DNA of 64,000 nucleotides from Erigeron canadensis (Eukaryota; Streptophyta; Magnoliopsida; Asterales; Asteraceae), in assembly GCF_010389155.1 (NCBI RefSeq), contig NC_057769.1, positions 15,872,735-15,936,734 of the forward strand, given 5' to 3'. The position numbers and the translations under genes are program-made. This document shows, one piece after another, positions 1-64,000 of this stretch. The notes below the pieces were generated by a model. That model ran no database searches, had not been told where the DNA came from, and saw only the letters and a program-made list of their open reading frames with translations. The first letter of the stretch is position 1, and every line of letters begins with the position of its first letter.

Positions 1-235
1 AGATCGTTTCAGTGTTCAATGGTTTCAAGATCGTTTCAAGGTTCAATGGCTTCAAGATCGTTTTAAGGTTCAATGGCTTCAAGATCGTTTTAAGGTTTCA
101 GGCTCAAGATCGTTTCATATGATAGCTCAAGATCGTCCTAGCCTACAAGGGTCAAGATCATTTCAGAATGCTAGACCAGGATCGTCCTAAGGACACTTAG
201 ACCAAGATCGTTCTAACTCCAAGAACAAAAACAGA
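1..235. repeat. Degenerate tandem repeat around the word AAGATCGT
   Basis: Units of roughly 25 bp of the form TTCAAGATCGTTTCAAGG, with variants AAGATCGTCCTA and AAGGTCATTTCTA, run from the window edge. Scattered related words (AAGACCGTCTTAG, AAGATCGTCCC) continue to about 440. The leftmost three units are the most regular. It lies inside the LTR-like segment. Confidence 0.7.
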
Positions 236-1312
236 AGTACAAGGTCATTTCTAGTTCAAGAACACGTGTTTGAGCGAAACCGATCCAAAGGATTAGTTAC
301 CCAATAAGTGTACCAACAACATCACAACAAAACACACGATCAAACGAGCAAGCACAAAAGAACAAGAGGCTGCCCTAGGACGGTCTTGACTTCAAGATCG
401 TCCCATCAAGACCGTCTTAGTCTCAAAACGGGCTGGAACAAGCTCAAGGATACAAACGAATGTCTAGATCGATTTCCAGGACTTGTTGGTCATAACACTA
501 GCTCATATAAGCACAATAACACTAACCAATAACACTAACCAATAACACTTTTAATGATTTCAAGACCATTTATAACATGAACAAGTCGTGGCACTCAAAA
601 ACAAATTGTACCTTCATATTCAAAAATGGGTTTTGTAGATTAAAACATGTTATGACCCAAATTTGTTCATAAAAATATTAGTAAACACATTTAGACACAA
701 ACCCATTAACTATTAACATGATTTTCATTCAAAATTTGGACCAAATCATCAAGAACATAAACTTGAAAAAGTACATTTTTAATTTGATCAAAAACTCATC
801 AAATGTTGTTGGTACCTGAGAAATGATTCAAGAAGTGTGTTTTGATTATCACAAGGATGCTAAAAGTACAAACGGTTTTGATTTAACAATCCAAAATCAA
901 GAGATGATCTTATGTGTGTTTTAAGGTGTTTTTGTGTGTGTTTTTAGTGAGAGAGAGGTGAAGGAGAAAGAAGATGAATAGTGGTGCTTCTCTCTCTAGG
1001 GTTTCCATTTCTTTCTATTTATACATTCCCATAATAAATGAACTCAATAAATGCAAGGACTATTTGCGAACATTTTGAACTAGAACTTTTATGAACACCA
1101 ACGTTTACGAATCGAACTTTAGTATTTCATCGGACTTAAACATAAATTTGTCATGTAGACCAAGAATTAAGATCAAATTGACCTTCATATAAGCCCATAA
1201 TTTAGGTTTAAAGCACGTCAAGAACTTAAATAAATTGAACTGTCTAACCATTCTAATGACGAAAGTATGATTCAAGGAACTTATTTAAATCCTTTCTAAG
1301 ACGGTTGTTACA
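1..1312 (-). mobile_element. Right-hand part of a minus-strand LTR, probably Ty3/gypsy
   Basis: Read on the minus strand, the segment begins at 1312 with TGTAACAACCGTC, a typical gypsy LTR start. A TATA-like GTATAAATAG lies at 1015-1024, followed by a leader with an AAACCCTAG motif and GA-rich tract, as expected for U3-R-U5. It abuts, without a linker, the coding end of another gypsy element at 1313, so it looks inserted into that element. The other end lies outside the window, so neither TSD nor LTR pair can be checked. No coding sequence is visible in it. The family is inferred from the terminus only. Confidence 0.45.
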
Positions 1313-1406
1313 GAGCGCGAGGACTTCATACGTGAGATATATCCGCACTTACTCCGTAAGAAAATTCAAATTCCGAGACGGAATTCTTCTAAGGGGGTAA
1401 AGATGT
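1313..1406 (+). pseudogene. C-terminal end of a Ty3/gypsy polyprotein (integrase tail)
   Basis: The reading frame from 1313 gives EREDFIREIYPHLL, matching the conserved tail of plant gypsy integrases (W-E-x-E-x-x-x-R-x-x-Y-P-x-L-F). A one-base shift then gives a D-G-I-L-L-R-G end like the usual polyprotein C-terminus. A purine tract (AAGGGGGTAAAGA, 1391-1403) stands directly before the LTR at 1404, as the polypurine tract should. Everything upstream of this polyprotein is cut off by the LTR-like segment ending at 1312. Confidence 0.65.
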
Positions 1407-4400
1407 AACATCCCCTTTTTAATATTATATATATGCTAGTTATGCTGTCTATGATCTCGCAAGCCATAGTTATACTTGAAGCTAGTAGATAATGCCTCTA
1501 AATTAGCAATCCAAAGCTATTGTTTAGTTCTAAATTTAAGTTATTAATTACCATTGAATAAAAATTTTATTTATAATTAATCAAGTTATACAAATAATAA
1601 TGTAAGTCTCACAAGTCGAGATAACTATCAAAAATTCTTATAAATGTCCAACAATTTAATCATCATGTTAACTAAATTGTATTTTAGCATGAAAATACCA
1701 TGAGCACCTTAAAACTATTTATAACCCCTTAAGTGCATGAAAATGCTTAAATAATAATAAATATATATGTACATGTCTAATATAAATACAAGATCACAAC
1801 CAATGAGCCTTATAACAAATTAAAACACCAAAAATATATACATACATACATATATACATGACATATATATATACATACTAGGATAAATAATTAACTTACA
1901 CTACAAACAAATACAATTACCCTTAAATATATATATACATTATATACACAACTTTTATTAAAAAAAAAAAAGATAAAAACCCCTCCAAATACCCCATGAG
2001 CCCCCCCCCCCCCCTCCCCCCCCATACACTCACACACTCTTTCTTTTCAAAATTTGCATGCAATATTAGTCTTGGAACTCACCACATAAACACACACTAC
2101 ACACTCATTTCACACACACAACCTCTTTTCTCTCAAAAACTCTTCCTCCCCCATTTCTTCCTCTTCATTTCGGCCAAGCAAGAACCAAGGCAGAAACATG
2201 GCTAAATTTATCTAAACTTATATTAATAATAAGGGTTTTAGGTTAGATTGCTAAAGGATTAATTCAAGCACGGATTAAGGGTGGTGTTAAGCTTATAAAA
2301 GGGTTATTAGAGGTAAATAGGGCCACGAAAATATGCCATCTTTTCATCCTCAAAACCAAGTTCAAGAAGGTATAACTTTTATCCTTTTTACTAGATTTAA
2401 TCTTGTTCTTGTTTATATTAAAAGGTTTTATCAAAAGCTCATGTTTTCTTTCAAATACACACTTGATGAGAAAAAAGTTGATAGAATCTTTCTTCCCATG
2501 CTCATGCATGTCGAATCTATGAAAAAAATCCAAGGATTCCACTAGCTTTAGACCCAAAAGTGTTGACATATATTAGATAGCCATTAAAGTGATTTTTCCT
2601 TTGAAAGATGATCATATTTTTATACATTTTGATGAATATATTTATGGAGTTTTTCATAAAAATATGTTTTCGTGTTGTTGGATTTAAGATGGATAAAAAT
2701 TTGTTGTTAAAAATGGTGAGATGATTACATGCATGCTAGAAATTAAGAAGGTTGGATCTTTTGTTGGATTGTGAGATGATTATAGGCTTGTTCTAAGTGA
2801 AAATAGATTAAAAGGGACCATAATATTCTGGAAAAAATTCATAAAATATCAAGGATACAAAGATTGAGATGAAACAAGTTGATATAAGCTAGAATTGACA
2901 AACCGAAAGCATGCAAAAATGCATATTTAGCACACACTTGCACCAAACTCAAAAGATCATGAAGATGTCACAAACTTACTGTAAATAAGTCATTTTAAAT
3001 GAATAAAACTCAGGTCATATGACTTATAGCAATAACAAGCTCAAAAATCACCTTTTCGGGTCAATTAATCACTAACCAAAAGCACAAAAAATGCACATAT
3101 CACCCCATCACCACTATCATGACTTGGACTATCAAAATATGATGAACTTTCTGGAAATAATGAAACAAGGACAAAAATCCAATTTGAAATACCTAAATTG
3201 CTTAAGAAATGAGACTTTAAACACGATTTCGGTAAACGATTTTTAGTCATAAAGTCCTCAATTTGAGCTATACACAAGAGAGGTTGAACTAATATTAAAT
3301 TACCTTGATAAAAAGTCACTAAAAAGACCTGGAATTTTTGGTCAAAAGGTTGTGAGGTAATTTCTAAGTATTTTTATGATTAAATGAATTTAGTTGGAAA
3401 TTAAAAGATATATAAATTAATAAATAAATTATGTAAATCATGAACTTGATTAAATTTATAAAACCAATGGTAAAAGTAACTTAAACTTACTGTAGCAAAA
3501 TAGTTAAAACACAAGAAACAACTGTTATATAATTTAAAAGTAAATAATTAAGTAAAAATCACTATTATTGAATTAATTAAAAATAATGCACAAATAAATG
3601 TACAAATCATAATATTATAAATTAAAAAGTATAAAAATCAGTATATATTCACAAAATAATTATCCAGAAATTTAAAGGCAATTTAAGAACTTAAAAGTAA
3701 TTATAAGGAATTATTTAATTAATAAATCAATATAATGAATAAATAATTACTTAAATAATAATAAATTGAATAAATACATATAAATCAGAAATATTCATTA
3801 ATATTCATATCATAAGATCACAAATGTCAAATATTATTATTAAGCAAAGTATGCATGGAAATTATATAAATCAAAGTCAAACTATCGAAATTCCAATAAA
3901 CGAACAAAAACGTATAATAAGAAATGACCTTCACCACCAAATGTCTTCTAACCAAATAATGTGAGCACTATAATATACTTGAACTCCATAATCTAATAAC
4001 AATCAAAGATGGGCATGTCTACTAGCATACATCTCATGATCTAGCTTACTAGTTCATGTTACACACACTTACGTTGTGTATACTTAAATACCATGGTTTA
4101 GGCTTGCTTGGGAAACGACACCACTAGCCGAAGGTCTCGCATTTGATCAGCCCCTTCTCACACCCAAATCAAGTGAGTCATAGCCCCCCTTTCAAACTAT
4201 TTTATATGTTTAATTTTCGGGGTGAAAAGCATGATAGATATATAAAAATTGCTTTCTATATACGAAATGATTCTTGATAGTATAATTATGTTATGGGATT
4301 ATGTTGTATGTTCAAAGTGGTAAATGTTATATGATGATCTTGACTTCTGTCAAACTGTTATATTTCGATACACTACTATTAACTCCGAAAGGGGAAGCCT

Positions 4401-5127
4401 GTAGTTAGAGGGTTGCGCAACTAGGATTCGTCCTTTCACCCACTAAATAGGTAACGGTGGAATGTTGGTTGCCTTTGTGACAACTTTCATTTCCATTCCA
4501 ACCCGAGGGGTGCTCTAATCTACTTTAAATTAAAATGGTCGTCTTCATGGCACGACCCCAATTGTGATTAAAGCACTTGATTGACAGCTTGTGCTATAAA
4601 ATGAAATAATATGTTGTTGGGACATGAAATGGTCTTAGTAGTGGCTCAACCAATTACTCATCAAAATTATGCCCTTTTGGCTAAATGAAATTGATATATC
4701 TATAGTTGGATGTTATGGACATACGGTTTGGGTATGAATATTATGATAGAAATTCTTGGAAATCATACGAATTATTACTTTACTTTTAAATCGATTGTAA
4801 GTGTAGTTGTTTGTATAAACCTACGAACTCACTCAACTCTCGTATTTGACACTTTTTCTTCATGCTTTTCAGGTTTAGAGCAATAGGTTCGTTGCAAGAC
4901 CGCTTCTATGATTACTCAATTTGTTGTGTTTAACGGTTTGTAATGCAAACAATTTATCTTTTGATTATGGATTTGGATTATGTAATTGTTATTAAACGTC
5001 AACTTGAACTTGTAATCTTTTGAATTTGAATGGTGTTTGAAACTTTATGTTAATGTTTTATATTTAAATCTTTTGTACCATGTCGTTCTGTGGCACTTTG
5101 TATTTCCGCCTTAGTCGGGGTGTTACA
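1404..5127 (+). mobile_element. 3' LTR of a decayed Ty3/gypsy element
   Basis: The segment opens with TGTAACATCCCC and closes with GTCGGGGTGTTACA at 5127, the inverted termini usual in plant gypsy LTRs. It follows a polypurine tract and pol C-terminus. TATA-rich sequence near 1930-1950 precedes a CT-rich leader, consistent with U3-R. At about 3.7 kb it is long, and the very AT-rich stretch at 3400-3900 may be a further unrecognised insertion. It holds no credible ORF. Confidence 0.6.
2001..2023. repeat. Poly-C tract
   Basis: Fourteen C, one T, then eight C. It is a homopolymer whose exact length is likely unreliable in any assembly. Confidence 0.9.
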
Positions 5128-5219
5128 CCAACCAAGTAAATTTCTTAAAAACTCAGCCTCTTAGTAAATTGATTATTTGAGTAGCTTTACAAACTGAAAT
5201 AACTAATGGCTTCATTTCT

Positions 5220-8200
5220 TGTGACAACTCGTAATTTATTAACGACGTGTTATTCATAATCTCGATCATTATTATAATTCGTCTAATTTAAAGATTATGA
5301 CGTGGAAATTAATAGATAATTGAACATTTGATATAGTTCAATTAGACGTAACCTGATTACGTAGACTATTAGCTATTTAGACGAATGCCGAGTCTTAAAA
5401 ATAACTTTATATATAAAGATTTAAATGTTATGTATTGAACACAGTAAATAGACGGTTTAAACTTAATATTTCTAAAGTTTAGTTTGACTAAATTTTATTG
5501 ACTTGTTTTAATTAAAATAGGACGAGGGAAAATACCATTACTTTAAATTATAATCTTTTAGTCAAACGTTATTTAATCGTTAGCATTTTACCAAATTAGG
5601 GTATTGAAAATACCCAAATGAAGGCCACATGGGCTGATTAGGGGTGTTGAAAATAACCAAACCCAAATAACCCGACCCGACCCGAATGGGTTTTGATGAA
5701 ACGGTTTGGGTTATTTGGTTTGTGGGTCGTCATTTGGGTCAACCCGAATAACCCAAACCTTAATTGGTTTGGGTTGCGGGTGAAATTTTTATAACTTGGG
5801 TCAACCCAAATAACCCAAATAAGATGTGTTTATATATATATATATATACACACTAATAGAACACATTAAATTTATTTAAAGTATATATTTTTTGAATGTT
5901 AAATTTTTATTTATAAACAAAATCAGGATCGTCCAAAGTTAAATAATAATAGATGTTTAAAAATACACTAATAAAAGATGATAACAATATGAATACAAGA
6001 GGAGACATATATTGTCATAATTTGTTTATTTAATATCATTAGTTTTTATATTTTTATATAGTTTATAATTTTTTTGTTTTGTCTATTACTTTTATTCTAA
6101 TAATACAATCATTTTTTCATGCAAAAACGCACAATCAAAAGTGTTTGGATATAATGAACTTAATCAATATAAGTATCACTGTTATTCAAGTTTTCGAAAT
6201 TGAATTTATATTGTTGCAATGTTGTGTAATTAATGCATGTAAGTTCAATCAAATTTTATTTGGGTTACCCAATACCCGATCCAAACAACCCGAACCCGAA
6301 CAACCCAAACCCGAGTAACCTAAATCTTATTTAGTTTGGGTTACGGATTAATTTATAATTCTCCGAAACTCGAATAACCCGAACCAAATAACCCAAAACC
6401 CATTTAACCCGACCCATCCACACCCCAAGGCTGATTTACAAACGAGAGGAGGAAAAATAGGCCAACAAAAGCCCCCCTCCCTTTTCTTTTCACCTGGTCG
6501 ATCACACACACACTCAATACCAAAATCACTCTCAAATCCTTTCTTCTTATCTTCTAAATTAACTTTTGCAAAGAGAAATCAGGGGAAAGAAGTTATCAAG
6601 TTATTATAACAAAATCATTTGGCAAGGGAAGTATTAACATCTTCATCTTCTTCAAATTATTCAAGAACATAAATTGGTAAGTTTTCACTTTTTAAATTAA
6701 ACTTTGATTCTGGATTGATTCAATGAAAGGGTTGTTTTAGTTTGGTTAATTAGATTGTTGGACTATGAATATGAAATGGGTTTTAGTTTTGTTGGATAAT
6801 GGATATTTTGACTTAGAAATTAGGTCTTGGAAATCAAATTGGTTGAAATGGTGAAAGGGTTAGTAAAATGGAATGTTTTCCAGGTTTTTGAACATGTTTA
6901 AACTTGTTGGAATGAAAAGAGTTGAGTAGAAAATGATTTGGTTACGGCAAATGGTCAAGAACTGCACTTTTTAACTTGTGTTACTAATTCCTAGAGTAAT
7001 AGTCTAAAAGACATAATAAGACTAAGACAAAGACTAATTCTTTGGGTAATAGTCTAAGTGCTGGAATAAAAAATGGACTAGTTGAAAACAAAAGAGATTT
7101 ATTTACATAAGGTCCCGTGTTGTTTGACTTTTTTAGTTTTCGATAACTTGAACGTTTGAACTTGGTAAATATCGAATGGTACTTTAGACTACCTTATAAT
7201 GACAATGTCATTGATATTACCAACTAGAGTAACTGAAATGAAAGTTTAAATCACATTCTCGGTTATGGCATTCTAGGGTTTATAGGTAAGTAGTTGTACG
7301 TAGGATATTTGTCGTCGTTAGTTTTGATCCTCATTATTGGTAATGATATCATAGGTTTTGGATAACGTGGAGAATTGATTGTTGATCTTCTCGAGCTACA
7401 GTGTACCTTTTAGCACTTAGATCGCTAAGGTGAGTTTATGGCGTCCTTTTTCCTTTTACTTTGGGCCTAAAAAGCATGTGTTATTCTATACACGATTTGT
7501 TAAATAAATGATTGTTTTGCGAGTATGCCATGTGATTTGGATGCTTAGATCATTTGACTTAAATTTGCTATGTTAGAGGCTGTCAAAAATGTGTATACGT
7601 GTCATTTATTAAATGTTGAAATAAATGACTTGACTTGCCGTGTGATGGCTGATTAAATTGTTTCTTTGTGTTTGACAAACTAAAATGTTGCCCCTGTGTA
7701 GTTATCACTGTTTCCCCCTATTGGTTGTACTGTCATCAGATCTAGATATATCGAATAACTTGATATAAGATGAGTTCGGATTTGATATACTGACTATCTT
7801 GTTATAGATTGTGATATATGATGTGTCAGATTTAGTATAAATTTAGATATACTGGTTGTCCTGTTATAAATGTGTTGTCAGATTTAGATTTAGATATACT
7901 GAATGTCTGGTCTTTTATAACTATATGTCATTTCTGTGCTCACAATGACGAATAAACACTAGTCAAACATACTATAAACTCACCAAATATTTCGATAGTT
8001 GATCCTCACAAATTTGATGCTTTTCAGGGACCAACAGTAAGTATTGGAAACATATATGGTATTTTAGAAGCCATCTTTTGAACATTGGACGTACAATTAG
8101 CGTCAGACTTCTGAGGACTAACGTATTATTAGTCCTGATTGTACGAGACTGTCCAAATGTTGTTATTGTATTAAGTGGTCCCATTTCCAATTGAGGATAG

Positions 8201-8347
8201 ATTGTATCCGTGTATTGGGGTCCACATCTAAACGATTATACTTGTAATAAACTCGTATTTGGATTAATGGATGAAATCTCTATTTACCTTCTCATTAGTA
8301 CGCAATTATTTATTAACCCTGTATTTCCGCTACAACGGGGTGTGACA
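5220..8347 (+). mobile_element. Solo gypsy-type LTR with 5-bp TSD
   Basis: The element starts TGTGACAACTCG at 5220 and ends ACGGGGTGTGACA at 8347, so the terminal heptamers are TGTGACA at both ends. The five bases before it (TTTCT, 5215-5219) are repeated directly after it (8348-8352). No internal gag-pol, primer site or second LTR is present, which is the signature of a solo LTR left by LTR-LTR recombination. It is about 3.1 kb, including a 789-bp hAT-like insertion. Confidence 0.75.
5640..6428. mobile_element. Non-autonomous hAT-like element with 8-bp TSD
   Basis: It is bounded by GGCTGATT at 5632-5639 and again at 6429-6436, an 8-bp TSD as made by hAT transposases. The ends are AGGGGTGTTG and CCACACCCCAA, imperfect inverted repeats. 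Both sub-terminal regions are crowded with AACCCAAATAACCC / GGGTTATTTGGG words, common in this class of plant non-autonomous elements. The interior is AT-rich, including an AT microsatellite at about 5835, with no transposase. Confidence 0.7.
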
Positions 8348-8540
8348 TTTCTGCCCTTTTCTCTATTAATGTGTACAAGGGATATGCTAGTTTTATAGGT
8401 AATACAATGACAATGATAAATGGTTTAATGATAACTGAAAACACTAAATACCCAGGCTTCCTTGTTTTAATCTTCCAATTGTTTTAGCTAAAATAGCAAT
8501 CTGGTCCCATAGCTATCAGTAAGGAACTAAGCATATATTA

Positions 8541-8779
8541 CTAAGCATATATATCTGATAACACTTGTTTAAGTTTCTCATAGGTCATGAACACAATGCC
8601 GATGCAAGGTACCCCCTTATAATATTCAGGACAAATTCCTCTGAGCCACGTAGACATTCAACTTGTAGCATGTCTCTTACTCTATACCTTCCAAACACAC
8701 CAGTCTTATAAACCCAAGCCCGACCACCAGCTCCTTCCAGCCGCATCCATAGTCTCACAATATCCAGAGGGAAGGGCAT
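8541..8779 (-). pseudogene. Fragment of a mitochondrial carrier (SLC25-type), C-terminal end
   Basis: The minus-strand frame from 8779 reads PFPLDIVRLWMRLEGAGGR, which carries the mitochondrial carrier signature P-x-D-x-x-R near a matrix-helix boundary. After a frame change it continues as EYYKGVPCIGIVFMTYEKL and ends at a natural stop at 8541-8543, matching the last helix of plant substrate carriers. At least one frameshift breaks it. Only the last ~75 residues of a ~300-residue family are present. It is joined directly, without intron or spacer, to an FtsH-like fragment, so it is a captured piece and not a gene. The exact carrier is not determined. Confidence 0.6.
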
Positions 8780-8924
8780 TTGATTTATCTGTGAAGCGCC
8801 ACTTTTATACTATTTAGGAATTTTGCACTTGACGCTAATACAAATGGCATTCCACTCTCTTTTTCTATAGTGTCATTGAAAATAGTGTTTTACCTCTCCC
8901 TGGTGGTCCTGATGGAAGCACTCC
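8780..8924 (-). pseudogene. Fragment of an FtsHi-like AAA protein (P-loop exon)
   Basis: A splice-acceptor-like CTACAG precedes GVLPSGPPGRGKTLF at 8924, a Walker A P-loop with the second T of GPPGTGKT changed to R. After a one-base shift it reads KESGMPFVLASSAKF, then KSGASQINQM. This order matches the AAA domain of plastid FtsH-like (FtsHi) proteins. Two frame changes and the missing rest of the ATPase show it is dead. The coding match stops exactly where the carrier fragment begins. Confidence 0.6.
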
Positions 8925-9655
8925 CTGTAGCACATTGTAACCAAAAACTTTATAAAATAATTCAAATGTACATCTAAAATCAAGCAACAAAAAATGCTAA
9001 AAAGTACATCCAGTCAACTTGATAATATATGCCAAGGTCAGTTTTTTTTTTAAAAATTACATTCAAGTTCAATTACTGTTTCAAACCTTTTCATACAAAG
9101 ATGCGTTTCAAGACCGACCCCATGTCTGATGTCAACAAAGACAGATTTAATGAGAATTGATGACCTACTAATCTGCATTTTATATCGACAAGAACAAACT
9201 TCAAAACATACTTTTCAAGAACTTTCATAACGACAAATATGCAAACCAGTTGGTTAATTTAATGGGTATAAATAAATCTTGCAAGCTCTCAACGTCCAAA
9301 AAAAAAAACTTGCAAGCTCTTACCTTTAGTAGGACAAATACACCTAAGTTTAAATAAAAACATTGTTGTTGCAAATCTAGCATACGGAAGCACCAAGATG
9401 GATTTGAATTGTATATACTATCTCACCTTTAGTTTTCACAAAAAGCTGGATTTGAATTTAGCTACTTATAAAAGTAAAACATTCGAATAACTGGACGTGT
9501 TTTAGGCAAACCCTGTAAGACTCGTTTTGGCATTTACCATAAGTATCCATTGACCCATTACTAAGTTCGTCTACTGGTTGACACTTCTATTAGTTTACAT
9601 ATAAAAACATATTATTTGGTTAAGAAGAACACACCAGATCACGACTTGAACTCCC

Positions 9656-9803
9656 TCAGATTATATGCCTTCTAGGACTAGTTACAGAAGGTTTTGCCAG
9701 AGTCCATCTAGGAATTCTGACAGCATTTGATATCTTCGCAGCAGCTAATTTCTTGGTATGTATGTATGTTTCAACACTACCAATGGATAGCTTTCTAGAT
9801 GAA
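9656..9803 (-). pseudogene. Exon-like fragment of unknown origin
   Basis: After an acceptor-like CTCTCACAG, the minus strand has an open 49-codon stretch rich in K, S and A (SSRKLSIGSVETYIHTKKL and onward, including AAAKISNAVRIPRW) ending at TGA 9656-9658. The composition looks like host coding sequence, not transposon, but I do not recognise the family. It has the same orientation as the other host-gene fragments on either side. A second short exon-like piece near 10000-10050, bounded by TTTTGGCAG and GTAAGG, may belong to the same patchwork. Confidence 0.3.
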
Positions 9804-10471
9804 CTGTGAGAGAAAGACAAAGAAGATTAACTCTTATAATCCCTAAAATAGGCCAATGAATTGTTACAACATGAAAGGTCGATGTTACCTAAAGAAGTTT
9901 TATGATTTTAGGTGGATGACGCATTACTTTGATGATTTCTCATATGCATGTACAAAAAAGTGGGCCTTACCTCTTGAAGCACCAAAGGATGTAGTCGCCG
10001 TTGTCCCCATACCAGTGATTGCTTATCGAACTGCCAAAAAACATATGTATCAGAGAGATAAAATGGTCATTGAGCACTGGTCAGTTGACAAGACAGCATA
10101 CAGTTTCTCACACGAAATCCATAGATGGCCATGTTGCAAACTACATAGTATAGAAAATTACCAAATGACAAAATCTAACTTCACAACACAAGTGACACAT
10201 TGCTTTTGTAAATAATAAAGATTTAACTTCACATCACTAGTTTTATGACACTTGCTTAAGTTAACGACAACTATATAATAATATAAAATTAACTAAAGAA
10301 TGATCTTTGGAAGCCCAACTAGTCCTCCTCTTCTCAGTCAACCTCATCCGCGGTATCATATCAGAGATATTAGGACCAATGCTAAGCCTTTGGCTGGAGT
10401 CAGACCCTTCTTCTGTTGTTCTTGAGTCGCTAACCACCACCAAGCCTTGACCCCGAACTCTCAATGGGTGC

Positions 10472-10953
10472 CTAGAACCCAACATCTTCAACAGTTCCAA
10501 CAGTTTTTGATAGATGGCGTTTACTAACCTCTTCCACCAAAGATTTATGGAGCAATTGATTTCTCATGTCAACTACTGATCAGTTTCTTAATAACTTAGG
10601 TCCAGTCCCCAAGCTAGCTTTAGATGTTGAAGCTCCATGAATGTCAACTGCTATATTTGACTGGTTTTCATAACTCTTGGTAGCTTTATCTCCCTGACCG
10701 AACCTAGCAGAGTTGTGGGATATATTTGACTGCTATTCATAATTTCTCTATTTATCATATCAGCGATATCAGATGGCTCCCAATCTATGATATCAAGTTC
10801 CTCACGAAAGATCTTGGAAGTTGTCTCTCGAGTAAATCTAGTCACAAGCGAGAATTTCTCTAAAATTTGAAATGAAATATCTCGAGCAGGATCGTGACTT
10901 TTTTGCCTTTGCCTGTCGTTTCGTTGCAAATCTACTTGAATGATCATCGTCAA
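10472..10953 (-). pseudogene. Fragment of a WNK-like kinase (C-terminal OSR1_C-type region)
   Basis: The minus-strand frame from 10953 contains TRETTSKIFREELDIIDWEP followed by SDIADMINREI. This resembles the short domain after the catalytic domain in plant WNK kinases, where a region of the form 'T..VA.EMV.EL.I.D.EP..IADMI..EI' is typical. Farther along, 10472-10567 reads [20 protein letters not shown], similar to the family's C-terminal tail. The frame closes by stop codons between these parts, and no kinase domain is found upstream. It is a non-functional piece. The assignment rests on recalled family patterns. Confidence 0.45.
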
Positions 10954-11778
10954 AAGTATTCGGTTATTGTAGTATCCATATCAAGTCTTAACTTTCTACC
11001 ATAAACATTTAGAGATTTAATTCATGTATTCAACATATAAGATCCACAAAATAAACATCATAACTTCTTGTTTTCTCTCTTATGAAGTCACATTCAATAA
11101 GTGATAACCTTTCTAGCCATGTCATAAAACGTGTTCTCAAGGGCATGCTCAACAAGTGTGAACCATTCTCTGTATGAAACATGTTGGTTGTTTCTATTGT
11201 AAATCATGTCTATGTGATTCATACAATGAATTCACACAATTATAACTATTGCTCAAATAAATCAAACTTTGAAAAGTTCTTTAATCATAAAATCACTGGA
11301 ATGAAATCAGGTAAGTGACTATTAACCTATATGTATATCACGAGCCTGATGAAGTAACAAATCAAACTTCAATCTATAACTTGAGATCGAACTAACACTT
11401 GATTAGCTAAAAATAAAACTAAGATGTAACAGAAACTAAGCTAACGGAATCACTATATTTCAACAATCGGAACACATGAGCTTCGAATCGGAGCTACACA
11501 CACTATATAGATACAGATGCCGTCATACAGATATAAATAAACATATATGTATAGGTACAAATACAAATACACATATATAGATAGAAATGAATAGACACAA
11601 ATACATATACGCATATACTGATACACATCTATAAATACGGATACAAAGATGTATTCCCGTGCTCCGCTAAAATTGAGGTAAAATTACCAGATAGAGGGAA
11701 AAAGTGTGTGTGTGTGTTCTGTCGAAACGTGCTCCGCCCTAGGTGGTGGTTGGAGATGGTGGATGGTGACCGTGGATA

Positions 11779-11798
11779 GTGTGTGTGTGTGTGTGTGT
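11779..11798. repeat. (GT)n microsatellite
   Basis: About ten GT units, with shorter GT runs at about 11705-11716 and 11803-11815. Confidence 0.9.
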
Positions 11799-12390
11799 AA
11801 GATTGTGTGTGTTTGTTGGTACGAGATGAGAGAGATGCGATAGACTGACGTGTATGCGTGTAGTTTTCAAATGACCTAAATACCCTTCTAGTATTATTTT
11901 TGCATCTGATGGTGACCTTCCATCTATGTTGATCTAATGGCTCCGATTTGATCCTTTGTTTGCACCAAAAATAGCATGTGCACGGGAATATAATAAACAA
12001 AAGTCAACAATAACTTTTACATAATCTATAATTTTTAAATTAATACTGTAATTCTTTAGTTTTAACTTTATTAACCGATAATTCACTAAATGATATCGAA
12101 TTTTAGTTATTTGTATCTCAAATATTGTTTTTGAATCTACTACGTACTACCTGTTGTAATGAAATATCTTGATAGACAATAACAAACACGCATAAATGAT
12201 TCAATTTCCATGCAACACATATCAATGATTCAATTTCCATGCTTTTGGCAAGAACATATAGTCAAGTACAATGAAAAACAAAGCAACAAACAAAAAAGCC
12301 TTGTTTTAATGTTCAACTGTAATCAACAAAGGGATGTTATTCTGGTAGGAAAACAAAAAGAAACAGTAATCCATTATGTCAGATAACATA

Positions 12391-12396
12391 TTTATT
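12391..12396 (-). terminator. Candidate polyadenylation signal of NDUFA6
   Basis: The plus strand reads TTTATT, that is AATAAA on the minus strand, about 60 bp past the stop codon of exon 2. Position and motif suit a plant near-upstream element. Confidence 0.45.
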
Positions 12397-12456
12397 TGAG
12401 AATGCGACATACAATAGAAGACATAATGCAGCCACTAGAGGTAAGATGGAAAGCGT

Positions 12457-15400
12457 TTAGAAGTAGTTGCTTTTATAGAAATGTTTGAGAAAGTTGGATA
12501 AGTTCTCATCCTTGGTGGCCACATCTTGAACAAGCCCATGATTACCCACCACATACTGCCCAATAATATGATGTCGTTGCTTCGCATGCTCTGTAATGTT
12601 ACTCAACTCTTCCATTCCCTTGAACAGCAGCATATCGATAACCTGCGGCAATCATCAACTGACTTAAAGTTATGCATCCATTAAAGTAATAGAAGTAGAA
12701 GTAACTCCCAATACCGTCTTCCACGGGTTTTGGGTCCCAATACCGTCTTCGACGGTGTACGAGGGAGGTTGATATGTAGACAGCCTTACCCCTACGAAAG
12801 GTAGAGAGGCTGCTTCCAGGTTCTACCATAGGTAGAAAAAGACCTCTAGCCTTGCTGGGCATGAGGATCGAACCCATGACCTGTGTTTCCAGATACATGA
12901 GTTTTGATGTAGAATCATAAGCTCATTCTTGAAAATTGCATTTAGAGTTTTTGCTTAATCCATAAACAATGACTTTATTCAACACATAAAACAAAGAATA
13001 CTACACTATATTTATCTGTCCAATAACTTTTTCTAGACAATCTTCGAGTAATAAAACAAACAGGCTGAGAAATAGTGATTGATGCACGATCATAAGCAAA
13101 GATGATAATGAGATTGCCGTTGACGAAATATAATAATAATGATGAGATCAACATATAGGTATATACATAGATAGAACACACTAAGCAATTAAAATAGTCA
13201 TTTATACTATATTATAAAGCAGATTTTCCCTATATTTTCAACATTGAACTTGAAATTTTAAATACTGATTTTAAGTACTTTCCCAAAAATGCCCTCCTAT
13301 CTATTCTATATTTATCTAAAATAACTATAATACCCTTTCTGTCTCCTCAAATCTCAACAAATCATCTTTTTTCTCTCTCCTCCATAAATCATTTATTCCT
13401 CCAATTCATTCAAAATCTTTTATCTCAAAAACCGTACATCGATAAATTATAAAAGTTGTATAGGTGTTTTTAAAATTTTATGTTTTTTCATTAAAGATGT
13501 CATTCCATATACTTTCGATAGATTTTTAAATCCGAGGGCGGAGCCCGTACTGCTAAGGCATTTGACTATCATACTCTATGACATATCAACTCCTATAACC
13601 TATCATACTCTATGACCTAGGTATCACCTCACCATCTCACCGCCGCAACGCGCGGGTACTTGCTCTATACAAATTTAATGTGTTTATATATTAAAATGTC
13701 CACCTATGCATTTAACATAAACATTTGGAGTGCTCGGAACAAAACTTATCCAGCGTGATGACCACCCCCACGACATGTTTCAGCGTCTCAAAGCTTTCCA
13801 GCCTCGGCGTGGTGGCTGGCGTGGCCGCAGCATCATGGTTATTACCATGTGTTTGTGTGTTAAGTATTATTTCTCATTACTAAATAGAAGTGTGATGCAG
13901 TAAAAAGTGATTTTGGGCAGCACTGATGTTACAATTTTTCCAGAGTGATGAGTTTTTCTAGATGTGCTTGTTACCAACTTCAACTTATCACCACTCTAAT
14001 TCTATACCAGCTTACCACCGCCCTATATTGTGACAACTGATTATGTAATGCATAGTAGGATTATAAAGTTAAAGGAAGTTTTTTTTTCTCCTTCATTCTT
14101 GCTAGCTGTTTCTAGAATGTCACGACAGTTGCTTTTCAGAATTTTCTAAGCCTTACAATTGATATACAAGTAACATATAGACCTTTTAAAACTTAATTCA
14201 AAGCTGAATCACTTGGTTTACTTACTACTACACCCAGTCACAACTTTTTCTATAACATGTTCTAGGAAAGGACAGCACTGGAGTTCTTCAGATAAACTAA
14301 TCTGTTGGAGCTTAAATAACTTAGACCAAATATGGAAGGGGCCAACATATGTTTAAAAAATGCAAATCATCCCTAAACCCTAGTGATAAACCCCCTAAAC
14401 ACTGAAGCTCTACAACTTTGATAGTCACTTATTCAGCACATGACTTCAACCTGTTACAATTTTTTCAATTGATATAACCTTAACGATTAACAGCACCATA
14501 TATTCTCTTCCTTTTCATATCTTTTGCTTCGCCAAACTTTCTTAGTACTTCGTAAATAATACATAACCTAAGTATCTTGAATCCTTATGTAATAAATATA
14601 TATAACCTAATATAAAGCTTTTAGAAATTAGCTACAGACCTACAGTACACTTTTTCTCTCCGACCAGGTAACAGAAATGCAATTAAGAGAAATAAAATGC
14701 CCGATCATAAATTTTATGATCTTTTTTTGTGAAAGAAATATATTCACATCCAATATTTTTTCCTCGATGGGGGATTTGAACTCACAAGCTCTTATTTGTT
14801 TGGGAGACTCAATACCACTAGGCCATATGCCCTTCAGTTATATGATCTATCACTAGTCATGGTGCACTCATTACATATTTATCCTCCTGATCTACTAGTT
14901 GATATGCTGCAACACAACCTAATAAAGTTCTCATAAGTTGCCTTGAGTAAAGCTAAATTTGGCAAATGCATTGGGTATTATTTGCATTTGTAATCTTTTT
15001 GGGGATATCACAAGATGTTCAATAATAATGATTGTTTGCATAGTAAAGACATGTTAGGGAACAATGATAAGATGCAAGTTAAACATTATGAATGATTTAG
15101 GGAACACGAAAAACATGCAACTTTGACAAGGGTAATATGTGAGCTTATATATATATATATATATATTATATAGGGAAAAGTGAATATAAGGCTGTCTGGC
15201 ACCTAAGCATAGGTGTGGAGCCCCTCACATACTAACTTTTTAATAGTTTTTGTTTAGTGAATAAATACTTGGGTCCCCATGAATTTTATGGATTAAAAAA
15301 CAAATATGTGTGTGCTACGCACCTAAGCTTAGGTACCTAATAGCCTTATATTATCATCCTATATAGTATATATATATATATATATTGTCAAAAGTGTAAG

Positions 15401-18400
15401 TGGGTGGGAACACCTTAATCCCATGTACCACATTGGGAACACCACTTAGCACACCACCCAAAGCGCACAAAAGCGAAAAGCGCAAAAGCGGCGAGCTTTA
15501 CGTACGCAAGGAGCACACTTATGAAGAAATTTTATAAATTATTTATATAGTATTTATAACACATAAAATACCAAAACAACATCGGTAAGATACTCGTTTA
15601 AGTCCAGCTTTGATCAAATTTGGTATTTGAAAAGAAATTCTCAAAAGATTGTTGTTCTCGTTGAGGAAAAAGAAAGTAGAGATCAATCTTGTTGAGAAAG
15701 AAGAGGTAAGAAAAAAAAATACTTATTTCTATAAAAAAAATCCTCTTGTATACAAAAAGCTCACGCTTTTTAGTGTCTAGGCTCACAAAAAAGGCCCAAA
15801 AACGCGCACTTTCTGTACACCGTGCGCCTTGAGTACCAAAAAGCTCCAAAGCTTGCGCCTAGGTGTGCCAAGCGCTTAAGGCGCGCTTTTTAAAACCAAG
15901 CTGCCCAATGAATCACCATCCTCACACATGGATCACAAATATAGTTCTCTATTCGCCTTTGGCAAGTTTCAATAACCGGTATATTTTGTCAACCCCGTAT
16001 GTTTGTGGGAACATGTGGTCACATGGTGGTGGTACCATTGGGCTATTGCCACTTTGGTGAACTTCATATATATATATATACTGAGTGACAGGAATATGTA
16101 ACTTGCGACACATTTACAAGCCTCTAGACGCTTGCTTTATATATTTAATATACCCATAATATCTTATTGGATAAGTTCATAGCCATATGATATTATCACC
16201 AATAAAGATACGCATAATCTAATGATGAAAATTAACATTCCAGTTTGTAATTTAAGTTCTTAGGCAGTTACTGTTAAAACTAAATGTCATAATTATGTCA
16301 TAAGGTTATTATGTTAATTTTGGTTGGTAACGTTACATATTTACTTTAGTTATGTGACATATTATTTGTCATTTAGAAATTAAGAATTGGTCTTTTATGT
16401 TTGACCGAGTAATCAGGGAGTAGTGGAGCCTTATTAGGACTTTAGGATTAGTGGGTTATCTGTTATGTACGTTGTATTTTCAGTTTTCATGTAATCAGAA
16501 AACTTAAGTAAAACACTCTATTCAAGAGTGTGTAAGTTATAATTCTGATTCAACAATTGGTATCAGAGCCGGTGAGATTCAAGGCCGGTTTGAGAGTCGT
16601 TTTTAGAGAAAGAGTGCAGCCCTTGGCTGCAGGGTAAAACGCAGCAGCATCAAAGAAGTAGTAGGAGCCCAGTTTTGGTTGATGGAACTGTGATGAATTG
16701 ATCACAGGTTGAAAAGACCAGAAGATAGCGATCCGGAGGTGGCTCGTGTCAATCGTTGTAGCAACTGTAGTACCGAGACAGGGAGACTGGTGAATATCGT
16801 TGTGACTCATGGCTGTTAGTACACCATGAAAGTAAAGAAAAAGAGAAAGTGCTAGCGGGTGTTGAAGCACGATCAATGTAGAAGACCAGAAACCGATCGC
16901 AGATGTGGGAGGATTCCGATTGAAGAAAAAGGCCAAGAATCTGATCGTGGCATAACCTAACGTGGTTTAACGTTTAGTGTGGTGTCCCGTGTGAAGTTGC
17001 TCTTGTAGTTGTGATAGTTGGTGTCGAGGAAGTGTAGTGTCCCTCGAGTTGCATAAAGAAAAAGTCAGGCTTTGTGTGTGTTTTATGGTATCGTTGCTGC
17101 TTTTGTCATTTTACCAGCATGAATGAAACGCGGTTGTTGCCTGATGGTGTTTCTGTCGTGTAGTGTGTGACTGCCCGGAAAGGAAACCCGCATAGAAGAA
17201 TTAGACCCTGCGAAGAAGAGTACATTGATGTGTGCGCCTGAGGTTTGGCTGAAAAGCATCATCTCCATCGTAACTCTATAACCTCTCTTTGTGTTTGTGT
17301 GTTGTCATATTGCAGAGTGTTGGTTCCAACTGCAACAGCATACTTTTTGTGAAAATGAGATGGAAGTCAAAGAGAGATGTAGTAAGTTAAATGTTGGATC
17401 TATATTTTATGTTGCAAGAGAGTGAGAAACAGTTCACGTAGGTACTATTCTCTGGTGTATGTGGAGATAAAGTAATAGACTTTACAAGAAAAGTGAAAGT
17501 AACCATGTGGAGGTGCAACCAATATGGTGATGGTACAAGAACTTAAATGGACCATTACTAACAATTTTTTGTAAAGTTTTATTTTTAATTGTGCAGATTT
17601 TCAACAAGTTAGAATCATCCAATATTAATGCACAAGCTTCAACGTATGAATGAAACTCCCGCAAGTTAGAAGAAATATTTACCTGTATGTGATTTTGTAT
17701 CACCGTGGAGTACGAAAAACAGCACAGAATAGACGAAGACAACGTGCCTGTTCAGGTCTGGTGTTGTCGTGGAAGATACGACATGTACCATTCAAGATGA
17801 CGGGGTTTACCACTTGACGGTGACGAACAAAGAAGGTTGTCTTGAGACTGTTTCAGGTTTGTTTTGTGGCTGTGTACGGGTTGTGTTTACAGCCCCGAGA
17901 AGCCTCTTTAAATGAGTCATTCAAAACAGAAGATGAAATGAACACCTGCAGTTGAGAATGTCACCGGGTTCGAAGTTCATATATGTGTTGTGTACTCCGT
18001 TTTGTGAAGATTGTTATTACTCCTCCGTGTATGATTGTGCATCACATTATTATCCGAATGTGTATCGGGATGGCTATGATCTCCGTGTGTCGGGGAGCTA
18101 TCATTGTTTGTCGGGATAGTCTAGTAGGTTGTTCGAAGGAAGGAAAACTCGTTCAAAAACGGTGATAAATGATCTGACAAGATCTTGGTAAACCGTTTGA
18201 AATATTCGGGTGTTGGAGTTTCCTTGTAGCTCGAGGATCACTTGAAGGACAGTTTGAGGGTCACTTGAAAGATTGTTTGAAAACCAGTGTGATTCAGCCA
18301 TATGTGAAAGACACTAAATGATGGGAGTGATAACCGTGGTATTTAGAGAGAGGTTTGAAAGAATCGGAGATTGGATGTCGAGAGGGAATGTTGAAATCGC

Positions 18401-21177
18401 CGAAGCATGTCAAGATCAAGAAAGTATGGATTATGACATTTAGAGAGGGTGTTAAAACTAAATGTCATAATTATGTCATAAGGTTATTATGTTAGTTTTG
18501 GTTGGCAACAGTTACATATTTACTTTAGTTATGTGACATATTATTTGTCATTTAGAAATTAAGAATTGGTCTTTTATGTTTGACCGAGTAATCAGGGAGT
18601 AGTGGAGCCTTATTAGGACTTTAGGATTAGTGGGTTATCTGTTATTTATGTACGTTGTATTTTCAGTTTTCATGTAATCAGAAAACTTAAGTAAAACACT
18701 CTATTCAAGAGTGTATAAGTTATAATTTTGATTCAACAGTTACGCCCCAAAAAGTGTTATTCCCACTCCATTGTAGTGCCTAAATCCACCATATTTACCA
18801 GCCATCCACAATTTGACATGCATCACCAGTCATAAGTGATATGAACAAAAACCACTAAGCAAATAAAGATTCACTAATAGTTCAGGCTAATCCATACGCA
18901 AAGATGTGAGCACACATCTGTATTTCATGATAGATGGTGCCATTTAAGTCCATTAAGTGATTACGTCACTGATGGAATGTTAAGAGATGCACAGATTGAC
19001 AAGAATGTAACTGTAAAGGAGATGATTCATAATGGTGAATGGACGTGGCCTGCAGATTGAGTGAAAGAGTTCCAGCATTGGGGATGCAAGCTGCACCAAA
19101 TCTGACTGATACGATGGTATGGTTGACTAATGCTGGAAATGAAGTAGATTTTTGAGTAGGATATGTGTGGAAAGACATTAGAGAAAACAATAATAGAGTT
19201 CATTGGGGTAAGATTTTGTGGTTTAGTCAATGCATTCCAAGTCATGCATTTATCTTATGGCTTGCCATGAAGGAAAGGTTACAAACACATGATAGAATGC
19301 TGAATTAGAATCATGCAGATTGCTATATGTGTACTTTATGTGGAAAGCAGAATGATTCATTGGAGCATCTTTTCTTTGGTTGTTATTACTCTGAATATAT
19401 TTGGAAGGAAATGAAAGAGCTTATGGAGGACCAAATGGCTCCCACAAAGTGGCAGGATGTTAAGGAATGGTTCTGCAAGAAGAGAATAACAATACTATAA
19501 AGAGTGTGGTTCAAAGATTATGCTTAGCAGCTTGTGTATATGTGATATGGAGGGAAAGAAATGCCAGGTTCTTTACTAAAACGCAAGTACCTAAAGAGAA
19601 GTTGCAAAAACAGATTGTGGATATTATCAAAAGCAGACTAGTGAGTTTGAAGTTTAAAGAAAGTAATGCTTATAGGGAATTAAAGAGGAGATGGAATTTC
19701 TAGCGGTGTCGGATGAGAAATTAATGGAGGGAAAGTAATGTTTTTAGATGTAATGTACATGGAATGCTTATATAGATGTGAATATATTAATAGGTGATAG
19801 TGACATAGTGTAGGTTTGGTGTATATATTGTAAAACTTGGAATTGTCCAAGTCTTTTCATTGATGAGTTGTAATATCTTTTTGAGGATGAATAAAAAAGA
19901 ATTTCAATTTTTTTATTTAAAAAAAAGAAAAGAAAAAGATAATTCATCAAATAGTCAACCCCATTCACTCTCTCAAAAGGCTACATGTATTTACAAAAAT
20001 AATAACCTTATTAGACAAAATTATATTTTAGCAATTGAAGAGAGGTTAACCATTAAGAATAGAATGCAGCTTTGGGGGTTAAGAACTAAGAAGTGAAGCG
20101 AAATGTGCCTTTGTAAGAATGGTATAGATCCTCATGATCATGTGTTCATTTGCTGCAATCTTGCTAGAAAAGTATGAGTGAAAAACATGGTAATGGGCAG
20201 ACTAGAGAGTGTTATTAGCAAAGTTTTGTCCCCAATAAGTAACTGGCAATATGTATGTGTCTTTTGCCTGCAAATAAATCTGTCTGGGGTTTCATCCAAT
20301 GCCTTTTATTTGTCAAGAAAGGAATTCTAAATTACTTATGGAGAGGGAGGTCTGCAGGTGCATTGGTGTATTAAGGAGAGTTTGGTAATAGCGTATGAAG
20401 GTTGCTGCTTTAGCACAAGAGAAATGTTGGAATGCCGCGGCTTAAGATTTAGGCAGGCTTCTGATATACAGTTTAAACGACTTGAAGTTTGATGGTGTTT
20501 ATATTGCGTTATAGAGTATAAATATAATAGAATCTCTTCACCTTAGGTATCATGTTTAAACTTGTTGTGAAGATATTATGTGGTAAATTGTAAAAGATAT
20601 AGTTTGGTTTCCATGTTATCTGAATCCCCAAAGCATGTTTTGGGAGCACCATTGATTTAGAGATGGGTATGCCCATTATAACTTCTGTCGATATTTTTTA
20701 CGCGCTTCAAAGGTTTATCAGGTCAAAATACTTTGTCGTGGAAGCAATCATTTTAAGTGATTCAAAAATTTATCAGGTCTTCCCCAAAACCCTATTAGAG
20801 CAACATGAATAATACAAAACCCACCCACATATAATAGTAATAATAATACCAAAGCTATTTACTTAAAAATGAATAAATTGATTGATTAAAATAATGATAA
20901 TAATAATAAAATAAAAAATAAAAGAGAACAGAAAAGGAAAGGAAAGATCTAGATAGAAAGATGATACCTTAGGGTTGGTGATATGGGCGTTCTTGCGGAT
21001 TTCAGCAGCAATAGTGGAACGAAGCTGAGAAGGGTTAGCGACGTCGTATAGGTTGTAAATTTCCATGATAGCAGGAATAGATCGGCATGCTGCTTTGAAG
21101 AAATCGAATGTTTTACTTCTTGCTTCTTGTAGATTCGCTGAATTTGGGGCTACTTTCACTCTCATTGCAAACGCCAT
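12457..21177 (-). CDS. NDUFA6: NADH dehydrogenase 1 alpha subcomplex subunit 6 (B14); exons 20968-21177 and 12457-12642
   Basis: This is an accessory subunit of mitochondrial complex I (LYR-motif family), which sits on the matrix arm. Exon 1 encodes 70 residues starting MAFAMRVKVAPNSANLQEAR and ending AHITNPK. Exon 2 encodes 61 residues starting VIDMLLFKGMEEL and ending in FYKSNYF and TAA. Together they give 131 residues, the usual plant length. The intron is phase 0: exon 1 ends AAG before GTATCATC, and exon 2 follows TTGCCGCAG. At the family LYR position the protein has FFK, as far as I can align it from memory. Both exons are open with no damage despite an 8.3-kb intron full of transposons, arguing for a working gene. 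The start is the only in-frame ATG before conserved sequence. No typical N-terminal targeting sequence is obvious. Confidence 0.88.
12680..12900 (-). mobile_element. SINE, 5'-truncated, beside the NDUFA6 splice acceptor
   Basis: The minus strand carries CATGGGTTCGATCCTCATG, holding a Pol III B-box (GGTTCGATCC). A body typical of a widespread plant SINE follows: GGTAGAACCTGGAAGCAGCC, then two GACGGTATTGGGA repeats and a T-rich end near 12690. No clear A-box is seen, so the head is cut. Exact ends are uncertain and no TSD was found. Confidence 0.6.
13203..13668 (+). mobile_element. Small non-autonomous Helitron-like element
   Basis: The left end TATACTATATTATAAAGC matches the usual plant Helitron start apart from the first bases. 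The right end has the GC-rich hairpin CCGCCGCAACGCGCGG followed about 10 bp later by CTCTAT, close to the CTRR terminus. No TSD is expected for this class. About 465 bp, AT-rich interior, no helicase. Confidence 0.55.
14723..14840 (-). mobile_element. tRNA-headed SINE with 8-bp TSD
   Basis: On the minus strand the head contains TGGCCTAGTGGT (A-box) and GTTCAAATCCC (B-box) about 35 bp apart. It ends in an A-rich tail (plus-strand T7 at 14722-14728). TATGATCT occurs directly on both sides (14715-14722 and 14841-14848), a convincing TSD. It lies in the NDUFA6 intron in the sense orientation of the gene. Confidence 0.8.
15168..15366. mobile_element. MITE with ~48-bp inverted ends
   Basis: The left end TATATAGGGAAAAGTGAATA, continuing through ATAAGGCTGTCTGGCACCTAAGC, is mirrored by the right end (minus strand TATATAGGATGATAATATAA, continuing to ACCTAAGCTTAGGTG). 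It sits inside a long TA microsatellite on both sides, compatible with insertion at TA. About 200 bp, no coding capacity. Confidence 0.65.
15455..15895. repeat. GCGC-rich segment, possible non-autonomous transposon
   Basis: GCGCACAAAAGCGAAAAGCG at the left and GCGCTTAAGGCGCGCTTTTT at the right bracket an AT-rich interior. Such AAGCGC / GCGCTT borders occur in plant non-autonomous elements. I could not find a convincing TIR pairing or TSD. Confidence 0.3.
16272..16555 (+). repeat. 5' LTR of the non-autonomous element
   Basis: 284 bp, TGTTAAAACT...TTCAACA, followed two bases later by the primer binding site. Confidence 0.9.
18450..18738 (+). repeat. 3' LTR of the non-autonomous element
   Basis: 289 bp, directly after a purine tract, followed by TSD GTTAC. 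Confidence 0.9.
18936..19703 (+). pseudogene. LINE remnant: zinc-binding RT tail (zf-RVT-like)
   Basis: Translation around 18936-19050 gives LSPLSDYVTDGMLRDAQID and then GEWTWPAD. At 19165-19420 it gives VHWGKILWFSQCIPSHAFIL, then CYMCTLCGKQNDSLEHLFFG. From 19500 it gives VIWRERNARFF. This is the ordered signature of the zinc-binding region after the reverse transcriptase in plant LINEs. At least three in-frame stops (after WPAD, at 19303 and near 19497) and frame changes show it is dead. It is 5'-truncated, as LINE copies usually are. An A-rich tract at about 19918-19940 may be its tail. Confidence 0.7.
20020..20520 (+). pseudogene. Second LINE remnant (zf-RVT-like)
   Basis: The frame near 20026-20095 reads LAIEERLTIKNRMQLWGLRT, then after a stop MCLCKNGIDPHDHVFICCN. 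This is the same zinc-binding pattern (C-x2-C, H-x-H, C) as in the neighbouring remnant but from a different copy. Multiple stops. The extent past 20270 is uncertain. Confidence 0.55.
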
Positions 21178-21227
21178 CTTCCTCCTTTTCTTTTTGTTAT
21201 ATCTTAAATTGTGAGTGTCAGATACTC

Positions 21228-21235
21228 TATATAAA
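21228..21235 (-). promoter_or_regulatory. Candidate TATA box of NDUFA6
   Basis: The minus strand reads CTTTATATAGAG about 50 bp before the ATG at 21177, which would leave a leader of about 20 bp. That is short but possible. The segment to 21430 is AT-rich with no other element recognised. Confidence 0.35.
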
Positions 21236-21589
21236 GAAAAAAGTGGAGGAGACCGAACAAGTCTGTTGGCTTAGTTAACTTTTCTTTTACCGTTTCAAAA
21301 ATGTCCTTTTAATCATTAAGCGGTTAAAATTATAAATATGGTGTTAAATTATAAATTTTATCTATGAAAGGGTATTAGTGTTAATTAGAAAATTTGTATA
21401 TATACCCCCATAACAACATTTGTAATAAGCTTTTCACATAAGGTCTAAGTGCGTCAGAATGCAGTCAACTAATCACCAAAAGTTATTGTATGTACGAACT
21501 CTAGGTCGGCTTTATTGTATCCAGGAAACTTGAAATTATGTTTATAGTGAACATAAAAAGGATGTGAAACCGGTTACTTCACATAAAAC

Positions 21590-21871
21590 TTGTTTATTTT
21601 CATATTTCCCTCACCATCGCCTGCCACTGTCACCCTACGCCGGAGCACCACACCACAACACCACCATCAGTTGTCATCACCTAAACCACCCTTGGAAACC
21701 CTAAACAAACTATGTTTCTTCTCTTTTCGATTTGGACTGCCGCGAAAGACCACCAGCAGCCACCGAACCACCACACATGCTACCACCACTTGGGTTACTG
21801 AATTTGGGACCAAAACAACAGAAAAGTCATGTGGGTGTGATTGTTGGAGTATTAAGTGGGTTTCGATTTAA
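21590..21871 (+). other. Possible captured host sequence inside the MULE
   Basis: An open stretch rich in P, T and H codons has a base composition unlike the surrounding DNA. It contains ACCCTAAAC-type words common in plant leaders. I do not recognise a protein, and the low complexity argues against a real CDS. Confidence 0.2.
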
Positions 21872-22008
21872 GAATAGATCTATAAAATATATATATATAT
21901 ATATATATATTATTTCAAGATCTGTATACATATATATTGATAGAGAAAAGAAAAAACATATAATAAAAGTACTGAAAACGGAGTGGAAAGGCCGTCGTCG
22001 ACGAAACC

Positions 22009-22023
22009 GGGGGGGGGGGGGGG
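22009..22023. repeat. Poly-G tract (G15)
   Basis: Uninterrupted G run inside the MULE. Confidence 0.9.
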
Positions 22024-22489
22024 CGTAAAGGTTGAAGCCGGCAGTAAGGAAAACGGAGTTCATTGCAAAAACGATTTTATCAAAAATTTGAAATTAGGTT
22101 TTGAAGCCTTAATTAATGCTAATACTGATTGTTCGGTTGCCATTGCGAGTAGAGATACCACGAATGATGGTCGGTAAAGAGTTGGGATGGATGGATTAAT
22201 TTCTTGTTGTCAAAGTTGGAATATGTTCATCATATGTCCAGGTGAGTTTTCAATTAATTTATTGTGTGCGTAAATTAATCCCAAAAAGTTATTGTGTGCA
22301 TGTCAAGTAAGCAGTCAATGGGTCAACGTGAAAGTGGTGACCGGCTAACTTCTTACCCAGTAAACTTTTGTTTACTTTGGGACTCTTGAACAAGTTTCCT
22401 GATTACAATAAAGCCGACCTAGAGTTCGTGCACACAATAACTTTTGGTGATTAGTTGACTGCATTCCGGCACACTTAGCCCTTTCACAT

Positions 22490-24470
22490 TAATCCATACA
22501 TCTTTCTCTCTAAATTACTTTATCTCTCTATCTTCATCATCTACCTCCTATCACCCTCACACACTCAAACACACACTAAACCCTAGAATCCACCATTAAA
22601 CCTCAATTAAGCTCATTTCTATTTGTTTTGTCTTCTCTCGAAACATTATTCTAACTCAAACTCTTCTAATCACCAATCAAATGGTCATATTTCTCAACAA
22701 ATCTTTCCATTATCAACCTTAAACTTTCCAAAACTAAAATCTTGAACATTCATGATCTCGAAACATTCTTTCAACTTCTCAAGATAATTATTCTCTCTTC
22801 ACCTAAACTAACGATCCTTTGAATAACCAAACAAAACAAATCCATTAATATCCATCAATATCTACCAATCACATTCAACCTAAACCTTGAACTCTATCTA
22901 TCAATCATTTAATCATTTCTCCCCCTTAAGATGAATATGTGAAACGTGTTCATTATACAATAATGATTGATAACATAAATGGTAGATGAAAATAAACAAA
23001 AAGCAAGCAAATTAACCCAACCCAATTCCCAATGAACCTATTAGTGAACTAGAATGTGAGGTTGCGTTGTTCGGAAAAGATTTTTATATGGTGTTTGTGT
23101 TCTTTGTGTTTGTGTGAAGAGAAATGAAATCCGGATAAAAATAATCCGTTAACACAACCGAAAATCAAAAGGATTAATGGTGTGGCCTAAAAATACGATT
23201 ACTATGTCTAAGACTTCCCACTATCATCCAGAAATGCACAAAGCTTATCTCTAAATGGTTCGGTCTATGGCTTTTCAACCGATAGATTGCTTTAAAGAAT
23301 GTAATTCATGGTCAGTGTCACAAAGGCGTTCGATTGCCATGTCTTACTATCCTCAAAGACTTTTTGGGAAAATAAATCCGAGGTTACATAGACTTCTCGT
23401 TAACTCAACAAATCCATAAAATGAAAATGTGAGACCTACGTTCAACGTTGGAAATGATGTTAGCATTGGTAGGATTTCCATTCGATCATCGTGGAATATC
23501 AAAATGATATCTCTACGAATGTTCCGACAATATCATAAAGATATGCAATGTCACAAAGTCATATAATGACTCGATGTGTCCTAGTCAAATGAAAGATATA
23601 TCAAGTATGCTCTAGACTCGATTAGCGATCAACTGAAGTCGGGGACCGGAGCAGAGTGTCTCCCTTTTTCAAAATCAACATCTTCCGAATGAAGAGTTGA
23701 TAGAATTGTGAAATCTCCGAGAATAGAACAAGCATTTGTTAAGAAATACTTGAATGGTTAGGTAAAGATGTGCATTGCTTCACTGGGTCCATGAAGTCTT
23801 ATTCAATATCGAGAAATCAACAAATGAAATCCGATACAAACGTGTTGACCCGACTTTTTAAGAATTTTAGGGAGAGCTTACATTTCTTTTAGCTCTTTCT
23901 CACATCATATTTTTCACCTCAACCTCTCACCTTTCGACTACTCCCTCATTCCTATTTGCACAAACATCATCACACACATATACCCTCACAATCTAGAATT
24001 GAGAATTTAACTCCGAGGATAGATCTCATCGGCGATGACAAGATCATGGAGTTTTTATGAGTGACCTAAACGCTCATGTGCAAATCTAACACCGAACTTC
24101 TTTGAATTTGATCGAAAATGGTTTGAAAATCATCCAAAGTGTTTATAAAATGGAAAATATGTTTAAACACTTGGAAGTTTTGGTTTTATAAATAAACTGC
24201 CCCTAAAGTATGCATGATTTGAACAAATTGTTTTGGCATATAAAGGGTTAGTAAAAGGTTGGAAAGTTGCTCACAAACATTAAAAAATAGACTACAAAAA
24301 CAGTACATAAAGGCATTCAATGTCTTGCATCTCATCCTAATACTTTGTGAGAAACTCAAAAATAAGATATATAAAAAAAATGAGGAAAAGAGAGAATCTT
24401 TTTGGATTTTTTAAAAAGAAGAAAGAGAAAATCTTTTTGGATTTTTCTAAAATAAAGAAATCACGAAAAC
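22490..24470. other. Non-coding stretch, probably retrotransposon relic
   Basis: No ORF of note. On the minus strand CTTAAGGGGGAG at 22919-22930 resembles a copia polypurine tract, consistent with a minus-strand element whose coding relic lies at 24475-25921. The segment 22500-22900 is CT-rich with an AAACCCTAG word, as in a leader. I could not define LTR ends. Confidence 0.3.
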
Positions 24471-24474
24471 GGCT

Positions 24475-25921
24475 TTAGCACGAGTTATATACTGATGTGT
24501 GCATAAGCCATTTTTCATCAAATAACTTCAAAATTACCTTTAGAACCCATTTGAGATTGAATCCAATGGTTTTTGAACTCTTGAAAGACCAAATGTAAGT
24601 GTCATCGATTTGATAAATTGATGTTGCATTCCAGAAAAAACTAAAATCCGGTGTTTTAGTTGAAAAGATTTTTCGTAGAAGCAACGGTGAAAAATCATTT
24701 GATTTCTTCGATAAACTTGCAATCTTGGGAGATTGATTTGAAAAATGATTTTTCGAAACAAAATCATTCACCTTTTGCACAACTGCTTTCGCAGGTTTCA
24801 GTGCAGTTTAAAAAGTTCAGAGAAAGAATATTTGAATGATTTTGACTTAGTTGACTTAGATTTAGAAATCGGTTTCCATTTTGATTTTGTCACTGAGATT
24901 TGGCTTGCGAAATATGTTCAGAATTATCCTCGAAGGATAGAAAAGAGACAAAAGTAGTTGTTCCATTAAAATTTGGTTTCTTAGTGTACATCTTACCCTT
25001 TTGCAATGAGTAATTAGTAAACTGAGAGACCTTTCTTTCAAATTTCAAAAGGTTTTGAAGATTTACTTGTGTAAACCCTCTTTGGAACATCAACTTTAGG
25101 TTTAGTTTGACAACATGTTTTTGGTTTGGAAACGGTTTCATCAACTTCACATTCAATTTGCACAAAGGAATTAACAACTTCCCATTCAGTTTGCACAGAG
25201 GAATTCACAACTTCACATATAGGACTATCAGTTTGAATGCAAACTTTAACAACTTCACATACAGAACAATCAGTTTGAGTGCAAACTTTAACAACTTCTT
25301 TGGATGAGTCAGAAGAGACAGAACAAGGATTTTGAGTATAAAAAGATTTGTTTTGTGTTTGCAATTCACTCTTAAGGTCAAAAATTTTCTTTGTCAAAGA
25401 TGTTCCGTTTGACTGAAGTTGCAAACACTTCTTTTCAAGACACTTAAATTGAGCACAAAAATTAGATCTTTCTTCTTCAGCTTTCTTCTCAAAAATGATT
25501 GAATTCTTTTGGAATTCGTGTTGAAGCTTAGAAATCTGTTGTGTCCAAATAAGTTCTTTTGATTGATTGTCTAAAACAATTTTGTTGAGCTCTTTTGAAG
25601 AATTGTCCAACGCATTTGTTAATTTGGAAATCTTTGAATGCAAATGATCATTTTCTTTTTGAAGACTTTCCATGTTTGACAAAATGAGATCATTCGCAGA
25701 TTTGAGCTCTTTGTTTTCAGATTTGAATTTGTCAATTTCAAGTTGAAAACTTTTGTGTTGTTCAATGAGTTTTTGACTCTTCTCATACATGAATCGTTTT
25801 TCTTGAAATGAATGACAGCACATAGAACATGTTTTTCGAAAAACTTGGGATTAAAAGTACATGTATAACGACAATAGTCATGATCATATAATTCATCCCA
25901 TGTGGGTTCTTGAATGAACAT
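24475..25921 (-). pseudogene. Decayed copia-type gag-pol segment with long coiled coil
   Basis: From 25921 the minus strand reads MFIQEPTWDELYDHDYCRYT, and after a frame change (open 25038-25823) a 261-residue stretch. Its first ~165 residues are a heptad-rich coiled coil (EIDKFKSENKELKSANDLIL and onward), and its last part has V-x-T-Q-T-x-C repeats. A further piece at 24475-24780 reads IYQIDDTYIWSFKSSKTIGF. I recall similar coiled-coil spacers between gag and protease in plant copia polyproteins. No RT, integrase or protease motif survives. The family is an inference. Confidence 0.4.
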
Positions 25922-26295
25922 AGTGTAAGTCCCTCGGGTCTTGTACTTCTATCGAACCGAGATTGACTTAAGGATATGTTGAGGTGCGGAAATTCCTCGA
26001 GATAACCCACAGTTTTTATATCAACCTTTAGATGATATATATAACACTATATATATATATATATATCTTTTTGCATGAATATAAACACTCGGGGGAACAG
26101 CTCTCCGGACGCACCTTACCAAACACATGGTAATCTGCAGTCTACGAGCCGTTCGGGGGCCTGGTGTGTGTTTTCGGTTCGTTACGAGACGAGTATTACA
26201 CACAAGACAAACTATGCGTGTTCTTAGTTTTCCCTTTCTAGGATTTGCTCGTTTCTCTCTCTACACTCTTGTTGAGACATGCATGAAAATACACC

Positions 26296-26307
26296 CATAT
26301 ATATAGG
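26296..26307 (-). promoter_or_regulatory. TATA-like box of the minus-strand LTR relic
   Basis: CCTATATATATGGG on the minus strand lies between the upstream hairpin arrays and a leader-like sequence (GTGTAGAGAGAGAAACGAGC). This arrangement suggests U3-TATA-R of an LTR feeding the coding relic below 25921. Confidence 0.4.
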
Positions 26308-26408
26308 CGCGGCTAGGAACACGCAAACCTTGATGGGTTTTGCGTGTTTCTTTAGGCCCAAGCCTAGGGTTTTGGCCTATTTGCGCGTTTCCCTGAACAC
26401 ACAAACCG

Positions 26409-26584
26409 TTTGAGAGTTCTTGTGGTCAAACATACTTTTGCTTGTTTCCACATAAACTCTCAAACCATTTGAGAGTTCTTATGAACAAGCATACTTTTGT
26501 TTGTTTTTTAGAAACTCTCAAATGACCATTTGAGTGTTCTTATTTGAACAAGCAAACATTTGCTCATTCCTAAGAACTCTCAAA
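26409..26584. repeat. Array of three ~56-bp hairpins (type A)
   Basis: Three consecutive units (26409-26464, 26468-26522, 26529-26584) each begin TTTGAGAGTT (TTTGAGTGTT in the third) and end AACTCTCAAA, so each folds on itself. Loops contain AACAAGCATACTTTTG-like sequence. The spacing is about 60 bp. Confidence 0.85.
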
Positions 26585-26606
26585 TAACACTTAGGATATG
26601 TTGAGT

Positions 26607-26936
26607 TAATGTCTTTACTGCTGTCAAGACGTAGAACCGACATTACACTCAGAGTTAATATCTTTACTGCTGTCAAGACGCAGAACCGACATTAACTCAC
26701 TAATGTTTTGACTGCTGTAAATATACGCAGAAACAACATTAGCTTTCAACAATATTTCTACTGCTGTGAATATGCAGAAACAACGTCGTCTATATTACCT
26801 ATTGGAAGCGTATATATAAGATAATATTTATCCTGCTGTTAATACGCAGAAACACAATTATCTTAACTTCCCTTTGGAAGTACATTAAGTTAATGAATCA
26901 ACTGCTGTTAAACGCAGAAACAATATTAACTTAATG
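26607..26936. repeat. Array of six hairpins with shared CTGC...GCAG core (type B)
   Basis: Each unit has a core CTGCTGT(4-9 nt)GCAGAA flanked by outer arms that differ between units yet pair within a unit: TAATGTC/GACATTA (26607-26645), GAGTTAAT/ATTAACTC (26652-26698), TAATGTT/AACATTA (26701-26741), AAGATAAT/ATTATCTT (26818-26864), CATTAAGTTAAT/ATTAACTTAATG (26883-26936). The unit near 26750-26790 keeps the core but its outer arms have decayed. Confidence 0.85.
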
Positions 26937-27474
26937 ACTCTTTACATGTTATGTCAAAAACCTGCAAAGTACAAATAATAAATAAACATATAAACATAAA
27001 AGGATCCCAATTGGATCAAGAATATATGCCAAGGTAATATTATTGACAAACGGTAATTACAAGAAAATTACAAGACTTGAATATATAAACAAATATACTT
27101 CACATATCTAGAATGCTCATGTCACTGTGAATCATGCACTAACACAATCGTCAACTTATCTGGCACATTGAACTTTATTGACTCAAAATTTTACGAAATC
27201 TGATACGAAGAAATAATCGATTTCAAATCATTAATGTCAGACACAAAACATGCACGCCCTTCGCAAAGAACTTTAAATCTCTTGGAAACATCCTCAAACT
27301 CTTGATACACTCGAACAACACAAGCATGATTATTTCCTTGAAAACATGAACACTTTTGACTATTATGAAAATTATATAAACCAAAGCTTGGTTCAACTTT
27401 GATTGTTTTGGATGACATCTTGTCTAAAAACTTGATAACGATCTAACAAAAGAATAACCCAAGAAAAGTACTCT

Positions 27475-27822
27475 TAAAGAACTGAAATACAGGCTTTAAA
27501 AAAACTTGTAAAAGTACAGGCTTTTAAAAACATGTAAAAATACAGGATTTTGCAAGTACAAGCTTTTGCAAATACAGGCTTTTTAAATACAGGTTTTGAA
27601 AGTATAGGCTTTAGAAAATACAAGTTTGAATATGCAAGGTTTGGAAATGCAAGGTTTGGAATGTGAGGTTTGAGAAATGCAAGGTTTCGCAATGCAGAGT
27701 TTCAGAATGCAAAGTTTGAAAAATGCAAGCTTTCTCAAATGCAAGCTTTGTAAAAATGCAAGCTTTCTCAAATGCAAGCTTTGTAAAAATGCAAGCTTTC
27801 TCAAATGCAATCATTATAGTTC
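27475..27822. repeat. Minisatellite of ~15-16-bp units (AAATGCAAGCTTT...)
   Basis: Around twenty units run across the segment. At the right end they form exact 32-33 bp double units (AATGCAAGCTTTCTCA and AATGCAAGCTTTGTAAA). Leftwards they degrade through GCAAGGTTTGGA to TACAGGCTTTTAAAA. ORFs predicted here are repeats, not genes. Confidence 0.85.
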
Positions 27823-27829
27823 TATACAT

Positions 27830-28780
27830 ATATACCCATACACTACTTTGCGTTATAATTTAGTTAAAGTTTTAGATATATTTAAATATAAGAGTGATGT
27901 ACTAAGGGTACATGGATCTATATTGTGAATTATATGTGGAAGATTTTGATTGTGTTCTATTATTTCCTTGGTTGTTTTGTGTTATGAATGCTATTGTGGA
28001 CTTGTGGTCTTTTTATAGGTATGGCTAGTGTGATTTCTTCATATGATAAACATGATCAAGATGTATAACAGATATACCATAGGGTTGTTCTATTGGAATG
28101 ATACCTGAATCAGGGAATCGGCTCAAGGAAATTCCCAATGGTACATTCATTACTTTTATTTATTGATTAAATATGTTCAAAATACATAGATGAATAAAAC
28201 TCAAGTGTTATGTATATTTCTTGTATTATATAAAATTGTTGATAAATATTAGCTAAAAACTAGATGTAGGTAAGAGTTGGAATTTTCTTTAGTTGTGATA
28301 GATATCCAACCCGTTGCCTTTTGAGTTCATAGACCTATTTTGACTTCTTGCATCAGAAACCTACCTTTTATCGAACATGTTTTGAGTAGTTATGCACGTC
28401 ATGCTTATTCTAAAGCATTATTGTTCTTAGGATCTTATTAATTCAATGGAATCTCTTGTTGGGTATTGTGCTAGAAAAAGTCATAATAAAATGTTAAGCA
28501 TTTCCATTAATTCAATATTACTTTGAATTTTGTAATTGAATTTTCATCTTTCTAGATATGTTTATCTTTTAGAACACTAATACACATTACGATATGTAAG
28601 ATTTCAAACTAGACATATAAGCTTCAAATTTACTTTTCTTATTTGTCTAACTAGATAATTTTATAACAAGACCTCATTCATTGAGGTCAGTACATTAGTA
28701 GAAGGCAGACTTCATTTAAAATCTGAAATTTAACTAGCATATCATGCCTCTCAACTTCATTTGATCTTTTTCTTTCTTTA
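27830..28780. other. No recognisable gene
   Basis: AT-rich sequence with no ORF of note and no recognised repeat. It may be the interior of the CACTA-like element ending at 30328. Confidence 0.3.
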
Positions 28781-28783
28781 CAG

Positions 28784-29790
28784 TTTCTTAAATTTCTTTA
28801 TTGTGATTATAGTAACTTTGGTGAAAAGTCTGTATGTGCAAAGATCTTGTAAAAGATTGGGCTCAGTGGCTTCTAGGTACCAAATTTTGTGTACATGTAG
28901 TTATACTGTTATGCAGCCCATGGATTGTTAAGTTGCTAGTTAACTTATTGACATTTCATTGACTACACAGTTTTTCTTTAAAATACAGATTAGTAAAACA
29001 AAAGTATTCTTGACCACTAGTCAAATGGATGAATTAGATACAACGAGAGTCAAGGTCCGCAGCAGTGTAGCATTAAGGTATTCAAAGGCGGAGAAGAAGT
29101 CATATTACTCAGAAGCGTAAAAATGCATTGCGTAAAGCTTCAATTGTCTTATAAGAGTTTAGTAAAGGTGAGTATCGTTAACTTGGAGATTTCATCTCAT
29201 CTTTCAACACGAGAAATTTCCCCATGTTTTATGGTTAAATTATTGATTTATTGGACTCTTAGGTAGATTGGCTTGCAAAAAGTATAAAGAACTGAAAAAG
29301 ATTGTAGCTGTTATAAAAAATGAAAAGCATGTGCATATATGACGTGCTTGGGTAGCCTATACTCAGTTGCGGTTGTTGATGCTTGCAGTCCAAAAACTAC
29401 GTGCGGTAAAGGCTTGTAAGAGATACATATTCTACAAGGAAACTAATGCTGATTTTAAGGTTAGTAGTTTTAAAAGATGATATATGATTCAAAAACAGTT
29501 GTACAATACAGATTGCACACTTTTTTACTTGCTTATACTCATTAGCATTGTCATATATAAAGGCTAAAGTAAGGAAAATGTAGGTAGAAAATGTAGATTA
29601 AGAGGAAGAATTGCAATAAGAGAGTTGTGAAAACTTAAATAGTTGGTTTTTTAATGTTTAACTTCGAATTATATTCAAGTTGCTCTGCATTCATGATATT
29701 GATATATGCGTTATATATGCTACAGGGATCTAGGTGCACTCAAAGAGGCAAAAAGATAAGCTCGGATTGAGAAGGATGCATGATGAGTCA
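28784..29790 (+). pseudogene. Class XI myosin fragment (end of motor domain and IQ neck), introns retained
   Basis: Four exon-like blocks with splice borders follow the order of plant myosin XI. 28784-28876 gives FGEKSVCAKIL, a stop, then KIGLSGF with the final Q changed to a stop. 28989-29167 gives ISKTKVFLTTSQMDELDTTR, then after a frameshift an IQ-like stretch with LRKASIVL. 29263-29459 gives RLACKKYKELKK and further neck-like sequence with a stop. 29726-29790 gives DLGALKEAK. Typical myosin XI reads '..IGKTKVFLRAGQMAELD..' at the second block. Several stops and frameshifts make it non-functional. Retained introns show it derives from genomic DNA, not a retrocopy. Confidence 0.7.
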
Positions 29791-30039
29791 AGACTACATT
29801 CTTCTAGTTTATTTCAATACTTTTGATTTCATGTTATATGTTTGAAGACATACTGCTGGATAATATTAACTTGTTTATGTTTATTGCTTTTTATGGAAAT
29901 GATTTATTTCAAAATTTATTTCTTCTATTACGTCTACTTAAGTTCATGGTATCTCATATCTATTTGCGATTGTGTTTAATTAGAACCATTCTATGGATGT
30001 CGATAACCGTAATAAGAATGGCTATGGTCATATGCTTTA

Positions 30040-30328
30040 TAGAAAAAAAGGTCCCAAAATATGATATGTTAGGACCCTTTTTGTGGTTCTAATAAAGAAT
30101 GATCTAACGTTGATCTATCCACTTTTTAGGACGCTAATATGTGTCATATATGTATGCATTTTAAAACCTTATTAAGTGTCCTATATTGTGGTTTATTAGG
30201 ACGCTCTAAGTTTATAGGACCCTTTTAGAAGGGACGCTTTTACTAGTGGTCCTATTATCTCATGTGTCCTATAAAGTAACATTATAGGACACTTTTCGGC
30301 GTCCTGTAAAGCCAATTTTGTTGCAGTG
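30040..30328. mobile_element. Right end of a CACTA-like (En/Spm) transposon
   Basis: On the minus strand the end reads CACTGCAACAAAATTGGC at 30328, close to the plant CACTA terminus CACTACAA(G/C)AAAA. The adjoining ~280 bp contain repeated TAGGACGCT, GTCCTATA and TTAGGACCC words in both orientations, like CACTA sub-terminal repeats. The other end was not found, so the element's extent (perhaps including the myosin fragment) is unknown. Confidence 0.55.
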
Positions 30329-30329
30329 G

Positions 30330-30936
30330 TTAATTAGCTTAATTGTAGATTTAGACTCTAAATACCCTCAACTCCTTAGAAATCATTCATTTTTTACATA
30401 CAACTTAATCCAGATCATTTCAATCTCTCTCTCTCTCTAGAAATCACACACACTAAACACACCAAGAACACACACACTTGATCCGCCATTGTTGAGATCG
30501 AATCAAGAGAAGAAATCGTCTTATTACAAGATGGCACATTTCGGTTTGTCCAGAAAAGAATTAAATGTGTTAAGATGGTTCCCGCTATCAGATGGGATCA
30601 AGATATGCTAACAGAGATGACATTTTGGCAGATAGATATCAAGTAAGGCGAAGCACAGATGTTTGTTGATGATTCACAGAAACAGATGTTGCTACGCATG
30701 TATGATCCGATGCAGGTTGTCAACTTGTCAAGAGGTGATCAGAGAAGACTTTTGGATACACCTTGCTTAGCAGTGGATTTTTGGAGAGTAGAGGAAAGGC
30801 GCTATCGCAACATTCTCGCACATTGTTTACAAGAGAGAATTCATGCGAATAACACAAGACTTTCATTTAACGGATAATTTTGAAGTTCAAGTTTGAAGAC
30901 TTTAAAGAGATCTAGTTGCAATCGTCAAGGGGGAGT
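30330..30936 (+). other. Internal tail of an LTR retrotransposon relic
   Basis: A CT-rich leader-like segment is followed by a short open stretch at 30659-30877 (RRLLDTPCLAVDFWRVEERR and flanking residues) that I do not recognise. It is then followed by the purine tract CAAGGGGGAG (about 30926-30935). The position before an LTR-like TGTAGATTC suggests the 3' end of a copia-type element. Confidence 0.35.
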
Positions 30937-30937
30937 C

Positions 30938-31607
30938 TGTAGATTCAGATTCGTTGTGACAATCACAACATAGATTTAATTATCGTTTATGTTTTAGGAA
31001 CTATGTTTGTAATCATTTAAATAAGAACTTGTGTTGATATTTAATGAACCGTTTGAACTTCAATATTATATCTGTTTATGTTTTGTATTATGTTTGTGTG
31101 TTATATATTGTTTTGCAGGTACAAGAACATAGAATCAAGGTTTATAAGTGTCGTAGAACACTTAAATGATGATTGGATGTTATGTACGAGCCAAACAAAG
31201 CTAAACAAAGAGTCAAAGGTCGTCCCTCGTGCTGACATCATCAGCATGTAGGAACAACCTCGTGCTGACGTCAGCACGAGGCAGTCGATTGACTTATTGT
31301 TTCGGGCCTAATACGTAATTAAGGCCAAAGCCCACACGATCCAATACTTAACTAGTATAAATACAAGACCTAATCTACGAAATTAGGTTAATTGTTTTCG
31401 AATCCTTGTTAAGTATTCACGAATTTACGAGCTAAGGTTAATTGTTCCTTCGTGTGTTCTCCTACACGAACCACAAGCCTTGTGCATCTCCTTGGGTTGA
31501 TTAATTACTTATTAATTAACAAAAGGCAATAACAATCTAGTTATCTCAAGAGGATTCCGCACTCTTGACATAACGAATCACGTCTTATTACGATCCATGC
31601 AACAATA
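30938..31607 (+). mobile_element. Probable 3' LTR following the purine tract
   Basis: It starts TGTAGATTCAGATTCG just after the polypurine tract. A palindromic pair sits at 31225-31281, a TATA-like GTATAAATAC near 31358, and transcribed-leader-like sequence after it. The end is not defined; GCAACA at about 31607 is a guess. Confidence 0.4.
31258..31281. promoter_or_regulatory. Perfect 24-bp palindrome centred on TGACGTCA
   Basis: CCTCGTGCTGAC is followed immediately by its exact reverse complement. The centre is the CRE/bZIP octamer TGACGTCA. A decayed copy (CCTCGTGCTGACATCATCAG) lies at 31225-31252. The palindrome is about 80-100 bp upstream of a TATA-like box, a promoter position within the LTR. 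Confidence 0.7.
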
Positions 31608-31884
31608 GGGCACCTTACAGTGTCAAGTGTCAAGTATCAAGTATCACAGTGCACATCATGCAGTACAATCAAATAGCCATAAATGATGATAGACACAAAG
31701 GCACGAGTATCCTTCCACCCCAAAACATATTAAAAGAGGGGCTATGAAAGTCACCTGACTGCTAGCAACAAGATCAAGCTACAAAAGATATCCAAAAGCA
31801 ATTAACCAGTACGCAGTCAATCTGTTGCAAGTTATCACAAATAAGTATTCATTCAATACAGGTAAACGTGCTCATAACGTGTCG

Positions 31885-32097
31885 CCAAGTGTTGACCAAG
31901 TTGTCCAAAAGCATACTAGTTTGACTTTGACCAGATTTTACGAGTTTGACCAAAATTGACCAAATCACGAGTTTGACTAAGTTGACCAAATTGACTAAAG
32001 TTGACCAAAGTTGACTAAACCGACCAAAGTTGACCAAAGTTGACTAAACCAACCAAAGTTGACCAAAGTTGACTAAACCGACCAAAGTTGACTAAAT
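31885..32097. repeat. Tandem TTGACC/TTGACT array (W-box cores)
   Basis: By eye there are 15 TTGAC words in about 210 bp. The right half is made of regular ~29-30-bp units AAAGTTGACCAAAGTTGACT plus AAACCGACC. Confidence 0.8.
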
Positions 32098-32234
32098 CAG
32101 GGTAGTAATCGAAGATCCAGGTCTCGATTGAAATTCGAGGTCTTAAATTGAATTTGGGGTCTTATTTCACTAAAAGACAAAACTGAAATTAAGAGGCTAG
32201 ATTTAAAAGGCTAAATTTGAGAGGCGAGTAAATC

Positions 32235-32345
32235 TGGGGTCTTATTTTGAAAATACGAGGTCACAAATGAAATACGAGGTCGTATTTGAAATACGAGGTC
32301 ACAAATGAAATACGAGGTCGCATTTGAAATACGAGGTCACAAACT
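32235..32345. repeat. Tandem repeat of GAAATACGAGGTC units
   Basis: Five to six copies of AAATACGAGGTC alternate with ACAAATG and GCATTTG spacers. The right-hand contig after the gap begins inside the same repeat (49155). Confidence 0.8.
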
Positions 32346-33356
32346 GACGGTGTCGTAAACTGGGCTGTTCTTCCCCAAAATTCATTCTAGAAAACCCTAA
32401 TCGTTTATTTCGATCTGAAAGGTGTTTTTAACATCAGATTGTACTTTTTGTAACACCCCAAAAATTTTAAGGTAAAAGAAATTAACCCCTTTTTATAGTT
32501 TTGATATTAAATTAATTTCCTAGTATATTGTTTTTAGTTATGGGGTTAATTTAGTTGGAACTTTAACGGATAGCGGGTAAAAATACCCATAAAAAGAGAA
32601 GAGGGCGTGGCAAACCCCTGATGTGCCAGCCATCTCCCTTGTGATAAATCACTCTTCCACCCATTATCTTCTTCTTCCTCAATCTCTACATGCATTTCAT
32701 ATCATTTTCTCTCAAAAATCAAGCTAAATTCCTTCAAATTCAAGGATAAGAAATAACCATAATAATCATCACCATCAAATAATCTTTATTCAGGAATTAA
32801 AAAGTTAGGGTTTGTGGGTTGTGGTGGTGGTCGAAACTTTAAGAGGAAAAAAGGGAAGAATTTGTGAATTTAAAACCCTAATCTATTGTCTTCCATTGTT
32901 GAGGTATTGATTTCCCCTAATTTAGTTTTTATCTTTTCTTTGAAATTAGGGTTCATGGATGAACCAAATTGGGGGTTTTGCTAGAATGTGAATTATGGTT
33001 AATTTTTCCCAATTCTGTAGATAACCTAGTTGTCATTGACTTATATGATGTGTTTGATTATGAAATTGATAAGTTCATGTGATAATTTGAGTTTATGAGA
33101 AAAGATGAGTTTTCTAGTTATTGAAATGATGATGAAAATGGTAGGTTGAACTACCTTTTGTGATTGTTGGAAATGAAAGTAATTGAATGACAAATGGGTT
33201 AGGTTGGGTTTAGAAGGGCTAGTGATTATGGCTAGGTTGAGCTAGTCAAGATTTTGAAGCCTTTTGTCCATGGTGGTTTTGACCATTTCATGTTGAAGTT
33301 TGTAAATCCATGTGTGGTAATTGATGTGGCATGAGCCCATGTGGGGTATTGTGTTT

Positions 33357-33445
33357 ATGAGGCCTAAGAACCTCCGGGGCCTAAGAATCCCGATAGTTGA
33401 TATATTATGAGGCCTAAGAACCTCTGGGGCCGAAGAATCCCGATA
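33357..33445. repeat. Direct duplication inside the gypsy LTR
   Basis: Two ~39-bp copies of ATGAGGCCTAAGAACCTC(C/T)G through AATCCCGATA, separated by about 12 bp. Also present in the right copy (about 50195-50282). Confidence 0.8.
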
Positions 33446-34095
33446 AATGTGATTGTTATGATTGTTTAGCTTATATAGATCCATATATGTGTTTTTAGTG
33501 TGCAAGGTGAACATGTAAATGTGACATGACGGTGCCATAGGTTACATGTAAAAGTCCATGTACTTTGCCCTCCTTCGTATTCGTAAATGTATGCAAGTAT
33601 ATTCACTAAGCCTTTGCTTATATTTTAGTTGTTTACCCTTTTATAGGTAGTTCCGGAAGAAGGAACTAGTGAGTCGATTTGAAAGAGTTGAATAGAGCTT
33701 GAAGTTGACTTTTGCAAGACATTTGAAGGTATTAGGTCATTCTTGGATGAATTACACACTTTTGGTTTAGAGGCTTAGAAATCCCTCTCCTCATGGCTCT
33801 TAGTATATTCTGATTTGTTGGTCATGCTTTTGTTAAAATTGTATAAATGATCAAGTGTAAAGTTTTAGCAAATTGTGAAGTTGCATTTTGGACGAAAATA
33901 GCATCAAAATGGGTAAATGACCCATTGATGGTATTCATGGGTTTTGAAACTAGTTGATGTTGTAAATTTGTTCAAAATGTGTCTATATTGTTCTTGGTCA
34001 TCTTTGAAATGTGTTTTATGAAGTTCATGTTGAAATGAGAAGGTTGTAAGCTTGTTCAAGTGTTGAAATGATTTAGGGTTGCTGATCAGGTGGCT

Positions 34096-34289
34096 CACTG
34101 CGGCGCAGTGGGGGTGGTTTTGCCCACTGCGACGCAGTGGAATACCACATAAAGTTTTTGGCTTTCTCTCACTGCGGCGCAGTGGGAGGGTGTATAACCC
34201 ACTGCGGCGCAGTTGTACAGTTTCCCATTTTATTTCGAGGCTTTCCACTGCAGCACAGTGGAGAGTGCTCAACCCATTGCGGCGCAGTG
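34096..34289. repeat. Six palindromes CACTGCGGCGCAGTG in three ~75-bp units
   Basis: Palindromes start at 34096, 34125, 34170, 34200, 34246 and 34275, giving alternating spacings of 29, 45, 30, 46, 29. That is three tandem units of two palindromes each. Variants are CACTGCGACGCAGTG, CACTGCAGCACAGTG and CATTGCGGCGCAGTG. They lie just before the LTR end and are repeated in the right copy (50920-51110). Confidence 0.85.
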
Positions 34290-34343
34290 GGGTATAATTT
34301 TTTTTTTTGTATTTTCGGTTTTATCGAGTCAAGTCCTTTCAAG

Positions 34344-34357
34344 TTGGTATCAAAGCC
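34344..34357 (+). other. Primer binding site of the gypsy element
   Basis: TTGGTATCAAAGCC, near-complement of the 3' end of tRNA-Met, two bases after the LTR. The right copy is at 51163-51176. Confidence 0.7.
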
Positions 34358-34670
34358 GAGGTTTAAGGGATTTAGGTATTCCCTCGTGTAGAGAGTGCCT
34401 AGACTTAAACCTTAGTTGAGACTCGACCTTAGGTGACCGAAATTTTATATGGGGCTAAAAGAGGCGTTTGATGATGATAGTTCATCCACTTGCTAGTATT
34501 TAAAGCACAATAAGAAGCCGGCCTTATTGTGGTTGAAGTACTAACAAATGTATAAACTAACGGCATCAAAACTTGAGACGGTTTTTAATGAAGTTCTAGG
34601 TTTTGGCCTTTTAGTTCGTAAGGAGAAATAGATTGCGCGTTTAAATCAGCTTGTTTACTCTTATTATAGC

Positions 34671-36463
34671 ATGGCCGATCATCATAATGACGAAGATGAG
34701 CACCATAGACAAAATGAGGAAGAAGGGCCCATGTTTGACGAGGATAGCATGGATATATCAGATCAAATTGGGAGAGCTTTGGAAAAGTACACTCCTGTTT
34801 TACTCAAACGGTTGAATGCAACATTTGAAGGAGCAATGAATGATCACATTGCTCAAATGATCAAAGAAGAAGTTGCGAATAATGTGCAACGAGAGTTTGA
34901 AAAGCGGGATGCCAAGGATAAAGGCAAAGAGACTAAGGAGGAGAAAGAGGTGGAGGTAACGGGAGAGAGAATTTACAAGAAAAAGTTCACCTTTCGAGAT
35001 TTTGAAGTGTGCCACCCACCCAATTTTTTTGGTGACCGTGATCCCATCACTTGTACTTGGTGGATATCGGAAATTAAATGGGCATTTCGCACTAGTCAAT
35101 GCCCTGAACATTTGAAGGTCATATTTGCGGTAGGTATGCTAAGGAACGGTGGGAATAAATGGTGGGAGGGATTGATGGCCATCAAGAAGGGGGCTCTAGA
35201 TAATATGAAATGACCCGATTTTAAGGCGATGTTCTTCAAGGAATTTCGGTCGGAGGCCGAAGTAACGAAGTTGAGACGTCAATTTCTAAATGATTGTCAA
35301 GGCAACATGAGCTTGAACGAATTTCGAGCCCAATTCTTGGACAAGGCTCAATTTTGTCCGGAATTTCTTGAAAATGACCACTTGCTTAAGGAGCAATTTT
35401 ATTTGAAGTTGAGGAAGAATCTTCGGGAGAAGATTAGCTTGCGTCAAATGGAGTCTTTCTCCATGTTGGCGGATGTGGCCCGGGATCATGAAATTGAGAT
35501 GTCGAGGGTTGATGAAGGTGTTTTGAAAAAAAGGTATGAAGATGTAAATTCTCCAAGCAAGCGGCCTAGACAAGAGGGTAGTTCCGGTAACCACTCAAAT
35601 AGAAGAAATATTCCTTTTTGCCGCCAATGCAAGAAGAATCATTCCGGGGTATGTAGGGCGGCAGATAAGGGCTGTTATACTTGTGGGAAGCCGGGGCACA
35701 CTAGTCGAGAATGTAGGTCTAAACCTCAAAAACCCATTATATGCTTCAAATGCTTTGAGGAGGGTCATATGAGATCCTCGTGCCCTAAGTTGACCGAGGA
35801 GGAGAGACTCGAAGAAAGAAGGAGGGAGACGGAGAGGAAGAACACCCAAGTTCATGGAAACCCACGTGGAAGATCTTTTCAACTCACGGTGGAGCAGGCA
35901 AGAGACACGGATGATGTTGTCACAGGTACATTTCTTGTATATAATGTGCCTATGCGAATTCTCTTTGATTCGGGGGCGAATAGATCATTTGTTGCAACTA
36001 GACTAATTCATGTTATTCCCGTGTCTAAGTCATGTCTAGAAAATACTTTGCAAGTTGAGGTTGGTAATGGTAGGATGGAATTAGTGAAGGATGTGTATAA
36101 ATGGTGTGAAATCAAAATTTCTTCGGAATTCTTCCAAGCTAATCTAAATCCTTTTCCAATGGGAGAGTTTGACATAACCTTGGGTATGGATTGGTTGAGC
36201 TCTTGTAACGCCAAGATCGCGTGTGATGAAAAAGCGGTATATTTGAAGACTTCTAAGGGCGAAGACTTGGTGGTTTACGGTGATAGGAAAGAACGTTCAA
36301 TATCCGTGTGTACTTTTGCTCGTGCCAAACGTTACATATCTCATGGATGTCATGCTTATCTTGCTCAAATCGTAGATGTCGAGAAGCAACCCCTGTCTAT
36401 CGAAGACATCCTTATTGTTAATGAATTCGCTGATGTTTTTCCCGAAGACTTGTTGGGCATTCC
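34671..36463 (+). pseudogene. Ty3/gypsy gag-protease, interrupted by a copia element (left copy)
   Basis: The ATG at 34671 opens an acidic N-terminus (MADHHNDEDEHHRQNEEE), then the retrotransposon gag core (W-W-I-S...K-W-W-E-G). An in-frame TGA stands at 35211-35213, in a place where the family has a tryptophan. The frame then continues to the copia insertion. Two zinc knuckles follow: CYTCGKPGHTSREC and CFKCFEEGHMRSSC. Next is an aspartic protease with active site DSGA in RILFDSGANRSFV, and the last gypsy residues read DVFPEDLLGIP. RT, RNase H and integrase would follow beyond the insertion and are not in the window. The TGA is in both copies, so it is real. Confidence 0.85.
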
Positions 36464-37439
36464 TGTTAGGTCCAGTTTAAGCTATAAACTGGAGCTCTCC
36501 AGCGGCATCTGGAGAGCATGAAGAATTGTCCGAAATATTAGAAGTCCAGTTGCATTGTACAGTTTAAGCAACTAATGACTTCCTCCAGTTGAGATCTGAA
36601 GACTAGAATCTGAAGACCTTCCAGTTGAAGTCGAAGACAACAAATGGAAGACAGAGATTGGCAATGGCAGCGAAGCCCAGTTGACAATCTACCAGATCAA
36701 TCAACTGGAGAATCCTCCAGTGTAAATGCTCTTACAAAGCTTTACACTGATCACAAGGACGACCTTTTACACTACATCCTTTTAACCGGACAATAATCTT
36801 GTCTATGGATAAAAGTGCAAAGATGTAGAGTGGTTGAATAAAGTAACCTTTTGTCTTACTTTATTTAGCACACACAAAGGATTATTTAACAATACTTTTA
36901 TGTGCTGTCAACCATATTTGTACGTCGAAGTTGAGATCCCAATGCTCATACTTCGACTATAAATAGAGGTCCTTGCACAAGCATTTTCACAACTTTGCAA
37001 ATACATACATTCTACAATATTGGTGAACTTGTGTAATATTCTCTCAATCGCAAAAAGGAACATTTCACAACTTTAAGTGTTTCGATTGTTTAGGAGAATT
37101 TCCAAGTTTAGATCAATTGTATTTCATGGGTTGTTAGGATATTTACATTCTTGTATTATCTTGGTTTCGCAACAACCTTGTATTTTATTTAAACAATTAA
37201 TAAATAAAATACACTTGAAAAATACATATTGTCTCACCAATTTATATACTTGTCATTTATATTATTGCATTGTATTTACTTACTCAGTCTGTCACCTTAA
37301 TAAGTTTACCTCCAGTTAACCTGGTACACAATCAATCTAAACTAGTCAAGTCCAGGTTAATTGATTGTGTTGCAAAGTTCACTCACCATTGACATAGAGG
37401 TGTCTTCAGCACCCATCTAGCAATAGTTGGGGACTAATA
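36464..37439 (+). repeat. 5' LTR of the copia element (left copy)
   Basis: 976 bp, TGTTAGGTCC...GGACTAATA. The terminus is TG...TA instead of TG...CA, that is CTAATA where CTAACA would mirror TGTTAG. A TATA-like CTATAAATAG lies near 36957. The right copy has the same length. Confidence 0.85.
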
Positions 37440-37441
37440 AG

Positions 37442-37453
37442 TGGTATTAGAGC
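37442..37453 (+). other. Primer binding site of the copia element
   Basis: TGGTATTAGAGC, one mismatch from the initiator tRNA-Met complement TGGTATCAGAGC, two bases after the LTR. The right copy is at 54239-54250. Confidence 0.8.
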
Positions 37454-37497
37454 AGGCAGGTTGAATTGTTTCAATTCTATAACCTAGGTCTGCTTTG

Positions 37498-39602
37498 ATG
37501 GTTGCTGAAGGTGAGAATGGTTCTGGTCCAAATGAATCTAATCCTAATGTTACAACTCCTTTAAATACTAACCCTCCTCCAGATCCTGGAGCTAACCATG
37601 TCCATGTACATTACTCCAACACTCCTGTTCCCAAATTCGATGGGAATGGTGAGACCTTTGGTACATGGAAAGCTAGAATGCTCTTGCATTTTGGTGGGAT
37701 AGAGAGGTATATGTTGAAAATCTTTAAGGATGGACCATATATACCCATGTCCAGTGGTGTTAGCCCTCTTCTCAACCCTACTGGGAGAAGAGGCACCAGG
37801 GAAAAGTCTGAGGAACATTGGTCAGACGAGGATCGCAGACTGGTTGATCTTGATACCAGACTGAAAAACATGATACTTGCTGCTGTTCCTAAGGAACTAA
37901 TTCCAACACTTGTGCTGTTTCCCAGTGCTAAATCTATGTGGGATGAATTAGTTCTCCAGTTTGAAGGAGGAAATGACACCATTGTCACCAGAAAGGTTGC
38001 TCTTAACAAGAAGTATGAATCCTTCTTTGCTCTTCCCAATGAAAGCTTAACTGGTACTTACACCAGATTTACTGGCCTGATTAATCAACTTAGAGGCTTA
38101 GGAGTGGAGAAGGATAAGGATATTCTTCTTGAGAAATTCTGTGATGCCTTGCCATCCAAATGGGCACACATGGTTCTTGTCTTAAGACAAGGTAAGACCT
38201 TGCACAGCCATACTCTTGCTTCCCTTTATGGAGCCTTCAGATTCACTGAAGATAATGATGCTGCAAAAATTTGCTGAGCAAGATGCTTTAAACCATGCTC
38301 AGAGTTCCAAGGTTGCCAACCTTACTGGGCAACCTTGTGCTGCTTTAATGTCTGCTGAGAATGTCCAGTTACATTCTATGAAGGAGATGTTAAACAACTT
38401 ACTGAACTCTGGCCTAACCACAAATCTAAGTAATGGTTGTGAGGAAACTGACGATGATGATTTGGTAGCCATGATTGCTAAAACCTTTAATAGGTTCAAG
38501 CATAAATCCAATCGATTTAATGGGTCCAATAATGCTTCCAGTTCAAATTCTCTGGATAAGGCCAATCTTATCTGCTACAAATGTGGTAAGAAAGGTCACT
38601 TCATGAAGGAATGCAGATCTAGTCAGATGAACAACCAAACTGGTCCTGTTGTCCCAAATTTTGTTAAAACTGATGATTATAAGGCCAAATATAAGAAACT
38701 AAAGGCCCAGATTGCTCTCATGTCTCTTGAACAAGAAAAAGAGAAAGAAAAGAACAAATGCATGATGACTCAAACTGAAGGGAAATGGGAACTCTCTGAT
38801 GATTCATCTGATGATGAGGAAGAGATTAGAGATATGTGTTTCATGGCATTAGAAAATCAACAACCAGTGGTGAAAGATGATGTTGTTTCTGGAAGATGGG
38901 TGGACATCATTTTAAAGAAGGTAAGAGATTATGATGTGAGTTAGATACAGAACTAAAACTGGATATTGCTGAATCATTGAATGATGACCCGTTATTTGTT
39001 GAAACCATGAGAACTGACTGTGAAAGATACTTGGAAACAGTTTTGGTTGAGTTTAACAACATGAAAGGTCAAATAAATGATTTGCAAAGTGTCCAGTTGG
39101 CTTTCAAAGAGTCAGATTTGAAAAATGAGGCATTGGAAAGAGATAACCAAAACTAAAATTTGATCTTGAAAAGGAACACATGGTTATCAATTCTTGGGTA
39201 CAAGCATCTGGTAAAATTTATGACGCTTTTTCAAAAACCATTGATGCTCAAAAAACTACCTGGAAATCTGGTGATCTTCAGATGGCAGCTGTTTTACCCA
39301 CAATTCACCAAATGCCAGAATCTGTTAGAGTTGAAACTCCTTATGACTCCTCTGACCCTACCAAATCTGAATCTATTGAGACCAACCCTGTTGAGGTCAA
39401 AACCAAGAAGGCTAAAGCTCCAGTTAAAAAGGAATCTGGTGACATTCCTCTACCTCACAAGTCCAATGAGTCCAAAACTCAAAAGACTAAAACCCCGCTG
39501 AACCCAAGTCTATGGCCAGCAGCCTGATGAGAAAAACATTTTGTTAAAAATGGAGAATCAACTCCAAAATTTGTCAAGGCAGGTACAAAGTTGTACTGCC
39601 TG
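37498..39602 (+). pseudogene. copia gag, left copy (frameshifted)
   Basis: It has the same protein as the right copy (gag core with PKFDGNGETFGTWKARMLL, zinc knuckle CYKCGKKGHFMKEC, then a coiled-coil extension). It is broken by single-base losses near 38269, 38937, 39152, 39497 and 39512 relative to the right copy. It begins at ATG 37498; the N-terminal part is intact here, whereas the right copy has a break near 54428. It ends at a TGA shared by both copies. Confidence 0.75.
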
Positions 39603-42600
39603 AATTAAAAATTTGGAAGGAGCTTCATCTTCTTCAGTTGAAAAACAAAATGTCAAAACCCCTCCTCAAAAACAAAAGACAAAACAATCTGTTCAGAAAG
39701 GAGCAAAATCTGAAAAGAAAAAGGAGGTTAGAATTCTACTCAAACCAATTGTTTTTACTCCTGAAGCTGGAGAGAACCCTCCAGTTTCTTCGTCCAGTTC
39801 TACACCAAGTCAAACTCCTGAGACTTCTCAAAGGAGTCCAGTGGACCCATCAAGAAAAGATGGTTCACAAAATAACTAATTGTTTACTTGGGTGTGCAGG
39901 GCGATCGAAAGAAGAATATCTGGTATCTGGACAGCGCTGCTGGCCAGACTATGACCGGATATAAGCCCCTGCTGGAAGAGTTCACTGTCTGTGATGGACC
40001 GCAGTGACATTTGGTAATGATGGAAATGGGAAAACTGAAGGATATGGTGTTGTTGACAATGGGCAGATCCAGTTCACAAGAGTTGCATTTGTTAATGGTT
40101 TGAAATATAACCTGATAAGTGTCAGTCAACTTTGTGATGATGGATATAGGGTACTGTTCGATATTGCTCAAGGCACTGTTTTTAACAAGGATTGAAAGGT
40201 GGTGATGATTGCACCAAGAAAAGGGAATGTGTACATCATGGACATGGAGCCTGCTCCAAAAGAGCATTGTTTCTATGTCAAGGCTGATGAGGATACCAAC
40301 TGGCTGTGGCATAAACGGTTATCCCACCTTAATTTTAAAAATATCAACAAGTTGTCAAGAAAGCTACTGGTGGATGGGATACCTTTGTTTTCCTTTAAAA
40401 AGGAGAAGCCATGTCCAGGTGTGAAATGGGCAAGAAGAAAAGAGCCAGTTTCAAGACCAGGCAGAATTTCAGTATCACTGAACCTCTTCACATGCTTCAT
40501 ATGGATCTCTTTGGTCCAGTGAATGTTCAAACTAAAGCTGGCAAGAAATACACTTTAGTTGTGGTCGATGAATACACCAGATATTGTTGGGTGATATTTA
40601 TCAGATCAAAGAGTGATGCACCTGGTGAAATTATCTCTCTCATCAAAAGAATTGAACTCAAGTATACCAAGAAAGTGTGTCAGTTGCGAAGTGATAATGG
40701 TACAGAATTCATTAATAAAGAATTGGAGACATTTTGCACTGATACTGGCATTTCTCAAAACTCCTCGTCAGCTCGTTCTCCAGAGCAAAATTGTGTGGTT
40801 GAAAGAAAGAATCACACATTGATTGAAGCTGCCAGAAGTATGTTATCTGAATCTGGTCTTCCCACCTGTTTTTGGGCTGAAGTTGTGGCAACTGCTTGTC
40901 ACACCCAAAACCAGTCAGTTTATGTCAAGAGACATAGGAAGACTGCCTATGAAGTCCTCAGGAATCGTAAACCAAATATTGGATACTTTCATGTATTTGG
41001 TTGTCCAGTTTATATCTTAAACGATTCTAGTCAGTTGGGAAAGTTTGATAGAAAAGCTGACGAAGGTGTCTTTGTGGGGTATTCAGATATAAGAAAAGCC
41101 TATAGAGTTTATAATTATAGACTCCAAAAGGTACATGAGACAATTCATGTCACATTCGATGAATCAAATGAAGCAATCAACAAAAGACCAAGCCTTGATT
41201 TATCTTCAGTTGTCCCAGTTGATTTTGGTGTATCTGATCAAGTTCATCAATCAGTTACTGCACCAGAAAATGTTTCCAGTCATCAAGACTTGGAACCAGT
41301 TAAGGAAAAGAAGAGCTCCAGTGACACCTTATTTTATCCCTCTATCAGTTTTAACCTACCTGAAAAACTGGTAATTGGATCAGATGTACCTGCCACAACA
41401 ACATCAGAACCAGTTCAAGCTTCTCCAGTTCTTCAAGATATACCTTTGTTTGAAGATAATCGCGTTAACTCTCCAGTTGACACTGATGATGAAGTTGAAG
41501 TAGTTTGGACTGATCCTCCTCCAATTGCTACATCTATTGGAGATCGTCAGGTGTCTTGCACTGATGTTGTAGTATATCAACCTAGTCAATACACTAAATG
41601 GACTGCTGCTCATCCCATCGAGCAGATTATTGGCAATCCAGATATGGGGTTCAGACTAGTAGAGCCACAAGTGATCAATGCTTGAACGTCACCTTCTTAT
41701 CACTGATTGAACCGAAGAAGATTGACGAGGCTTTGGCAAATCCAAGCTGGGTTGAAGCTATGCAAGAAGAACTCAACCAGTTCGAAAGGAACAATGTTTG
41801 GGAACTTGTTCCTTGTCCTCCAGGGTTAAAGAAAGAACCCATTGGAACGAGGTGGGTCTACCGGAACAAGATGGATGAAGATGGCAATGTTGTAAGGAAC
41901 AAAGCAAGATTGGTTGCCAAGGGTTATTGTCAAGCAAAAGGTGTTGATTTCGATGAAACTTTTGCTCCAGTTGCAAGACTTGAAGCCATTAGCATTTTCT
42001 TGGCTTATGCTGCTCATTTGCAATTCAAAGTCTTCCAGATGGATGTCAAAAGTGCGTTTCTGAATGGCAAGTTGGAAGAAGAAGTGTATGTTAAGCAGAC
42101 TCCGGTTTCGTGAATGAAAAGCATCCTCACTGGGTATATAGACTAAACAAAGCTTTGTATGGTCTTCGTCAAGCCCCAAGAGCCTGGTATGACACTCTAA
42201 CTAAACATCTTCTCAACAATGGTTTTCAAAGAGGTGCAATAGATAATACCTTGTTTATCTTGAAAGAAAAAGGTAATATCTTACTGGTACAAATTTATGT
42301 TGATGACATTATATTTGGGTCAACTGATGATGGAATGTGTAAAAGGTTTTCAAAAATTATGTCTCAAGAATGTAGATGAGTTTAATGGGTGAATTAACAT
42401 TTTTCTTAGGTTTACAAATTAAACAAACCATGGATGGTATTTTTATTAACCAAGAAAAATATGTCAGAGATTTGTTAAGAAAATACAAATATGATTCTAT
42501 CCCATCGAAAACCACCTATTTCAGCTCCATTAAATTTGGACTCTGACCCAAATGGCAAACCAGTGGACCAAAAGGAATATCGTGGAATGGTTGGTTCACT

Positions 42601-43234
42601 GATGTATTTAACTGCCAGTCGACCAGATATTATGTTTGCAACATGTCTATGTGCCAGATTTCAGGCTAATCCAAAAGAATCACATTTGCATGCTGTTAAA
42701 CGCATTTTCAGGTACCTGAAAGGGTGCCCTAGCCTTGGTTTTTGTATCCCAAAGGCTCAGGGTTAGATCTAATGGGTTATTCAGATTCAGATCATGCAGG
42801 TTGTAAGATTGATAGAAAATCCACAACTGGTGGATGTCACTTCCTGGGGGAAAACTGGTGAGTTGGACCAGTAAGAAGCAGACTTCGGTCTCAATGTCTA
42901 CTGCTGAGGCAGAATACATTTCTGCGGCCAGTTGCTGTGCCCAGATTCTCTGGATCAAAAACCAGTTACTTGATTATGGTATGAAATACACAAGAACCCC
43001 AATTTTTGTGACAATACCAGTGCAATTGCTATATCTCACAACCCAGTGATGCACTCAAAGACAAAGCATATTGACATCAGGTATCACTTCATTCGTGATC
43101 ATGTTATGAAAGGAGACATTGAAATACATTTCATCCCCACTGATAAACAGTTAGCTGATGTCTTTACAAAACCTCTTGATGAGAAAACTTTTAAACATCT
43201 CATCAGTGAACTGGGTATGTTAAATCCTCATTAA
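39603..43234 (+). pseudogene. copia protease-integrase-RT-RNase H, left copy (frameshifted)
   Basis: It carries the same domains as the right copy. The integrase-to-linker stretch (open 40411-41685) is intact here across a site where the right copy has lost two bases. RT and RNase H are broken by losses near 41642, 42107, 42371, 42512, 42742, 42845 and 43008. It ends at the TAA after GMLNPH. Confidence 0.8.
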
Positions 43235-43525
43235 ACTGGAGAGGCCCTCCAGTTGAGGATGGTCCAGGTGATCCTTGATTGGTTGGAGATTGAACGCCTT
43301 GATGTACTCAAAGACTAGTCATTGATCAAATGGATCATATTTTTAGGGGAAAAGACTCAAAATATTTTTCCAATTAAAATTCGTTTTATTTTGAAAAATG
43401 CAACTGAGAGTCATCAGTTGAAACTGGCATCTGGAAAATCTCTCCAGTTGCTAGTTTGGTCTTGTCTTAAACTGGTGGTCAACCAGATTTCATAACGTTA
43501 TGTTTTACTTGGTGGATACTTGTGA

Positions 43526-43942
43526 CACGTGATGTTACTCGAGTGTTTATCTCGCACTCACAAACGTCACCTGACATGTCTTACGTGTCAAGACTTTTTT
43601 TGCTGAAAGTTACTGCACTTTTTATGGGAATTGATGAAGTTAATGGGTGAGTGGGAATACCAGCCGTCATAGCATTAAATGCTTGATGGGAGGTATTAAA
43701 TGTTTTTGAATTCTCAAAATTACTAAAAATCAATTTTTACAAACTATTTCAAAATTTGGGGATTAAAATATCTTTTTGTATATATTTTGGTAATATTTTA
43801 TTACCTATATATACCCCCACTAAATATCTTTCTCATTTACTTCACTCAAAATTCCTTTCATTTACTCTTCCAATCATTCACAATTCGAGATCTCTTTCTC
43901 TCTTTCTTCTTTAAATCCAAAACCCTAAATCCAATATCACAA
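43526..43942 (+). promoter_or_regulatory. Promoter-like region before the extra ORF (left copy)
   Basis: It contains a G-box CACGTG (43526-43531), an ACGTGTC element (43583-43589), TATATATA (43806-43813), a CT-rich leader (TCTCTTTCTCTCTTTCTTCT) and a telo-box AAACCCTAAAT (43920-43930) just before the ATG at 43943. The right copy has the same set. Confidence 0.55.
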
Positions 43943-46900
43943 ATGGCTCCTAAATCATCATCTTCTTCATCTCGTTCCCGTGATGTGAATCTACTCACTG
44001 TTGAGTATACTCCATCAGAAAATGTTTCTCGTGCTATTGGTGCTCCCATTAGTTCTAAATTGATAAAATTAAATCCAAATAATCCAATGGCATCTCTTCA
44101 AGGGCATCAGGCCGCTGACTCTCTTATTGGGAAAATCCAATCCTTTTTTCGGATTTCTCCCCTCAGCGATGCCTTTTCTCTGAACCCAAGCAAGCTGTTT
44201 CACGACTACTTGTGCGAGTTCTGGTACACAACTTCTCTTTCTGATGACTGCTCATCCATCTCCTTCTCTTTAAAGGATGGGTCAGTCCCGTGTACCATCA
44301 CCACTGGGACATTGAGGGAGGCCCTTAACCTCAGTTACTGGAGACAAGATGAAAGTCCAGTGGTGATTCCCTCTAATATCAATTTCCGTCAGGTCTTCCT
44401 TGACATGGGAATAAAGAAGTTTTGGAGGGAGATGCATGAAGACCAAGGAATCTATCACTATGAGAGGGCTTTCACCATCCTGGAAGTACTTCATGGTCCA
44501 CTTGGTGGAAAGTTTAGGTGGGAGTTCTGGTGGTTTGGACCAGATAAACTCCTTCCAGGCAGAGATGGCATACTGCCTGTGGAATGGACTGAGGGTGGAT
44601 TTCGCAAATATTCTGTTTAGAAGCCTGGTGTTTAAGTTGAAAGGCAACAGGGGTCCTTGTGTCCCATTCTCACGATTTCTATCCCTTTGTTTCATCCTTA
44701 TTCTGGGCAGAGAAGAGTACAACAACACGCAATCCTTATACTGGATGTCGCAGAATCCTATTATTAAGGAATCTGGACAATCTTGTGTCCACTTCTGATG
44801 AAGTCCAGATTTCCCCAAGAATGCTACTGGCATTCTCTAGAACTGATGCACCACCATCAGGTGAGTCAGAAAGACAACTGGGCGGGCCTCAAAATAATGA
44901 GGGACCCACTAGTTCGTCTGCAGGTGCTGTGACTGTGGCAGAAACTGGAGACCTCCCCTCAGGTATCCAGGCGGTTCCAAAAGCAAGGAGATCTACCAAA
45001 AATAGAAGAAGATCTAGATCAGGACTTGCTGTATCTGACCAGTCACAGCCTGTGATTGTGGTCCCTGAAGCCGAAGCCCATGATACTGCAACTGAGGAAA
45101 GAGCAGTTGTAGTTGAGGCTCCAGTTACCTCTTTCCATGGAGAAGATGCTTTGGCAACGGATCCTATAACTGATGAAACCATTGAGGACACTCAAACTGG
45201 TCATCAGGAGTCTGAACAACCTGTTCAGCCACCCCCAACATTTATGGATCTTGGCATAAATGAGGGTGAGTTTCAGCTTGAGTCTTCGGATTCATCTGAG
45301 ACTGAATCTGACCAGGAGATGGCTGATGCAACTGTACTTGATCAGCTCCCTTCTCTCCTTGGTCAACCCCAAGAACCCCAAGTTTCAGTTCCCCAATAAA
45401 CTTACAAAGCACAGAAATACCTCCAGTATTCGCCTCTCGCCAACTACTTTCTTCTATGGGTGTGCCTAGAAATAGACACATCCTAACACCACCGTCGCCG
45501 TCGTTCACACCTGAGCATTCTCAGCATGAACGACAACTTGAATCTCTTCCCTTCATTTCTACAACCCTCCTCTTCTATCCACTGATGCTACTGCAACTGG
45601 AGAACCAAATATTGTCATACCTCGTCCAGTTGCACCTGTAGCTTTTCGGCTGGTCCAGTGACACCTTCTCCTCAGTCACTGGAAAGCCAATTTGTGTCTT
45701 TCCAAGCCGATCTCTCGAACCTTCTCACGAGGGTTGAGGAGATTCAAAAGACACTGGACAAAAACACCAAGTCCCTCTCCAGGTACCAAAAGGATCATAT
45801 GCAGAATGTCAAAGTGGTTGACCTGGGGATAAACAAGTTCTCAGCCAATGAGGACTTGGTGTTGGCAAGCTCAATGAGTTAGTGGAATCCTCCAACCAAC
45901 TGGCAACATCTTTAAGGGAGGCATTCGCACTGACTCAATCTGGAGTCACATCTTCAATAACCAACCTGCTGAACAATACTGTCAGATCATCAGAGGTTGA
46001 TATTAAGAACTTGGAAAGGCAGGTGCAAGAATTATGTAACAAACTTGGCCTAGATGTGACTGAGCTTGGAAGTCAGTTGGCCTCTTCAGTGGGTCTCAAG
46101 ATTGAAGAAACTTTGGCTGCCAGTGAGAGAAGTTTAATTGAAAAGGTGATGTCTGAGATCACCAAGATTGCAGCGCCCCAGGTTGATCTCACTCCCATAA
46201 CATCTGAGATCGATCGGTTGAGGTGCAGTCTTGATACACTGGCCAGCAAAGTGTCTGATCACTCAACAGCAATATCAAATCTGACCACTGAAGTTGGTAA
46301 AGGAAAAGAGGTTGTGCAGGAAGTGGTTAAGGAAGTCCCTGCAACTGGGCTCTCTCCAGATGATCTCTCCATACTTAAACAAATTTAAAGAGTCAAGAAC
46401 AAACAAGTGGAAATGTAATGACTCAGTCACAAGAGATCAATCATCTGTGGAGGACAGTTCGCATGCTATGTGGAGTCTTCAAAGAGTGCAAGACCATGCA
46501 ATCGTGGCAGCCTCTAGATCGCTTGCCCTCCAGTCATGCCGATTTTGAAGCTATTAGGCAAGGACTAGATGCTGCCAAGGGGAAAGGTCTGTTCGTGCCC
46601 CTCACACTCTTGTTGAAGCTTCAGGTGCAGGGAAGGAGATGGTCGTTGCTACCAGTACTGAGGCTGGTGAGCAGGTGATTGAATCCTTGATGATGTGGTG
46701 AGGGGAATGTGGATAAGGGAAAGGCCATGCAACTGATGACTCTATGGAACCTGCCACCATGCACCATGTTGGAAACTGGCAATGTTGATCAATTGCCTCC
46801 AGTTACTGAAAGCGAAAGTCAAAAATTAGCAAGGGTGGGGTATCTGGTCAAGGAAAGGAAGAAACAAATGAAGGCAAATCAATTTGAATCAAGGAAAAAT

Positions 46901-47683
46901 CTTCCAACCCCTCTTGTTGATGTAACTGACGCACAACTCCTTGGCTTGACACTGTTGGAATACAAGAAAATAAAAGAAGATCCAAGGATTGTCAATGCCC
47001 TGAAGGAAATGCTTGAAGTAGAACTGGACAAACACTACCAAGATGATGAGGCTGACTTGATGCCAAGTGTTTGAATGTGTCGGTGGAAAAGGCCAAAGAG
47101 ATAAGGTCAGAAGGGATTCTCAAAAGGATTGAACAGGTAACGAAGGTGGTCAGCAAAGTATTAACTCCACCCAAGTCCAAAGGAAGAAAACAGAAAGCCC
47201 TATCAAGAGATGCAAATCTGAGGACTTGGGTAGAACCATCTGAACCCACAACTGATGATATTCGAGCTGCTACTCAAAAACTGAGCACGAGCAAGATCAA
47301 GCTGACAATGAATCAGAGGCTCGCACATATTTATCTGATGTACAGCGTCAAGGCACAATAAAGGTAAGATCACTGATGTAAAAGTATCGATCAAGCCTAG
47401 TGCCAAACATTTTGTTGTTGAGGTACAATACTTTGTGGACCCAAAAGAACAACTGAGAACCCTGATGTCCATCAGTATGGTCATTCAGAACATGTAGAGA
47501 TGTTGGGATTGCTGGAAGGGAGGCAGAGGAAGAACAAGGTTGAAAAGGCTGGGAATATGTATTGCAAAATCTGATCAAGTTCAAGGAAAACATTGAAGAA
47601 AGATTAGGCCTTGATCTTGAAGACAAACAACCATTTCATCAGTTGCCAAAAGAAGGAAAACTGGCGAAGGGCCATCTGTTTAA
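43943..47683 (+). pseudogene. Extra 3' ORF of the copia element (so-called env-like), left copy, frameshifted
   Basis: This copy shows the full extent, about 3.74 kb from ATG 43943 to TAA 47681-47683, longer than the ~600-650 codons I recall for SIRE-type env-like ORFs. The N-terminal globular part matches the right copy, followed by an acidic linker, a long coiled coil and a basic end (VAKRRKTGEGPSV). It has several indels, including a ~30-bp loss near 44745 relative to the right copy. No signal peptide is visible and only one short hydrophobic run (SLCFILILG) occurs. Function unknown. Confidence 0.65.
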
Positions 47684-47953
47684 GTTTTCCTTCTATCTAT
47701 CTGCTTGTAATTTGCTTACTTTCTTGTAACTTCATTGTAAAGTTGTGTATATACAAGTTGCCAGATTGTAACTCACAAGTTAGATATCTGATAAGATCTA
47801 CAAACAATTAAAACTATACCCAAGGCATTTGATGATCTATAAAAATGTCTTGGAAACTTAATAGGTTTTATCAAACTCAAGTATTTCAAACTTTACTTGT
47901 ATAGAAACAAGTTTGAAAATACTTGGCAATATTTCAGGACAATTAGGGGAATT

Positions 47954-48786
47954 TGTTAGGTCCAGTTTAAGCTATAAACTGGAGCTCTCCAGCGCATCTG
48001 GAGAGCATGAAGAATTGTCCGAAATATTAGAAGTCCAGTTGCATTGTACAGTTTAAGCAACTGATGACTTCCTCCAGTTGAGATCTGAAGACTAGAATCT
48101 GAAGACCTTCCAGTTGAAGTCGAAGACAACAAATGGAAGACAGAGATTGGCAATGGCAACGAAGCCCAGTTGACAATCTACCAGATCAATCAACTGGAGA
48201 ATCCTCCAGTGTAAATGCTCTTACAAAGCTTTACACTGATCACGAGGAGGACCTTTTACACTACATCCTTTTAACCGGACAAATCTTGTCTATGGATAAA
48301 AGTGCAAAGATGTAGAGTGGTTGAATAAAGTAACCTTTTGTCTTACTTTATTTAGCACACACAAAGGATTATTTAACAATACTTTTGTGTGCTGTCAACC
48401 ATATTTGTACGTCGAAGTTGAGATCCCAATGCTCATACTTCGACTATAAATAGAGGTCCTTGCACAAGCATTTTCACAACTTTGCAAATACATACATTCT
48501 GCAATATTGGTGAACTTGTGCAATATTCTCTCAATCGCAAAAAGGAACATTTCACAACTTTAAGTGTTTTCGATTGTTTAGGAGAATTTCCATGTTTAGA
48601 TCAATTATATTCATGGGTTGTTAGGATATTTACATTCTTGTATTATCTTGGTTCCGCAACAACCTTGTATTTTATTTAACAATTAAAATAAAATACACTT
48701 GAAAAATACATATTGTCTCACCATTTATATACTTGTCATTTATATTATTGCATTGTATTTACTTACTCAGTCTGTCACCTTAATAC
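47954..48786 (+). repeat. 3' LTR of the copia element (left copy), truncated
   Basis: It matches the 5' LTR from TGTTAGGTCC to CACCTTAATA with about ten substitutions by eye over ~830 bp, indicating a very recent insertion. At 48786 the match stops, although the 5' LTR has about 140 more bases. Confidence 0.8.
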
Positions 48787-49054
48787 TTGTCATTTCTCTT
48801 GATAACAAATAAATCAATCTCTGATCATAAACCAACTTTTGTATCACTGAGAAATACTTGGGTGCATCCTTGTCTGAGATAAACTCCCAAAGATCGATGG
48901 CTTATACGTTCACGTATTATCAAACCAGTATGTCCCCTTAACTGGAATTAGTCTATTAATAATAAACTCATGATCTTGCTGCACCAGAGGTATATTTCAA
49001 ATCGTCCAAATCACCTCTCTCGTGTAGCATCTATATTCCAGTATAGATCAAAAT
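48787..49054. other. Contig-end sequence of unknown origin
   Basis: 268 bp with no match to the rest of the element. The switch from LTR happens at the word TACTTGTCATTT, which also occurs 56 bp earlier in the LTR (about 48729-48740). Confidence 0.6.
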
Positions 49055-49154
49055 NNNNNNNNNNNNNNNNNNNNNNNNNNNNNNNNNNNNNNNNNNNNNN
49101 NNNNNNNNNNNNNNNNNNNNNNNNNNNNNNNNNNNNNNNNNNNNNNNNNNNNNN
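49055..49154. other. Assembly gap: 100 N
   Basis: Exactly 100 undetermined bases, the usual placeholder for a scaffold join of unknown size. Confidence 0.98.
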
Positions 49155-49200
49155 AAATACGAGGTCACAAATGAAATACGAGGTCGCATTTGAAATTAGA
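49155..49200. repeat. GAAATACGAGGTC tandem repeat (right copy, cut by gap)
   Basis: Same repeat as at 32235-32345. The right contig begins inside it. Confidence 0.75.
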
Positions 49201-49312
49201 GGTCACCACGACGGTGTGTCGGTAATGGGCTGTCTCTTCCCCAAAATTCATTCTAGAAACCCTAATCGTTTATTTCGATTGAAAGGTGTTTTTAACATCA
49301 GATTGTACTTTT

Positions 49313-51160
49313 TGTAACACCCCAAAAATTTTAAGGTAAAAGAAATTAACCCCTTTTTATAGTTTTGATATTAAATTATTTCCTCGTATATTGTTTTTAG
49401 TTATGGGTTATTTAGTTGGAACTTTAACGGATAGCGGGTAAATACCCTATTAAAAGAGAAGAGGGCGTGGCAAACCCTGATGTGCCAGCCATCTCCTTGT
49501 GATAAATCACTCTTCCACCCATTATTTCTTCCTTCATCAATCTCTACATGCATTTCATATCATTTTCTCAAAAAATCAACGCTAACTTCCTTCAAATTCA
49601 AGGATAAGAAATAACCATAAAATCATCACATCAAAAATCTTTATTCAGGAATTAAAAAGTTAGGGTTTGTGGGTTGTGGTGGTGGTCGAAACTTTAAGAG
49701 GAAAAAAAAGGGAAGAATTTGTGAATTTAAAACCCCAATCTATTGTCTGTCTGTGAGGTATGATTTCCCTAATTTAGTTTTTATCTTTCTTTGAAATTAG
49801 GGTCATGGATGAACAATTGGGGGTTTTGCTAGAATGTGAATTATGGTTAATTTTTCCCAATTCTGTAGATACACCTAGTTGTCATTGACTTATATGATGT
49901 GTTGATTATGAAATGATAAGTTCATGTGAAAATTTGAGTTTATGAGAAAAGAGAGTTTCTAGTTATTGAAAGATGATGAAAATGGTAGGTTGAACTACTT
50001 TTTGGATTGTTGGAAATGAAAGTAATTGAATGACAAATGGGTTAGGTTGGGTTTAGAAGGGCTAGTGATTATGGCTAGGTTGGCTAGTCAAGATTTGAAG
50101 CCTTTTGTCCATGGTGGTTTTGACATTTCATGTTGAAGTTTGTAAATCCATGTGTGGTAATTGATGTGGCATGAGCCCATGGGTTTGTGTGTTATGAGGC
50201 CTAAGAACCTCCGGGGCCTAAGAATCCCGATAGTTGATATATTATGAGGCCTAAGAACCTCTGGGGCCGAAGAATCCCGATAATGTGATTGTTATGATTG
50301 TTTAGCTTATATAGATCCATATATGTGTTGTTAGTGTGCAAGGTGAACATGTAAATGTGACATGACGGTGCCATAGGTTACATGTAAAAGTCCATGTACT
50401 TTGCCTCCTTCGTATTCGTAAATGTATGCAAGTATATTCACTAAGCCTTGCTTATATTTAGTTGTTACTTTATAGGTAGTTCCGAAGAAGGAACTAGTGA
50501 GTCGATTTGAAAGAGTTGAATAGAGCTTGAAGTTGACTTTTGCAAGACATTTGAAGGTATTAGGTCATTCTTGGATGAATTACACACTTTTGGTTTAGAG
50601 GCTTAGAAATCCCTCTCCTCATGGCTCTTAGTATATTCTGATTTGTTGGTCATGCTTTTGTTAAAATTGTATAAATGATCAAGTGTAAAGTTTAGCAAAT
50701 GTGAAGTTGCATTTGGACGAAAATAGCATCAAAATGGTTTAAATGCCCATTGATGGTATTCATGGGTTTTGAAAACTAGTTGATGTTGTAAATTTGTTCA
50801 AAATGTGTCTATATGTTCTTGGTCATCTTGGAAATGTGTTTTATGAAGTTCATGTTGAAATGAGAAGGTTGTAAGCTTGTTCAAGTGTTGAAATGATTTA
50901 GGGTTGCTGATCAGGTGGCTCACTGCGGCGCAGTGGGGGGTTTTGCCCACTGCGACGCAGTGGAATACCACATAAAGTTTTGGCTTCTCTCATGCGGCGC
51001 AGTGGGAGGGTGTATAACCCACTGCGGCGCAGTTGTACAGTTTCCCATTTATTGCGAGGCTTTCCACTGCAGCACAGTGGGAGAGTGCTCAACCCATTGC
51101 GGCGCAGTGGGGTATAATTTTTTTTTTTGTATTTTCGGTTTATCGAGTCAAGTCCTTTCA
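49313..51160 (+). mobile_element. 5' LTR of the Ty3/gypsy element (right copy)
   Basis: Same LTR as at 32449-34341 but 45 bases shorter, almost all by single-base losses, many in homopolymers. Confidence 0.75.
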
Positions 51161-51486
51161 AGTTGGTATCAAAGCCGAGGTTTAAGGGATTTAGGTATTC
51201 CCTCGTGTAGAGAGTGCCTAGACTTAAACCTTAGTTGAGACTCGACCTTAGGTGACCGAAATTTTATATGGGGCTAAAAGAGGCGTTTGATGATGATAGT
51301 TCATCCACTTGCTAGTATTAAAGCACAATAAGAAGCCGGCCTTATTGTGGTTGAAGTACTAACAAATGTATAAACTAACGGCATCAAAACTTGAGACGGT
51401 TTTTAATGAAGTTCTAGGTTTGGCCTTTTAGTTCGTAAGGAGAATAGATTGCGCGTTTAAATCAGCTTGTTTACTCTTATTATAGC

Positions 51487-53260
51487 ATGGCCGATCATCA
51501 TAATGACGAAGATGAGCACCATAGACAAAATGAGGAAGAAGGGCCCATGTTTGACGAGGATAGCATGGATATATCAGATCAAATTGGGAGAGCTTTGGAA
51601 AAGTACACTCCTGTTTTACTCAAACGGTTGAATGCAACATTTGAAGGAGCAATGAATGATCACATTGCTCAAATGATCAAAGAAGAAGTTGCGAATAATG
51701 TGCAACGAGAGTTTGAAAAGCGGGATGCCAAGGATAAAGGCAAAGAGACTAAGGAGAGAAAGAGGTGGAGGTAACGGGAGAGAGAATTTACAAGAAAAAG
51801 TTCACCTTTCGAGATTTGAAGTGTGCCACCCACCCAATTTTTTGGTGACCGTGATCCCATCACTTGTACTTGGTGGATATCGGAAATTAAATGGGCATTT
51901 CGCACTAGTCAATGCCCTGAACATTTGAAGGTCATATTTGCGGTAGGTATGCTAAGGAACGGTGGGAATAAATGGTGGGAGGGATTGATGGCCATCAAGA
52001 AGGGGGCTCTAGATAATATGAAATGACCCGATTTTAAGGCGATGTTCTTCAAGGAATTTCGGTCGGAGGCCGAAGTACGAAGTGAGACGTCAATTTCTAA
52101 ATGATTGTCAAGGCAACATGAGCTTGAACGAATTTCGAGCCCAATTCTTGGACAAGGCTCATTTTGTCCGGAATTTCTTGAAAATGACCACTTGCTTAAG
52201 GAGCAATTTTATTTGAAGTTGAGGAAGAATCTTCGGGAGAAGATTAGCTTGCGTCAAATGGAGTCTTTCTCCATGTTGGCGGATGTGGCCGGGATCATGA
52301 AATTGAGATGTCGAGGGTGATGAAGGTGTTTTGAAAAAAAGGTATGAAGATGTAAATTCTCCAAGCAAGCGGCCTAGACAAGAGGTAGTTCCGGTAACCA
52401 CTCAAATAGAAGAATATTCCTTTTTGCCGCCAATGCAAGAAGAATCATTCCGGGTATGTAGGGCGGCAGATAGGGCTGTTATACTTGTGGGAAGCCGGGG
52501 CACTAGTCGAGAATGTAGGTCTAAACCTCAAAAACCCATTATATGCTTCAATGCTTTGAGGAGGGTCATATGAGATCCTCGTGCCCTAAGTTGACCGAGG
52601 AGAGAGACTCGAAGAAAGAAGGAGGGAGACGGAGAGGAAGAACACCCAAGTTCATGGAAACCCACGTGGAAGATCTTTTCAACTCACGGTGGAGCAGGCA
52701 AGAGACACGGATGATGTTGTCACAGGTACATTCTTGTATATAATGTGCCTATGCGAATTCTCTTTGATTCGGGGGCGAATAGATCATTGTTGCAACTAGA
52801 CTAATTCATGTTATTCCCGTGTCTAAGTCATGTCTAGAAAATACTTTGCAAGTTGAGGTTGGTAATGGTAGGATGGAATTAGTGAAGGATGTGTATAAAT
52901 GGTGTGAAATCAAAATTTCTTCGGAATTCTTCCAAGCTAATCTAAATCCTTTTCCAATGGGAGAGTTTGACATAACCTTGGGTATGGATTGGTTGAGCTC
53001 TTGTAACGCCAAGATCGCGTGTGATGAAAAAGCGGTATATATTGAAGACTTCTAAGGGCGAAGACTTGGTGGTTTACGGTGATAGGAAAGAACGTTCAAT
53101 ATCCGTGTGTACTTTTGCTCGTGCCAAACGTTACATATCTCATGGATGTCATGCTTATCTTGCTCAAATCGTAGATGTCGAGAAGCAACCCCTGTCTATC
53201 GAAGACATCCTTATTGTAATGAATTCGCTGATGTTTTCCCGAAGACTTGTTGGGCATTCC
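51487..53260 (+). pseudogene. Ty3/gypsy gag-protease, right copy (many frameshifts)
   Basis: Same protein as at 34671-36463. It is 19 bases shorter, broken into short frames by single-base losses. It shares the TGA (about 52023) with the left copy. The protease active-site region (FDSGANRS) is present but out of frame. The pattern suggests poor consensus quality more than evolution. Confidence 0.8.
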
Positions 53261-54236
53261 TGTTAGGTCCAGTTTAAGCTATAAACTGGAGCTCTCCAGC
53301 GGCATCTGGAGAGCATGAAGAATTGTCCGAAATATTAGAAGTCCAGTTGCATTGTACAGTTTAAGCAACTAATGACTTCCTCCAGTTGAGATCTGAAGAC
53401 TAGAATCTGAAGACCTTCCAGTTGAAGTCGAAGACAACAAATGGAAGACAGAGATTGGCAATGGCAGCGAAGCCCAGTTGACAATCTACCAGATCAATCA
53501 ACTGGAGAATCCTCCAGTGTAAATGCTCTTACAAAGCTTTACACTGATCACAAGGACGACCTTTTACACTACATCCTTTTAACCGGACAATAATCTTGTC
53601 TATGGATAAAAGTGCAAAGATGTAGAGTGGTTGAATAAAGTAACCTTTTGTCTTACTTTATTTAGCACACACAAAGGATTATTTAACAATACTTTTATGT
53701 GCTGTCAACCATATTTGTACGTCGAAGTTGAGATCCCAATGCTCATACTTCGACTATAAATAGAGGTCCTTGCACAAGCATTTTCACAACTTTGCAAATA
53801 CATACATTCTACAATATTGGTGAACTTGTGTAATATTCTCTCAATCGCAAAAAGGAACATTTCACAACTTTAAGTGTTTCGATTGTTTAGGAGAATTTCC
53901 AAGTTTAGATCAATTGTATTTCATGGGTTGTTAGGATATTTACATTCTTGTATTATCTTGGTTTCGCAACAACCTTGTATTTTATTTAAACAATTAATAA
54001 ATAAAATACACTTGAAAAATACATATTGTCTCACCAATTTATATACTTGTCATTTATATTATTGCATTGTATTTACTTACTCAGTCTGTCACCTTAATAA
54101 GTTTACCTCCAGTTAACCTGGTACACAATCAATCTAAACTAGTCAAGTCCAGGTTAATTGATTGTGTTGCAAAGTTCACTCACCATTGACATAGAGGTGT
54201 CTTCAGCACCCATCTAGCAATAGTTGGGGACTAATA
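53261..54236 (+). repeat. 5' LTR of the copia element (right copy)
   Basis: 976 bp, TGTTAGGTCC...CTAATA, the same length as the left copy. Confidence 0.88.
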
Positions 54237-54294
54237 AGTGGTATTAGAGCAGGCAGGTTGAATTGTTTCAATTCTATAACCTAGGTCTGCTTTG

Positions 54295-56405
54295 ATGGTT
54301 GCTGAAGGTGAGAATGGTTCTGGTCCAAATGAATCTAATCCTAATGTTACAACTCCTTTAAATACTAACCCTCCTCCAGATCCTGGAGCTAACCATGTCC
54401 ATGTACATTACTCCAACACTCCTGTTCCAAATTCGATGGGAATGGTGAGACCTTTGGTACATGGAAAGCTAGAATGCTCTTGCATTTTGGTGGGATAGAG
54501 AGGTATATGTTGAAAATCTTTAAGGATGGACCATATATACCCATGTCCAGTGGTGTTAGCCCTCTTCTCAACCCTACTGGGAGAAGAGGCACCAGGGAAA
54601 AGTCTGAGGAACATTGGTCAGACGAGGATCGCAGACTGGTTGATCTTGATACCAGACTGAAAAACATGATACTTGCTGCTGTTCCTGAGGAACTAATTCC
54701 AACACTTGTGCTGTTTCCCAGTGCTAAATCTATGTGGGATGAATTAGTTCTCCAGTTTGAAGGAGGAAATGACACCATTGTCACCAGAAAGGTTGCTCTT
54801 AACAAGAAGTATGAATCCTTCTTTGCTCTTCCCAATGAAAGCTTAACTGGTACTTACACCAGATTTACTGGCCTGATTAATCAACTTAGAGGCTTAGGAG
54901 TGGAGAAGGATAAGGATATTCTTCTTGAGAAATTCTGTGATGCCTTGCCATCCAAATGGGCACACATGGTTCTTGTCTTAAGACAAGGTAAGACCTTGCA
55001 CAGCCATACTCTTGCTTCCCTTTATGGAGCCTTCAGATTCACTGAAGATAATGATGCTGCAAAAATATTGGCTGAGCAAGATGCTTTAAACCATGCTCAG
55101 AGTTCCAAGGTTGCCAACCTTACTGGGCAACCTTGTGCTGCTTTAATGTCTGCTGAGAATGTCCAGTTACATTCTATGAAGGAGATGTTAAACAACTTAC
55201 TGAACTCTGGCCTAACCACAAATCTAAGTAATGGTTGTGAGGAAACTGACGATGATGATTTGGTAGCCATGATTGCTAAAACCTTTAATAGGTTCAAGCA
55301 TAAATCCAATCGATTTAATGGGTCCAATAATGCTTCCAGTTCAAATTCTCTGGATAAGGCCAATCTTATCTGCTACAAATGTGGTAAGAAAGGTCACTTC
55401 ATGAAGGAATGCAGATCTAGTCAGATGAACAACCAAACTGGTCCTGTTGTCCCAAATTTTGTTAAAACTGATGATTATAAGGCCAAATATAAGAAACTAA
55501 AGGCCCAGATTGCTCTCATGTCTCTTGAACAAGAAAAAGAGAAAGAAAAGAACAAATGCATGATGACTCAAACTGAAGGGAAATGGGAACTCTCTGATGA
55601 TTCATCTGATGATGAGGAAGAGATTAGAGATATGTGTTTCATGGCATTAGAAAATCAACAACCAGTGGTGAAAGATGATGTTGTTTCTGGAAGATGGGTG
55701 GACATCATTTTAAAGAAGGTAAGAGATTATGATGTGGAGTTAGATACAGAACTAAAACTGGATATTGCTGAATCATTGAATGATGACCCGTTATTTGTTG
55801 AAACCATGAGAACTGACTGTGAAAGATACTTGGAAACAGTTTTGGTTGAGTTTAACAACATGAAAGGTCAAATAAATGATTTGCAAAGTGTCCAGTTGGC
55901 TTTCAAAGAGTCAGATTTGAAAAATGAGGCATTGGAAAGAGATAACCAAAAACTAAAATTTGATCTTGAAAAGGAACACATGGTTATCAATTCTTGGGTA
56001 CAAGCATCTGGTAAAATTTATGACGCTTTTTCAAAAACCATTGATGCTCAAAAAACTACCTGGAAATCTGGTGATCTTCAGATGGCAGCTGTTTTACCCA
56101 CAATTCACCAAATGCCAGAATCTGTTAGAGTTGAAACTCCTTATGACTCCTCTGACCCTACCAAATCTGAATCTATTGAGACCAACCCTGTTGAGGTCAA
56201 AACCAAGAAGGCTAAAGCTCCAGTTAAAAAGGAATCTGGTGACATTCCTCTACCTCACAAGTCCAATGAGTCCAAAACTCAAAAGACTAAAACCCCCGCT
56301 GAACCCAAGTCTATGGGCCAGCAGCCTGATGAGAAAAACATTTTGTTAAAAATGGAGAATCAACTCCAAAATTTGTCAAGGCAGGTACAAAGTTGTACTG
56401 CCTGA
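54295..56405 (+). CDS. copia Gag (capsid and nucleocapsid), right copy, one frameshift
   Basis: Gag builds the virus-like particle and binds the RNA. ATG 54295 opens MVAEGENGSGPNESNPN. A base missing near 54428 shifts the frame; the left copy is open there. From 54474 a 643-residue frame continues with the gag core, zinc knuckle CYKCGKKGHFMKEC (residues 300-313 of that frame, CX2CX4HX4C), an acidic stretch DDSSDDEEE and a coiled-coil extension with ESDLKNEALERDNQKLKFDL. It ends at TGA 56403-56405, present in both copies. The same frame reopens after the stop. Confidence 0.8.
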
Positions 56406-59400
56406 ATTAAAAATTTGGAAGGAGCTTCATCTTCTTCAGTTGAAAAACAAAATGTCAAAACCCCTCCTCAAAAACAAAAGACAAAACAATCTGTTCAGAA
56501 AGGAGCAAAATCTGAAAAGAAAAAGGAGGTTAGAATTCTACTCAAACCAATTGTTTTTACTCCTGAAGCTGGAGAGAACCCTCCAGTTTCTTCGTCCAGT
56601 TCTACACCAAGTCAAACTCCTGAGACTTCTCAAAAGGAGTCCAGTGGACCCATCAAGAAAAGATGGGTTCACAAAAATAACTAATTGTTTACTTGGGTGT
56701 GCAGGGCGATCGAAAGAAGAATATCTGGTATCTGGACAGCGCTGCTGGCCAGACTATGACCGGATATAAGCCCCTGCTGGAAGAGTTCACTGTCTGTGAT
56801 GGACCGGCAGTGACATTTGGTAATGATGGAAATGGGAAAACTGAAGGATATGGTGTTGTTGACAATGGGCAGATCCAGTTCACAAGAGTTGCATTTGTTA
56901 ATGGTTTGAAATATAACCTGATAAGTGTCAGTCAACTTTGTGATGATGGATATAGGGTACTGTTCGATATTGCTCAAGGCACTGTTTTTAACAAGGATTG
57001 AAAGGTGGTGATGATTGCACCAAGAAAAGGGAATGTGTACATCATGGACATGGAGCCTGCTCCAAAAGAGCATTGTTTCTATGTCAAGGCTGATGAGGAT
57101 ACCAACTGGCTGTGGCATAAACGGTTATCCCACCTTAATTTTAAAAATATCAACAAGTTGTCAAGAAAGCTACTGGTGGATGGGATACCTTTGTTTTCCT
57201 TTAAAAAGGAGAAGCCATGTCCAGGGTGTGAAATGGGCAAGAAGAAAAGAGCCAGTTTCAAGACCAGGCAGAATTTCAGTATCACTGAACCTCTTCACAT
57301 GCTTCATATGGATCTCTTTGGTCCAGTGAATGTTCAAACTAAAGCTGGCAAGAAATACACTTTAGTTGTGGTCGATGAATACACCAGATATTGTTGGGTG
57401 ATATTTATCAGATCAAAGAGTGATGCACCTGGTGAAATTATCTCTCTCATCAAAAGAATTGAACTCAAGTATACCAAGAAAGTGTGTCAGTTGCGAAGTG
57501 ATAATGGTACAGAATTCATTAATAAAGAATTGGAGACATTTTGCACTGATACTGGCATTTCTCAAAACTCCTCGTCAGCTCGTTCTCCAGAGCAAAATTG
57601 TGTGGTTGAAAGAAAGAATCACACATTGATTGAAGCTGCCAGAAGTATGTTATCTGAATCTGGTCTTCCCACCTGTTTTTGGGCTGAAGTTGTGGCAACT
57701 GCTTGTCACACCCAAAACCGGTCAGTTTATGTCAAGAGACATAGGAAGACTGCCTATGAAGTCCTCAGGAATCGTAAACCAAATATTGGATACTTTCATG
57801 TATTTGGTTGTCCAGTTTATATCTTAAACGATTCTAGTCAGTTGGAAAGTTTGATGAAAAGCTGACGAAGGTGTCTTTGTGGGGTATTCAGATATAAGAA
57901 AAGCCTATAGAGTTTATAATTATAGACTCCAAAAGGTACATGAGACAATTCATGTCACATTCGATGAATCAAATGAAGCAATCAACAAAAGACCAAGCCT
58001 TGATTTATCTTCAGTTGTCCCAGTTGATTTTGGTGTATCTGATCAAGTTCATCAATCAGTTACTGCACCAGAAAATGTTTCCAGTCATCAAGACTTGGAA
58101 CCAGTTAAGGAAAAGAAGAGCTCCAGTGACACCTCATTTTATCCCTCTATCAGTTTTAACCTACCTGAAAAACTGGTAATTGGATCAGATGTACCTGCCA
58201 CAACAACATCAGAACCAGTTCAAGCTTCTCCAGTTCTTCAAGATATACCTTTGTTTGAAGATAATCGCGTTAACTCTCCAGTTGACACTGATGATGAAGT
58301 TGAAGTAGTTTGGACTGATCCTCCTCCAATTGCTACATCTATTGGAGATCGTCAGGTGTCTTGCACTGATGTTATAGTATATCAACCTAGTCAATACACT
58401 AAATGGACTGCTGCTCATCCCATCGAGCAGATTATTGGCAATCCAGATAATGGGGTTCAGACTAGTAGAGCCACAAGTGATCAATGCTTGAACGTCACCT
58501 TCTTATCACTGATTGAACCAAAGAAGATTGACGAGGCTTTGGCAAATCCAAGCTGGGTTGAAGCTATGCAAGAAGAACTCAACCAGTTCGAAAGGAACAA
58601 TGTTTGGGAACTTGTTCCTTGTCCTCCAGGGTTAAAGAAAGAACCCATTGGAACGAGGTGGGTCTACCGGAACAAGATGGATGAAGATGGCAATGTTGTA
58701 AGGAACAAAGCAAGATTGGTTGCCAAGGGTTATTGTCAAGCAAAAGGTGTTGATTTCGATGAAACTTTTGCTCCAGTTGCAAGACTTGAAGCCATTAGCA
58801 TTTTCTTGGCTTATGATGCTCATTTGCAATTCAAAGTCTTCCAGATGGATGTCAAAAGTGCGTTTCTGAATGGCAAGTTGGAAGAAGAAGTGTATGTTAA
58901 GCAGACTCCGGGTTTCGTGAATGAAAAGCATCCTCACTGGGTATATAGACTAAACAAAGCTTTGTATGGTCTTCGTCAAGCCCCAAGAGCCTGGTATGAC
59001 ACTCTAACTAAACATCTTCTCAACAATGGTTTTCAAAGAGGTGCAATAGATAATACCTTGTTTATCTTGAAAGAAAAAGGTAATATCTTACTGGTACAAA
59101 TTTATGTTGATGACATTATATTTGGGTCAACTGATGATGGAATGTGTAAAAGGTTTTCAAAAATTATGTCTCAAGAATGTAAGATGAGTTTAATGGGTGA
59201 ATTAACATTTTTCTTAGGTTTACAAATTAAACAAACCATGGATGGTATTTTTATTAACCAAGAAAAATATGTCAGAGATTTGTTAAGAAAATACAAATAT
59301 GATTCTATCCCATCGAAAACCACACCTATTTCAGCTCCATTAAATTTGGACTCTGACCCAAATGGCAAACCAGTGGACCAAAAGGAATATCGTGGAATGG

Positions 59401-60047
59401 TTGGTTCACTGATGTATTTAACTGCCAGTCGACTAGATATTATGTTTGCAACATGTCTATGTGCCAGATTTCAGGCTAATCCAAAAGAATCACATTTGCA
59501 TGCTGTTAAACGCATTTTCAGGTACCTGAAAGGGTGCCCTAGCCTTGGTTTTTGGTATCCCAAAGGCTCAGGGTTAGATCTAATTGGTTATTCAGATTCA
59601 GATCATGCAGGTTGTAAGATTGATAGAAAATCCACAACTGGTGGATGTCACTTCCTGGGGGGAAAACTGGTGAGCTGGACCAGTAAGAAGCAGACTTCGG
59701 TCTCAATGTCTACTACTGAGGCAGAATACATTTCTGCGGCCAGTTGCTGTGCCCAGATTCTCTGGATCAAAAACCAGTTACTTGATTATGGTATGAAATA
59801 CACAAGAACCCCAATTTTTTGTGATAATACCAGTGCAATTGCTATATCTCATAACCCAGTGATGCACTCAAAGACAAAGCATATTGACATCAGGTATCAC
59901 TTCATTCGTGATCATGTTATGAAAGGATACATTGAAATACATTTCATCCCCACTGATAAACAGTTAGCTGATGTCTTTACAAAACCTCTTGATGAGAAAA
60001 CTTTTAAACATCTCGTCAGTGAACTGGGTATGTTAAATCCTCATTAA
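56406..60047 (+). pseudogene. copia Pol: protease, integrase, RT, RNase H (right copy, near intact)
   Basis: A basic linker (56415-56684) in the gag frame ends in TAA. The next frame gives the protease region WYLDSAAGQTMTG, with D-S-A-A where D-S-G is the norm. After a TGA at 56999-57001 comes integrase: zinc-binding H38, H43, C72, C75 of the 57005 frame and catalytic D103, D166, E202 with 35 residues between the last two. Two lost bases near 57847-57857 shift to a 722-residue frame with RT (YVDD at 59103-59114) and RNase H (SDSDHAG, TEAEYIS, DNTSA). It ends [12 protein letters not shown]...GMLNPH, TAA at 60045-60047. The domain order is that of copia. Confidence 0.88.
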
Positions 60048-60342
60048 ACTGGAGAGGCCCTCCAGTTGAGGATGGTCCAGGTGATCCTTGATTGGTTGGA
60101 GATTGAACGCCTTGATGTACTCAAAGACTAGTCATTGATCAAATGGATCATATTTTTAGGGGGAAAAGACTCAAAATATTTTTCCAAATTAAAATTCGTT
60201 TTATTTTTGAAAAATGCAATTGAGAGTCATCAGTTGAAACTGGCATCTGGAAAATCTCTCCAGTTTGCTAGTTTGGTCTTGTCTTAAACTAGTGGTCAAC
60301 CAGATTTCATAACGTTATGTTTTACTTGGTGGATACTTGTGA

Positions 60343-60760
60343 CACGTGATGTTACTCGAGTGTTTATCTCGCACTCACAAACGTCACCTGACATGTCTTA
60401 CGTGTCAAGACTTTTTTTGCTGAATGTTACTGCACTTTTTATGGGAATTGATGAAGTTAATGGGTGAGTGGGAATACCAGCCGTCATAGCATTAAATGCT
60501 TGATGGGAGGTATTAAATGTTTTTGAATTCTCAAAATTACTGAAAATCAATTTTTACAAACTATTTGAAAATTTGGGGATTAAAATATCTTTTTGTATAT
60601 ACTTTGATAATATTTTATTACCTATATATACCCCCACTAAATATCTTTCTCATTTACTTCACTTAAAATTCCTTTCATTTACTCTTCCAATCATTCACAA
60701 TTCAAGATCCCTTTCTCTCTTTCTTCTTTAAATTCCAAAACCCTAAATCCAATATCACAA
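60343..60760 (+). promoter_or_regulatory. Promoter-like region before the extra ORF (right copy)
   Basis: G-box CACGTG at 60343-60348, an ACGTGTC element near 60400, TATATATA at 60623-60630, a CT-rich leader, and telo-box AAACCCTAAAT at 60738-60748. The ATG follows at 60761, about 130 bp after the TATA. This looks like a plant Pol II promoter with its leader and would allow a separate transcript. Confidence 0.55.
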
Positions 60761-63700
60761 ATGGCTCCTAAATCATCATCTTCTTCATCTCGTTCCCGTG
60801 ATGTGAATCTACTCACTGTTGAGTATACTCCATCAGAAAATGTTTCTCGTGCTATTAGTGCTCCCATTAGTTCTAAATTGATAAAGTTAAATCCAAATAA
60901 TCCAATGGCATCTCTTCAAGGGCATCAGGCCGCTGACTCTCTTATTGGGAAAATCCAATCCTTTTTTCGGATTTCTCCCCTCAGCGACGCCTTTTCTCTG
61001 AACCCAAGCAAGCTGTTTCACGACTACTTGTGCGAGTTCTGGTACACAACTTCTCTTTCTGATGACTGCTCATCCATCTCCTTCTCTTTAAAGGATGGGT
61101 CAGTCCCGTGTACCATCACCACTGGGACATTGAGGGAGGCCCTTAACCTCAGTTACTGGAGACAAGATGAAAGTCCAGTGGTGATTCCCTCTAATATCAA
61201 TTTCCGTCAGGTCTTCCTTGACATTGGGAATAAAGAAGTTTTGGAGGGAGATGCATTGAAGACCAAGGAATCTATCACTATGAGAGGGCTTTCACCATCC
61301 TGGAAGTACTTCATGGTCCACTTGATGGAAAGTTTAGGTGGGAGTTCTGGTGGTTTGGACCAGATAAACTCCTTCCAGGCAGAGATGGCATACTGCCTGT
61401 GGAATGGACTGAGGGTGGATTTCGCAAATATTCTGTTTAGAAGCCTGGTGTTTAAGTTGAAAGGCAACAGGGGTCCTTGTGTCCCATTCTCACGATTTCT
61501 ATCCCTTTGTTTCATCCTTATTCTGGGTAGAGAAGAGTACAACAACACGCAATCCTTATATTGGCATCCTTATACTGGATTTCGCAAGATGAAAGTCCTT
61601 GTGCCAGAATTATTAAGGAATCTGGACAATCTTGTGTCCACTTCTGATGAAGTCCAGATTTCCCCAAGAATGCTACTGGCATTCTCTAGAACTGATGCAC
61701 CACCATCAGGTGAGTCAGAAAGACAACTGGGCGGGCCTCAAAATAATGAGGGACCCACTAGTTCGTCTGCAGGTGCTGTGACTGTGGTAGAAACTGGAGA
61801 CCTCCCCTCAGGTATCCAGGCGGTTCCAAAAGCAAGGAGATCTACCAAAAATAGAAGAAGATCTAGATCAGGACTTGCTGTATCTGACCAGTCACAGCCT
61901 ATGATTGTGGTCCCTGAAGCCGAAGCCCATGATACTGCAACTGAGGAAAGAGCAGTTGTAGTTGAGGCTCCAGTTACCTCTTTCCATGGAGAAGATGCTT
62001 TGGCAACGGATACTATAACTGATGAAACCATTGAGGACACTCAAATTGGTCATCAGGAGTCTGAACAACCTGTTCAGCCACCCCCAACATTTATGGATCT
62101 TGGCATAAATGAGGGTGAGTTTCAGCTTGAGTCTTCGGATTCATCTGAGACTGAATCTGACCAGGAGATGGCTAATGCAACTGTACTTGATCAGCTCCCT
62201 TCTCTCCTTGGTCAACCACAAGAACCCCAAGTTTCAGTTTCCCCAATAAACTTACAAAGCACAGAAATACCTCAGTATTCGCCTCTCGCCAACTACTTTC
62301 TTCTATGGGTGTGCCTAGAAATAGACACATCCTAACACCACCGTCGCCGTCGTTCACACCTGAGCATTCTCAGCATGAACGACAACTTGAATCTCTTCTC
62401 TTCATTTCTACAACCCCTCCTCTTCTATCCACTGATGCTACTGCAACTGGAGAACCAAATATTGTCATACCTCGTCCAGTTGCACCTGTAGCTTTTCGGG
62501 CTGGTCCAGTGACACCTTCTCCTCAGTCACTGGAAAGCCAATTTGTATCTTTCCAAGCCGATCTCTCGAACCTTCTCACGAGGGTTGAGGAGATTCAAAA
62601 GACACTGGACAAAAACACCAAGTCCCTCTCCAGGTACCAAAAGGATCATATGCAGAATGTCAAAGTGGTTGACCTGGGGATAAACAAGTTCTCAACCAAT
62701 GAGGACTTGGTGTTTAGCAAGCTCAATGAGTTAGTGGAATCCTCCAACCAACTGGCAACATCTTTAAGGGAGGCATTCGCACTGACTCAATCTGGAGTCA
62801 CATCTTCAATAACCAACCTGCTGAACAATACTGTCAGATCATCAGAGGTTGATATTAAGAACTTGGAAAGGCAGGTGCAAGAATTATGTAACAAACTTGG
62901 CCTGGATGTGACTGAGCTTGGAAGTCAGTTGGCCTCTTCAGTGGGTCTCAAGATTGAAGAAACTTTGGCTGCCAGTGAGAGAAGTTTAATTGAAAAGGTG
63001 ATGTCTGAGATCACCAAGATTGCAGCGCCCCAGGTTGATCTCACTCCCATAACATCTGAAATCGATCGGTTGAAGTGCAGTCTTGATACACTGGCCAGCA
63101 AAGTGTCTGATCACTCAACAGCAATATCAAATCTGACCACTGAAGTTGGTAAAGGAAAAGAGGTTGTGCAGGAAGTGGTTAAGGAAGTCCCTGCAACTGG
63201 GCTCTCTCCAGATGATCTCTCCATACTTAAACAAATTTTAAAGAGTCAAGAACAAACAAGTGGAAATGTAATGACTCAGTCACAAGAGATCAATCATCTG
63301 TGGAGGACAGTTCGCATGCTATGTGGAGTCTTCAAAGAGTGCAAGACCATGCAATCGTGGCAGCCTCTAGATCGCTTGCCCTCCAGTCATGCCGATTTTG
63401 AAGCTATTAGGCAAGGACTAGATGCTGCCAAGGGGGAAAGGTCTGTTCGTGCCCCTCACAATCTTGTTGAAGCTTCAGGTGCAGGGAAGGAGATGGTCGT
63501 TGCTACCAGTACTGAGGCTGGTGAGTAGGTGATTGAATCCTTTGATGATGTGGTGAGGGGGAATGTGGATAAGGGAAAGGCCATGCAACTGATGACTCTA
63601 TGGAACCTGCCACCAATGCACGTATGTTGGAAACTGGCAATGTTGATCAATTGCCTCCAGTTACTGAAAGCGAAAGTCAAAAATTAGCAAGGGTGGGGTA

Positions 63701-64000
63701 TCTGGTCAAGGAAAGGAAGAAACAAATGAAGGCAAATCAATTTGAATCAAGGAAAAATCTTCCAACCCCTCTTGTTGATGTAACTGACGCACAACTCCTT
63801 GGCTTGACACTGTTGGAATACAAGAAAATAAAAGAAGATCCAAGGATTATCAATGCCCTAAAGGAAATGCTTGAAGTAGAACTGGACAAACACTACCAAG
63901 ATGATGAAGCTGGTCTTGATGCCAAGTGTTTGAATGTGTCGGTGGAAAAGGCCAAAGAGATAAGGTCAGAAGGGATTCTCAAAAGGATTGAACAGGTGAA
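60761..64000 (+). CDS. Extra 3' ORF of the copia element (so-called env-like), right copy, continues past window
   Basis: Function unknown; ORFs at this position in SIRE-type elements are called env-like. The first frame (60761 to about 62270) has a S/R-rich start, a globular part with FFRISPLSDAFSLNPSKLFH and LWNGLRVDFANILFRSLVFK, one short hydrophobic run SLCFILILG, a basic cluster (KARRSTKNRRRSRSG) and an acidic linker ending near DSSETESDQEMA. One base missing near 62272 moves the frame to 62305-63528, a heptad-rich coiled coil. A TAG at 63526-63528 is CAG in the left copy. Further coding sequence (VTESESQKLARVGYLVKERK) continues to the window end. No N-terminal signal peptide is visible. 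Confidence 0.65.

Follow-up and report, generated by a model that had tools for sequence, protein, structure and literature searches.

A hairpin array in a Sirevirus-type LTR of Erigeron canadensis, probably kept foldable by natural selection

At positions 26603–26936 of a 64-kb stretch of Erigeron canadensis DNA (hereafter “the window”, i.e., all 64,000 nucleotides analyzed), six units share a short core, and their outer arms vary from one unit to the next yet pair within each unit. What keeps such arms complementary? The initial annotation of this locus offered two answers: selection for the fold, or a mechanism that copies one arm onto the other. Arms that are unit-specific and co-changing are informative in this respect, since they let selection on a fold be separated from selection on a binding sequence, with dead copies serving as a neutral yardstick. 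Based on the comparison of 43 arrays described below, natural selection probably keeps these hairpins foldable.

Hairpin units in two arrays

All six units of this array (array A) lie on the minus strand, and were delimited from arm pairing together with an alignment of 43 copies: unit 1 at 26603–26650, unit 2 at 26652–26698, unit 3 at 26700–26742, unit 5 at 26817–26865, and unit 6 at 26883–26936, with unit 4, decayed in the window copy, placed at 26748–26790 by arm scoring and the same alignment. Their CTGCTGT...G[C/T]AG cores start at 26618, 26667, 26712, 26761, 26833, and 26902. CTGCTGT occurs eight times on the plus strand and once on the minus strand of the 64-kb window, and six of these occurrences belong to array A. 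Each unit spans 43–54 bp and is built from outer arms, an internal loop, and an inner CTGC/GCAG stem, the arms being 25–31 nt apart.

Six CTGCTGT...GCAG hairpins had been proposed at this place. Six units are indeed there, and five show the full pattern; unit 1 has GTAG instead, and unit 4 is not Watson–Crick paired in the window copy. For units 1, 2, 3, 5, and 6, the outer arms pair over 8–12 bp by Watson–Crick rules within the unit, and the arms quoted as examples were all found (GAGTTAAT/ATTAACTC, AAGATAAT/ATTATCTT, and the perfect 12-bp outer arm of unit 6, CATTAAGTTAAT/ATTAACTTAATG). The description of arms that differ between units and still pair within them is thus accurate for these five units, and inaccurate for unit 4 of the window copy, where the score of the unit’s own arms (5.0) was reached by 1341–2352 of 5000 shuffles and where folding on the minus strand depends on wobbles. 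Across most copies, unit 4 forms a nine-position stem that includes two A.C positions on the plus strand (36/42 and 41/43 copies), which become G-U wobbles when the minus (sense) strand is read. In the window copy there are two further transitions, of which one recurs in 3 other copies and the second is private, and we read these two mispairs as decay.

Left arms match their own right arms best. When right arms were permuted among units, a sum at least as high as the observed one arose in 2, 2, and 5 of the 720 arrangements (identity included) for local alignments with three flank lengths, and in 9 and 6 of the 720 for a fixed ungapped register; leaving out the near-duplicate unit 1 or 2 and the decayed unit 4, it arose in 2–3 of 24. 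One component is shared across units, namely TAAT/ATTA, which is constant in five units and stands at the same distance from the core.

Array A also folds strongly, with z-scores of −7.6 (minus strand) and −6.2 (plus strand) and none of 100 shuffles as stable, although array A alone is not extreme among 846 300-nt windows drawn from the two strands of the 64 kb (it ranks 13th and 24th at best on the minus strand, and 120th and 174th on the plus strand). A second array on the minus strand (array B, 26402–26587), which the initial annotation had not mentioned, consists of three longer hairpins whose arms center on TTTGAGAGTT/AACTCTCAAA; its folding z-score is −9.35, and the stretch holding array B together with units 1–2 ranks first of the 846 folding windows. 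The greater stability of the sense fold (4/4 copies) was considered as a sign of selection at the RNA level and rejected, since this strand bias is partly compositional and shuffles are biased alike.

The LTR and the element it comes from

The initial annotation had placed the array upstream of a TATA-like box in a minus-strand LTR relic, likened to SIRE-type elements, and each part of this description was borne out. Window positions 25924–27144 form, on the minus strand, a complete 1221-bp solo LTR (TGTTAG...TTACA, with TG..CA ends), the borders of which are common to other genomic copies. Counted along the LTR, array A occupies positions 209–542 and array B positions 558–743, with the TATA-like box CTATATATA downstream at 839–847 (window 26298–26306, minus strand), so that nine hairpin units, six of type A and three of type B, lie between the LTR start and the TATA box. 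This box is present in 15 of 16 further LTR copies examined (11 exact, 4 with one mismatch). A sequence CTCAACATATCCT(T)AAG was seen by eye twice on the minus strand of the LTR, at 26588–26604 (between arrays A and B) and at 25967–25985 (near the LTR end).

Copies were sought with a 501-base query over the array in the 426-Mb assembly (356 contigs, with the window on contig C9). This yielded 344 first-look candidates, and the best 40 of the 344 were scored, namely the window and 39 others, all near full length and at 89–93% identity; 9.9 kb was fetched around 20 of these 39 other copies, and ~0.8 kb at the remaining 19. The most divergent copy collected (78% identity) is in L016. Among the 20 longer fetches, 13 span both LTR borders and diverge beyond them (one of the 13 stops 32 bp short), and the other seven have the 27144 border and are broken off or interrupted at 26215–26438. 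Five of the 20 (L019, L020, L025, L026, and L031) end near the TATA box (26298), at window equivalents 26291–26341, and in L019 the LTR of another element starts at this break. Insertions or breaks may favor this point, or there may be a subfamily whose downstream half is different. As for the window copy, it is neither preceded by a PPT nor followed by a PBS, and it shows no clear 5-bp target duplication (GATTG/CTATG); no LTR partner for 25924–27144 was found inside the 64-kb window. Lacking junction motifs and an evident 5-bp duplication, this dead copy is either a solo LTR or a piece of a rearranged element.

Sirevirus junctions, as given in the excerpted text of Bousios et al. 2010 (PMC2829016), comprise a AGGGGGAG PPT, several PPT copies near the 3′ LTR, and CA-ATTGG-TATCAGAGC after the 5′ LTR. 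Six long-fetched copies, including the reversed L016, have this PPT or a near-form before the LTR: it stands exactly 10 bp upstream of the 3′ LTR in two of the six (L030 and L016rev), and is one base off or one base short in L018, L021, L023, and L015. Extra exact copies of AGGGGGAG occur at −512 to −532 in four copies and at −663 and −664 in two (L030: −663, −525, and −10; L016rev: −664, −532, and −10; L018: −512 and −2909; L023: −531 and −2335), with no exact extra one in L021, a single one at −3873 in L015, and no antisense AGGGGGAG in the copies checked. At the 5′ LTR junction, L022 reads CA-ACTGG-TATCAGAGC, one spacer base off the Sirevirus motif, and the PBS or a mutated form of it follows the LTR in seven copies (L022 and, mutated, L014, L016, L021, L023, L027, and L033). 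A gag domain was detected beside 5′ LTR copies (Retrotran_gag_2, E 5.2e-7, above the cut-off in L014 and below it in L027), and L027 further displayed Pol_BBD above the cut-off and zf-CCHC just below it, in an odd domain order that may mean a nested element. No RT was found in the pieces scanned. Overall, the junction motifs support a high-copy, putatively Sirevirus-type Ty1/copia retrotransposon, with which the copia-type gag pieces would agree, and the SIRE-type label is upheld by the PPT at −10, the PPT repeats, and the PBS of the best-preserved copies. Upstream of the 3′ LTR of L030, long open frames were observed at 7131–7934 and 5990–6577 (minus), the second being coiled-coil-like by eye, with no Pfam match; they may resemble the envelope-like ORF of some Sireviruses.

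Whether the array is one of the repeated palindromes reported for these elements had been left open. In the passages of PMC2829016 that deal with them, Sirevirus palindrome repeats (RMs) begin 200–400 bp from the LTR start and ahead of the TATA box, have a consensus of 10–20 bp, are mostly >85% alike, and lie in CpG islands; a CGG-CCG core is present in 12 of the 13 RMs of Table 3 in that paper, Tnd-1 being the one without it. The elements described there and the one studied here are alike in their palindrome repeats (here at LTR 209–542) with a TATA box downstream, their AGGGGGAG PPTs, and their TATCAGAGC PBS, and they are unlike in that array A consists of 43–54 bp hairpins with a CTGC/GCAG inner stem and unit-specific outer arms at 34% GC. 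The suggested link therefore stands for the place in the LTR and not for the motif: the CGG-CCG core is absent from the array units, which makes the array not an RM in the strict sense, and neither array A (GC 0.338, CpG o/e 1.06) nor array B (GC 0.328, CpG o/e 0.21) qualifies as a CpG island. Box I of Tnt1, named in the same paper, is another symmetric box in a plant LTR regulatory region, likened here by description only. What is known from the portions of this literature cited here is the Sirevirus palindrome array upstream of the TATA box, and what appears to be new is long hairpins with unit-specific arms; among titles and abstract beginnings of the open-licence literature, which leaves most subscription journals outside, no report of co-varying arms in LTR hairpins was found.

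Arm changes among copies and how they may be read

To compare arm changes between copies, we aligned 43 arrays, i.e., the window copy and 42 from the 39 fetched stretches (three of which hold two), skipping matches under about 330 bases. Changes seen in a single copy (singletons) were taken as an estimate of post-insertion mutation, and changes seen in at least 3 copies as mostly inherited from active elements. A/T columns were used, as these are spared C-to-T noise, and shared changes and singletons were compared by counting per column, given that cell-wise Fisher tests on A/T cells count related copies repeatedly. Singletons per A/T column were alike throughout (outer arms 0.47, array B stems 0.49, unpaired columns 0.52 in array A and 0.53 in array B). 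Shared changes at A/T columns numbered 2 in 83 for the outer arms and 0 in 37 for the array B stems, versus 19 in 122 and 13 in 86 for the unpaired columns of arrays A and B, respectively (shared vs singleton: p = 0.011 for array A alone, p = 0.0004 with array B pooled). The two outer-arm exceptions are 26607, which is compensated, and 26935, which is one-sided and found in 6 copies. Because A/T singleton rates are alike in arms and unpaired columns, a lower mutation rate would not be the cause; the A/T result points to purifying selection on the outer arms during the active life of the element.

Arms and unpaired columns did not differ significantly at G/C positions (p = 0.37). By this measure the inner CTGC/GCAG stem shows no conservation, with 23 shared G/C changes in 36 columns vs 20 in 48 unpaired columns. 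Changes at C/G in array copies are mostly C>T or G>A, so that recurrent decay can pass for shared change at these columns; it may explain the shared changes of the inner stem, where C>T and G>A make up 92 of 122 changes at CHG sites.

The 43 arrays form two subfamilies (I, n = 13 including the window; II, n = 30), split by one branch (96/86) in a tree built without the stem columns, the bootstrap of which is not fully settled. Between them, differences present at ≥75% in each subfamily amount to 13 substitutions, 10 of these in array A, and one indel. They touch stems at two places. The unit-3 pair 26706–26736 is T-A in 13 copies and C-G in 30, with zero intermediates. For unit 1, 26607 forms a T-A pair with 26645 in subfamily I, leaving a bulged C (12 copies), and, shifted by one, an A-T pair with 26646 in subfamily II, leaving a bulged G (28 copies); three copies are odd, and two of these still pair. 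These are the only stem differences that separate the subfamilies, and among the 43 arrays there are no one-sided stem differences at the 75% level. With random placement of the 10 array-A substitutions, two nominal partner pairs are both hit at p = 0.0013, at least one complementary pair arises at 0.022, and two complementary pairs arise at 1.6e-4, the last value being valid only if the shifted unit-1 re-pairing is counted as complementary. The other states look derived, one event each, because the divergent copy L016_1980 carries the T-A states. Two coupled events on a single branch, one of them by shifted register, would make covariation alone a thin argument.

Individual copies display a different pattern. 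Among 2567 arm cells, 182 are changed on one side, 17 are double-changed and paired, and 29 are double-changed and unpaired in the nominal register; the unit-3 pair accounts for 13 of the 17, the unit-1 re-pairing for 28 of the 29, and the two A.C columns of unit 4 for 78 of the 182. With the unit-1 pair left out, 4 of 59 arm pairs carry any double change, no higher than in slid controls (2–6), and there are 16 double cells in the true register vs 2–6 in the slid ones; pairing itself reaches 92.8% in the true register vs 18–34% when slid, for stems that were chosen for pairing. The proposal that arms change together is thus sustained at the lineage level, through the two coupled changes between subfamilies, the permutation test, and the few shared outer-arm changes, and is not sustained within single dead copies, where one-sided changes prevail and the pair count is no higher than in the slid controls. 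A unique array, or arms mutating independently in other copies, had been named in advance as arguments against covariation: the array proved not to be unique, post-insertion arm mutation is one-sided, and subfamily-level stem changes are coupled.

On balance, we think that, as long as the element was active, selection preserved the folding of these hairpins as a cis-regulatory module in the U3 of a Sirevirus-type LTR. The array region would be the cis-regulatory half (U3) of the LTR, and in the active element selection would have held each unit to fold on itself. The folding molecule could be sense RNA, whose genomic form includes U3 at its 3′ end, and/or single-stranded or extruded promoter DNA, reverse-transcription intermediates being a further candidate, and the hairpins would belong to a module controlling the transcription or handling of the element’s RNA. 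After insertion, copies would decay by ordinary mutation, mostly C-to-T at C/G sites. A more specific version, which we hold to be somewhat less likely than not, is that U3 hairpins were directly selected for folding as RNA or single-strand DNA, in which case arms would drift freely as long as they pair with themselves, G-U on the sense strand being tolerated. If true, covariation would here attest to a structured element under selection in the promoter region of an LTR, and Sirevirus palindromes would owe their maintenance to the fold and not to binding alone. Maize Sirevirus palindrome arrays are hotspots of small-RNA mapping, according to the portions cited of PMC5311732 and PMC10760457, and why copia elements such as Sireviruses retain structured LTR regions that attract small RNAs is presented as an open conjecture in the relevant part of the latter.

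The low number of lineage-level arm changes, the coupled changes, and the unit-specific yet pairing arms point to a fold rather than a fixed binding sequence. Nevertheless, the few arm changes could stem from sequence-specific binding instead, and the constancy of TAAT/ATTA in five units may leave room for binding as well as folding. We thus weighed the alternative that the units are dyad-symmetric transcription-factor sites in double-stranded DNA, with two half-sites (TAAT/ATTA arms and CTGC/GCAG core) and a hairpin that never forms, which we regard as rather unlikely. The location upstream of the TATA box and the fixed distance of TAAT/ATTA from the core fit such sites, as does the discussion, in the sections of PMC2829016 concerned, of Sirevirus RMs as regulatory boxes holding mainly sites for stress-related factors. 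However, half-sites have no evident reason to co-change, or to differ between units while remaining complementary, and neither the two near-fixed wobble positions of unit 4 nor arms 25–31 nt apart are what a binding site would lead one to expect.

Copying of one arm onto the other, i.e., template switching at quasi-palindromes, would co-change arms without selection, and could account for a unit-3 change that left no intermediate in 43 copies. Yeast quasi-palindromes are likewise imperfect inverted repeats whose arms can gain identity, and mutation of this kind is known there to extend it (PMC3820800). Yet template switching as described there predicts perfect arms, whereas neither bulges nor internal loops were lost here: a bulge that copying should have removed is still present after the unit-1 change, and next to the unit-3 change the internal loop stayed unpaired, when copying should have lengthened the perfect stem. 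Arm copying, one of the two mechanisms initially put forward, is thus not supported, and appears improbable because bulge and internal loop survived the coupled changes; it would also leave the scarcity of shared arm changes unexplained, and besides the 13 cells of the unit-3 pair only 4 arm cells are double-changed and paired. Chance and shared descent, with two fortuitously matching substitutions in AT-rich repeats, seem very improbable, since the few events, the equally many double-change pairs in slid controls, the weak permutation without near-duplicate units (2–3 of 24), and the 13th rank of array A alone for folding in the window have to be set against a folding z-score of −7.6, 2 of 720 permutations, a p of 0.0013 for both partner pairs being hit, and the depletion of shared changes.

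Neighborhood of the LTR in the window

The solo LTR is flanked by open frames at 25038–25850 (270 aa, coiled-coil-like) and 27191–27442 (minus strand, 83 aa, no Pfam match), and may sit inside an unknown gene or element. The frame at 25038–25850 was considered as the gag of the element and rejected, since it lies outside the LTR border at 25924; it gave nothing above the Pfam cut-off, and no match in PDB, plasmid, and protein searches. Also set aside were 5 matches of the core pattern (17 specified bases) in viral contigs, judged to be at chance level by a rough estimate.

Further along the window, a Ty1/copia element with gag, zinc knuckle, integrase, and RT pieces occupies 36464–48785 on the plus strand, with LTRs near 36464–37302 and 47954–48785 that are alignable over about 840 bp and 98% alike. 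A search of one of these LTRs and the linker for hairpin arrays found none. This plus-strand copia LTR also stands beside several fetched copies of the solo-LTR family. Positions 32289–47138 and 49155–63997 match each other at 98.4% over 14.9 kb. As the second stretch begins right after a 100-N gap (49055–49154), an uncollapsed haplotype or an assembly overlap seems likelier than a tandem duplication. A short non-autonomous LTR element is suggested at 16272–18738 by a 289-bp direct repeat (97%, ~2.2 kb apart) with a perfect TGGTATCAGAGC site two bases past its first copy. Finally, MITE-like inverted-repeat pairs were observed at 15147–15385 (98 nt at 80%) and 21440–22483 (93 nt at 91%), the first of which folds almost as strongly as the hairpin arrays.
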